Of a stretch of DNA of 64,000 bases, positions 1 through 64,000 are shown one piece after another. Origin of the DNA: Bolinopsis microptera (taxonomy: Eukaryota; Ctenophora; Tentaculata; Lobata; Bolinopsidae); contig NC_087083.1 of assembly GCF_026151205.1 (NCBI RefSeq), forward strand, positions 6,426,460 to 6,490,459. Reading direction: 5' to 3'. Position numbers and translations under genes: made by a program. How positions within the stretch are numbered: the stretch's first letter is position 1; each line of letters starts with the position of its first letter. The notes beneath the pieces are model-generated. The model did not search any database, was not told the DNA's origin, and saw only the letters and a list, made by a program, of their open reading frames with translations.

Positions 1-479
1 TGAGTGTGTTTCACTTGATTCTGATAGTGATATATTATTGCGTTTATACGTTGTTCACTTGTATTATAATATGTAGTTAAATGTGGACACTTTGTTTATG
101 AAAGCTTTTTACAACAGTTTGGTAGCTCAGCTTTAAATTTATAAGTTCGTACTACGAACTTCGTAGTCGCATAATACTATTAACAGCATTATTGATAAAG
201 AGAAATTGATTTTTTAGGGTTTCCAAATATTGGAAAAATTGTACTGTTTTGAAGTAATAAGATGATAATATGTACATAACGATTTTTTTGTAATTGATTA
301 ATTAATCAAAAATTTAATAGTCTTGAATAAAAAGTAACGAGATAAAATTCATTGTGACAGAAAGTTAATTATCAAAATTTGACATTGCCAAGACTAGTTT
401 TATTTAATAATATTACTATAATTACTAATATTCAATAATGGTAATCTTTCTTCGCTCTTATGAGTGGGTCGATCATATA

Positions 480-647
480 GTTTGATAGTTGGTGACGAAG
501 TGAGAGTCTCCAGTCAGTGTTTCAAAACAATTAGTTGTCGACGCGGTTTCAATAACGTTACAATAACTTACATAGTATATAGCTGCAATTTACAATGTTA
601 AAATAAACTATCAATACCAGATCTCACTTCGTCACCATCTGTCAAAC
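480..647. mobile_element. Small inverted-repeat element (MITE-like), TA-flanked
   Basis: The ends are near-perfect inverted repeats of about 26 bp. The left arm reads GTTTGATAGTTGGTGACGAA and continues GTGAGA; the right arm is its reverse complement with two or three mismatches. A TA dinucleotide flanks each end, as expected for target-site duplications of Tc1/mariner-type elements. The roughly 115-bp interior is AT-rich with no ORF, so this would be a non-autonomous copy. Assignment to Tc1/mariner rests only on the TA flank and is tentative. Confidence 0.55.
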
Positions 648-677
648 TAAATATTCAATAGTATTACTATTATTAAT

Positions 678-817
678 ATTCACAGTCCTTTCAAATTCAA
701 CAGATTTTGAATTCGAGAACTGATTCTCCATTATATTTAAGTCTGTATAATATCATTTTCAGTGATTAACTTTCGAGTACTCTGCATTTATAAAAAGATA
801 CAAAAAGGACTGTGAAT
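678..817. repeat. 14-bp perfect inverted repeat flanking about 110 bp
   Basis: ATTCACAGTCCTTT at 678-691 is repeated exactly in inverted orientation at 804-817. The enclosed sequence is AT-rich and non-coding. It may be another tiny foldback element lying just right of the 480-647 element; no target-site duplication could be fixed. Confidence 0.45.
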
Positions 818-1652
818 GGCACTACATTTTTCAAGAATTTCTATTTTCTAGAATTTCAACCTCCTAGATTTTCCTACACTTTCTGGATTACAACTTTATT
901 TGTTGTTTCACTTAATAGTAATACGAATATGTGGTATAATTTGTAACTGTAGTGTGATTGTTAAGAAGATTATATTCGTACGCATTGTCATATTTTGTCA
1001 GATCAAGAGTTTCAATTTTTAATCAAGAGTTTTCAATAATTAATTAATTTTCATAACACATGTAATTGTAAACAATAAACATTCTGGTTAAATTAATTTT
1101 TGACTTCACAGTAATATAACTAAAATCATCTGTTATAAAACAAGAAATGCGGCCACTTTTCTTTTGTGGATGGGCGCCACTATAGCTCCAGAGGTGGACG
1201 AGGTTGTCGTGGTAAATGTTGTTCAGATCGCTGAGATGGGCGCCTATGTCAAACTACTTGAATACGATGGACAGAAAGGTATGATCCTCATGTCTGAGTT
1301 CTCGAGAAAGCGTATCAGGTCTATAAACAAGTTGGTGAGAGTGGGAAGGAACGAGTGTGTCCTGGTGACCAGAGTGGACCAAGATAAGGGGTATATTGAT
1401 CTCTCCAAGAGACGAGTCGTACAGGAGGATATTAAGAGGTGCGAAGAAAAGTACTCTAAAGCTAAAACAGTTAACCAGATCTTGAGACATGTTGGGGAGC
1501 TGCTAGATTATGAGGATGATAAAATGTTAGAGGAGCTGTACAAGAAGACCGCGTGATGCTTTGACAAGAAATACCCCACAAGTGGAAGATCACACGAGAT
1601 GTTCAAAGAAGCCGCTCAAAAACCTGAGGTCCTCGATAAGCTGGATATTGAT

Positions 1653-3077
1653 TTGATTTGAAACTTTTACAAAATAGCAAATATACAAATGTACAGCAAA
1701 TCGAACAAACATATAAAATGGGCCGAAATGTATAAATGCTAATGCTATAAAGCGTGGGTCAGTGAAACAAGTACAGAGGACAACTTTTAAAACACGAGGT
1801 TTATGGCCGCCCAAAGTCTCAATAACGTCACCTCCACCTAGTAATAAAATTATGAAATATGAAGTGTGAAACAAATTATGAAATATGAAGTGTGAAACAA
1901 TCAAGAAATAACTCGTATATAAATTTTAAAATTGTCTCTCAAATACAGATAACGTCCGAAAACTATTAAGATACACAATACTCATTCAAATACTGATCAG
2001 TGTCCGAGAGACATGAATTGCTTCATGGTGGTTTCTTAACACGGCTACAGACTTTCCCGTACCGGATATAGTGGTCGAGATGAGTCTGTTCAACCCTCTT
2101 CTTCTTCAGGTCGGTAACCAGATGTTTCCTCGTTGCTCGTTCTTCGCTAGATCTATCTGGACAGATCCATACATTTTTGTGGGTCTCAACTAGCCTCAGT
2201 CTTCCTGTTTTCATCAGAATCTGTTGAACCGCTGTTGAGCTTGGGACAGTGATCTTTACTGGTCGGATAGTCGTACTACCTGGCCTCTTCCTGCCGACTC
2301 TAGTCGCTTCGAAGTGAGGTTTCTCCCCAATCTCCTCCAGAACTGCGGTTACTAGCGCTGGAAGCTGTTCTCCCTCTTCTTTCAACCCAAACACAATCAG
2401 GTTCTTGCTCCTGTCCTCCTCTGCAGCCACACTCTTCATCACCTTCTTCAGGATGTTACTGTTGCAGACCGTACCACTTGCACTGTTTTGTTGTACGCTG
2501 CACTGTAGCTCTTAATCCCTGACTCCACCGTTGTTTGCACTGTCTCCTTAACCGACGTCTTAAACAACTGTAGTTCTTTGTCCTTCTGCACAAGCAGCTG
2601 GCCCTGCAGCCTGATCAACTTATCCTTGTCTTCTAACTCTTCCGTCTTCGAGAAATATATGATCTCCTCCATTTTAGCCATCTGGCATTCATGCCGTTGA
2701 ACGAGGTCTATTGCTCCCACAAGCCGAAGTGCCAGATGCTTTTTATAGACAGTTGGAGCCATAAATATTTCTCTGTCCATATCTCCACAAATATCTCTGT
2801 CGTCTATTTTCAGTTCTTTTCCCAGCGTAATGAACCACTTAGTAACACTGTCCTTCAATTTTGTCTGTTCATCATACTCGAATCCTTGAATTTGGTCCAG
2901 AGATTGGGTCACCTTACGATCATCCTCCATAGTGTACTTGTATAGGAATGTACAAGTACACACGCAAAGGCTAACTACGCGGTAGCAGCAAACTGAACTA
3001 TTATCGCAATTTACAAAAGATAAGAGAGCTCGATAATTGCAACGTAAGCTACACTGACTACACACAACGAGCACACC
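1653..3077 (-). mobile_element. Retrotransposon fragment inserted in the eIF2-alpha coding sequence
   Basis: eIF2-alpha homology breaks at about 1652 and resumes at about 3078. Everything between is foreign and carries an ORF1-type retrotransposon protein on the opposite strand. There is no endonuclease or reverse transcriptase in the insert, so it is an incomplete copy. At 1851-1900 it contains two adjacent copies of a 24-bp unit (starting TTATGAAATATGAAGTGTGA). No clear target-site duplication was found. The boundaries are set by where host-protein homology ends and may be off by some tens of bases. Confidence 0.6.
2023..2930 (-). pseudogene. Non-LTR retrotransposon ORF1-type protein, frameshifted
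   Basis: Two adjacent minus-strand frames make up one ORF1-like protein. The upstream frame (ATG at 2930, to 2448) begins MEDDRKVTQSLDQIQGF and contains a Lys/Glu-rich stretch likely to form a coiled coil (KMEEIIYFSKTEELEDKDKL). The downstream frame (2442-2023) has the typical start of an ORF1 RNA-binding fold (EEDRSKNLIVFGLKEEGEQ) and a basic C-terminus. Such proteins bind element RNA as trimers in L1/CR1-type elements. The frame change lies at 2442-2448, so either this copy is dead or there is an assembly indel. The family assignment comes from the domain pattern, not from a search. Confidence 0.6.
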
Positions 3078-3538
3078 AAAGAGGTTCTTTTGAAAAACAT
3101 CAAGAGGAGACTCACTCCGCAAGCAGTCAAAGTAAGAGCTGACGTAGAGGTGCTATGTTACGCGTACGAAGGTATTGATGCAGTGAAAGCAGCTCTCAGA
3201 GCAGGTTTAGAACTATAGCTACAGAAGATGTCCCCTTGAAAACTAACCTTATTGCTCCACCCATTTACGTCATCTCTGTAACGTTATTCATCGAAGAGAA
3301 AGGAGTGGAGGCAGTAAGAGCGTCTATGGCTGCCATCAAGAACTCAATAGAGGCTTCCAAAGGTACCTTCAACGTGAAGCTCGATCCTAAGGTAGTAACA
3401 GAAAGAGAGGATCAGAAACTGCAGGAGGAAATGGAACAGAGGGAGAGGGACATGATGGAGAAAGATGGAGATGAAGACAGTGAAGATGAGGAAAGTGATG
3501 ATGACGAGGAGGAGGAGAGTGACGAGAATGAAGTCTAA

Positions 3539-3802
3539 TTTTGTGTTGAAACTTCTCCTCTGTTTCTTTTAATTTTTGAATTGTTTGGGTATCTTATGTT
3601 CGTCATGTGCCATGTACATGATCTTCGTGTATCATTCTGATATTCTGTTTCCCATCTACGACTCAAATTCTCGTCTCATTAAATATCTAGTACGACATAT
3701 CATCTCGTCACCCAAAATAACAATATTTTCAAAAGTACGTGCTGTAAATATTTGCTCATGTTCACGATCAAAATAGCTAACCCGAACCTTTCCATGATAT
3801 AG
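3539..3802. other. Non-coding spacer
   Basis: AT-rich sequence after the eIF2-alpha stop. The 66-codon ORF here has no recognisable motif, and no poly(A) tail marking a retrocopy end is visible. Confidence 0.5.
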
Positions 3803-3923
3803 CCAGTGCACTCAAGCGGTGCAAAATGACCTGCAGTCTAAGAATCTAGAAGAAATCCCAGAGGATGAAAATGAACTGATAGCCTCGTCCAGTAACTCAG
3901 TAGCTGCTACTAAACCCTGGTAA
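3803..3923 (+). CDS. Candidate small exon, function unknown
   Basis: An AG at 3801-3802 is followed by an open frame of 39 codons (one leading base, then CAG TGC ACT) with coding-like composition. It reads LQSKNLEEIPEDENELIA and a Ser/Ala-rich stretch, and ends where a GGTAAC-type minisatellite brings in a stop. I do not recognise the family. It lies just upstream of the reverse transcriptase ORF and the TDRKH-like gene and could be an exon of either neighbouring host gene or a relic. It may also be chance; no donor site was identified. Confidence 0.3.
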
Positions 3924-3955
3924 CTGGTAACCCTGGTAACTCTGGTAACTGGTAA
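3909..3955. repeat. GGTAAC-type minisatellite
   Basis: Overlapping copies of CTGGTAAC and CCCTGGTAAC. The same motif family makes up the minisatellite at 7003-7089 inside a KH-domain exon, so the two loci are related by spread or duplication of this short repeat. Confidence 0.7.
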
Positions 3956-4012
3956 TGAAAACTAACGTGGTAGTTACTTCAGAAGCAGTACCAGAAGGTA
4001 TTTAGTAACCCT

Positions 4013-5686
4013 ATGAGTGCCGATATTGATGAATGTATGAAGAGCCAAGGATTACCTCAGGGACTGGATTCCGGATTCAACGAGCTAAGCTTCACAAGAA
4101 AAGATATCATTGAAGCATTAGGAGAACTGGATCCCTATTCGGCCGCACCTAATGGAGAGATTCCTGCTAGGATACTCACAGCCTGCAAAGAACAACTTGC
4201 AGACCCGCTAACACTCCTCTGGCAGGAATCGTTCAGCAGTGGGTATATACCAGCGGAATTAAAGACCCAATATATCACCCCTATCTATAAGAAGGGGGAC
4301 AGAACGGACCCAGCAAACTATAGACCAGTGTCTTTAACCTCACACATCATTAAGACATTCGAGCGTGTAATCAGAGAAAACCTGGTTCGTCATTTGGAAG
4401 AGAACATGATGATCAATACGAACCAGCATGGGTTCAGAAAAAAGAGGAGTTGCATGACGCAGCTTCTCAGTCACATCGAACAGATCTATAAATCACTGAA
4501 CAATGACGAAGAAGTTGATGTGATTTACCTCGACTTTGCCAAAGCTTTTGACAAGGTCGACCATGCAGTGCTGCTAGCCAAGCTTGGTCGATACGGAATT
4601 GGTGGTCAGGTTTTAAGGTGGATCAAAGAGTTTTTGCTAAACAGAAAACAAACAGTCGTTGTTGAAGGTCGCAAATCATCCTTCCAGCCAGTGGCAAGTG
4701 GGGTGCCACAAGGGACAGTCCTAGGACCGATCCTATTTATCCTGTACATCAATGATCTGTTGAACAGCATTAGCTATAGTAACGGATTCAGCTTTGCAGA
4801 CGACATAAAGCTGATTTGGGCTATCCGAGGAATGAGTAGTGTGGAGTTACTGCAAGATGATCTCAACATAGTCATCGAGTGGTCACGTGTTAACAACATG
4901 GAGCTACACGAACAGAAGTTTGAGGTTGTAAACTACCCCCTGAATGGATCAAAAGCTCTAAGAGAGCTCCCGTTCTACCCAGAGACTGTTGAGTATACTA
5001 CACCAAAAGGACACGCAATATCACCACAGGAAACTGTCAGAGACCTTGGAGTGTATGTTAGCAGCAGTAGGTCATGGGGTCCTCACATTGAGAAGACAGT
5101 TCAAGGAGCTAGAAAAATGGCGGCTTGGACATTGAGTGCCTTTAGAGACCGGTCACAAGTAGTCATGCTGACTTTATACAAAAGCATGGTTCGCTCCAAG
5201 CTAGAGTACTGCTGTCCAGTCTGGAACCCTACAAAAGTCACAGAGATACAAAAGCTGGAGACTGTACAGAGATCCTTTACTAGAAAGATATCTGGCTGCC
5301 GTGATCTCCAGTACTGGGACAGGCTGAAGAAGCTTAAGTTGATGTCCCTTCAGAGGCGGAGAGAGCGTTATTCTATTATTCATGTATGGAAAATTCTTTA
5401 TGAACATGCTCCGAACGATACGGGCTTCGAGTTCAAGTCTCATCAAAGGCATGGTATTAAGGCAGAGATCCCAGCCATGAACAAAAACGCACAGTTGTCG
5501 GTAAGAACAGATTACGACAACAGCTTTAGAGTTAGGGCAGCTCAGCTCTTCAACGTGCTCCCATCGGAGCTCCGGAGTATCACATTGCTAGACAGTTTCA
5601 AAGTTGGTCTAGGCAGATTTATGGAACAGTACCCAGAACACCACCGGTTCCGGGCTACACTCCGACAAACGATAACTCAATGCTGA
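4013..5686 (+). CDS. Non-LTR retrotransposon reverse transcriptase (CR1/Jockey-like), endonuclease part missing
   Basis: An uninterrupted 557-codon ORF encodes a reverse transcriptase that would copy element RNA at a nicked target. Motifs in order: SAAPNGEIPARIL; ITPIYKKGD with NYRPVSLTSHIIKTFERVI; the first catalytic Asp block YLDFAKAFDKVDH; GVPQGTVLGPILFILYIND; the catalytic FADDIKL; then DLGVYVSSS and the thumb region with SKLEYCCPVWNP. All catalytic aspartates are present. There is no apurinic endonuclease domain upstream, so the copy is 5'-truncated, or the domain was lost. The listed start is the first ATG in frame, not a proven initiator. The ORF ends 42 bp before the ATG of the TDRKH-like exon. 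An intact frame, unlike the decayed copies at 9-11.7 kb, suggests recent insertion. Confidence 0.88.
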   Translation: MSADIDECMKSQGLPQGLDSGFNELSFTRKDIIEALGELDPYSAAPNGEIPARILTACKEQLADPLTLLWQESFSSGYIPAELKTQYITPIYKKGDRTDPANYRPVSLTSHIIKTFERVIRENLVRHLEENMMINTNQHGFRKKRSCMTQLLSHIEQIYKSLNNDEEVDVIYLDFAKAFDKVDHAVLLAKLGRYGIGGQVLRWIKEFLLNRKQTVVVEGRKSSFQPVASGVPQGTVLGPILFILYINDLLNSISYSNGFSFADDIKLIWAIRGMSSVELLQDDLNIVIEWSRVNNMELHEQKFEVVNYPLNGSKALRELPFYPETVEYTTPKGHAISPQETVRDLGVYVSSSRSWGPHIEKTVQGARKMAAWTLSAFRDRSQVVMLTLYKSMVRSKLEYCCPVWNPTKVTEIQKLETVQRSFTRKISGCRDLQYWDRLKKLKLMSLQRRRERYSIIHVWKILYEHAPNDTGFEFKSHQRHGIKAEIPAMNKNAQLSVRTDYDNSFRVRAAQLFNVLPSELRSITLLDSFKVGLGRFMEQYPEHHRFRATLRQTITQC

Positions 5687-5728
5687 GCTGGAGGAAGACG
5701 CACTCGATGCAGTTGTCCTGAGCACGCC

Positions 5729-5954
5729 ATGCCAAACTCACCAAAACGTACCAAAACGTACCAAAACGTACCAAAACGTACGTAGTAGCAGGCTCTGTGA
5801 CAGTACTGGTTCTGGTCCCACTTGCTCTGCTCTGGTACCGTGGGAGGAGACAGGGGACAGGAGGGAGGAGGGATCGTATGGATGAGAGGCAACATGTCAA
5901 GAAGAACAAAGAGAAGATAGTTAGAACCACTACTATCGACAAGGAGGATGTTAG
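5729..5954 (+). CDS. TDRKH-like gene, exon 1 (N-terminal membrane anchor)
   Basis: From ATG 5729 the frame is open to a donor (GTTAG/GTCAGT). Residues 1-21 are basic and contain a tandem 10-bp repeat. A hydrophobic segment follows (VVAGSVTVLVLVPLALLWYR), then an Arg/Lys-rich stretch and KIVRTTTIDKEDV. TDRKH/Papi proteins are anchored on the mitochondrial outer membrane by an N-terminal segment followed by basic residues and KH domains, and act in piRNA 3'-end trimming. Here the anchor precedes KH exons at 6961 and 7869. The exon that should carry the first half of KH1 was not found in the intron. The identity is inferred from architecture; a generic KH protein with a membrane anchor is the alternative. 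Confidence 0.5.
5741..5780. repeat. Tandem 10-bp repeat, four copies
   Basis: CCAAAACGTA is repeated four times inside the N-terminal coding exon. Because 10 is not a multiple of 3, each copy is read in a different frame, and changes in copy number would shift the frame before the membrane anchor. Confidence 0.85.
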
Positions 5955-6246
5955 GTCAGTTTATTAGCGCGTTTATTACTTTACAGTGCATTTATTTCTT
6001 GTAAAACAGAATGCAAGGGAATTTATAACAGTAACCCTGGCAATATTATTTATTTATTTATTTAAGGCTAAAATTGTTTTCGCAATTGCTAGGTTTGCAC
6101 GTTCTTACCCCTGCTACCTCCTGTTCATTGCATTCATTCATTCAATTGGCTTGTTACTTACTTTGGTGTATTATGTAGTTTTGCTTGTGTATCAATTAAC
6201 TGATACGTATTCAGGTTTGTGATAGGTAAGAGAGGCTGTGTTATTA

Positions 6247-6270
6247 GGGGGGGGGGGGGGGGGGGGGGGG
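6247..6270. repeat. Poly(G) tract, 24 G
   Basis: An uninterrupted run of 24 G in the intron of the TDRKH-like gene. It is one of several long G runs in the window (also 48531, 48763 and 53562). The exact length is doubtful in long-read data. Confidence 0.9.
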
Positions 6271-6279
6271 TTCACCCTG

Positions 6280-6950
6280 ATTTTTTGTGAAACTTGGTTT
6301 CGAGATAGCAGTTGACCAACAAACTAGGACCAGTGACCGAACTTTTGAGGGGGTCCCGAACCCAAACCGCCAAACGGTGCTCGCGGGGCAGCCACGCCCA
6401 TATTTGGTTCAAATTAGGCCCAATTTAGCCAAATACCTTGAACATGCCCAAAATCCAGATTTTAGGTGCTCTACTTGTAGCTAGTGATTCCCTGAACTCG
6501 TATATGAATTTTTATCAAGATTGGACAAAAAATGACTGAGTTATGAGCAAAAAACCATATGACCATATTTGGGCATACGCACCAAACTTGATCGATTTTG
6601 GCCCATAAATTGGTCAAATATCAATATTTTTGAATAAAACCAACTTTATATGGAAGATAAGCCTATACTACACATTATCTATGATTATCAACTCAGTATC
6701 TACCTAATTGTGGATTCTATGTTGAAATAATTGCAAAAAATGAACAAAATTGCCCATATCTGAGTTCGCGATATTTGCAAAACTGACTTCGCTCAAAACA
6801 ATAGAACTCAATAGGGTTTCAATATTTTTTCATGAAATTTTCAGAATCAACGTAGAATTGTCTCATGACCTTAAGTTTTGCGACAGAATTTTGAGTTAGG
6901 CCTTTAAAAAATTTGGCGGCCAAATTCCAAAATTTGCACTGCTAAATTTA
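6280..6950. other. Intronic AT-rich sequence, probable old repeat
   Basis: No KH exon was found here. A GCCACGCCCATATTT block at about 6393 is shared with the direct repeats at 62.5-63.2 kb, suggesting a dispersed repeat family. Confidence 0.35.
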
Positions 6951-6960
6951 CCCCTTAAAG

Positions 6961-7143
6961 ACATTGAGAGTCGATGCGGAGTCAAGATCTCCTTCCCAGA
7001 AGTCAGTAACCCTGGTCCCTGGTAACAGTAACCCTGGTAACTATAACCCTGGTAACAGTAACACTGGTAACTGTAACCATGGTAACACGTCTCAGATAGT
7101 TGAAGTTAAGGGAGACTGTAACGATGATATAACAGAGGCAATA
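6961..7143 (+). CDS. TDRKH-like gene, exon with second half of KH domain 1
   Basis: Behind an AG at 6959-6960 the sequence reads as the second half of a KH domain (IESRCGVKISFPEVSNPG). It then enters a minisatellite coding Gly-Asn-x-Asn-Pro repeats and leaves as the last KH strand and helix (SQIVEVKGDCNDDITEAI) before a GTAAGT donor. The insertion falls in the KH variable loop, where length is tolerated. The frame slips by 2 bases within the repeat at about 7015-7020 (CCCTGGTCCCTGG where CCCTGGTAACCCTGG would stay in frame). This could be a real loss of function or an assembly error in a short tandem repeat. The exon ends in phase 0, which matches the next exon at 7869. Confidence 0.5.
7003..7089. 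repeat. 15-bp coding minisatellite in KH variable loop
   Basis: About five copies of a 15-bp unit of the type AACAGTAACCCTGGT. A 15-bp unit adds whole codons (Gly-Asn-Ser-Asn-Pro). The first junction is irregular and breaks the frame. Confidence 0.75.
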
Positions 7144-7868
7144 GTAAGTTATTACCAATTATAAATACTTTGCCCAACATTACGCTTTATTACACGTCTT
7201 ATATGTATCGTTGTTGTGTTCAAGACTTTTGATCTTTTCCGACCAGACGATGTTTCTTTCTGGAGTCTGGTGAAGACTTTAGAGAAGGAGAGCAGTAGAT
7301 GGAACTTAACATGGTTCACTGATGCATCAAGTCTTTATTATGCACTTTCTATTAGAGCTTATAAATATCAATTTGACATAAAGAAATATATTTTATGTGA
7401 GGTAGACTTACATAAGTTCTTACATTGTATATAATATTACATAGCTTTAGTAATCTGCACAGTAACTTCGATAGCTTAGTTAAATCGTGAGTTAATTATT
7501 GTAAGCCACCATTTGCCGAAACACCCGCCAATTCTGTTTCATTGTTATGTGTTCTTTGCTATACAGTTGTTTAGAATCGTGACGTTGCTTTGAAACTAGC
7601 TATTTATAAACACTTGCACTCTGTTTTATAAACACTTTTTATAAATACTGGCTGTCTATAAAGACAACTGGTATCTAGAAGTCCAGTGAGTGTAATTTTT
7701 AGACAATCGACTTTAAAGATTCAATTAACTAAGCCAGCTAATTAATATTACGTATAATATTAACAGATATTATTATATTTCTAAATGTTTTTTTTTTCTT
7801 CGTTTTCGAATTTCGATCGATCATATGAATGTTCATAATATTTTTTATTACCTGAATGTTAATTTCAG

Positions 7869-8055
7869 GATATGGTCCAGGAGGCGTGCCAGCTAAAACC
7901 CAAAATACTAACAGAAAACATAGAAATCAGAGCTGAGTACTGCGGTAAGATAATAGGAAAAGGAGGAGAGAATTTGAAGGACATCAGGGAACACAGTGGC
8001 ACAAGGATACTAATTAGTAAGGGAAACGAGGAGATACGACTCTGCTCAATTGAAG
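7869..8055 (+). CDS. TDRKH-like gene, exon with KH domain 2
   Basis: Acceptor TTTCAG at 7863-7868 and donor GAAG/GTAAAT at 8055. The exon encodes DMVQEACQLKPKILTENI and then a textbook KH core: IEIRAEYCGKIIGKGGENL, with the GKGG nucleic-acid-binding loop, followed by KDIREHSGTRILIS and IRLCSIEG. The stretch ILTEN just before KH2 is also present between the two KH domains of vertebrate TDRKH as I remember it. Spacing from the KH1 half exon is normal. The rest of the gene (Tudor domain) should lie downstream but was not found before the reverse transcriptase pseudogenes at 8.9 kb. Confidence 0.7.
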
Positions 8056-8952
8056 GTAAATAAAACCATCATAAAAAATGGTAAGTAATAATAACACTCA
8101 AAACACATTTAAGTTATCACAAGCTTTCAAACTCTTCTTGAAACATATTTAATCGAATTAAATTTCTCAAAAAACTATATATAGTAGTAACAGTGTACCC
8201 AGTAAAAGATATAATGTCCGATATAAAAAACGTCCTGCATGGAGATAAAATCAAAAAATGTTGGCACTAGAAAATTTATCTAGATCAAATTAGCAATATT
8301 TTTCATCAAGTTCAGTCTGGTACTAGTGTCTTAACATTACTACTGTCTGCTTCCCTTATCACATGGGGCCTGGTAAGTCTAGTTAGGGGTATTGTCTTCT
8401 CCTTGACGCCTAAAGAAAGCTACAAAATAGTTCCTAAAGTCATGTCTTATCCGCTCATTTCTGGAGACTATGATAAGTAGTAGTAGTAGTAGTAGTAGTA
8501 GTAAACCCGCGATGGGGTGGCATGTGCCTCAATAAAAATATTACAATCATTTATTATTATATCAATGTATCATTAAATATTTCAAAAATATCAATAACGT
8601 ATGGTTGATCCTTCACACTTGGTAAAATATATAAAAATAAAGTTAATCTACACTAAAGAATAAATAATCTATATTATATAAATCAACAATATTAACTCCC
8701 CATCTTCATGTAGTCATTTATCAAAGCGGTAGAAATCCAAGTAATTTTAGTACGCGGTGCGCAAGGAATTTCGTTTTTTTTTTAATGTGTAGGCAAGATA
8801 AGCCTAAGTGTGGCAGTGAAAATTGAAAAATAAGTTGCAGAATAAATTGCAGTGACTGACTGTCAAATGCATTATCGCAGTTCATTTATTTGACTGCACA
8901 GTGCACTAACGTTTAGGATTCTTACAGCTGTTATATTTTGCTAATATTTTGT
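8056..8952. other. Non-coding, with AGT microsatellite at about 8477-8502
   Basis: AT-rich intron or spacer after the KH2 exon. It holds an (AGT) microsatellite of about nine units and no exon I can support. Confidence 0.5.
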
Positions 8953-9567
8953 TTAAAAGTTGTAAAGGACAAAGTTCTTGTCCGTCCACGAAAGGTTTTC
9001 TAAGTCAAGTTTTTGTTTGTCCAGTAAGTAACGTACAATGTTGTCCTTGTATGAATTAATAAACTTATCTTGTAACTTAGGTACGTTGAAGGGAAGGATT
9101 TTGTTTATTTCGTTTATCGTGTTGTTATATAATCGTGGTCCTACGTTAGAGATGCTATAATCGGTAATCCGTAATCTGTTGAACTTAATTTCAAAATACT
9201 TTGGATTTCTCCTTTCCGTTTGTCTAAGCGGTGATTTTTCAAATATACTACAGATACTCGATGGTGCTACTCCCATATAAACCTTGTGCATCAAAGTTAG
9301 ACAGCTTTTAGCAATGAGATTAGGAAGAGCCAAAATTCCTATTTTGTTGAAGATGGATTTTGTGTGAGATGGTAGTTTACGTTTTTCTTTGTCGTAAAAA
9401 TAATTATGATATTCTGAATCAGTGGCGCGAATAGCTTTCTTTTGAGCAGAGAATAAAGACTGAATGGAATTTAAAGATTTAGTACCCCAAACAGTAGGCC
9501 GTAATACAGGTGAGATATTAATAAATAAATCAGGGGAGGTTTGAGAGGTTTCAAGTCCCGAAGGCAC
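8953..9567 (-). pseudogene. Reverse transcriptase C-terminal fragment (non-LTR retrotransposon)
   Basis: A 204-codon open frame covers the region after the polymerase core: SPVLRPTVWGTKSLNSIQSL and FSAQKKAIRA, then the low-complexity C-terminal domain with RLYNNTINEINKILPF and DKFINSYKDNIVRYLL. These are standard thumb and C-terminal features of CR1/Jockey-group elements. The catalytic region is absent, so the copy is truncated at its 5' side. Confidence 0.65.
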
Positions 9568-9757
9568 TGCTTATCTTTAGGTGAGTTGAAGAGCTGACCT
9601 GTGCTTGAAACCCCCTCAACATCACTACGTTCAATATACTAATTTACAGTATACAAATTATAGAAAAAATATATACATCTTAAATTACTTATTGTTTAGT
9701 TTGGTGACAAAGAGAGCCAGTTGAGTTTTGTTTAGCTATATGTTTTGAATCACAGTT

Positions 9758-11673
9758 TTAAAAGGTTAGCCATGTGTCATGGCAAAGAGATATCATGTGT
9801 GCATAGCCGTACCGGATGTTGAGTTTGATATTAAAATATAGATTAGTTACATGTATTAGGGTCATTCGATTTTGGAGGGATAGCAAGTGCTTTTTAAGGT
9901 TAGATTTAATAACACCTGACGAAGTGATAAGTCTGAATTCTTGGAAGACCGGATATAACCCATCTACATTAGCATCACATATTTCGAATACATGGGGCTC
10001 GAGGTCATTCCCCAATTTTCGTTAGATGGTGTAAAAAAAGTTCTTTGGGGATAATCTAACTCAGTAATGGGAAATCAGACGAGTTTTTCATTTCTAGGAC
10101 AGAACTTGAAAAGTTCTGTAATCGATGGGGGAATAATTAAGAATTTGAATCTTCCAAAAATGTATGGTTAAATGTGCAGATTTCTTCCCCCCGGTTCATA
10201 TAATTTTTTGCTCGGTGAATAGCGGTTTAGTGTATGTCAAGACAGTAGTTCTTGTAGCCATAGGTTCGTTTAAGTTCGTGATACGTGCACAGGTTAAATA
10301 GTATTCTTATGATCATAATTGGGAAATGTACCAAAGAGCAGTTCTTATACATCGTTTTGAATTGCAAAGATTTTATTCAGCTTTCTGTTTAGGGATAACC
10401 CAGCAAACTTATTCATAGCTAAGATGGACATAAAAAGAGCATGTCGTATTGTTTCAACTATCAGATTGGGAAATGAATTTGCAAATTCTCTTAATCGATA
10501 CAATACTGGAGTTTCACGCTTTAAAGATAAATGATTAAGATGTGGTTCCCCAGCTTAGCTGTTCGTTCTATTTCCACCCCAAGAATCTTCTGTACATTGA
10601 CTTTTTCTAGCTTTTTGCCATCTATTAAATCGTTAGATTCCTGCTTAAAGGGCCCCGTGTTATGGCACAGGTCTGGTGTTGCTCTTGACAAAACCTGGCT
10701 GAAAATGCATATAAACAACTTTTCCCTGATTTGTATGTAACTTGTTAGACTCCATATTGTTACGACTTGTTTCATTACATGATTAGCTTTTTCAAAAGTT
10801 CTGTGCTGAACTACCTATCACAAATTATTTGTATCATCGCAAACAGACGAATTCAGCCAAGCTAGAGGCGGTCACAATATCATTTAAATAAATCAGAAAT
10901 AGTAGAGGTCATAAACACTGACCCTGGGGTCACATACTCAAATGAACACTTGTCCGACTTTTCGTTTGAAAAGATGTACTGGCTACGTTTGTGAGATAAG
11001 CTAGCAGAGTTTTTGTGCAATTCCTCTTACTCCCATAGGTTCAAGTTTATGCAGGAGTTTATCGTGCTCAATTGTGTCAAATTGCTTTACTTAGATCAAT
11101 AAATTATTTCCAAGTAATGATTTTTTGTTTCTGTCATCGCCATCTAGTATTTTATGACTGAATAGTTTACGGCATGAGATGTAGGATTGTTGAGTGTTGT
11201 TTTCTAAAACCAAAAATGTCGATCATAATCAGTTCATAGCATGAAGGTAATTATATACCTATTATAGATTATTTTTTCAAGTATTTTTCAAATATCGGTA
11301 ATGTAGAAACAGGTCGATAGTTCTCAAGGCAAGTGAGTCTCCTTTTTATAAATTGTGTAATAGAGCCCTTTTAAAGCTTGTTTGGAACGACCCCATTGTC
11401 CAAGAACCAATTAAAGGAATCTAGAGATATGACCAGACAGATAATTTACTCTCTTTTTTAGACTTAAACAGAGATATCCACTTGCCTTCCATTTTCAAGG
11501 CTACCAAGGATTTTACTTCTTATCTCTTCCTCGTCACAGGGGTGAGAAAAAAAAGAGTTCACTATTCTTTCTCTGCCCTTGAGGTATTGTTTAAACTTCG
11601 TCATAATAAATTGGCCATCAGTTACGGACGAGATGGTCAGGAAGTTGAACTTTTGTATTAAGATTACGAGCAA
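9758..11673 (-). pseudogene. Decayed non-LTR reverse transcriptase, multiply frameshifted
   Basis: Reading the minus strand downward from 11673, fragments of one reverse transcriptase follow in order, in changing frames. They are a linker (11464-11673); ENYRPVSTLPIFEKYLKKII near 11270-11330; FIDLSK with LLHKLEP near 11020-11110; GSVF with PLLFLIYLNDIV near 10870-10930; the ILGVEIERTAKLGNHI block near 10540; a thumb segment near 10300-10490; and a C-terminus (VFQEFRLITSSGVIKSNLKK) to 9758. The catalytic YxDD region could not be read cleanly. Many indels separate these blocks, so it is an old inactive copy, distinct from the fragment at 8953-9567, which has its own C-terminus. Confidence 0.6.
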
Positions 11674-11679
11674 TAGACG

Positions 11680-13794
11680 AGAAGTAGAGTTAAAATCGTT
11701 AGCAATCTCACGCGTTTCAGTTACAATTCGACCATCAATTAGAATGATGCCTTTATATCTTTTTTAGATTTACCCCTAGTTCGTTTAATCAACTTCCCAG
11801 GTTTTTTTTTAATATTTTCCTTTAGCAAGTTTCAAATTTTTTTTCCTAGTGGGCTTTTTCGCAGATTTTATAGCTTGGTTTTAGGTAGAAAGATACGCCT
11901 TATACTTAAGAGATAGAAAGTTTCATCACCTAATGGGTTTGATTTTGGTACACGGAAGCCTTGAAACTAGAAGCTTCTGAAGTAAGAGATTTTGTCGGTA
12001 TCAATATTGACTGCTGAACAAAGACAAGACATAAAATCAAAAGATAAAAGTGTTGTGGATAGATGGACCTCATGGACCGGCTGGGACGGTAAAGACAGTT
12101 ATTATGTGCGGGAAGTTTAGAGATAAGCGTTATCTGATAAGAAGAACAAGATCGTGGTTATACATTTGCTGGGTGTGAGGTAATAATGCTACTAGTATGG
12201 AATCAAGAATGCACTGGGTTTCGCAGGGGTTACAGCTGTGAGACGATCACGGATTGATTATGAGACCCCCCATAAACACATAAGGTGGAGGTAAATGGAG
12301 GAAGTTTAATAAATGTAGTTGTAGAAGTGAGGAAACCAAAGTTGTTATCATCAAGATGGAACGACTGATAGGTTTACCTCAAAATTTAGGAATCTGTAGC
12401 AATCTCAACGGAAAGTAGTGCATTTATAGACGATATGCAGTTTTGGAACTATTTCATCACACTACGTTGTGATGCAAGAGTTTAATGTTACTTCTAAAAT
12501 AAAGTTAGTCCGATGAAAGTCCACGTGTGGGTTAGCCTGTGACTATGATACAGGGTCACTGTATAAGATTTATCGCAGCTTTTGATCCGCGACTATTTAG
12601 GACACTGATACTGGTATTGTTGTCAGATGAGACAGCGAGTTTCTTTGTCTCAAAACTTGAGGAACACATTCGGAATATCCATCTGTTTTAGATGTGGTAG
12701 GGATTTGTTCTACTGGCAAAATGGCACTGCAAAAGTTTATCCCAATAACAGGAGTGTGGACATTTCATACATGGACCATTAACTACGATACATTTTATGG
12801 AAGAGACTAGGTTACGATTACTGTTCTATATTGTTTAAAAACGTTTTGATAAATGAATTTTAAGCTGTTATTGAAGACAAATGATATAGGCTTATTACTG
12901 ATATAGGAAAACTACACTTCCGACGCTAATGTTATTTGTAAAGACTGCTGTAGACACAATGAGAATGAAGGTTACGCCACTGATAAAATAATAACGTGCA
13001 AGTGTCAAGATAGCCAATCAAGTGATTGGCCTGCTGTTTATTGCAGATGTTTATATTGGAGTGAAATGAGCTTCATGATCTGATGCTTCTTTATACGCAA
13101 TATCACGAGCACGGGTTAAGTGGCTCTCTATTTGATAATTACACCGCCGTTATATTCGTTTGAAAGGATAGTTCCGATGATGCAGGTTAAACACATTAAA
13201 CGTAACTGATTAGAGAAATTAGCGCATATAGCTCGCGTGATAAAACATTATTAAGATCAGTTTTATAGTAGATATGTTTAAAACGTACTTATAATGTTAC
13301 TGGGGTTTTACCGATATTATATTGATGATATTGTATTGTTTAAAATGGACTGCAATAATAACTTTTCATATATAACCATAGTTGAGGTTCATACAATGTT
13401 CATGGAGTCTAGTAGAAGCGAATTACATACTGTTTCTACAAGACAGGGCTTGTAAAGCAATGTAGGAATAGAAATATTTGTAAGCAGTTTGTTTTAACAT
13501 GCCTATTCTTGCTCTTCGTTGAGAATCAGAGCAAGCTAATATGCAGTGCAGTCAGGTTCGAACGGACTGACAAATTTAAATATGTCCATCATTTACTCAA
13601 TAAATATTTTTAAAGTGCTGTTAATGCTTAGTAGTATTGTCTTGAATAAAATATATTGATCATGTATTATTATAGATCATGCGATTTTCAACTATTCTGA
13701 ATAACATGCATCTTTAGTCCAATTTTGTAATAATTCATAAAATGTTTGAGATAATGGTTCATTAATTCTACATCTAACTGTTCTTTCTATCTGT
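11680..13794. other. Gene-poor stretch
   Basis: No ORF over 60 codons with recognisable content, no splice-bounded exon and no tandem repeat. It could hold the eroded 5' part of the minus-strand retrotransposon, but no endonuclease motif was recognised. Confidence 0.4.
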
Positions 13795-14235
13795 ATGTTT
13801 TCAACCCCACTCTCCTCCTACCTTCACTTCCTCCTACCTCCTCTCTCTTACCTCACTCTTCCCCCTCCTCACTCTCCTTCTACCTCACTCTCCTCCTACC
13901 TCATCTCTTCCTACTCACTCTCCTCCCACCTCAATCTCCTTTCTACCTCACTCTCTCCTACCTCACTCTGCTCTTACTCATCTCCTCTACCTCACTTCCT
14001 CCTACCTCACTCTTCTCTATCTCTTCTCTCCTACCTCACTCTCCTCCCTACCTCACTTCTTCTACTCCACTCTCCTCTACTTCACTCTTCCTCCTACCCA
14101 CTTTCCTCTTACCTACTCTCTTCTACTCACTCTCCTCCTATCACTCTCCTCCTTCCTCACTCTCTTTACCTCACCTCTCCTTATCCTCACTCTCCTTCCT
14201 AACTACGATCTTCCTATTCACTTCCTCCTTCCTCA
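13795..14235. repeat. CT-rich minisatellite (TCCTCCTACCTCACTC-type)
   Basis: About 440 bp of imperfect units of 15-17 bp around TCCTCCTACCTCACTC. One strand is almost pure pyrimidine, which can form triplex DNA. The 135-codon ORF across it is a by-product of composition. Confidence 0.9.
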
Positions 14236-17200
14236 GGAGGTGCATGCATACCTCTGTGGTATACTTTCTATCCTTGAAAGGAACCACTCGTCTCTTTCAT
14301 GAAGTAAGCAAGCCAATGACCAGGGATGGAAACAGCTGCTATCCAGCTTACCACGAAAGAAAGAAAGACCCACTGTTGTTTGTAGGACCTCCGTATATTG
14401 GTGTATCAGGGGGAGTGTTTGGTAATAGCCGCCATCAACATGGGTCCTACAAACCCCGCCATCTGGACCAAAAACTATTGATATCGAGCTCTTTAGAGCA
14501 GAGTTATCAGGATATAGTCGTAATTTAGGGTTACAAGCCGCGTACAAATACGTTCGAGGATGCAATCTCACAAAATGCAAAATACTCACACCACCCGTGG
14601 TCGAGTTACTGTATGACATTCGATGGCAATTATAATCTGACATCCCCATGGGAGATAACGGTTAGAATCTCTACACTCAACCAGGACTGATCTTATCTAG
14701 TTTTCTGATACAACACTGAGAATACATTAGTGAAACAGCGATCAAAATGAATAGTGCTGTGTTCAATGATGCGATGAATGAGGAGAGGTGATGCTCCCAG
14801 GACTTTATTCGGTTAGGAATGGTATAAACAATGAGGGTATTGTACAGATTAAAGCGTACCCAAAGTGTGGATACAGGGAAGGTAGTAGGTCGAGACGGAT
14901 ATCCCTGATTTTAGTGTGTAAGGTGCTGGTCTGATGCAGTTTGTTCAGCTTTGGAGTCGTTTGATTTTATCGAGTATTCCTTGTCATCGTCTGTCAAGGT
15001 ACTGGTGGTATTTTGGGAGTTGTAACTGGCAGTAAATCTATTTTCATCTGAAAATGTAAACTTAACTGTTAATAAGGACTTGACAATTATCTTAAAATTA
15101 ACCTGCATCAGTTTTCAGTATTTGTTTAACAAATACGGTTTAAGATTAGCACTAACCAAGACTTTTCAAGAGATTCTTGCACGAAAGAAGGTGAAGACAC
15201 GAGCCCTAACATGTATAAGCGCTCATAAAGTAGAATAATATCGCCAGTGAAACTTTCGATTTCAGAGCAGCTAAATCTCCCTCCTGGTGCCGCTGCCAAC
15301 TTTGCTATAACTCTTGAAAACCATTTAATTAGGTTAATTAGTTAATTAGGTTAATTAGAGTTCAATTAGATTAGATTAGAGTTAATTGGATAATTAGGGT
15401 TAAATTAGGTTAATTAGGTTATTTATTGTTAATGGTGTTAATTAGGTTAAGGTACAGTTGCAAGTAACTCATGTGAAAAAACGATCATAGGAGTGAATTG
15501 TAACTAATTATCATCAGCATACAAGTTTCTTTAAGTGTGTTTTCTAATTCTAAGTTAATAGTCAGGACTCAGAGGGATATGATGAAATCCATGGCTAGTT
15601 TTTATGCTTAAATCATATCCTTATTTGCAATAAATTATTAATCATGCAATATTGATTTCTCATGGTTCTACCGGTCGCAGGAATTATTGTTTTTGTTTTC
15701 ATCGCCAACACTGAATTTTGGCATAGGTAGTTGAAGTTGAATGCAACTTAACCCCAGCTAAAAAAACCATTTTTCAACCTGCGATAGTAAATGGCTAAAT
15801 TTCTCAAAAATTATGTAGTTTATAATGATATTCAAGTTCATGAATCAAGCTCGGGTCAATGGTCACCGGATAGGGGGGGAAGGAACCTACAAGTTAAATT
15901 AACTTGAAACGTAATTGAGTATCATATTATGTACACACCGCAAGATTACCTACTGAGATATTATGAGTACTAACGAAACATCGGCAATGGCAGGAAAGCA
16001 TCGCCACAATAATCCCGGAAGCAAAGCCACAATCTTGTAAGTTCTAAAAAAAACCTGAAAGAAATTTATGGGATAAAACTCTTGATTTATTTTTGAAAGG
16101 AATTTTATATTTATAACAAAGGATGTTGAAGGTGAAATATTTCATGTTTTACATCTTATCTAATGATTACAGTAGTTTTACGAAGAATTCAAGCTCATAT
16201 TTAGTGTTTCCCTTCGTGTACCCAAATGCGACATATTTTTAACAAATAAATGTGTCTACCAATACCGGTAAAACGTTTTTGCAATGTAAGCTGTGACGGC
16301 TTGAACAGCGTACCCATAGAAGTAGGGCCAATAACGAAGGCTTGCGTACTCTCCGACCAGCTAGAAACCGTTCCCTCATCGTCAGGATCAATAACGCTCT
16401 TCTTTACTAGACCTTTCATCATTGCGATCGAATACCAACTGTTGGACAGTTTACTTCATGTATTTACACAGTCCTACTCGAGACAAAGTATTTAAGCTGT
16501 GTTTTTAATCGGATATAGATAAAATTAATTTATCAAGATGTGGATACTGCGGCGGGGAGGCGATATAAATAATACGACTGCTAATTTCTTATCGGAGTTT
16601 ATATGAACGGACATTCGTTGGTATTTAAAATGTCTGTATAGTGTTTTCCTTGCAATCATTTCGATATAATAGCACCAGATGAATGCTATATATGATAAGT
16701 ACCGTCTCTCTTACTCTGCACCATTTCTGTATCTCGGCAAAACATGGTCTTAATCGTTTAGTCAATCTAAGTCTTGTTGATTTTGTGGTGCAGCTGGGAA
16801 ACTGGGGAAGGTAAGAAGGAAAAGTTTACAAATGAACAATAACACCTCTAACAGGAACCAGGACTAACTTGATTTGAGATGAACCAACCATAATACCATA
16901 ATGTTATTATTTAGTCAGGTACCTGAAAAAGTACCATTTTCACCTATCTGAATCGATAAATCATCAATTTAGAATTTGTTAATATATTACCACCAAAAAT
17001 GATATTATGTTGGCTCTTTTTGGTTTGGCTGAGTGCACAAGTTATCAAATTGAACTTAAAAACGTGTTAGATTACAGATTACAATAAAAGGGGAGAGATA
17101 ACAGATATAAACGGTTGTAACACGTTAGACATGAAATGAACTGTCTGAATGGCCCTTATTTCCGGTCTCGGACTTTCGATTCATAGTTATACTATACATA

Positions 17201-17584
17201 GTCACGATGATGTGGTACATATGGTTGTGACGATGCTTGTCGTCTAATTTGAAAAGTTTGCATATAAGTTTGTGAAACTGAATGTTCGCATTTTCGCTGA
17301 GTTCTTCAAAATTAAATTTCTTCCTTTGTTCTTAAATTAATACAATGCGGAGCATTCATTTTCGTGTATATATATATTTAGCGATCCCGATTTAACTTAT
17401 AAGAACAAACTTGGATACGTTTCGGAATTACTTCATATGTTCAGGATGACTTAAATATTCTCAAAATTGTATGGGGGTGAAATTGTGTCTGCAGCTTTCT
17501 GTAATCTTGTATGCTCACTTACATTCAATTTTGTAATAAGTTTTGAATCTCTACTCAAAAGCTCGCATTTACTTTTCCTGTTAA
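14236..17584. other. Gene-poor stretch with TTAATTAGG repeats
   Basis: Contains overlapping unassigned ORFs at 14233-14649 (minus) and 14244-14528 (plus), and a 73-codon minus ORF at 16201-16422; none has a recognisable domain. A TTAATTAGG-type degenerate minisatellite lies at about 15322-15450. The rest is AT-rich unique sequence up to the satellite edge. Confidence 0.4.
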
Positions 17585-20500
17585 ACTTTCCATGACCGAA
17601 AATTTACAATTTTTACTGAATTTCACACCCGCTTAACCAATTGTAAGTCAATATTTTAGATGGCATTGACCGATTGAGTGCTGGAACGTTTGATTATCGG
17701 TCGAAAAAGCCCACAGCAGAATCGTAAGAAAACAAAAAGTTGAATTTTCAAATAGAAAGTCTGTCCATTTTCAAATTAAAAAGTTTGTCCATTTTCAATA
17801 TGAAATTTTTCTTGAAACAAAATTTGACAGATTGATGAATTTTTGCCCACAAACAATTAGTCAGTTATATTGTTGATGGTATGAAACCAAATTGGGGTAC
17901 TGGAAGTCAAAATCCCGAATAAAATTGTTAATATCATATATTCAAAATCTCTTGTCCCATTTTCAGTTTTTGAAGATGACATTTCCAGGACCGAAATTTA
18001 CTGTTTTTTACTGACTTTCACCTTGCACAATTAGTAGTCAACTATAGATGGCATTGACACGATTGAGGTGCTGGAAGATGGATATGGTCGGAGGAAAGCC
18101 ACAGCAGAAAGCTTAAGAAAACGAAAAGCTGTATTTTCAAACGTCGGTCCCATTTTCAAATATGAAATTTTCTTGGAAAACACAAATTTGACAGATTAGA
18201 TGACATTTTTGCCCACGACAATTAGTCAGTTAATTGATGATGAAAATGGAAACAAATTGGGGTTACTGGAAGTCAATATCCCGAATAAAATTGTAAAATC
18301 ATATATTCCAAATCTCTGTCCCTTTTCAGTTTTGACGATGAAATTTCCAGGACCGAAATTTTTCTGTTTTTTACTGCATTTCTCTCTGCAACCAATTAGG
18401 AAGTAAACTATAGATGGCCTAGACCACGATTGAAGTGCTGGAGATTGATATCGGTCGGAGAAGCCCACAGCAGAAAGCTTAAGAAACGAAAAGTGGTATT
18501 TTCAAAAAGTCTGTCCATTTTTCATATTTGAAATTGTCTGACCCTAATTGACAGATTAGATGGACATTTTTGGCCCACAAGACCTATTAGTCGGTTAATT
18601 GTGATGGTATGAAACCAATTGGGTACTGAAGTTCAAAATCCGAATAAAATTGTTAAGATCATATATTCCAAATCTCTGTCCATTTTCGTTTTTGAAGTTG
18701 AAAATTTCCAGGACCGAAATTTTACAGTTCTTACTGAATTTCCACTGCATCCAATTGTAAGTAAACTATAGATGACATATGACACGTTGAGGTGCTGGAA
18801 GATAGATATCGTCGGAGGAAGCCCACAGCAGGAGCTTAAGAAACGAAAAGTGTATTTTTCAAAAAGTCTGTCCCATTTCAAATATGAAATTGTTGAACAC
18901 AAATTCTGACAGATTAGATGACATTTTTGCCCACAAACCAATTAGTCAGTTAAATGATGATTGATGGTATGAACCAAATTGGGGTATGGGAAGTCAAAAT
19001 CCCGAATAAAATTGATAAAATCATATATTCCCAATCTCTGTCCCATTTTTTCAGTTTTGAAGATGAAATTTCTGGACGACATTTTTACAGTTTTTACTTG
19101 AATTTCTCACTGCAACCAATTTAAGTTTATTTTGTAGGACCACTATTAGATGGCATATGGACACGATTGAGGTGCTGGAAGATTGGAACGGTTCGAGGAA
19201 GCCCACAGCAGAACGCTTAAGAACGAAAAGCTGTATTTTCAAAAGTCTGTCCCATTATTCAAATATGAAATTTTCTGAACACAAATTTGACAGATTAGAT
19301 GACATTTTTGCCCACAAACAAGTAGTCAGTTAATTGATGTTGGTATGAAACCAATTGGGGTACTGGAAGTCAAAATCCCGAATAAAATTGTAAAATCATA
19401 TGTTCCAAAATCCTGTCCCATTTTCAGTTTTTGAAGAAGGATGAAATTCCCAGGACCGAATTTTTACAGTTTTACTGAATTTCTCACCTGCAACCATTAG
19501 TAAGTAAACTATAGATGGCTTATGAAACGATTGAGGTGCTGGAAGATTGATATGGTCGGAGAAGCCCACAGCCGAAAGCTTAAGAAACGAAAAAGCTGTA
19601 TTTTCAACGTCTGTCCCATTTTTCAAATATGAAATTGTGCTGAACACAAATTTGGACAGATAGATGACATGTTTGCCCACAAAACACTTTAGTCAGTTAA
19701 TTGATGATTGGAATGAAAACAAATTTGGGGTAACTGGAAGTAAAATCCCGAATAAAATTGTAAATCATATATTCAAATCTCTGTCCCACTTTCAGTTTTT
19801 GAAGATGAAATTTCCAGGACCGAAATTTTACAGTTTTTACTGAATTTCTCACCTGCAACCAATTAGTAAGTAAAATATAGATGGCATCTGACACGATTGA
19901 AGTGCTGGAAGATTGATGTTATGCGGTCGGAGTAAAGGCCACAGCAGAAGCTCGAAAAACGAAAAGCTGTATTTCAAAAGGTCTGTACCCAATTTCAAAT
20001 ATGAAATTGGTCTGAACACAATTTGACAGATTTGATGAACATTTTTGCCCACAAACCAATTATCGGTTAATTGTTGAGGTATGAACCAAATTTGGGTACT
20101 GGAAGTCAACATCCCGAATAAAATTGTAAAATCATATATTCCAAATTCTCTGTCCCATTTTCAGATTTTGAAGATGAAATTTCAGGACGAAATTCTAAAG
20201 TTCTTACTGAATTTCTCACCTGCAACCAATTAGTAAGTAAACTAAAGATGACTTATGACACGATAGAGGACTGGGAGATTGATTCGTCGGAGGAGAAGCC
20301 CACAGCAGAAGTTTAAGATAAACGAAAAGCTGTATTTTCCAAAGGTCTGTCCCCTTTTCTAAACTAAATTTTTCGACACACAAATTTGACAGATAAGATT
20401 GGAATTTTTTGCCCACAAAACCAATTAGTCAGTTAATTGAATGATGGTATGAAACAAAATTCGGGTAACTGGAAGTCAAAATCCGATAATATTGTTAAAA

Positions 20501-20731
20501 TATATATTCCAAATCTCTGTACCCATTTTCAGTTTTTGGAAGATGAAATTTCCAGGACCAAATTTTACAGTTTTTACTGAATTTTCTCAACCGTAAACCA
20601 ATTAGTAAGTCTACTATAGCTGGCATATGACACGATTGAGGGCTGGAAGATGATATCGGTCGGAGGAAGCCCCACATGCAGAAAGCTTAAGAAACGAAAT
20701 GCTGTATTTTCAAAAGTCCTGTCCATTTTAA
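17585..20731. repeat. 367-bp satellite array, left block
   Basis: About eight to nine tandem monomers. Landmarks that recur in each are TTTCCAGGACCGAAATTTTA, AACCAATTAGTAAGT, GACACGATTGAGGTGCTGGA, AGCCCACAGCAGAAAGCTTA, TTTTGCCCACAAACCAATTA and TCAAAATCCCGAATAAAATT. The array starts with a degenerate monomer at about 17585 and is cut at 20731 by a hAT-like element. Single-base indels are very frequent. ORFs seen here are chance products of the repeat. Confidence 0.95.
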
Positions 20732-21795
20732 CAGAGGCACATATTAGGTGCGGTAAAAAATCGAAAATTTCTGCGGTACCGCACCCGGACTATAAAGGTA
20801 AAATGTGCGGTAAGTTGCGGTAAATTTTACCATTATGCGGCAAATGTGCGAGCGTTTTTTCGAAATTTGTGCGGAATTTGGGGTTTTCTTATGCATTACA
20901 TAAGAACTTTGGAATTTCTAAACGTATTAAAACCGCCGCGCTTTATCAAAAATAGGTCTGTTTAAGTTTTACTGAGGGTGTAGTTCTTTCTAAGACCATG
21001 ATTGATCCTCATATTGAGATTTTTCAGTTATCTGAGAACAGTGACTTAGTTTAATCAGATGAATTGTGGTGAAGTTTACGGAATGATAACTGATAAACTA
21101 TAATCAAAGTATGGGAACGAGAGGGTTTCATTACGGCCTGGGCACGGTTCCCGAAAGGGCCTGGTCACGGTCCCGAAATGGCCGGGTAACGGTACCGAAA
21201 GGGCCTGGGTCACGGTCCCAATAGGGCTGGGTAACGGTCCCCGAAAGGGCCTGGGTCACGGTCCCGAAAGGCCCTGGGTCACGGTCCCAAAGGGGCTGTG
21301 TCACGTGGTAACTGGGTCACGTGCCAGCATTGAGTTCAAAAGGGCCTGGGTCACGGTCCCGAAAGGGCTGGGTCAGGGTCCGATATGGGCCTGTGTCACG
21401 TGGTAACTGGGTCAGTGGCCTAGGTATGAGTTCCAAAAAGGGCTGGGGCACGGTCCCGAAAGGGGCCTGAATCACGGTCTAAAAGGGCTCGGGTCAGGGT
21501 CCCGGATGGGCCTGAGTCACGGTCCTAAAGGGGCCGGGTTCAGGGTCGGAAAGGGCTGAGTCCACGGTCCTAAAAGGGCCCGGATATAACTTATTTTGGT
21601 TTTTACACTCGAAAAATCTTACGCGAAACATTTCAAAATTATGCGAAATTCGCGGAAAATGCTAGATTATGCGGAAATATGCAGAAAATTACAAAATGTG
21701 CGGACATGTGCCGGAAAAACAATAAATTATGCAGGACCTGTGCGGGAAAACGGTAAATTGTGCGATCCGCACCCATGCACCTATTATGTGCTCTG
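20732..21795. mobile_element. hAT-like non-autonomous DNA transposon inside the satellite
   Basis: The element interrupts a satellite monomer. The left end reads CAGAGGCACATATTAGGTGC and the right end, on the opposite strand, CAGAGCACATAATAGGTGC, so the terminal inverted repeats match apart from one or two indels. A CAGRG start is typical of hAT elements. Both subterminal regions carry many short TGCGGTAA / ATGCGGAAA-type motifs, as expected for transposase-binding arrays. There is no transposase ORF; the core is a G-rich 24-bp minisatellite. The expected 8-bp duplication (satellite TTTTCAAA) is plausible on both sides but blurred by indels. Confidence 0.7.
21134..21583. repeat. 24-bp G-rich minisatellite in the core of the hAT-like element
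   Basis: About 18-20 imperfect copies of a roughly 24-bp unit beginning GGGCCTGGGTCACGG and ending TCCCGAAA, some alternating with a GTGTCACGTGGTAACTGG variant. GC content is far above that of the surroundings. Confidence 0.85.
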
Positions 21796-23106
21796 GTTTC
21801 AAAAGAAATTTTCTGAACACAAATTTGACAGAATTAGATGAATTTTTGCCACAAAACCAATTAGTCAGTTATTTGATGTGGTATGAACAAATTGGGGTAC
21901 TGAAGTCAAAATCCCGAAATAAAATTGTAAAATCATATATTCACAAATCTCTGTCCCACTTTCAGTTTTTGAAGAAGAACTTTCAGGACCGACATTTTAC
22001 AGTTTTTACGAATTTTTCACTGCAACAATTAGTAAGTACATACTATAGATGGCATATGACCGATTGAGGATGCTGGAAGATTGATTATCGTTCGGAGGAA
22101 GCCCACAGCAGGAATAGAAAGCTTAAGAAAACGAAAAGGCTGTATTTTCAAAAAGTCTATGTCCCATTTTCAAATATGAAATTGTTGAACACAAATTTGA
22201 CAGTTTAGATGACATTTTTGCCCACAAGCCAATTAGTCAGTTAATTGATGATGGTATGAAAACCCAATTTGGGTACTGGAAGTAAAAATCCCGAATAAAA
22301 TTGTAAAATAATATATTCCAAATCGCTGTCCCATTTTCAGTTTTTGAAGATGAAATTTCCAGGCCCGAAATATTTACAGTTCTTACTGAATTTCTCACTG
22401 AAACAATAAGAAAGTAACTTTGGATGACATATGAACGAATGAGGTGGCTGGAAGATTGATATCGGTCGGAGGAGCCCACAGCAGAAAGCTTAAGAAAACG
22501 AAAGCTGTATTATCAAAAGTCTGTCCCATTTTCAAATATGAATTTTTGTACATACATTTGGAAAGTTAGATGACATTTTTGCCACAAACATTTAGTCCAG
22601 TTAATTGATGATGTATGAAACCAAATTGGGGTACAGGAAGTCAAAATCCTCGAATTAATAATGTAAAATCATTTATTCAAATCTCTGTTTTCCCATTTTC
22701 AGTTTATGAAAATGAAATTGCAGGACCGAAATTTTACAGTTTTTACTGAATTTCTCAACCGCAACCAATTAGTAAGTCAAACTATAGATGGCATTGACAC
22801 GATTGAGTTGTCTGGAAGATTTGATCTCGGTCGGAGGAAGCCCCAGCGAAAGCTTAGGAAACGAAAAGCTGTATTTTCAAAAGTCTGTCCCATTTTCAAA
22901 TAGAATTTTCTGACACAAATTGACTGATTAGATGGACATTATTGCCCACAAAACCAATTAGTCAGTTAATTGATGATGGTATGAAACCAAATTTGGGTAC
23001 TGGAAGTCAAATCCGAATAAAATTGTATAATCATAGATTTTCCAAATCTCTGTCCCATTTTTCAGTTTTTGAAGATGAAATTTCCAGGACCGAAATTTTA
23101 CAGTTC

Positions 23107-23110
<4 letters not shown>

Positions 23111-23141
<31 letters not shown>
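23111..23141. repeat. Poly(T) insertion of about 31 T within one satellite monomer
   Basis: The run interrupts the monomer between GTTCTTAC and TGAATTT without other change. It is either a real homopolymer insertion (for example, the remnant of a retrotransposed A tail) or a base-calling artefact. Confidence 0.85.
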
Positions 23142-26100
23142 CTGAATTTTCACCTGCAACATTAGTCAAGTAAAACTATAGATGGAATATGACACGATTG
23201 AGGTGCTGGAAGTTGATATCGGTCGGGGACGCCCAGCAGAAAGCTTTAGAAAAACGGATAAGCTGTATTTTCAAAAGTCTGTCCATTTTCCAAATATGGA
23301 AATTTTCTGAACATAAATTTTGACAGATTAGATGACATTTTTGCCCCCCAACCAATTAGTCAGTTAACTGTTGAATGGTATGAACCAAATTGGGGTACCA
23401 GGAAGTCAAATCCGATTAAAATTGTAAAATCATTTATTCAAAATCTCTGTCCCATTTTCAGTTTTTGAGATGAAATTTCCAGGACCGAAATTTTACAGTT
23501 TTTTTGGAATTTCTCAACCGCAACATTTTAGTAAGTACTATAGATGGCATATGCCACGATTGAGGTGCTGGAGATGAATATCTGTCGGAGGAAGCCACAG
23601 CAGAACGCTTAAGAAACCGAAAAGCTGTTGTATTTTCAAAAGTCTGTCCCATTTTCAAATATGAAATTTGTCTGAACACAAATTTGACAGATTAGATGAC
23701 ATTTCTGCCCACAAACCAATAGTCCAGTTAAATGTTGATGGTATGAAACCAAAATTGGGGTACTGGGGGAAAGGTCAAAATCCCGAATAAATTGTAAAAC
23801 ATCATATATTCCAAATCTCTGTCCCATTTTCAGTTTTTGAAGATGAAATTTCCAGGACGAAATTTTACAGTTCTTACTGAATTTCTCACTGCAACCAATT
23901 AGTAAGTAACTATAGATTGAAGTATGACACGATTAGAAGGTGCTGAAGATTGATATCGGTTCGGAGGAAGCCCACTGCAGTAGGCTTAAGAAATCGGAAA
24001 AGGCTGTATTTTCAAAGTCAGTCCCATTTTCAAATATGGAAATTTTCTGAACACAAATTTGACAGATTAGATGACATTTTTGCCCACAACCATTAGTCAG
24101 TTAAGTGATGTGGTATGAAACCCAATTTTGGAATGGAAGTCTAAATTCCGAATAAATTGTAAAATCATATATTCCAAATCTCTGTCCCATTTTCAGTTTT
24201 TTGAAGATGAAATTTCAGGACCGAAATTTTTTACAGTTCTTACTGAATTTCTCACTGCAACCAATAAGAATGTAAAACTATAGATGACATATGACACATT
24301 GTGGTGCTGGAAGTTTGATATCGGTCGGAGAAGCCCCACAGCGAAAGCTTAAGAAATACGAAATGCTGTATTTCAAAAGTCTGTCCATTTTCAAATATGA
24401 ATTTTCTGAACTGAAATTTGGACAGATTAGATGACATTTTTGCCCTCAAACCAATTTAGTCAGTTAATTGATGATGGTATGTGATACAAATTGGGGTACA
24501 GGAAGTCAACATCCGAATAAATGGTAAAATCATATATTCCAAATCTCTGTCCCAATTTTCCAGTTTTTGAAGATGAAATTTCCAGGACAGAAATTTTACA
24601 GTTTTTACTGAATTTCTCAACCGCACACCAATTAGTAAGTCAACTATAGATGGCATATGACCCGATTGAGGGTGCTGGAGGTTGATTATCGGTCGGACGG
24701 AAGCCACAGCAGAAAGCTTAAGAAAAACGAAAGGCTGTATTTTAAAAAGTCTGTCCCATTTTCAAATATGAAATTTTATGACACAAATTTGACAGATTAG
24801 ATGACATTTTTTGCCCACAAACCAATTAGTCAGATAATTGATGATGGTATGAAACCACCTTTTGGTACTGGAAGTCAAAATCCCGAATAAAATTGTAAAA
24901 ATCATATATCCAATCCTCTGTCCCAATTTCAGTTTTTGAAGATTGAAATTTCCAGGACCGACATTTTACAGTTCTTTACTGAAGTTCGCCCCTGCAAAAC
25001 CAATTAGTAAGTAACTATAGATGACATATGACACGATTGAGGTGCTGGAAGATTGAATCGGACGGAGGAGCCCACGCAGAAAGCTTAAGAAAACGACAAG
25101 CTGTTATTTTTCAAAAGTCTGTCCCATTTTCTAATATGAAATTTTTTGAACAACCAACTTGACAGATTAGATGACATTTTTGCCAAAACAATTAGTGTTA
25201 TTGGTGATGGTATGAAACCAAATTGGCGTACTGGAATTCAAAATCCCGAATACAATTGTAAAATCATATATTCAAATCTCTGTCCCATTTAGTTGTTGAA
25301 GATGAAATTTCCAGGACGAAATTACAGTTTATACTGAATTCTCAACTGCAACATTTAGTAAGTCAACTATAGATGGCATATGACACGATTGAGGTGCTGG
25401 GAAGAGATTGTATCGGTCGGAGGAAGCCACAGCAGAAAGCTATATGCAAAACGAAATGCTGTGTATTTTCATAAGCTCTGTTTCCATTTTCAAATATGAA
25501 ATTTTCTGAACACAAATTTGACAGATTTAGATGACAATTTTTGCTCAACCAATTTAGTCAGTTAATTGATGATGGTTGAACCAATTGAGGGTACTGGAAG
25601 TCAAAATCCCGAATAAAATTGTTTAAAATCATATATTCCAAATCTCTGTTCCCATTTTCAGTTTTTGAAGATGAAATTTCCAAGGACGAAATTTTACCAG
25701 TTTTTACTGATTTCTCAAACCGCAAACATTAGTAAGTCAACTTTAGATGGCATATGACACGATTGAGGTGCTGGAGATTGATATCGGTCGGAGAGCCCAC
25801 CAGCAGGAAGCTTAAGAAAACGAAAAGGCTGTATTTTCAAAAGTCTGTACATTTTCAATTGAAAATTTTCTGAACCAAATTTGACAGATAGATGACTATT
25901 TTTGCCCACAAACCAATTAGTCAGTTAATTGATGATGGTATGAAACCAAATGGGGTACTGGAAGTCAAAATCCCGAATAAAATTGTAAAATCTTATATTC
26001 CAAATCTCTGTCCCATTTTCAGTTTTTGAAGATGAAATTTCAGGGACCGAAATTTTACAGTTCTTATGAATTTCTCACCTGCAAACCAATTAGTAAGTAA

Positions 26101-29100
26101 ACTATAGCTGACATTGACACGATTGAGGTGCTGGAAGATTGATATCGGTCGGAGGAAGCCCCAGCAGAAAGCTTAAGAAAACGGAAAAGCGTCTTTTTCA
26201 AAAGTCTGTCCCATTTTCAAATATGAATTTTCTGAACACAATTTGACAGATTTAGATGACATTTTGCCCACTAAACCAATAGTCAGTTAATTGATGATGG
26301 TATGAAAACCAATTTGGGTACTGGAGTCAAAATCCCGAATAAAATTGTAAATCATATATTCAAATCTCTGTCCATTTTCAGTTTTTGAAGATGAAATTTC
26401 CAGGACCGAAATTTTACAGTTCTTACTTGAATTTCTCACCTGCAACAATAGAAGTAAACATAGAGAAGACATCTGACACGATTGAGGTGCTGGAAGATTG
26501 TATCGGTCGGAGGAAGCCCACAGCAGAAAGTAAGAAAACGAAAAGCTGTTATTTTCAAAAGTCTGTCCCCATTTTTCATATATGATATTTTCTGGAACAT
26601 AAATTTGACTGTAGATTAGATGACATTTTTGCCCACAAAACAATTAGTCAGTTTATATTGATGATGTATAAAACCAAATTGGGGTACAGGAAGTCAAAAC
26701 TCCCGATAAATTGTAAAATCTTTAATTCCAAATCTCGTCCCATTTTCAGTTTTTGAGGATGATAATTCCAGGCCGAAATTTTACAGTTTTTACTGAATTT
26801 CTCAACCGCAACAATTAGGTAAGTAAACTATAGATGGCTATGACACGATTGGAGGTGCTGGAAGGTTGATATCGGGCGGAGGAAGCCACAGCAGAAAGCT
26901 TAGAAACCGAAAAGCAGTATTTCAAAAGTCTGTTCCCAATTTTCAAATATGAAATTTTTGAACACAAATTTGACGATTAGATGGACATTTTGCCACAAAA
27001 CCAATTAGTCAGTTAATTGATGAGTGTATGAAACCAAATTTTGGTATGGAAAGTCAAAATCCGAATAAAATTGTTAAAATCATATAATCCTAATCTCTGT
27101 CCATTTTCAGTTTTTGAAGATGAAATTTCCAGGACCGAAATTTTACAGTTCTTACTGAAGTTTCTCCCTGCAACCAATTAGTAAGTAAAAAATCTGTTGA
27201 CATATGAGACACGATGAGGTGCTGGAGTTGATATCGTTCGGAGGGAAGCCCACAGCAGAAGCTTAAGAAAACGAAAAAGCTGTTATTTTCAAAAGTCTTG
27301 TCCATTTTCAATTATGAAATTTTTGACACAAATTTGACAGATTCGATGACACTTTTTGCCACAACCAATTTAGTCAGTTAATTGATGATTGTTGAAACCA
27401 AATTGGGGTACTGGAAGTCCAAATCCCGAATAAAATGTAAAATCTATATTCCAAAATCTCTGTCCATTTTCAGTTTTTGAAGATGAAATTTACAGGACCG
27501 AATTTTACAGTTTTTACTGAATTTCCAAAACTGCAAACAATTAGTAAGTCAACTATCGATGGCATATGCACACGATTGAGGTGCTGGAAGATTGATATCG
27601 TTCGGAGGAAGCCCACAGCAGAAAGAAAGCTTAAGAAAACGAATGTGTATTTTCAACAGTCTGTCATTATTCAAATATTGAAATTTTTGAACACCAAATT
27701 GACAGATTAGATGACATTTTTTGCCCACAAACCAATTAGTCAGTTAATTGATGATGGTATGAACCAAATTGGGGTACTGGACGTCAAAATCCCGATAAAT
27801 TGTAAATCATATATTCCAAATCTCAGTCCCATTTTCGTTTTTGAAGATGAAAATTTCCAGGACCGACATTTTACAGTTTTACTGAATTTTCTCAACCGCA
27901 ACCAATTAGTAAGTCAAACTATAGAAGGCCTATGACACGATTGAGGTGCTGGAAGATTGATATCGGAAGGAGGGAGCCCACAGCAGAAAGCCTTAAGAAA
28001 AACGAAATGCTGTATTTTCAAAAGTCTGTCCATTTATCAAATATGAAAATTTTTCTTGACAACAAAATTGACAGAATTAGATGACATTTTTGCCCACAAA
28101 CCAATTAGTCAGTTATTTGATGATGGTATGAAAACCAATTGGGGTACTGGAAAGTCAAAATCCTAAATAATATTGTAAAATCATATATTCCAAATCTCAG
28201 TCCCATTTTCGTTCTGAAGATGAATTTCCAGGACCGAAATTTTTACTGTTCTTACTGGAATTTTCTCACCTGCACCCAATTAGTAAGTAAATATAGATGT
28301 ACATATGACACGATTGAGGTGCTGGAAGATTGCTCTCGGTCGAGGAAGCCACAGGTGGCAGCTTAAGGAATAACGATAGCTGTATTTTTCCAAAAGTCTG
28401 TTCCCATTTTAAATATGAATTTTCTGAACAAAATTTGACAGATTAGATGACCTTTTTGCCCACAAACAATTAGTCAGTTAATTGATGTGGTATGAAACCA
28501 AATTGGGTACTGGAAGTCAAAATCCCGAATAAAATTGTAAAATCATATATTCCAAAATCTCTTTCCCATTTCAGTTTTTGACGATGAAATTTCCAGGACC
28601 GAAATTTTACAGTTTTTACTGAATTTTCTCAACTGCAACCAATTTAGTAATGTAACTATAGAGGCATATGACACGATTGAGGTGCTGGAAGATTGATTCT
28701 GTCGGAGGAAGCCCACAGCAGAAGCTTAGAAAACGACAAGCTTGTATTTTCAAACAGGTCTGGCATATTCAAATATGAAATTTTTCTGAACACCAATTTG
28801 ACAGATTAGATGACATTCTTTGCCCACAAAACCAAATAGTCAGTTAATTGATGATGGTATGAAAACCAAATTGGGGTACTGGAGTCAAAATCCCGAATAA
28901 ATTTGTATAACATATCTTCCAAATCTCAGTCCCATTTTTCAGTTTTTGAAGATGTAATTTCCAGGACCGACCATTTACAGTTTTTATGAATTTTTCTCAA
29001 CCGCAACCAATTAGTAAGTTCAACTAAATGGCATATGACTACGATGAGGTGCTGGAAGATTGATATCGGTCGGAGGAAGCCCACAGCAGAAAGTTAAGAA

Positions 29101-31927
29101 AAACGAAATGCTGTATTTTCCAAAGTCTGTCCCCATATTCAAATATGAATTTTCTGACACAAAATTTGGACAGATTCGATGACATTTTTGCCCACAAAAC
29201 CCAATTAGTCAGTTAAATTGCTGATGGTATGGAAACAAATTGGGGTACTGGAAGTCAAACTCTAAATAAAATTGTATAAAATCATTTATTCCAAATCTCA
29301 GTCCCATTCGTCAGTTTTTGACGATGAAATTTCCAGGACCGGACATTTTACAGTTTTTACTGAAATTTCTCACCTGCAACCAATTAGGTAAGTAAACTAT
29401 AGATGGCATTATGACTCGATTGTGGTGCTTTCGAGGTGCTGGAAGATTGATATCGGTCGGAGGAAAGCCCACAGCAGTAGCTTAATGAACGAAAAGCTGT
29501 ATTTTCAAATCGTCTGTCCATTTTCAAATGAAATTTTCTGAACACAAATTTGACAGATTAGATGACATTTTTTGCCACAAACCAATTCGTCCGTTAATTT
29601 ATGATGGTATGAAAAACAAATGGGGTACTGGAAGTCAAAATCCCGAATTAAAAAATTTGTATAAATCATTATATTCCAATCTCTTCCCATTTCAGTTTGT
29701 GAGATGAATTTCCAGGACCGAAATTAAATTTTACAGTTTTTACTGAATTTCTCACCCGACAACCAAAATATTAAGTCAACAATAGATTGGCATATGACAC
29801 GATTGAGGTGCGGAAGTTTGATATCGGTCGAACGGAAGCCACTGCTGAAAGCTTAGAAACGAAAAGCTGTATTTTTCAAAAGTCTGTCCCATTTTCAAAA
29901 TAGAAATTTTTTCTGAAACTCAATTTGACAGTTTGATGACATTTTTGCCTCAAACAATTGTCAGTTATTGGATGATGGTATGAAACCAAATTGGGGGTAC
30001 TGGAAGTCAAAATCCTAATATAATTGTAAAATTCATAATTCCAAAATCTCTGGTCCCATTTTCAGTTTTGACGAAGGAAATTTCAGGACCGAAATTTTAC
30101 AGTTTTTACTGAAATTTCTACACCCGCAACCAATTAGTAAGTCAACTATAGTTGGCATATTATGACCCCCGATTGAGGTGCTGGAAGTGTGATATCGGTC
30201 GAGAAGCACTGCAGAAAGCTTAAGGAAAACGAAAAGCTTGTATTTTCAAAAGGTCTGTACCATTTTCTAATATGAAATTTTCTGAACACAATATGGATGA
30301 TTAGATGACATTTTTTGGCACAAAACCAATTAGTCAGTTAATTGATGATGGTATGAAACAAATTGGGGGTACTGGAAGTCAAATCCAGAATAAAATTGTA
30401 AAATAATATATTCCAAATCTCTGTCCCATTTTCAGTTTTTGAAGATGAAAATTTCCAGGACCGAAATTTTACAGTTTTTACTGAATTTCTCACCGCAACC
30501 ACCTAGCTAAGTCAATATAGATTGGCATAAGACACGATTGAGGTGCTGGAAGTTTGATTCGGTCGAAGGGAAGCCCACAGCAGAAAGCTTAAGAAAACGA
30601 AAAGCTGTATTTTCAACGTCTGTCCCAATTTTCAATATGAAATTTACTGAAACTCAAAATTTGACTGTTTAGATGACATTTTTTGCCCACAACAAATTAG
30701 TCAGTAATTGTATGGTATGAAACCAAATTGGGGTACACTGAAGTCAACATCCTAAATAAAATTGTAAAATCAATATTCAAATCTCTGTCCCATTTTCAGT
30801 TTTTGATAGATGGAAATTTCCAGGGACCGAAATTTTACAGTTTTTACTGAATTTCTCACCGCAACCAATTAGTAAGTCAAACTATAGATGGCATAGTATG
30901 ATCACGATTGAGGTGCTGGAAGTTTGATATCGGTTCGGATGAAGCCACAGCAGAAAAGAGCTTAAGAAAAACGAAAAGCTGTATTTTCAAAGTCTGTCCC
31001 ATTTTAAATATGAAATTTCTGAACACAAATTTGGACAGATAGATGCATTTTTGGCAAAAACCAATTGTCAGTTCATTTATGGATGGTATGAACCAAATTG
31101 GGGTACTGGAAGTCAAAATCCCGATAAAATTGTAAAATCATTATATTTCCAAAACCTCTGTCCATTTTCAGTTTTTGAAGATGAAATTCCGGACGAAATT
31201 TTACCAGTTTTTACTGAAATTCTCACCGCCAACCAACTGTAAGTCAACTATAGATGGCATATGACACGATTGAGGTGCTGGAAGTTTGATATCGGTCGAA
31301 GAAGCCCACAGCTGAAGCTTAAGAAAAAAAAAAGCTGTATTTCAAAGTCTGTCCATTTCAAATATGACATTTTTCTGAACTCAAAATTTGACAGATTAGA
31401 TGACCATTTTTGCCACAAACCAAATTAGTAAGTTAATTGAGGATGGTATGAAACCAAACTGGGGTACTGGGGGAGGGGAAGACAAAAATCCTAAATAAAA
31501 TTGTAAACATATATTCCAAATCTCTGTCATTTGCATTTTTGAAGATGAATTTCCAGACCGAAATTTTACAGTTTTTACTGAATTTTCACCCGCAACCAAT
31601 TAGTAAGTCAAACTATAGATGCATATTATGACACGATTGAGGTGCTGGAAGTTTGTATCGGTCGAGGAAGCCCACAGCAGAAAGTTAAGAAAACGAAAAG
31701 CTGAATTTTCCCAAGTCTGTTCCATTTTCAAATATGAAAATTTTACTGACCAAATTGACCAGATTAGATGACATTTTGGCCACAAAACCATAGTCAGTTA
31801 TTTATGATGGTATGAACCAAATCTGGGGTACTGGAAGTCAAAAAATCTAAATAAAAATTGTAAAATCCTATATCAAATCTCTGTCCATTTTCAGTTTTTG
31901 AAGATGGAAATTTCCAGGACCGTCTGA

Positions 31928-32215
31928 GAGTACGCGCGCGCTACAGTTTTACACCGCGCTCAATTTACCAGATGATGTAGCATGTGACTCTCTGTTACTG
32001 AGGTGTAAGTCAATATAGTGCATATTATGACACGTCTTGCTCGGTGCACGGGAAGTCTCAGGTGTATGTGTCTGTGTGTGAGCGCTCCAGCCCCACTACC
32101 CTCCCGCCCGCGAATCGCATCGCTCAGACAACGTAAAATGTGTATTTCCATAAGTCTGTCCACCAACTTTTCCTATTCTACTATTCGAGACTCTTTTTTC
32201 TGCAACACAAATTGA
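31928..32215. repeat. Aberrant satellite monomer with foreign, GC-rich replacement sequence
   Basis: Flanking monomers are normal. Across this one, short satellite words (CTACAGTTTTA, GTAAGTCAATATAG, GACACG, TCTGTCCA) keep their order and approximate spacing, but the sequence between them is unrelated and GC-rich, including CGCGCGC and CTCCCGCCCGCG. Total length is close to one monomer minus its unchanged ends. Confidence 0.6.
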
Positions 32216-32302
32216 AGATTAGATGACATTTTTGGCCACAAACAATTAGTCAGTTATGTTGATGGTATGAAACAAAAGTGGGGTACTGGAGTCAAAATCC
32301 GA

Positions 32303-32333
32303 AATTTTTTTTATTTTAAAAAAAAAAAAAAAT
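32303..32333. repeat. T-run/A-run inverted homopolymer insertion in a satellite monomer
   Basis: Where other monomers read CCGAATAAAATTG, this one has eight T, ATTTT, then about fourteen A before TAAATTG, which would form a short A/T hairpin. It could be a real insertion or a sequencing artefact. Confidence 0.7.
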
Positions 32334-35300
32334 AAATTGTAAATCATATATTCCCAAACCTCTTGTCCCTTTATCAGTTTTGAAGATGAAATTTCCAGGA
32401 CCCGAAAATTTTACAGTTTTTACTGAATTTCTCACCGCAAACCAACTTAGTTAAGTCAACTATAGTTGGCATAGACACGATTGAGGTTGCTTGAAGGTTG
32501 ATATCGGTCGAAGGAAGCCCACAGCAGAAAGCTTAGAAACAAAAAGCTGTATTTTCAAATTCTGTCCCATTTTCAAATATTGAAATTTTCTAACTAAATT
32601 GACAGATTGATGACATTTGCCACAACCAATTAGGTCAGTTAATTGATGATGGTATGAAACCAAATTGGGGTACGGAAGTCCAAAATCCTAAATAAAATTG
32701 TAAAATCTTATATTCAATCTCTGTCCATTTTCAGTTTTGAAAGATTGTGAAATTTCCAGGACCGAAATTTTACTGTTTTACTGAAGTTTCTCACCCGCAA
32801 CCAATAGTATGTCAATTTTAGATGGCATTTTTAATTTTTAGTATGACACGATTGCGGTGCTGGAGTTTGATATCGGTCGGAGGAAGCACAAAGCAGAAAG
32901 AAAGCTAGAAAAACGAAAGCTGTATTTTCAAAAAGTCGTCCACTTTTTCATTATGAAATTTTCTGAAACAAATTTGACGATTAGATGACATTTTTGGCCA
33001 CATCCAAATAGTCAGTGAATTGATGATGTATGAACCAAATTGGGGTACTGGAAGTTCAAATCCCGAATTAAATTGTAAAATTCATTTATTCCGAACCTTG
33101 TCCATTTTCAGTTTTTGAAGACTAAATTTCCAGGGGAAACCGAAATTTTACATTTTTGACTGAATTTTCTCACCCGCAACCAATTTGTAAGTCAACTATA
33201 GGATGGATATTTGACACGATTGAGGTGCAGGAAGTTTGATATCGGTCGGAAGAAGCCACAGCAGAAAGTTTAAGAAACGAAAGCTGTATTTTAAAGTCTT
33301 CTGTCCCTTTTTCAATATGAAATTTTCTGAACACAAATTTGACCGATTAGATGACCATTTTTGGCACAACCAATTAGTCAGTTAGATTGATGATGGTATG
33401 AAACCAAATTGGGGTACTGGAAGTCAATATCCCGAATAAAATTGTAAAATCAATATATTCCATATCTCTGTCCCATTTTCAGTTTTTGGAAGATGAAATT
33501 TCCAGGACCGAATTTTACAGTTTTTACTGAATTTCTTCACCCGCAACAACTAGTAATAAAATATAGTTGGCATATGACACGATTGAGGTGCTGGAAGTTT
33601 GATATCGGTCGAAGGAAGCCAAAGCAGAAAGTTAAGAAAACGAAAAGCTGTATTTGCAAAAGTCGTCCCATTTTCAAATATGAAATTTTCTGAAACTCAA
33701 TTTGACAATTAGTGGAACATTTTTGCCACAAAACCAAATATTCAGTTAAATGATGTGGTATGAAACAAATTGGGGTTCTGGAAGTCAAAATCTAAATAAA
33801 ATTGTAAAAATCATATTTCCAAATCTCTGTCCATTTTCAGTTTTTTCTGATGATGAAATTTCCAGGACGAAATTTTAAGTTTTTTACTGAATTCTCACCC
33901 GCAACCAATTGAGATAAGTCAACTATGATGGCATATTATGACACGATTGAGGTGCTGGAGTTGATATCGGTCGGAAAGAAGCCCACAGCAGAAAGCTTAA
34001 GAAAACGAAAAGCTGTATTTTCAAAAGGGTCTGTCCCATTTTCATATATTCGAAATTTTCTGAAAACAAATTTGACAGATTAGATGAATTTTGGCCACAA
34101 ACCAAGTAGTCAGTTTTAATTTGTGATGGTATGAAACCAAATTGGGCGGTATGGAAGTCAAAATCCGAATAAAATTGTAAAATCATATATTCCAAACCTC
34201 TGTCCCATTTTCAGGTTTTTTGATGATGAAAATTTTCGGGACCGAAATTTTACAGTTTTTATGAATTTCCTCACCCGCAAACAACTAGTAAGTCAACCTA
34301 TAGATGGCATTATGACCGATTGTAGGGGCTGGAAGTTGATATCAGTCGAAGGATGCCCACAGCAGAAAGAAAGCTTAAGAAAACAAATGCTGATTTTCAA
34401 AAGTTCTGTCCCATTTTCAAATATGAATTTTCTGAACTCAAATTTGGGGACAGATTAGAATGACATTTTGCCCACAAACCAATTAGTCAGTTAATTGATG
34501 ATGGTATGGAAACCCAAATTGGGGTACTGGAAGTCAAAATACGAATAAATTGTTAAATAAAATCATATATTTCCTACCTCTGTTCCCATTTTCAGTTTTT
34601 GAAGATGGAATTTAGGACCGTAATTTTACAGTTTTTACTGAATTTCTCAACCCGGCAACCAATTAGTAAGTAACTATAGATTGGGCATAAGATGACACGA
34701 TTGAGGTGCTGGAAGTTTGATATCGGTCGGAGAAGCCAACAGCAGAAAGCTTAAGAAAACGAAAAAGCTGTCTTTTCAAAATTTCTGTCCCATTTTCAAA
34801 TATGAAAATTTTTGACACAAATTTGACAGATTAGATGACATTTTTGGCCAAAACCAATTAGTCGTTAATTGGAGATGGTATGAAAAACAAATTGGTGGTA
34901 CTGGAAGTCAAAAATCCCGATAAAATTGTAAAATCATATATTCCAAATCTCTGTTCCATTTTCAGTTTTTGAGATGAATTTCCAGGACCGAAATTTTACA
35001 GTTTTACTGAATTTCTCACCCGACCCAACTAGTAAGTCACTATAGATGGCATATGACACGATTGAGTGCTGGATGTTTGATATCGGTCGAAGGATGCCCA
35101 CAGCCAGAAGCTTAAGAAAACGAAAAGCTGTTGTATTTTCAAAAGTCTGTCCCATTTTCAAATATGAAATTTTCTGAACTTCAAATTTGGACCAGATTAG
35201 ATGACCATTTTTGCCACAACCAAATTAAGTAATCAGTTAATTGATGATGTCTGAAAACCAAATTGGGGTACTGGAAGAATCCCGAATAAATTGTAAAATC

Positions 35301-35709
35301 ATATATTCCAAATCTCTGTCCCATTTTCAGTTTTTAAAGATGAAATTTCAGGACCGAAATTTTACAGTTTTTACTGAATTTCTCACCTGCAACTAATTAG
35401 TAAGTCAACTATAGATGGCATATGACACGATTGAGGTGCTGGAAGATTGATATCGGTCGGAGGAAGCCCACAGCAGAAAGCTTAAGAAAACGAAAAGCTG
35501 TATTTTCAAAAGTCTGTCCCATTTTCAAATATGAAATTTTCTGAACACAAATTTGACAGATTAGATGACATTTTTGCCCACAAACCAATAAGTCAGTTAA
35601 TTGATGATGGTATGAAACCAAATTGGGGTACTGGAAGTCAAAATCCCGAATAAAATTGTAAAATCATATATTCCAAATCTCTGTCCCATTTTCAGTTTTT
35701 GAAGTTGAA

Positions 35710-35970
35710 ATTTGCCGCAATTACGTTGTAAGGTTGGCTGTTTTATTCCGTCGTATATACCAAAATCTTGTTAGTACCTTAGCAACAGTAGTCAACACAT
35801 CTTTCGCAGAGGGGATTTTCCCTAAAGCTTTGAAAACGGCAAAAGTTACACCTATACACAAAGGGGGTTATAAACTTGATGTAGCGAATTATAGACTTAT
35901 CTCACTCTTGGGCTTGTTATGTGTTATGAAAAACTTATGCTTCATAAACTTAACAACAGTGCATTATTAG
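35710..35970 (+). pseudogene. Reverse transcriptase N-terminal fragment (CR1-like)
   Basis: Starts exactly where the satellite stops. It encodes the first reverse transcriptase block: NTSFAEGIFPKALKTAKVTP, then IHKGG, DVANYRLISLL and a drifting continuation. The catalytic blocks are missing. Its sense strand is +, opposite to the 8.9-11.7 kb copies. The satellite may have expanded inside, or next to, this element. Confidence 0.6.
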
Positions 35971-37610
35971 GAATTTCTTCAAGTGCCTGCATTTTGAGAT
36001 TAGCTCGGTCCTGCTGTTGATGGACTTCGGGTTTTTGATGATGATGAGCTTTTCTGTCAGGCACAAGTTGCACGTTTTCACAATTTTTTATCTCGTTAAC
36101 AAAATTGATTGGGTAATCAATGGTTATCCAATCACTAATCATGTGACAGCTTGTTACAACACCGTAATTGGGCTCTCTCAACGATTCCCATAATGCGGGA
36201 AAATGTAATTTGAATGGCCAAACACAATCCAATACAATTTAGCTCCATCCAATTATTCAATTCCTCGAATGAGCGATAATAGCAAGTCATATCAGAAAAA
36301 AAAACTCAATCAGGAACTCATTGACTGAGCTATAAAGGCCTGACTTTTGGCCCCAATGGCGACAAAGAATGTTTAGGCTGGAAAATCTCAAGCTTGTTAT
36401 GGCAGGCACAAATAAACAGGATTTAACTGTACTATGTGATTGGAGAAACCAGTAACATCGGACATCCATGTCCATTGTCCAGAGCACACGTGCTGTATAT
36501 ACTTGATATTTTGATAAATTTATATGAGGTCCTGTTTATACTAGCACTGTTCTTTTTTATACTAAAGATATATTATGAGGTTTAAGAATCATTAAAACCA
36601 CAAATGATTTTGGTTTGAAATTATAAGGGGATTGAAATCAAAATACAATTGACCTATGTAGAACATGAAATAAATAGCACGTCTCGCTTACTATCTAGGC
36701 TAAATGTACTGATCGCACTACGCACACAATTCTTTTGTTTTCACTCAATCAAAAACGATGCAACAAGTTGGAAATAAACTTAACATTTTGAAATAAAAGA
36801 AGAGTTTAACGATGCCAAAGTCCGTCGTAAGCTGAGCGAAAAGAGAATAGTAATAAATAATTTAGGTATGGATTTGTGAGCATTAAACTAGCTAGAGCTA
36901 TACGTCAATCATTTTAGGATCTAATAGATAATATTATAATCAATAGATTTGCTATGGAACTTAACGAATTATGCTTTTACGAATTAGCTAAAGTCGTTAA
37001 ACAAAGAGTTTATCGTTTATTGAACAGCGCATTCAAAAACGTAGAAGTATATCAATGAAAAAATATGAAGTTGCACCAAATATAAAAAATTATAATAACT
37101 CGACGTTATCGAAAAACTTTAGAACATAGAAGATAGAAGATGAATATTGAAAATATGTCATTATATAGCATTTGAAAAACATGCAACAAATAAGTTAGTT
37201 TAAAGTTATTTCATGCCACAAAATCACACGACAGGATCATGTAACTTTGACTAATTATTAATTAAATTCCTAACATTAAGAATTTAGTCCCTACAGCTAC
37301 AATTTTAACTTTCTCTTTACAATTTCGTTGTCCCGATCGATACTTAATGTTAAAGATTCGAATTAAAATTGAAGTATCATTTTAAAGATTTATCTGTTTG
37401 TTTGTGACTTTGTTAATCAAACCAAGTCACCACAATCATTTTTCAGTTGATTAGCAAGTTTAAAAGTTCCCTAGATAAAAAGATGTTCGTGGCCAGCACG
37501 ATTCGCCTAAACTTAATGAAGTCCAGTCGCTGGATTTCCGGAACACGAAGGTTGTGCAGTCAAGTGGAGTGGAGTAGAGTGCTGAGCGTTGCAGTGATGA
37601 AATGATGACG
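35971..37610. other. Gene-poor spacer
   Basis: AT-rich. A 96-codon minus ORF (35942-36232) has no recognisable domain. Nothing else is supported. Confidence 0.35.
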
Positions 37611-37719
37611 TCACGTTTCACCGTCCGACACGGCCTCTTGAATCTCGCTGGGCACCAGGAGTAATTCACAACATTTCACCTTGTGCTCCGTGCTGTTGTC
37701 TATGGGGTTATGTCGCATC
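37611..37719 (-). CDS. Short-chain collagen gene: candidate terminal exon 1 of the CC-motif set
   Basis: Acceptor TTTCAG (complement of 37720-37725), then one base and 35 codons to TGA. It encodes MRHNPIDNSTEHKVKCCELL and a short unique tail ending DGET. The leading G completes Lys with the AA left by the constant exon at 49502-49580 (phase 2). The KVKCCEL block aligns with the candidates at 38657 and 44169. In dermatopontin-type modules a stretch like this, with an aromatic or basic strand and a Cys pair, closes a disulfide loop opened by the upstream CPxxxAM motif; that comparison is from memory. The stop codon overlaps a perfect TGACGTCA at 37606-37613. Confidence 0.6.
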
Positions 37720-38656
37720 CTGAAATTAAAACACTCGTCAGAGAAGAGATAATTTTAATTGTGAGTTCTGTAAAACAAGGGGATATGGATCATAGAGATC
37801 AGTCGATAACCATACACTTAATTCATATCAACGAGTTCAATACGCTGTGAGTAACACGAAATGAAGGAACATCTTCAAACTACTACTAAATTTCTTGTTG
37901 TACACCCGTTTATGTGAAATGTTCAATTTGGTTTTGTCTCCTGTAGAAATCGGGTAAATGTCAAGTAGGTCAAACAATTAAAGTCACAGCTAAGTGGTTT
38001 GCAATAAAACTACTTTACTACTTTGAGTACATAAAATAATAAAATAACTGTAAGCATATAGATATCATACCAGTCAGTTTGAAGTCTGTACAATCTGTCC
38101 AAAGTAAGCTTATTTATTTGTGTTCGGCCGTCAGTAAAAAATGATCGGGTCAAGAATCAAGAATGTCACCTGATTTGAAAACAGTTGGACTTCTTTGACA
38201 GGCGTGTAGTCAAAAGTCGAAGTTCCGGCTAAATGAACTGCAGTAATTGTCACTGGCAGGCTTAAACAACAAGTCACCTGCCAACTGAACAGTTCACATG
38301 GTTCATAACCAGCGCGCGGGCTTTTTAAACGGCGCGCGCATTGATTTGCGCATGAAAAGACGTAACAGTATTACCGCGTATTCCAGCGAGTTGCTTAATC
38401 AAACCTACAGTTGCAGATCTGTAAGTTAGTCAGTAAAAGTTGGGAACGCTCCAAGAATATACCAATAATTCGGTCAATCTCAATTATCAATCAGTCGTAC
38501 AAAAACCACAAAGGCAGTAAATAGGTAGCCTAACTAGTTCCTTCAAAGTTCTGTCGGTAAAATTATCATACAGCTCCAAGAAAAGCAATTCTAATCTGAT
38601 TATAAAGTGACAAAACTTGACAAAAACAATAAGATTTAATCGCATTAATTTTGCCC

Positions 38657-38801
38657 TTAATTCTTAACCCTGTCACAGTCTTTTTTCTCGTTGATCTTAT
38701 CGATAAGAGCTTCAATGATCCCGTCACTTTGATCGAGAGCAATCAGCTCGCAACATCTTATTCGATACTCCAATTTACCGTCAAGGAAGTCAAGTCTGTA
38801 T
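38657..38801 (-). CDS. Short-chain collagen gene: candidate terminal exon 2 of the CC-motif set
   Basis: Acceptor CTACAG just above 38801, then one base and 47 codons to TAA. It encodes YRLDFLDGKLEYRIRCCELI and a longer charged tail (IDKINEKKDCDRVKN). The Cys pair is at residues 16-17, the same position as in the 37611 exon. The phase again matches the constant exon (AA + A = Lys). Codon choice looks coding, and the plus-strand ORF over the same bases is a shadow. The tail has an extra Cys absent from the other exons. Confidence 0.62.
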
Positions 38802-40223
38802 CTGTAGGTTTGGTAATTGTTACTTTTGTAACAGTTATTGTACGTCAATTTCTGTACAGCGGGGTGAAGCGGAAAGTGCTTATCTCGACTTCTAGCACGT
38901 TCATTTTCTCTATAGCGAGACAGCGAATAAAAAGAAAAATATTGCAGGAATTCACTGTAATCATGTAATACGTTTTAACTTTAGGTATTCTACGGTAATT
39001 ACATTTCTTTAGCTTTGAAAATATTTCACATAACTACAGCCACTAGCCGATGTTTGCAATTCAATACTAAATGAACTGTGTGCTACAAAACGCAATGATC
39101 TCGAGACACGGAAATGATTGTGATTTTAATTACAAATGCTCAAATGACTCCAAAAATACATAAACAAGGCCACTACTTCACTTTACTTAACTTAACTTTA
39201 ATACACGTTTTTATAAAGCAATGAAAAAACCTGCATATTTCTGCTCCCCTTTTATTAGTATCCAGGTAAAATTTATCGAGTATAATATTTTGAATTTTGT
39301 GCCCCGGGATAGCTTAATCAGTCGTGTCTAAGTAGCCCCACTTAAACCGTTATTCAAAGATAGTCTGATAGTGATGTCTGATAAGAGTATGAATTACTGA
39401 ATTGCATTTTAGAGACAATGGTTTAATCGGGAAGAATTATCTCTGATTTCAGTCGAGTCTAGGACTAATCCTGTTACAAAATACTAAATACTCTAAATTC
39501 TGTTCAAGTATTATCTGACACAATTCCAAGTAGTTTCCTTGTGAAATGTTCCCTGAATTGTAGCTAAATCTCGATAAATGTCATCTTATATTATAGCAGT
39601 GGAGTAAAAAAGGTCATCACAGCTACAGGGCTGCGTCATCGTTATTTAGAGGTTAAGAGGGGTCCGATAGGATTCTAATTACGAAGATTAAAACTCGCAG
39701 GTTGCACAGAAATCGCGAAATATCTTGTCCGCATGTCACACGATTCTTTATAGTCTGTAAGCCATGACTCGCGATTAATTAAAATATAAAATTGGCAGTG
39801 AATAGTGATGGAAGAAAACAATCAATTTAGCCTGATCATTAACGCAAAATCTGTGAAATTTTTGTGTCATCACAATAATTTTTATATTTGGCTTCAGTGG
39901 TGACTGGTGGCAGAAAACCTGCTAATATGAATCATCGTGAAAAGACTTGAAAAGTAGCAGTTCACACGGAGTTTTAAACAACAATTCGTGTTAAACATTT
40001 GTGCATGGTACTTAAAGTAGCTGTGAATAAAATGGATTTCCTTGAGCCGTGATTCTATGAAGCAGAGCTGAGAAATATTTAAAACCAGCAGTTCCGAAAC
40101 GGCCGGACCCAGAACGCTGCGTTCATGCTAAAACATCTCGAGTTGATTACTCTAGTGGCAGTTTTAAAGTCTGGAATTTACGAACACCCGAGCTGGATGG
40201 CCAGGACATTAGTCGTGGTACAT

Positions 40224-40325
40224 TTATATCGACACACACTTAACCTTCTCCCAGCTACCGGAATTTCTAACCTCCCGAAACTCCTGTAACTCGTGCTGCA
40301 GTGAGGCTACAGCTTCTAATCATTG
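40224..40325 (-). pseudogene. Possible degenerate copy of the collagen terminal exon
   Basis: The minus strand reads LQHELQEFREVRNSGSWEKV then KCVSI and a TAA stop. The W-x-K-V-K-C end resembles the HKVKCCEL and EYKVHCCEL blocks of the neighbouring terminal exons, but the second Cys is Val and no phase-2 acceptor with a pyrimidine tract is evident. It could be a decayed duplicate or chance. Confidence 0.25.
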
Positions 40326-43300
40326 GCACTGGTATGCTACTTGATTGCAACGCTGGAAATCCCGTATAGAAACATACCAGAATCAATATGATCAATCCCA
40401 GGAGTGCTATATATAGACGCAGAAATTATTAAGCAGTCAAGTGTCTAGTGTCTACGCTATAATATCGACATTATAATGCTGCAGTTGTCATTGCAATTCG
40501 TCCGGGTATGGTAAAATCATTTTAACAGATCCTGATAACCGAAGATGCGTCACTGATATCATCAGCAAACCATCACATACGCTATATTTCAATATCAGGT
40601 GTCCTTAGTCTTACTACGTGTCATACTTGTATCCTTGAGATTAGGTTTAAAATAATGCTTATTCAATAGAATAAGGCAACATAAATCACCACAGCGCGAG
40701 CGGTTACAGCGATGTTGAACATCTGACTCTACCACAGTGGAGGTGGTGGATCATGAGATTTGCATATTTGGTGCGTCACTGCTGGAACCTGCACTGATTG
40801 GTCAATCACTAAAATGTGTAAAATAAATTTGCCCAGGTATTGGATAGTACTTCATTCCACCTTCAGCTTACAAATTCTGGGAAATTTCTGTCCTCAAACA
40901 TTCAGGTATTTTCCGAATATTTTGGGGACTAGAACACCGGCCCTACACAGCAATGTGGAGTATTTCGCCAAAAGAGAAGGCATGCGACACATCAGGCCCT
41001 ACAAAACTTTTACAGATACCTTCCGACATCTATACATCAATATATCCAGCTATTGATCTCCATCAAAAGGGCCAATTGATATCGAATTGATCATTCAATA
41101 TAAAGGGTGGTGACGAAGAGTTAGTACTTAATATGCTTAAATAGATGAGGACGATGAAAGTTGCACGTGCACACAGTTCAATACTCCAAATCACGTGACA
41201 CTAGCTGCCAAAGCCACGTGACAGTGACCCAGGAACAGGAAGTGTGTATCTAAGCCGCGAGAGAAGATCAAAGAGTTGGATACACGTGAGGCGTGGAAGA
41301 ATGGGGCCACGACGACTACTTTTAACTGCCCCAGAATGAAATGCACTTAAAGTGGGGGTCAACGGAAACGTCAAACCATGTTTCAGGTTTCAGTAAACTT
41401 CTGTATCGTCCTGTTTCAGCGTTGTAGCAACTTATCCGGGCCGAGCGAGACGACGCGAGGAGATGAGGTTGATAAATTTGTCACTCGATAACTTGTCGTA
41501 ATCTGTTCCCATTATCAGTAATTTGTCCATATTACATAATTACAACTACTCAGTACTCCCTTTTCACACCACACCCTATTTTTCATCCAACTCTTAGAAC
41601 TCCTATCTCCACCATACCATAGTTCAGTTTAAGTGGACCAATTAAAAATGAAGACCCTTAAAATATTAAGTCGATAAAAATCTAGCCCTAGATTTTAGAT
41701 ATTTAATGTGTTTAATAGCACGGACCATCTGATGCAAATTATTTCCAAATTACGGGCGATTATCTTAAGTGTTTGGATATTAACTTCAGGAAGGATAAAT
41801 ATTGGAAAGTAAATGTTTTATGCAAAGTGTCAGGTAGGCAAATAATGTGATCTTTATTTGTAGGTCTATCACATTCTTTATATCACTTTCTTTATATAGC
41901 ACAATCAAGACACCAATATTGGTTAACGTATAAAAAGCAAAATCTTCTACCAATAGTTTGAAAAACTCGACCTCAACCCAACAGAGATAAAATCGATTCT
42001 TGATCAGTTAAGAATATCTAAATATTGATTTAAGTGTTTATAGATCAGTCGAGTTATTCAAACTTTGTTTAACAATAACACATTGCAACAAACGAGACGT
42101 GTAGGTCCACACAATAGTATACAGCGACACCGCGGTGAACTTACGTCACAAAAATTAATAAGTTATGAAACGAGATCTTTACAAATCCCTGTTTACCATA
42201 ATATTTGTATATAAGTATTCTTTAACATCCTTTATATTTATAACGTGTACAGTTAAAAATAAAAATTCTTTCTCTTGCGACCCAAAAATCATGTTTCCTA
42301 AATTACTGTTTAATTCCGACATTATCCCTGAAAACCATTAACTTCAACAATTAAATTAAATATTGAAGGAGGAATTAAGATCGAATCTTAAACATAAACA
42401 AGGCCATCTCCAATATATACGAAAGATACATCATCAAGCAGGGGTGTACACACAACACCCCTTTACAAGTCAAACTCTCAAACAATCTATCTGGCCGAAA
42501 ACATCTTCTAAATCTAAGCTTTTTGGCTCTAGAACAATCAAGAAATAACGTAAAAATAAAAATGCAAAAATGTAATGTAGCAAAGTTTATATATGAATAA
42601 CCTAAGTAAAAATCATCAGACCCAAGTAGGCCAGCATGTCGAATAGCTGATTTCAAAATAAGATGGAACGTTTTGTACCGACTTCAGCTCTTTAAATCAT
42701 CAAAAGTACTATAAATCTTAATCTTTTCCATCGCTATACGCTAACAATACCACATAATACCATGAAGATTACACGCTCACAGCGCATTGCACGTGCAAAA
42801 ATACTTTTAATGATAAACAGATCGTGCCAATGATGGCATCTTTACAAAATATTTCATGTGGTATTGCTGGAGCCTTGATCGATCTATAATATATAGACCT
42901 TTTGAAATAGCATAGAATTTTACTTATTAAGTTATTTAGTTTATAATATATTATTATGAAGTTGTAAATTTAGGTTCCAAATTCTTAACATCTTTGCAAA
43001 TTGCTGTGTTTTTTTTACAAAAGGAATGATTTTTTGAGGTTTTAATCTACTGCTAGTTTGACTCAAACAAGTTAAGAAAATCTTAGTTCATCATTAAATT
43101 CATTACAAATAAAATAATGAAATTAACCAAGGAACCGAGCTTAGCAGATTGCAAAGATGTCGATTATAGTACCAAACATATCATATTCTAATATAATATT
43201 ATATTCAAGTTATCATATATTAACGATGAGGCAGAGCATGCGCTGCAATACCGTCCAAACTCAACTCATTAAATTAACTACATTAGTTAACCATTTGGTT

Positions 43301-44083
43301 ATTTTCGGAGTTCACTTGACTATGATAGTGTAAAATAATCCATTTATAAGGGTCGTTGAAACGCTACACTTCAGCATTTTTGATATTGAATAACTTTACG
43401 AGCTCTGATAAATCCTCATAAAGCCGAGGAATTATTTTATTAATATATTAAAATTCAGTGCATTTCTAAATTTTTCAGTTCATTGAGGTCACATGTTCAG
43501 AAGTTAACATTTGTTTGTCATTAATTAGTGATAGCGTTTCAACGTCCGGGAAGAATGTGCAGAATTTTCTGGGAAATTGTTAGGAATTTCATAACAAGGG
43601 GCGAATCAAGCAAAATAAATTCAAAACACGTAAAAATAGGTGTCCAATGTAGGTAATAATTAATATGTGTCAGTTCCACAATGGAACGAATTACAAAACT
43701 TCAATTCATGCAAGGTCCGTAATCTGTTTGGCACTGTTTGAGGGACGATATTATAATTGCAGAACGAACGTATTACTAATATAGTTTTTGAACTGTTTCA
43801 TTCTTGTTTGAACGATTCGTCGTTATGATGCCCATAGCGGCAAAGCAAACTTCGCTATTTTGTCCGAAACTAAATAAGTATTTATATACTCAGACTTAGT
43901 AACAACATGAAACGTGCATACTATGGCGAGGAAGTTGTGCGCGCACACGTGCGCTTTCCTCCCCTCTTAAAATCTTTTCATCAGACTAATAAATATATAA
44001 TTCATCGCTGCTTGCAGCCATGAAAGGAGCGTCTTGGAGTTCATTACAATATGTACAGTGTCATCTGACTTTCGCTTTCGTGA

Positions 44084-44137
44084 TGACGTCACGTGATAGT
44101 GATGACGTCACGTGGTTTGACGCAGCTGATGACGTCA
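44084..44137. promoter_or_regulatory. Cluster of three CRE-type palindromes (TGACGTCA)
   Basis: Perfect TGACGTCA at 44084, 44103 and 44130, two of them continuing into CACGTG. They lie just beyond the stop of the 44169-44271 exon. TGACGTCA is the CREB/ATF palindrome. Function here is not shown; further single copies are at 37606 and 47518. Confidence 0.45.
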
Positions 44138-44168
44138 TGTGAGCTGTCATGTGAGGACTATCTCCCTT

Positions 44169-44271
44169 TCAAGGTTCACGTAAGTGAGCTTCAGATGTGG
44201 ATGTTAGAATTAGCTCGCAGCAGTGCACTTTGTACTCAAGTAGGGCGGTATTTCCCACCTGCCTGCGGTGT
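44169..44271 (-). CDS. Short-chain collagen gene: candidate terminal exon 3 of the CC-motif set
   Basis: Acceptor CCTCAG just above 44271, one base, then 33 codons to TGA: HRRQVGNTALLEYKVHCCEL followed by ILTSTSEAHLREP. The Cys pair sits at residues 17-18 and the phase matches the constant exon (AA + A = Lys). It is the nearest of the CC-type exons to the constant part of the gene. On the minus strand the acceptor is preceded, 40 bp upstream, by a long CTGTAA repeat (TTACAG on +), which occupies the place of branch point and pyrimidine tract. Three perfect TGACGTCA palindromes follow the stop at 44084-44137. Confidence 0.6.
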
Positions 44272-44312
44272 CTGAGGAATACTTCCATTAAAACTGTGTG
44301 AAACACTTCTTG

Positions 44313-44573
44313 TTACAGTTACAGTTACAGTTACAGTTACAGTTACAGTTACAGTTACAGTTACAGTTACAGTTACAGTTACAGTTACAGTTACAGTTAC
44401 AGTTACAGTTACAGTTACAGTTACAGTTACAGTTACAGTTTGAACTACAGTTACAGTTGACTAAGTTACAGTTACAGTTACAGTTACAGTTACAGTTACA
44501 GTTACAGTTACAGTTACAGTTACAGTTACAGTTACAGTTACAGTTACAGTTACAGTTGCAGTTACAGTTACAA
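44313..44573. repeat. (TTACAG)n microsatellite, about 43 copies
   Basis: A hexamer repeat almost without error except for a short interruption (TTTGAACTACAG ... TTGACTAAG) at 44439-44466. It reads CTGTAA on the collagen-coding strand, in the putative intron just upstream of a terminal-exon acceptor. ORFs of alternating Leu-Gln or Thr-Val across it are artefacts. Confidence 0.95.
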
Positions 44574-44577
44574 TAAT

Positions 44578-44632
44578 TAGGGGTACAACAAGTATTGAAT
44601 AATATTCAATACTTTTGTTGTACGTACCCCTA
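44578..44632. repeat. Near-perfect hairpin next to the TTACAG array
   Basis: TAGGGGTACAACAAGTATTG is followed by its reverse complement with three small bulges, around a tiny AATA/TATT loop. The stem is about 25 bp. It directly abuts the TTACAG array and is followed by three copies of a 16-bp AACTTAATGATAAC-type repeat (about 44678-44725). Confidence 0.8.
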
Positions 44633-45944
44633 AATATATTCAATGAATATGGGATAGAACTGGACAAAAAAAGGCTTAACAACTTAATGATAACAACTTA
44701 ACGATAACAACTTAATGATAACAATAACAATGACATTAATATTTAATTAAGCCTTTAATCACTCCCTAAGAGTGTTGGCATAACAATAACATTGTCAAAA
44801 CGGTATAAACGTGCAGATAATATTATTACATTATGCAAATAACATTGCAGGGCAGCTTTATAGTTGATATTGAAATGTTGATAGTATGAGGTGTTTATTT
44901 TTGACATGATCATCATAGCAGCAGACATTACGGCACGTGAAATCAAATCTAATTTTGCAAAAATGAAAATTTGGGTGTTATTGACCACAGCTCTATCTGT
45001 TAAAGACCGGGTGCACTATTTCATCTTTTAAAATCTTTTAAAAGATTTTAAAAGATTTTTCGGGAAATAAATCTCTAATTTCAATGTTATGCACTTCGGC
45101 AGATCTGATGACAAAAGAGTAATTGTAAATTATGGAGGTAAATCCAAAACTAGGTCCACAAACGCCAGTCCGAAACATACATTACTGCAGGAGAGACCTG
45201 ATTAAGTACTGAAGGAGGCGGGAAAAAATCGCACAATTACTGTGACATATGATTACTTGACCGGTAGGGTGTTTACTAGGGTGAAATTGCAATTCTATTC
45301 GATCAACCGGCAAACTTAGGTCCGTCAACCGGTCAGTATTTCGGAGGACAGTAAGTATTGCGGAGGAGGGACGTTGGAAGAAAATTCTTGATTGAACGGG
45401 GGACAAACAAGATACGATTTCGGACTTTGGTGCCGGGCAGTTGACACATGAATGAGGGTCATTACGTTTTACAGTCGGAGGAATGTTGGATTCAGACCTG
45501 AATTCTCATTCATGAAGACGGGAAATTTGATGCACGTTCGTGAGATTTTTTTTGCGGGAAAATAATGATGTCGGAACAATGGCTTATAGTTGAATTTACT
45601 GAGTTGCATAGCGTGGTGTTAATACTCTAACGTGATTGGCGGATGTAGGACAGTATTGGAGCTGTGATTTGTGGATGATAATCACGTGGGTGTCACGTGA
45701 CCCGAGTGAGCGTGACGCAGGGCTCCTCACAACACGGGAGAAGAAACAACTACCAGTAATTACAGCTCTGTCACTAACATGCAGCCGCGCAGGCACTTCA
45801 CCACCATGTCGCTCCTTCTTAGGAATTTAGTTCAAATTGCATATTCATCAAGTTCGTGAGTGTGGTGGTGAAAATACCGCATCCTTACCTCAACATTCTC
45901 TGAACCTCGTGCCAGTGGAATTATGCACCAGACTGGGATAGTCT

Positions 45945-46060
45945 AGAGCCAATGAGTGCTGCTGATTTTGATCACGTGACAATGAGAGCCAATGGGAGCC
46001 GCTGATTTTGATCACGTGACAATGAGAGCCAATGAGTGCTGCTGATTTTGATCACGTGAC
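45945..46060. repeat. Three tandem 40/41-bp units with E-box
   Basis: Units begin GAGCCAATGAGTGCTGCTGA and each ends with ATCACGTGAC, giving three evenly spaced CACGTG E-boxes and three CCAAT motifs. It could be regulatory, or simply a minisatellite. Confidence 0.85.
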
Positions 46061-46244
46061 TTGATATTTTGCCGCGTGGGCTGAGAGCACTAAGGACCAA
46101 TGGGGCACGTGGTGAAGTAGGAATTGAATGAGATTAATTTTGTTAATTAGATTATCATTCTGATGCAGTTGTTTCCAGCAGATTACAATGGTCACAATGC
46201 TCCACGACATGCTTCACAGCGCTGTTATTATTATTATATTATAA

Positions 46245-46455
46245 TCAGGTATTAAAAAAACAATCTAATAACACAACATTGTCTAGACGGTCAGGTATTA
46301 TTTGGATATTGGCTGACACAAGAAGAACAATATGAAAAAAGCTGCAGTACGCCACACGGCTCTGAAGGTTAGTGTGATCTCGTGGCGTCTCGAGAACGCA
46401 TGGTATGCCGTGATATAAAATACGTCGGTCACCAGCCAAGATGGACATTTGAATA
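46245..46455 (-). CDS. Possible additional terminal exon of the collagen gene
   Basis: Acceptor ACCACAG just above 46455, one base, then 70 codons to TGA, in the same phase 2 as the CC-type exons (AA + T = Asn). It reads IQMSILAGDRRILYHG, then PRDHTNLQSRVAYCSF and a hydrophobic tail. LAGxRRxxYH followed by a D-x-x-x-L-x-x-R-V-x-Y-C strand is reminiscent of dermatopontin-type repeats, but the double Cys is replaced by Tyr-Cys and the length differs. Plausible but unproven; it may be a chance ORF. Confidence 0.3.
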
Positions 46456-49400
46456 CTGTGGTAAAATTTCGAAGTGACAGGCACTTTATGTACGAAAGAT
46501 CTTGTGATTAATTTAGGGAGACTAAACACTATTCCCACTACCGAAACTTGGCCGAAAATTAAAGATCTGCAGCATATTTTTAGAAAAAAACGTACGAAGT
46601 TTCTTTACAGTCGTATTTTTAGCAGTTGTATTTTTAGAAATCGATTGAAATTTAAACTATAAGGTATTTAATTTAAACGGCATCGGTTTAGAGTTCCTTC
46701 AGTTCAAATAAATCACGAGGCTCGAATTTATAGAGTCAAACCAGAGTTTATAATGTATGAGTGGAGCGGACTGTTGTCTTTCTGGGGCCAGACTCACAAT
46801 AGCCTGATCTCTGGTATGCAATATTGGGAATATTCATTACTCATTTTGTTTTATATCTGGGTGGGATCTTCATTCTTCAATGACAATGGAATGTAGGCTA
46901 TGCCAATTAGCGAAAGTTTAGGGGCTGCATTTTTGAGCTCTTTTTTATCTTTAACCCACAGGCTGTAAGGTATGCTAGTTTTTGAAGCCCTTGCTTTTCC
47001 ACAGAAATCCCTGCTACATAATTCGGAGAGGCTGTCGAGCTCTGGGCCCATGTTAAGGCTCTGGGCCCATGTTGAAGCTCTGGGCTTGAAAGGAGGCTGT
47101 ATAAGTTCAGAACACAATAAGTTTTACGATCGACATTTAAACAATAAACGAATATATTTCAGTGCTAGGGCTGAAAGAGGTGAAGGTAAAACTGAAATTT
47201 ACATGAAGTTACAGGTTTCTAAATGAATATCTGGTTATTAGCTCAGACTGAAACAATAAGGACAATGTTTACATCGATAACCATATAGGTTAATAGTAAT
47301 ACAGAATAAACAATGAGATACTTTAACTTAAAAGACATTTTAAGGGCATAAGTGTAATTCCTAGTGAGACAAAATAAAGACATTGACATTTAACATTTAA
47401 AGTAAACAGTTTACAGTTTCACACAGTTAAAACGGAAGATTCTTTTTTCAGACCCGCAAACAGAGTCTCAAAATTGAGGCTGAGTATGCCCTTGAGAGTA
47501 ACGCGTGTGCCATCACGTGACGTCATCATTGCGTCATCACTATCAGCTTGGTCATGTGACTGCATCACACATAAGCTAGGTTATCAGTTTAACACATAAG
47601 TAACCCCTGAACCCAGAATATATCAAGAGAAGAAGGCTTTTAGAGGCAAAGAAATTTCATCTAAAAAGATAGAGGTCCCCAACATGAGACCGCTGCTCCT
47701 CTCATCCCAACCAATATCCAAATAATAGAGATACTATCAAGATAGTATCCAAGTTCCACAGACGAATAACTCAGAAGAACACACGTTAGTTTACAAGACG
47801 ATCTTAAGATCATTTGAAATAGTTTATTTAAACATGCAGTTCATGCAGCAATATGACATCATAATTTACTTTAAATACCAGTATTTACAACTTAACAGGT
47901 TACAGCATATCTTAACGCCACACATTTATTATTTTTACATAATATCTTAACCAATGTAAGTATCGTTTATTCTCGCGGGAAGTAATCTAAACTTACTCTT
48001 ACCAGTCAGACGTTTATTGTTTAGCGTTTGGGAAGTAATGGGTCTTGGGACCTAGATCCGTAATCGAGTAAAGACTAAGAAGAGGGTTTACGCTCATTAT
48101 AAAATAGTCAAGTCACGGGTTAAGCGTTCATTGTAAGGAATATCTCCAACTGGGCGAAACTACACCGACTAACAGATGACAGATGCCCTAAGTATTCTTG
48201 TGGGAGGATTGGAATTCCTGGAATGCCGACCCTTACTAATTGCAGCAAGCTTGCCAGTGTTATCCTTCCGGCAAGCTTCACACGGATACTGAACTGTTGG
48301 TGAACTGTAGACTGTTCACGATCGTATGTTGTCCTGAACTTTGATTGGTCAATTGCAGGTCAGGTGTTTAGTCTCTGTATTCTCATTGGTCAGCTTGAAT
48401 TTGTCTAGCCATAGGTCGTGTAAAACAGTGTTTGTATTAGTAAAATACAGTGTAAACAATGTTGTGTGTAAAATAGCCGCTGTATGGTTTAAAATAGCCG
48501 CTGTATGGTTTAATACCGTCAAGTTGGATTGGGGGGGGGGGGGGGGGGGGCGGTGATAAATCCAATTTACCACACCAGGGATATGCTTAGTTTCCTCCGG
48601 AAAGTTTGACACCTTACAAAAATAGTACCCATCCTCAGAAAAAATGAAGAATAGCCAAGGGTTATCTTCAGATCGCTCAAGTCACTGTTCGTCTACAACT
48701 ATTTGGCAACAATGTATCTGATTTTTTGTTAACTCAATTATCTTTACTATCGCAAGTATACCGGGGGGGGGGGGGGGGGGGAGGGGGGGTGACCCCATCA
48801 CTGCAACGATATGTCAAACAATGTTCTCTTAACTTGGCCAGCCAATTGTCTTATTTCACAGACTGTCAAACTCATTCCGTGTCTGTAAATACACACAACA
48901 AGTAGGTTCTGTCAAACAAATACCATCAGTTCTACATTGAGAATGAGCTGTTGTAACAAAAGTTCATTCGCCACGAAAAACACCGAAAAATCACACAGAC
49001 AACTCGACGGACAAATTCAGTTTTACACCAGACCAACGAATTGACGGACCTAGAATGGTCTGGGCTCGGACTAATACGAGAGTTGCCCCCTAAGCTACTA
49101 GACCACAAATATCGTACAAAGTCTACAAGTTTAGACAGACTAAAGTGCTTCACGTACGATGGTACACGCCCTGTACTCTACAAATTGCCCACAATACTGT
49201 TAGACACGTGTGATGGATTGGAGAAGTCACGCACTTTTACGGTTATCGATGTCTGTTTGGTGCTTGAAACTGATGTTCAATTTGGGCACGTCTAGTTTTA
49301 TAAACAGTAGTGGTTGAAAGTACGGTTAGATCTCTATTGTCTAAGTGCTGAATATCATGCAAATCAGTGTTATAATGCTTCGCGAAGATCGGATCAAAGG

Positions 49401-49501
49401 TGGGGCGGCGGTATTATCACAAAACATACAATCTACACGTGCAAAATGAGTGAAACAATATAGCACGTGCAAAGCAGCTGGAATTTAGGGAAAGTACTTA
49501 C
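46456..49501. other. Intron space with low-complexity tracts
   Basis: Contains a CRE palindrome at 47518-47525, a 21-bp direct duplication (AAAATAGCCGCTGTATGGTT type) at about 48473-48514, poly(G) runs at 48531-48550 and 48763-48789, and an 84-codon plus ORF (49041-49295) with no recognised domain. Confidence 0.45.
48531..48789. repeat. Two poly(G) tracts (20 G; and 18-19 G + A + 7 G)
   Basis: Runs at 48531-48550 and 48763-48789. They have strong G-quadruplex potential on the plus strand; in the minus-strand collagen transcript they would read as C runs. Lengths are uncertain. Confidence 0.9.
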
Positions 49502-49580
49502 TTCCAGCCGACAGTTGACATGGCATGAGAAGGACACATAATTTCCACTGTTTCTAGTTCGTCTCTCTGCTTTATCCATC
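49502..49580 (-). CDS. Short-chain collagen gene: constant exon with CPxxxAM motif
   Basis: Acceptor TTTCAG and donor GGAA/GTAAGT bound a 79-bp exon. Its first two bases complete Gly with the previous exon, giving GWIKQRDELETVEIMCPSHA then MSTVGW, and it leaves AA (phase 2). The W...C-P-x-x-x-A-M-x-x-V-G pattern resembles the start of a dermatopontin-type repeat, where the Cys pairs with a downstream Cys-Cys strand. That strand is supplied by the candidate terminal exons at 44169, 38657 and 37611, all with a matching phase. It lies in an extracellular protein by inference from the collagen part. Confidence 0.72.
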
Positions 49581-50297
49581 CTGAAAAATAAAGTTTTATC
49601 GTTTGATGAAGTGATTGATTGATTAAATTTTAATAAATTTACTAAGAGAGCTATAGGAAGATATTGAAAAAGGTCTCTATAGTAGGAGTTATCATACGGG
49701 TTCTTCTATTTTCACTTTCTTCTAGATCCTGATTTCTAAGGATTCTTTTAATTGAGTTTGACTATCGTAGAGTTGGAAAGGTGCGACAAATTAAACGGTA
49801 TTCCAGAATCCCTAAAATCTCGACAGAACCCACTAGGGTTTAACCTCGCATATTATTACAGACCAAAATGTGTCAGCCTAATTAATCGACATTCCACTAA
49901 TTAATTGATAATGATCCAAGTACGTGCGGACATGTTTTGTTTGCATAACCTTGTGGACAAATAGCAGCGTTATGTAAGGCTGTTTCCCTTTTAAGCACAG
50001 GTCACCTGTTTTAATACTTAGGATAACAACAACTCGAGGATGGTCTTTATTGATTTCATGTTACTAATGACAAAATGTTATTAATGACACCATTTAACAG
50101 ACAAAATTGTTTTATATTGAATCAGGAGACCAACGTAAACCTATCTACCAGTCGCACTGAAATTATATGATAACAGTCGGAAGCTTTTAAAGTACCTAGC
50201 AGTTTCACTCCTCCATTTAACTTACATACCAGCTGAACAGATACCTAAATTATAATTCGTAAACTCTATAAAATCTCTAAATAAGCGGGACGCTCAC

Positions 50298-50433
50298 CTT
50301 TTGTTGGGTACCAGTTGCAGTTAAGGTGTTGGATGAGCATGCCAGAGTAGCCGGGCTCGCCTTTCTCTCCGTTAGCGCCCTTAACACCGGGGGATCCAGG
50401 TGGTCCTGGATTTCCATCGTTACCTGTTAATCC
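50298..50433 (-). CDS. Short-chain collagen gene: exon with last Gly-X-Y triplets and Cys/Trp junction
   Basis: Acceptor TCACAG and donor AAAG/GTGAGC. It encodes GLTGNDGNPGPPGSPGVKGA and NGEKGEPGYSG, then leaves the helix as MLIQHLNCNWYPTK. Ten uninterrupted triplets are followed by a non-helical segment with Cys and Trp. The exon starts in phase 0, matching the donor of the 51390 exon, and ends in phase 1, matching the next exon. Unlike vertebrate fibrillar collagens there is no 45/54-bp exon rule and no C-propeptide. Confidence 0.85.
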
Positions 50434-50570
50434 CTGTGATAACGCGGGTTAGTTTCTGAGTTACCTTATGTTACTACCTTATGTTACTATATTATATAAA
50501 CTATAAAGCGTATATATACGCTTTATTATATATGAGTATATATATATATAATATATATATACTTTGGGTG

Positions 50571-50718
50571 AAATAAGTGGGGTGGGGGGACTTTGGGTGG
50601 AATAAGTGGGATGGGGGGGGGGGTGACTTTGGCTGGAATAGGTGGGGTGGGGGAACTTTGGGTGAAATAAGTGGGGAGGGGACTTTGGCTGGAAATAGTG
50701 GGGTGGGTGGGGGGACTT
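50571..50718. repeat. G-rich minisatellite in collagen intron
   Basis: Five units of about 29-35 bp of the type ACTTTGGGTGGAATAAGTGG followed by GGTGGGGG. It lies next to an (AT)n stretch at 50510-50570. G-quadruplex potential on +. Confidence 0.85.
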
Positions 50719-51389
50719 CTTGGGGTCACCAGGTATGGCTATAATTTCACTTAAATCATCTATAATCCAACAAATTCGATCAGATGGCTGGTATATTCGT
50801 TGACCTGTTATTAAATATTGATTATATTGATACTTATATTGATACTTCTGACTGATCTGCTACTTTTATCTGCTTTGAAAGGGAGGGGGAACGGTCGGGT
50901 GAGGTCTTGATCAGAACAGATATCAAAATACACATATTGGGGGTTCGCCACTTGGTTTTAGGCGGGATGAAAATTACCACTAATTACATCGGTAATTAAG
51001 AAGTAGCATGTCAGTGGTCATGAAGTAACAGCGTTAACATTCTTAGCTGATTTTTATTGCACTCGTACTGGTCAGTGACTCAATAATTCCTCCTTTTGAT
51101 GCCACCACTTGATGGATTTAGCGGATCAAGAGCATTGATCTGGCCTCATATTGATGACTCTTCCTTACAGGATATTTTAATTCTTATCGATATTGTATTA
51201 TCGTTTAGTGAAGGTACTTAGTGCAACAGATCAATAGATAGACATTATATTAGGGGCCCGCTTCTCTCTACAACAGGCAGGATATCCTTTGTCATTAGAA
51301 TACCAAGGGGATTTCACTGAGGACCTGTGGTAAGAAGTTGATCGAAAAGACGTGATTTGCTTGAGTTTGGTTAGACTTAGTTACTTACC

Positions 51390-51459
51390 AATGGTCCAAT
51401 AGGTCCAGTGGGTCCTTCTAATCCAGGCATTCCTTCCCTACCAGGAGGTCCTTGGAATC
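51390..51459 (-). CDS. Short-chain collagen gene: all-triplet exon
   Basis: Acceptor TTTCAG and donor TTG/GTAAGT bound a 70-bp exon. The G left by the previous exon plus GA make the first Gly. It encodes GFQGPPGREGMPGLEGPTGP then IGPL, eight perfect Gly-X-Y triplets. Phase 1 in, phase 0 out, consistent with both neighbours. Confidence 0.88.
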
Positions 51460-51583
51460 CTGAAAAGTAGCAAAATCGTTCAATAATCTAATGATCTTGC
51501 AAAGATTAGACGCCTTGACTTAACATCCACTCACTTGATGGACAACATTAAAAATCAGTTAAATAAAAAAGTAAAATAATTAC

Positions 51584-51746
51584 CTCTGGGACCCCTGTCC
51601 CCTTTAGGGCCTCTCAAAAGGTTTGGCTCGCCAGTAGGTGAAGGAGTGGAACTTGGGAAGTCTGTGGTTGACCACACGTCCGGAGCTTGGCCCGAGTCTC
51701 CCTTAATCTTAACAGCACTGTACTCGATCCCACGACTCTCTAGAGC
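51584..51746 (-). CDS. Short-chain collagen gene: exon with N-terminal linker and first triplets
   Basis: Acceptor TTCAG (complement of 51747-51751) and donor AGAG/GTAATT bound a 163-bp exon. It starts in phase 0 and encodes a non-helical segment (ALESRGIEYSAVKIKGDSGQ, then APDVWSTTDFPSSTPSPTGE) and the first triplets GPKGDRGPRG. With the next two exons this makes about 21 uninterrupted Gly-X-Y triplets, typical of short-chain (spongin-like or minicollagen-size) collagens rather than fibrillar ones. A Ser/Thr/Pro-rich linker before the helix could be glycosylated. Confidence 0.85.
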
Positions 51747-51891
51747 CTGAACATTGATAAATTATTATTTAGATGATTAGTTAAATAAATAATTCATAAA
51801 TGGACATTCTTTTGCTCATGATTCTGATTGTGAAGAATACAGATATGATATGATTGCCTAAGGCAAGTGATACTGCGAAATATTGATAGGT

Positions 51892-51993
51892 ATTACACAG
51901 GCCCTGAATGTCGCAGTATAATCTATGGGTTGTATTCCCTTGATTACACAGGCCCTGAATGTCGCAGTATAATCTATGGGCTGTATTCCCTTG
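51892..51993. repeat. 51-bp tandem duplication
   Basis: Two adjacent copies of a 51-bp unit starting ATTACACAGGCCCTGAATGT, differing by one base. The upstream bases TACTGCGA resemble its internal part, so part of a third copy may exist. Confidence 0.9.
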
Positions 51994-52366
51994 ATTGCAC
52001 TTGATTGTAATTTTTTTAAATATGCAATGATTTGTCGGGTTTTTGCAAAACTTCCTTTTTTGGAAAACTTCCTTTCTTATATCTCTTAGATAATCAATAA
52101 TTCTGTCCGATGGGGATATCTTTGAAGTGTTCTATTCAACTCAACAGGAAAACTAGTTGACAAAAGTGCAAAACTCTTGAAAATAATGGAGACACATTGA
52201 CGCACTGTCATGACTATTAACTTCTATATTTGGAATGAAATAAACACCGTGTTATTTGATAATGCAGAATTGCAAACAGCCTCACTCTCATTCACTTGGT
52301 CAAGTTTTTAACTTATATAAGGTGCGATATTGGGTTTTCTCTTCTCTACCGACAAAGATGTATTAA

Positions 52367-55014
52367 CCCATTAGGGACGACGAGTTTTAAAGTTTGCTGA
52401 TTTTGATGCCGTTTAACACACTAGGTCACTTTACAGCAAAAATGAGATATCCAAAAAAGCTAATCTGTATCTCGTTTACTTTATAAGATACAGCTATGGT
52501 CGCATACGACCCTCTCGTCCGGGTCGCAAACGACCCATCACGGTTTTTCGGCTTTAACTTCTGAAACAAAAACGTTAGGATAGAATAAAAACTGTAGCAT
52601 AAGTTAAAAACAAATGATCAATACTGTGTGACTCTAACTTTTTAGAAATAAAGAATTTGGGTCATTAACGACCCACTCGGCTCACTTGCTTATTACTGCA
52701 TATGTCCATGTAACTTCTTGAATTCAGCCTAAAACATGACATCATAAGTGCAAACTTGCCTCTCAGCAAGTGATAATCATCATAAACTGCGAAAAATCGG
52801 TTAAATTGGTCATTAGCGACCCACTAGGATCACAAAATTGATTAATTAAATATAATGTTGTGAAACTTTTACAAATATTAGTATAAAAACATGTTATATC
52901 TTGGTCATTACTCCTGTACGTTGATTTAACTTCTTAAATCGATCAACTGGGTCAATAACGACCCACTCGGAAGTTGAACCACGACATTAATTATCAGTAT
53001 CATGCCGTTCCACCATCAAGAAAGACACTCGTAGGTCTTAATTCCACGCAAACCACGGGTGGATGACCACTAGCCCTCATGAGATCTGGAGTCTCAAGGT
53101 GATCTGCAGATCACGTCACCCAATCACTGACGAATAATGAGCAGAATTGGATTGATAGGTAGGTGAGTTTATTAGCTGTTAGTACACGACCGTAATGTCG
53201 TGAGATAACAAACAACGTGCCTATCTTTTCCCGATTCCTAAAAAGTCCAAGAAGAACTATACAACTGCTGGATTCAGATTTCTGATGGCTGCATCTACTC
53301 ATTTCGCAGCCTCCTTTCTTTACTTCTTAGGGGCCGTTCACATATTACGTAATCACTTATTGGACAATTTTTACCCCCCGGCCCACCCCACTACATAGCT
53401 ATTATGTCAAAATTACACTAGCGTAATCATTTGGAAATCCCTCTCAGCCGATTACGTAATACTTGGTTTCGTTTTGAAAGCTGCCTCGTTGTTGCGGGGT
53501 TGTAACCCAAAACGGAGTAGTTGTCTGAGAGATTGCAGGTTGCAGCACCGCCAGCCAGATGGGGGGGGGGGGGGTGCTTTTTCCTTGTCCTTCTTCACAG
53601 AGCTGGTGATGTAGCCATCTGAATGCAGCAGTTGTTTAGTTATTCTCGTACTTTCTAGGAATGTCAAACAGATTGGCATGTTGGATTAGAATATGCAATT
53701 TGACCGCTCTTCTTTCAGTGTTTACCCAAGGTTACAGAAATATCTCGTATACTTCGTTCACGGTATTTTTCTTGAGTGACATGATCTGATCACCGTGGGA
53801 GCCTGGGTCTCAAGCGGTTGTAGCAGGTCGTTTACCAAGATTCGAAATTGACAAAAAAAGTAACAGAATCTAATAAGCAACAACAACAGTATGGCCATTA
53901 CCTAGCAAGTTAGGAACGAGGGCTGATCTCCTTTTCTTTTGCGACACGGCCACGGTCTTTTCGGTGCAGATTTCCACAAGCCCACGCACCATAGTCAGGA
54001 CGCAACTCCAGCATATGCAGTCGTGTTATTCTCGCAGCTTTTTGATGAGTGATGACTGCCCTTCAGTTGGCCCTGGATCTCAGGAGGGCTAGTTGTCAGC
54101 CACCGTGATTTGTGTGGAATTAAGACCTACGAGTGTCTTTCTTGATGGTGGAACAGCATGATAATTAATGACGTGGTTCAACTTCCGAGTGTGTCGTTAT
54201 TGACCCAGTTGATCGATTTAAGAAGTTAAATCAACGTACAGGAGTAATGACCAAGATATAGCATGTTTTTATACTAATATTTGTAAAAGTTTCACAACAT
54301 TGTATTTAATTTATCAATTTTGTGGTCCTAGTGGGTCGCTAATGACCCATTTAACCGTTTTTTTGCAGTTTATGATGATTATCACTTGCTGAGAGGCGAG
54401 TTTGCACTTATGATGTCATGTTTTAGGCTGAATTCAAGAAGTTACATGGACATATGCAGTAATAAGCAAGTGAGCCGAGTGGGTCGTTAATGACCCAAAT
54501 TCTTTATTTCTAAAAAGTTAGAGTCACACAGTATTGATCATTTGTTTTTAACTTATGCTACAGTTTTTATTCTATCCTAACGTTTTTGTTTCAGAAGTTA
54601 AAGCCGAAAAACCGTGATGGGTCGTTTGCGACCCGGACGATAGGGTCGTATGCGACCGCAGTTAGTAAACAGCGTCTAGCTCTGTTTGTGAACATTTGAT
54701 TATCACGGGCTTTTCATTTGTCTCAAGGAAATCGTTGCCCGCAACTATTTTGTTCTCAAAAAAATAAGCCTACATAAAGTTTAAATGTCCCAATCAAGGC
54801 AAGAAGTTAAGTGAAATATTTTCCAATTATGACGACTAATTAGTCTAATTATTTAATTGTTAGTGATTAATTGGGTCTCGACTGGAAAGTCAACTATGTA
54901 GCCCAATCAATTTTGAGCATATGTGCGAGAGATTCATGGCGTTTAGTATTTTGGTTTGTCCTCTATAGCCTCTAGAAAAGGTGAGTCGTAAACGACCCTA
55001 TCGTCCCTAATGGG
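52367..55014. mobile_element. piggyBac-like foldback element, TTAA-flanked
   Basis: TTAA lies at both ends (52363-52366 and 55015-55018). The ends read CCCATTAGGGACGA inward from each side, fitting the CCC start and TTAA target duplication of piggyBac elements. Further in, 52498-53092 and about 54072-54655 are inverted repeats of about 580 bp with few differences, so the element can fold into a giant hairpin. The arms carry repeated 15-17-bp palindromes of the type GGGTCGTTAATGACCC. The centre (53093-54071) has no recognisable transposase and includes a G run at 53562. It sits in intron space of the collagen gene. Confidence 0.72.
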
Positions 55015-55018
55015 TTAA

Positions 55019-58000
55019 ACATAACGCATTACGAGGGTCAGACTTTAAGGAATTTCCGCATGCTTGGGATGCTCGGTAACTTAAACATTAACGTTTTATT
55101 ATATTCAATTTATTGAGGGCAAACTTTGTGAATTATTTATAATCTGCTATATAGTTACATTACGGTATAAATAGATCGCGGCCTCATGTCGGTATGCATC
55201 TGAAACCAGTGAGTACCATTAAGGTTTACAACTTGCGTAGTGGGAGCCGAGAGATTAGATTAGGTAAATCCAGAGCTCGGGATCTTTAGCTTGTTCCACG
55301 GTATTTTACTGGGAATTCGATTGTGATCCGATTATAATCAGAACGAAACTGAATATAATTTCAAATTTTTGAAATTTTTGTGGTGCTAATTGAGATGATA
55401 TCAATTTACGATTTACGATAGTTAAGGTCGATTCCTGGACAATATCCATTGTCCTCAGCTCTCAAGCAATAGAGTTTAAACAGCTCTTGTGCCTACCAAA
55501 TGGCGGGAACAGTCCGTTTAAACCGCCATGACATGTGACAGAATGGTGTTGCCATATATAGTATACACTATACAGTATACAGTTATTTATATTCTGTGAG
55601 TAACAACCTGAACTCAATTATCCCTCGCCACATGATCTCATTAACAAGTAGTAGCCACTAAAGTCACTAGTGACCTGAGAGGTTTATTTCACGTCTACTT
55701 CCTTCTTCAAATCAAATATCCGGTCACTTAGTGAGTTAGTGACATTAGGCATTGATAGCTTATAAGTTTTGCTGAGAACTTGGTGATACCAGTAACTGTG
55801 GGGGAACTTTTTTTACCGGGATAGAAATATTACAAATACTAGCAGGAACCCGTGTTTCTCTAAAGTGGTGTCAAGAGACATTAAGACATAACACAATGTT
55901 ATTTATTTAATTTGTGATTTTTACACCACCTGGGGGTCCATTTTTCGGGACCTAAATTATTTATTCCTTGGCTTATTTTTTATTTTTTTATACTAACCAA
56001 AAGGCCATAAAAGCATTCGACCCAGCCAAAAATGTTTCAAAAGTATATCTCTCACAGTTTCCAACTTTTGTTAAAGTTGAAGTCGTAGTGTCAATAAAAT
56101 GATAACAGATATATATATATACAGACTACAGAGTCGATATATTTTAATGTTGCCATGGGGTGGCTAGTCCCCATACATTGCATCGTGGTCCAGTAGTTTT
56201 ATTTAAATTAATACCGGTCTAGAACAAACCCAACTGTGTTCTTTGCTGAATATATTTTCTGGGATTCATCATTCGTTGTTTCACTTGGGTGAGTGCGAGG
56301 AAAACGGAAATCTAAACTCAATTTTGTACAATGTACGTGCGGTAGAACTAGCAATTATTTTCGACTAGTATATTCTAGAAGAACCTGCCTGAACTTGCAT
56401 TTAATACGTTTATTAATTAAAATATTGGACATTAATAAACGAATTTTGTGGTTAAAGGAAATTTACCAAACGGATAATTATTGTCACTGGGAAAACTTAG
56501 TAATTCAAGTACAAGTCATCGTGCTACTCTCCACCCGGAAATCGAAATGAAAGTATCCTCAAAAATATATGAGCTTTGTTTACCAACCCGATTTTACCGA
56601 ATTTCCGCAAATTATTTTATCGGGAGAGCTTTAAGAAAGACCACAGACATCGGTGACAAGTTATTATAATCCCCTAAAATCGATTTACAGGTATTAATCC
56701 AACCCACAACCCACGCAATGGTAGTCCAGTAAATTTTTCCAACTGAGTCCGGTAAATTTTTCCCAATTGAGTCCGGGGCCGAATTTAGTGCCTTTAGAGC
56801 ATATTGTATTGGGAACCTTTCCTGAGGTAAGCGAAATGCGCTGATAATCGAGTTTAAGATTGTAGAATAGGAATCCGAAACTGGTAATTCAGGTCCCATA
56901 TGCAATAGAAAATGACAAAGGTAGGAATAGCGTTGAGCTCATCTACTGCTGTTATGATATTGATAGGCTGTTAATTATTATGCGAAAGTTCCATTCCAAG
57001 ATTTTAACTTCCTCAAACACTGAGATAAGAAGCCAATAATAGCATACGAATATGAAGATTAGTTCGAAATTGGGTGATTTAATTCATTTCAAAATTCTCA
57101 CTACTTTAAATCCTTTGCCAAAGTTACCATGAAAAAAGAACGTTGCTAAGCGTCCGAATTTACCAACTGTTAAATTACTGTTTTAACTTTCCGTCTGTTA
57201 ACAGATTAGAGAACTTAGAAAATTACAGGATATTTTGGTCTAATTCAACAGTTAAAAAGACCCCCATTGGTGAATTTGGCGACGGCACGATTTCCCGAAA
57301 TCTTTAATGCGCGTTACATAAAGCATTTTCTTAAAATAAAGGCTCGACAATTGAACAACTCAGTAGTTAACAAGATATCTGCCACAAGTCCCCTCATCTG
57401 GTACAAAACTTTCTGGCTTCAATATTAGATTAATTTGGAATATATTGGGGCACTGAGGGCAAAACTTAATGGTCCACGCCCACATCGTGCGGTCAATACG
57501 GTATATTACTTGAGGGATAATCTAATTAAACCTATTTAAGGTATTGTAAGTGTACCTTAGTTGTTAGGTAAACAATTAATATGTAAAGCATGCTAAGGAC
57601 TGGACAGCCAATAAAATGTTCTCCGTATGTCCGCTAGAAAGTAGAAGTGGTTCACGAGAAATTTGTCTACGTCCAAAATTTGTTCAAAATTTGCCTAAAA
57701 TTTGTCTAGCAACAGCACCTACCTGTATAATATAGCTATACAGTTCTCCGTATTTTGGCAAATGATTTCGTAAATTTAATCATTCGGGTAATTATTAGTG
57801 CATTGAGAATAGTGTCGGTCTTGCCGGTCAGCGAGACTGTAGGATTAGGATTAGGATGACAAGCTATAGGTTTGGCAGGGATTCAAGTTGATTAGAGGAG
57901 TAACGACTGGATAGTTTCATCACTCGGAATGACTGATAATCACGCCCCGAAGCCATTATAGTCAAGCTCGCGGAAGATGGAGTTCTTATTCAATACTTTT

Positions 58001-58632
58001 TTATAACTGTAGGGTGTAGTATGTGACAGCCGTAAGACAAACTCTCTTAATTGGGATCCTCTGTATTTTCGACAATATCTATCTCTAAGTGATCATTCCA
58101 GTAGTCTCGAAGTCTGGAGGAGGCATTCCAGAGGCGGCAATTGGAATTAAAGAACAACACTATGTTCGGTCATAGAGACGGAATTTGCCTTTCCTTTCAT
58201 TCTTCTTTCAGACGTCATATCATTGCCAAAGTGAGCTTATTTTGTACTGCAACATACTGATAAAGTAAACCGGGACTAAAGATAAACTCCAAGCCGATGA
58301 GAGGATAAGTACATCAGCTTCACAGAATAAAGCAAAATTAAATAAAACAATTCACAGTCGTCTATCAAGAGATACTTTGTATCTGATACTTGATTTGATA
58401 TCCATTAGACTGAGGACGTCTGTGGTCAGAGTGATGGATATCCCTACTGTAGGGGTACTGGGTAGTGGCGTTTATGGGTACAGCCAATTAAGGAATCTCA
58501 TTATCACAAATGAACGAGGTACATAATATGATCCCCTTTTGAGCTTGTTTTACAAGATGTAGCCTCTCTCAGTGCTACACGCACAATGGCACACGTGGCG
58601 GACATGCTTGAGTTAAAATCTCTCACGCTCAC
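55019..58632. other. Gene-poor stretch (probable collagen intron)
   Basis: AT-rich, with small unassigned ORFs at 56293-56550 (plus) and 56612-56905 (minus) and a short direct repeat (TTTTTCCAACTGAGTCCGG type) at about 56735-56780. No supported gene. Confidence 0.4.
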
Positions 58633-58725
58633 CTCCAACCAGTATCTCGTACTGCTACACAAATAACCAACCTCCATATTAATTCTCTTGTGGTTGAGGA
58701 ATCCAGTGTGACATCCAGGGCCGGT
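58633..58725 (-). CDS. Candidate upstream exon of the collagen gene
   Basis: A 93-bp segment (31 codons exactly) is bounded by ATCAG on its acceptor side and GGAG/GTGAGC on its donor side. Two frames are open: one gives TGPGCHTGFLNHKRINMEVG then YLCSSTRYWLE, leaving phase 0 as the 51584 exon needs; the other gives PALDVTLDSSTTRELIWRLV. I recognise no domain with confidence. Position and strand suit a 5' exon of the collagen gene 7 kb downstream, but nothing else ties them together. Confidence 0.35.
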
Positions 58726-59868
58726 CTGATCTTCTTGCACGCGAATTGCCGTGAAGTGACTCCGGAAGGAAAATATATCTTATTTTGACGCCCTTATTCC
58801 AGGACAATTTGGCAGCATTCGTTTGCTTGAGAGGTGACATAAACATCTAAAGATACAAAATACATGTTCCAAAGATACTAAATGACAGAAATTTTATATT
58901 CTTATAATTGCAGGTCTTAAAACTTCCCACTTTTGATCTTATACTTTTTTCTTCTGAGGAGGTCATTAACTCGAGATCAGCAGGAAGACTCAGAGTTCCT
59001 GTCTTTTTAAAAGCTGGCTTTTTTTTTAACGCAATCGTTGTGAACAAGACGTAATAAATTCTTGTTTTAAAAGGAAAAATAATATTTTCACGTTAAAAAA
59101 AACCATAACTTAATTATAATCATGAAAAAGCACAACTTATGATCGGATGTAGGATCTTTCACGTTGGTTCACTGATACTAACGCGACATTTTTTCGATGA
59201 AATTTAATAGAAACTTTGGCTTCGAATGAGAAGAATTCTTTATAAGTGAGTAGGTACAAGGTACGAACCTGAAACCATCCTTTTAAATTTGTAGATGGAC
59301 TGTCTGATTATTTCAGCAAAATGAGGGTCTACTTGACAGTCGGCTGTTTAATATGGACACTGTTGTCTAATTAAAGTACCATTAACGGTGGCTGGTTCTG
59401 TCAAGCAAGGCTTTACAGACCTATTAAATTTAAAACAACAGCGTGACAGCTAATTAGTGACAGCTAATAATTGCACACTATTAACTGTCATGTGCTCTAA
59501 ATGACAGATAAATTGAGCTTGTGACAGATGGGCGGTGATTATGGATTTTAGACTGCAGTCAGGGGTAGAAAATTTATGCAGAATATGGTGGGGAAAATAA
59601 ATAAATGATGTTCGTTAAAAGCTCATGATACTTTCTCATGGTGCAAATTAAAACATTTCACTAGAACGGAGGAAAAGCTGCACACACGGCGTTACACACA
59701 CGATGATGACACATCCTGTCGTCTGATTGGTTGTTTAAATCACGTGACCAAGCTAGCAGCTCGCTGATTGGTCAAGAGGAGGAGATATGTAGTATCCGGG
59801 GACTGGGTATACGGAGTGTAATTTGTAAACAAGCACGATTGAGTGGTCGTGGGAAGTAAACTACTTAC

Positions 59869-60130
59869 TCCTTCAGAAACCAATTTGATAAGATCCTGAT
59901 GAGGGACCGTGTAAGATATGGGATTTGTGTAGGATCTGTGCAACTAAGATATGGGATTTGTGTAGGATCTGTGCAACTAAGATATGGGATTTGTGTAGGA
60001 TCTGTGCAACTAAGATCTTCAGATACCGTGTAAGATATGGAATTTGTGTAGGATCTGTGCAACTAAGATCTTCAGATAAGTTAGGTAATGCTCCTGAAGG
60101 ATACAAACTGCTCCTGGTATGTGCTCCTAA
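59869..60130 (-). CDS. Candidate exon containing a 33-bp minisatellite
   Basis: The minus strand has a good donor (GAAGGA/GTAAGT at 59869). The frame ending YTVPHQDLIKLVSEG is phase 0 there. Upstream it runs into tandem copies of a 33-bp unit (11 codons, reading SCTDPTQIPYL in another frame), preceded by a frame reading LPGDMFLGAHTRSSLYPSGA. The irregular first repeat (53 bp) changes frame, so no single frame spans all of it. It could be a repeat-disrupted exon or non-coding. Confidence 0.25.
59913..60072. repeat. 33-bp minisatellite, four to five copies
   Basis: Units of the type AAGATATGGGATTTGTGTAG followed by GATCTGTGCAACT. The fourth interval is longer because of an extra ACTAAGATCTTCAGATACCG segment, which recurs once more at the right end. 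Confidence 0.9.
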
Positions 60131-61402
60131 AAACATATCTCCAGGCAAGTTGATATGCTGATATTATGCGTCCAAATGCCTAAAAATATCAGTACGTTTT
60201 GTATGCTATTGTCTGGGTATCCCAAACTGATTAGCACCATTTGTGAAAGATCTGAGTACACATCGGACACATTCTACATGCAATAATAACGATCTCTCCA
60301 TTATGAAGAATTATGTTCACACATAACAAGAATGATAAGTGATCAGTAATACATTATATCCCTCGGTATCTACACCTTTTGGCCGAATGATCCATCTAAA
60401 AGTTAGTCGAAGGGTCGACTACTGCAAACAGCATCGCCGCCTCCGAACTATCCTCTCTCTCCAAACTAAACCCTCTCAGCTGCAAGAACTCTTTGTTCCG
60501 GTACATGAAATTCAGATATCCGATCATTCCCGCAGGTCATTGCTCATTTTCCATTTTTACATGCTACCAAAGTGTGTGATGTATCATAGGTAATGTAATC
60601 TGGTTATTGCATTATCAGTCCCTGCATCCGCGTGTCACAGTTGTCACAAATTATGTGACTGTCCCCTTGTGTCACACTACAAATTTGTAACTCCACGTAT
60701 CTTACAAATTCAACCGATAGGACCAATATTTCTGCAGCATAACTGGACTCAGTTTCAAATTCCGTTTATAATTCAAACTTTTCATGCTTCATGAAGGCCT
60801 AAAAACGCAAAACGGCAGCAAAAGTTCTCATTGCACCGATCGGTAGAGCAAGTGACATAAAAGTATTTATGTTGTTGAAAAACATGGGGCTACAAGGAAG
60901 GCAGGGTGAGGCTGCTTATTGTAGCCCAGAATACGGCCCGCCTTTCCGAGTACGTATCAACACTTCAGGTTTAGGGCATGTCATGAGTCCTCGTACTAAG
61001 TATCTGTTCTATACTTGATTCAAAAATATTGGTGATAACTTGTTGTCATTCTGTTTAATAGGACGATATATTCAATAAATTAGCGATGTCACATTCATGA
61101 CATTTTTCATGTTTCTGATCATGATACTTACATCTGTCATCATTTTTATGTTGATAAAATTCGAATTTGTACTGAAATAGACCTGATTACTTGAATAAAG
61201 ATCAAGGAATTTCCGGATATGTATCCAAAACTGCCAATCAGTAACATTTACCGAGTATTGACTAATGCTCGGCTTAACGGAAAATCATTCCAAGCGGATA
61301 ATGGCCTCGCCAGAATAGTGCAGGTTTTAGAGCTCGAGGTGGGTTGACCAAAGTCATAAGGTTTCGATAATCGAGATATTTAAAAAGGGGAAGAGTTATT
61401 AA

Positions 61403-61442
61403 TTTTACGAAGTTTTTCTAGAAAGGAAAAAACTTCGTAAAA
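61403..61442. repeat. Perfect 15-bp hairpin
   Basis: TTTTACGAAGTTTTT and its exact reverse complement are separated by 10 bp. No surrounding gene explains it. Confidence 0.85.
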
Positions 61443-61901
61443 ACTGCAAAAAATATTGCAGGTGTAATTTTTAATCAACCCATCAAGACTAAGGGTAATT
61501 CTATTGTATTTCCGTTTTTTCATCGCGATTCACCCATGAGAATTTTCCAACTTGATAAATTATTATATATTTTATGAATTTATGGACTGAAATTTGGAGC
61601 AATGACTTTTTCTCTTATCATAAACTGTGACAAGGACCCAGAAAATATTTTAATGAACGTTAAAAAATCACATGCCATCAGGAACCCTCACATTCAGGAT
61701 TTCAAGAAGATACGGAGAAGTTAAGGAGAAAACTGGCGAAGAATCCTGCTGGGTGTAGACAACGAGTCTGTGATTACGTCACAAACCCACGAGTCACACA
61801 GGCTACAAACTAACAAACCCATGATTCTTAAAAGGAAACCCATTTCAACCATGACGACATTTCTGCTTGTTGTCGGGTATGAATTATTGTGCAAACTTGT
61901 T

Positions 61902-62006
61902 AACTCTTCTCAGTTCACCAGAGTGTAAACTCTTCTCAGTTCACCAGAGTGTAAACTCTTCTCAGTTCACCAGAGTGTAAACTCTTCCCAGTTCACCAGA
62001 GTGTAA
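61902..62006. repeat. 26-bp tandem repeat, four copies
   Basis: Units start AACTCTTCTCAGTTCACCAG; the fourth has one substitution (TCTTCCC). Near-identity suggests recent expansion. Confidence 0.95.
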
Positions 62007-62531
62007 AGTATTTTGAGTTATCTTGGATGCATTAGAAAAGGATGGATCTTCATTCTCCTTGCACTGTTAACTGTGCCCTCATTTTAACACTTGTAAAATA
62101 CCGAAAAACACCAGGTCATATAGTGTTACAAACCCTGCTAAGTACAACTATATCAATATGGAATATGGAAATGTCTTTCCCTCTAATTCTGGAAGCCTTG
62201 ATTAAGAGCTCCCAAATAGTTCCGACTTTTCTTAAGTCGCCGTACGGGATTAGCCTATCAAGCAGCTGATCAAACTGATCATCATCGATAAATAAAGGGT
62301 CGCAGTGGGCGAATGATATGTGGAAGTTTCCACCTCAATTAAAGTGGCCCAGCTGTGTTTTACTAATAAATATAATTTATAAATCCGGTGTTACTGGGGA
62401 GGACTAATACTCCAGTAGCAGGGAGGTGTTGAGTGTGCACTTCGATGTACAGAGTTTTTTGCTATTGAATCGGGTTAAATAGGTCATTGGTAACTCAAAT
62501 CACCGAGGGGGGAATTTTGTGTCGCTAGCCC

Positions 62532-63400
62532 CAACCCTGTGGAGCCACGCCCATATTTCATATCAGGTGCGTATATGGGAAATATGTATCTCAGCTTCTG
62601 AAGGTCTTAGAGACTCAAATTTGAGTTTAAAATGACCGCAATGCACATGTTTATATTAGTACTATGAAGGTCATGAAAGCCCAAAATGCTTATTTTTGGA
62701 AAAAATTCAGAAAAACCGATTTTCACTTGAGCGTGAGTAAAAAAATCTACTCTAGAAATTTAGTGAAAATCGAGTAAGCAGTTCAGTGTCTACAAGATTT
62801 CTAAACACAGGGTCCTCTGTTAGGTCATTCTGAATTAGAATTGATAAAGTAAGCAAATTCTATAAGTAGTTTCAACCCTGTGGAGCCACGCCCATATTTC
62901 ATATCAGGTGCGTATATGGGAAATATGTATCTCAGCTTCTGAAGGTCTTAGAGACTCAAACTTGAGTTTAAAATGACCGCAATGACCATGTTTATATTAG
63001 TACTATGAAGGTCATGAAAGCCCAAAATGCTTATTTTTGGAAAAAATTCAGAAAAACTGATTTTCACAAGCAAAAAATCTACTCTAGAAGTTAAGTGAAA
63101 TCGAGTGTAAAGTTCAGTGTCTACAACGTTTCTAAACATAGGATCCTTTGTAAGATCATTCTGAATCAGAATTGATTAGGTATGCAAATTCTATTAGTAG
63201 TTTTAACCCTAGGGTGCAAAACTCCTAAATTACCCCCAGGCGCAAATATATGACTTTTCTATCTCGGCTTCTGAACGTTGTAGGGGCCTCTCTTTGAGCT
63301 CAAACTAACTACAATGGCCACATTTATATACCGACTATAAAGCACAAAGCAACTTAGGGTCTATACAGCTTAGTTTTTAGAAATTCATTAAAAACTTTTT
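62532..63400. repeat. Direct repeats of about 340 bp, two close copies and one diverged
   Basis: Copy 1 starts at 62532 and copy 2 at 62873 (both CAACCCTGTGGAGCCACGCC), and they are about 90% identical. A third, strongly diverged copy starts near 63204 (AACCCTAGGGTGCAAAAC, then ATCTCGGCTTCTGAACG). Part of the motif also occurs at about 6393, so this is a dispersed family with local tandem copies. Confidence 0.85.
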
Positions 63401-63424
63401 TAACCTCCATGCATCATCCCTAGT

Positions 63425-63765
63425 CTCTACCCAGCTACCACCAGTGCGTTATGATTTTAGATCTTTCTAGCAACCTCTGATATGAATGCTACCTCTTCCT
63501 CTATCCAGCTACTATACCACCAATTCCAGCTGTTTTCACCTACTTCGGCTACTATCTCTTTAGCTACCACCAAGGTTCCTCCAACTTCTGCTATTTCTAG
63601 CAATCTTAGCTTAGGTTAGTGGACTACTTCTTGCCCTATCTAGCAACCATCAGAAAAATGTCCTCTTCCTTAATGAGCTGGAAATTGTTGGATGCAGCGG
63701 AGGTAGCACTCATATCAGAGGTTATAAGATCTAAAATTATAACGTATGGTGGTAGCTGGGTAGAG
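63425..63765. repeat. Foldback (long hairpin) element
   Basis: Arms of about 70 bp (63425-63495 and 63700-63765) are inverted copies, starting CTCTACCCAGCTACCACCA on the left and matching on the opposite strand on the right with about 85-90% identity. The 200-bp loop contains further CAGCTAC-type words in the same orientation as the left arm. No target duplication was identified. Confidence 0.7.
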
Positions 63766-64000
63766 TTGACCTGGAGTTAGCAGAAGGCAGCTAGAAGTAG
63801 ATTCTGCTACATGAGGTTGGATTCAAGTTGATTAGCCATAAAAGCCGAGCAGTACTGGAGAGAGCCCCAGAGAGGGAGCTGAAGGCAGCCTTCTGAAACT
63901 GAGTATTTTCGCAGTTATACCAAAATTAAAGTTAGGTGGTATGTGCTGCTCCATAAATGTTATCCTAATGTGTTTATGTTGAACGTTTTACTGTGCTGCA
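63766..64000. other. Non-coding end of window
   Basis: No ORF, repeat or splice-bounded exon seen. Confidence 0.4.

Follow-up and report, generated by a model that had tools for sequence, protein, structure and literature searches.

Exons of a collagen-like gene in the window

The window, that is, the whole stretch of 64,000 nucleotides of Bolinopsis microptera DNA analysed here, carries on its minus strand a series of collagen-like exons (Ea to Ed) and, downstream of them, the candidate terminal exons CC1, CC2 and CC3. Two of these lie in a repeated unit; a near-copy (D) of the locus and a tandem array of the unit are found elsewhere in the assembly (see below).

51584-51746, minus strand: exon Ea, a non-collagenous stretch ending in GPKGDRGPRG; phase 0 in, phase 1 out
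51389-51459, minus strand: exon Eb, GFQGPPGREGMPGLEGPTGPIGPL, Gly-X-Y, bounded by AG and GTAAGT; its frame links Ea with Ec
50298-50433, minus strand: exon Ec, Gly-X-Y up to GYSGML, then IQHLNCNWYPTK; phase 1 out
49502-49580, minus strand: constant exon Ed (CPSHAM), GWIKQRDELETVEIMCPSHAMSTVGWK; phase 1 in, phase 2 (AA) out
44169-44271, minus strand: candidate terminal exon CC1, tail of 33 residues, stop TGA; same protein in D
38657-38801, minus strand: candidate terminal exon CC2, tail of 47 residues including one additional Cys, stop TAA; frame also open in D and in the consensus of the array
37611-37719, minus strand: candidate terminal exon CC3, tail of 35 residues, stop TGA; frame also open in D and in the consensus of the array

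Exons Ea, Eb, Ec and Ed have AG and GT at their boundaries and are joined in phases 1, 0 and 1. The boundaries of Ed read ttttcag/GATGGATAA and GGCTGGAA/gtaagt, the donor being a consensus one. A run of 22 consecutive Gly-X-Y triplets spans Ea, Eb and Ec uninterrupted over two in-frame junctions, and the same exons match the Pfam Collagen family (PF01391; E 1.7e-9, 37.8 bits for a cut-off of 27.2). By its triple-helix repeat the encoded protein is collagen-like. The introns among Ea to Ec measure 0.1-1 kb. Inspection of the sequence upstream of Ea (51746) yielded no convincing candidate for a further exon or a signal peptide. An inverted repeat pair of 589 bp, 96% identical, is found upstream of the collagen exons (52498-53086 and 54076-54657, spanning 52498-54657 of the window).

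Ea is present in a single copy in the 265-Mb genome searched. No second true copy of Ec was found in the genome, its other matches reflecting weak Gly-X-Y similarity to other collagens; those on C1 and C10 were considered as relatives of the C-terminal module and rejected, both being ordinary long collagens. Ed occurs in the genome only at the window locus and in D.

Three candidate terminal exons with a common core

The sequence-only reading had placed a constant exon ending in phase 2 (AA) at 49502-49580, followed by three segments that each begin behind an AG and have a single base ahead of the frame. Both statements were verified: Ed lies at these coordinates on the minus strand with its consensus donor, and the coordinates and phases of CC1, CC2 and CC3 were confirmed, each exon being preceded by CAG and starting with exactly one pre-frame base (A, A and G, respectively). 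Several homologous terminal exons are found behind one donor in the same phase. The codon at the junction of Ed with CC1, CC2 and CC3 is AAA, AAA and AAG, respectively, coding for Lys in every case. The predicted spliced ends, each closed by its stop codon, are GWK-HRRQVGNTALLEYKVHCCELILTSTSEAHLREP for CC1, GWK-YRLDFLDGKLEYRIRCCELIALDQSDGIIEALIDKINEKKDCDRVKN for CC2 and GWK-MRHNPIDNSTEHKVKCCELLLVPSEIQEAVSDGET for CC3.

The same reading had described a common block, E-x-[K/R]-[V/I]-x-C-C-E-L, followed by differing tails and stops. It is present in 3/3 exons, which account for the three matches in the six frames of the window, while none was found in 40 simulated windows. A degenerate DNA pattern of 27 places derived from this motif has 11 matches in the 265-Mb genome (264.65 Mb), all on the minus strand and all (11/11) at one locus that comprises the window, D and the repeat array; the reversed control of the pattern matched once genome-wide. 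The Cys residues of the joined non-collagenous part lie in HLNCNWY, in MCPSHAM and in the Cys-Cys pair, CC2 having one further Cys in a tail that is charged and helix-like. A scan of the window locus found no second CPxxAM exon between the CC exons.

Within the 14 codons of the core, pairwise differences affect 8-10 of 14 third positions versus 3-6 of 14 second positions, and C-C-E-L is invariant despite codon changes (TGC/TGT, GAG/GAA, CTA/CTG/TTA). No DNA similarity was detected among the flanks of CC1, CC2 and CC3, so these exons are not recent copies. Their sequences suggest old duplicates retained under protein constraint; the constraint test has little power, because it covers 14 codons only and dS is saturated, and it is taken as support, not as proof.

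The signals around the three exons are of uneven quality. The pyrimidine tract at the acceptor of CC2 is weak (aaagtaacaattaccaaacctacag), the introns starting from Ed extend over 10.7 kb to CC2 and 11.8 kb to CC3, and AATAAA is found 540-730 bases 3′ of the stops, a density not above the background of 1.5 AATAAA/ATTAAA per kb. A GTTACA hexamer repeated in 43 copies (44312-44572) immediately precedes the acceptor of CC1, with slight length differences in D.

The joined C-terminus had been likened to a dermatopontin-type module. This assignment found no backing, as none of the joined C-termini matched Pfam DERM (PF14704) at E<=10, although this is a weak test for a sequence so short. The genome-wide DERM search also gave no match, a result that is uninformative since its control likewise gave none. 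No sequence relative apart from the triple helix was found in the PDB, no Pfam match to the collagen IV NC1 domain was obtained, and the triple-helix repeat is the only Pfam domain found. The C-terminal module matched no known family. With the CC3 isoform DUF4620 gave a hit (E 0.007) that lay under the cut-off and was absent in the CC1 and CC2 forms; it was set aside as not meaningful.

The 5.36-kb unit, its near-copy and the tandem array

CC2 and CC3 lie in a repeated unit that the sequence-only reading had not described, nor had it described D or the unpolished raw-read sequence beside and inside the window.

37113-42476: 5.36-kb unit with CC2 and CC3, single copy in the window; about 12 noisy head-to-tail copies at C12:6342268-6405107
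35701-50000: stretch with near-copy D (C12:6327958-6342266), 99% identical

D is located 134 kb from the window locus. It is collinear with the window past the unit, with the same satellite on the left side, and it ends at window position 50000 and is devoid of the collagen exons. In its version of Ed one base is missing from an A run, which is probably an error because the neighbouring stretch accumulates scattered one-base deletions. Judged by its sequence, D is probably either the other haplotype, retained in the scaffold, or the product of a recent segmental duplication. An eIF2-alpha-like copy is found in both blocks, 137 kb apart, and the surrounding 1.8 kb of DNA is 96% identical. In the window it is an open frame (1104-1553) whose protein matches C2:10799408 without a difference over 102 residues, and a 97% copy lies at C12:6290755. 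It probably derives from the C2 gene as a partial copy that both blocks share. At 3974-5683 there is a long open frame similar to LINE reverse transcriptases; it may be an insertion in one haplotype, as the homology of the two blocks near the eIF2-alpha copy stops at about window position 2788.

In the assembly D is directly adjoined by the 63-kb array, composed of about 12 units (at least 11 of them complete) on the same strand. The CC2 and CC3 frames of individual array units contain many stops and frameshifts. D and the window differ at 40 bases, and at every one of them the majority sequence of the 11 units agrees with D; in this consensus the acceptors of CC2 and CC3 are intact and their frames open. 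Compared with the window unit, every array unit shows 3.3-3.9% substitutions and 5-6% indel events. Almost all of these indels are one or two bases long, with about as many insertions as deletions, and the substitutions are asymmetric between strands (825 A>T versus 121 T>A). The units are 7-13% distant from the window unit and 14-21% from one another, forming a star centred on the window. With D's unit as reference, the numbers of substitutions shared by one, two, three and four of the 11 units are 1424, 187, 23 and 2, as against 1437, 179, 23 and 2 for random placement. Since indels exceed substitutions, A>T changes are strand-biased and sharing is at chance level, the stops are attributed to raw long-read errors. 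The view of the array units as decayed exon copies (pseudogenes) was rejected on the error profile and the chance-level sharing. Judged by their sequence, the differences within the array are raw-read errors, and no true difference from unit to unit can be made out among them.

The same type of sequence is found inside the window. Between neighbouring units of the 365-bp satellite at 17779-35713, one-base indels amount to 6-7% and substitutions to 7%, whereas the copy of this satellite next to D (C12:6316461-6327958) has 2% substitutions and almost no indels. By this sequence signature the window itself contains unpolished raw-read sequence. The published B. microptera assembly was built from PacBio CLR reads using wtdbg, TGS-GapCloser, Purge Haplotigs and pilon, with polishing by Illumina reads; PacBio CLR or HiFi libraries are listed, as are PacBio Iso-Seq libraries (PMC10232365). 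With such a recipe, gaps in repeats are expected to be filled with raw reads that lie beyond the reach of short-read polishing. Strings of pseudogene-like copies with stops in this assembly are raw-read errors, so that inferring decay or positive selection from such stretches would mislead.

Head-to-tail copies are present in the assembly but lie within raw unpolished sequence. One haplotype may carry many identical copies of the two terminal exons, or the array stretch may be a gap-fill artefact. In the latter case the 63-kb array, and perhaps D too, would have arisen in assembly, from a raw long read that served as gap-fill between two haplotype contigs, was misplaced, or originated from a circular or chimeric molecule. 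We consider this a serious possibility, at clearly less than even odds. It agrees with the gap-closing recipe of the published assembly (PMC10232365) and with the raw-read rates of substitutions and indel events in every unit. The substitution sharing among the 11 units equals the random null, and the array begins and finishes mid-unit at contig-like junctions, which also favours it. Missed PacBio adapters, however, generate inverted copies, so a run of 11 complete same-strand head-to-tail units is an unusual PacBio artefact, and the read must in any case derive from some molecule with such an order of units. This explanation concerns the array and not the three exons of the window; it is compatible with the interpretation preferred below.

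Proposed alternative last exons and comparison with known systems

The best reading of the locus, to which we assign a probability of roughly 0.55, is a single short collagen-like gene whose last exon was duplicated within the locus, CC1, CC2 and CC3 being putative alternative last exons. The proposal that exon duplication gave a short collagen several phase-matched ends stands as the most probable interpretation, in view of the single constant exon and of a motif restricted to the locus. Splice sites and phases fit in 3/3 cases, a single constant exon lies upstream, the motif pattern is confined to the locus, and the frames of CC2 and CC3 are uninterrupted in all three sequences, namely the window, D and the 11-unit consensus. 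The weak CC2 acceptor, the long introns of CC2 and CC3 and the background density of AATAAA count against it. Transcripts would run from the collagen exons to the CPSHAM exon Ed and then to one of CC1, CC2 or CC3, each of which would complete a common small cysteine module before adding a tail and a stop codon specific to it. Depending on which last exon splicing and polyadenylation select, the chains would share a triple helix but differ in their C-termini. C-terminal non-collagenous domains of collagens often direct chain selection and cross-linking, and the different tails may for this reason select chain partners. We infer splicing to each CC exon, and likewise the effect on assembly and the genomic reality of the array.

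It is rather unlikely, though well worth weighing, that only CC1, the exon nearest to Ed, is used and that the other two exons are relics, carried along as passengers by a macrosatellite-like unit of 5.36 kb that adjoins the 365-bp satellite. Both exons do lie within the repeated unit beside a large satellite, and their long introns and the weak acceptor of CC2 point in the same direction. Yet both have kept intact frames, acceptors and motif in the window as well as in D, they diverge at silent sites from CC1 and from each other, and their seeming decay in the array is read error. Very unlikely is that CC2 and/or CC3 are separate short genes with their own unrecognisable upstream exons at the locus: the 3.7 kb of the unit upstream of CC2 could hold such an exon without similarity, and the collagen gene's own 5′ end was likewise not found, but every CC exon fits exactly the phase left by the single constant exon, no further exon of the CPxxAM or collagen type occurs between the CC exons, and elsewhere in the genome there is only the partial copy D. 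The sequence-only reading was to be abandoned if each CC exon proved to belong to a complete gene of its own; no other complete gene was found for any of them.

If the gene has alternative last exons as preferred here, alternative C-termini would diversify matrix assembly without additional genes in a ctenophore, a member of a lineage with unusual collagens. Tandem amplification of the unit with CC2 and CC3 apparently took place on one haplotype. Should the array be real, the extra identical copies of the two exons would add no new tails but could shift the odds of exon choice, and copy-number variation of terminal exons would be added to the system. The fuller proposition, that three C-termini are combined with a unit copy number varying by haplotype from one to a dozen or more, biasing exon choice and the individual's chain mix, is quite doubtful. 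A limited literature search turned up no description of a collagen locus of this type, a result that speaks weakly for novelty.

Among collagens, ctenophore collagen IV and the spongin short-chain collagens are comparable systems (PMC5395295). The locus resembles these as a case of the short or unusual collagens of early-branching animals, and ctenophore collagen IV also has Cys-bearing C-terminal extensions; it differs from collagen IV in having no Pfam match to NC1. Duplicated alternative C-terminal exons are, by analogy, an arrangement of an already known kind, found in insect serpins. PpSerpin-1 has 21 C-terminal forms confirmed by RT-PCR (PMC10513286). Serpin-1 and the collagen locus share a constant body, duplicated alternative C-terminal exons and altered tails in a secreted protein. 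The serpin forms, however, are proven and mutually different, whereas the collagen locus has three differing candidate terminal exons and array copies that are apparently identical. Tropomyosin also has alternative terminal exons (exon 9 series); they are phase-matched last exons that alter the C-terminus of a structural protein, but of a coiled-coil cytoskeletal one and without an amplified unit. Units that vary in copy number and carry exons are known from LPA KIV-2 and D4Z4, the KIV-2 unit being about 5.5 kb long with two exons. They share with the collagen locus, as it stands in the assembly, a few-kb exon-carrying unit arranged head-to-tail in a gene. The KIV-2 exons are internal and all translated, whereas each CC exon ends in a stop, so that a single one would be usable per transcript.
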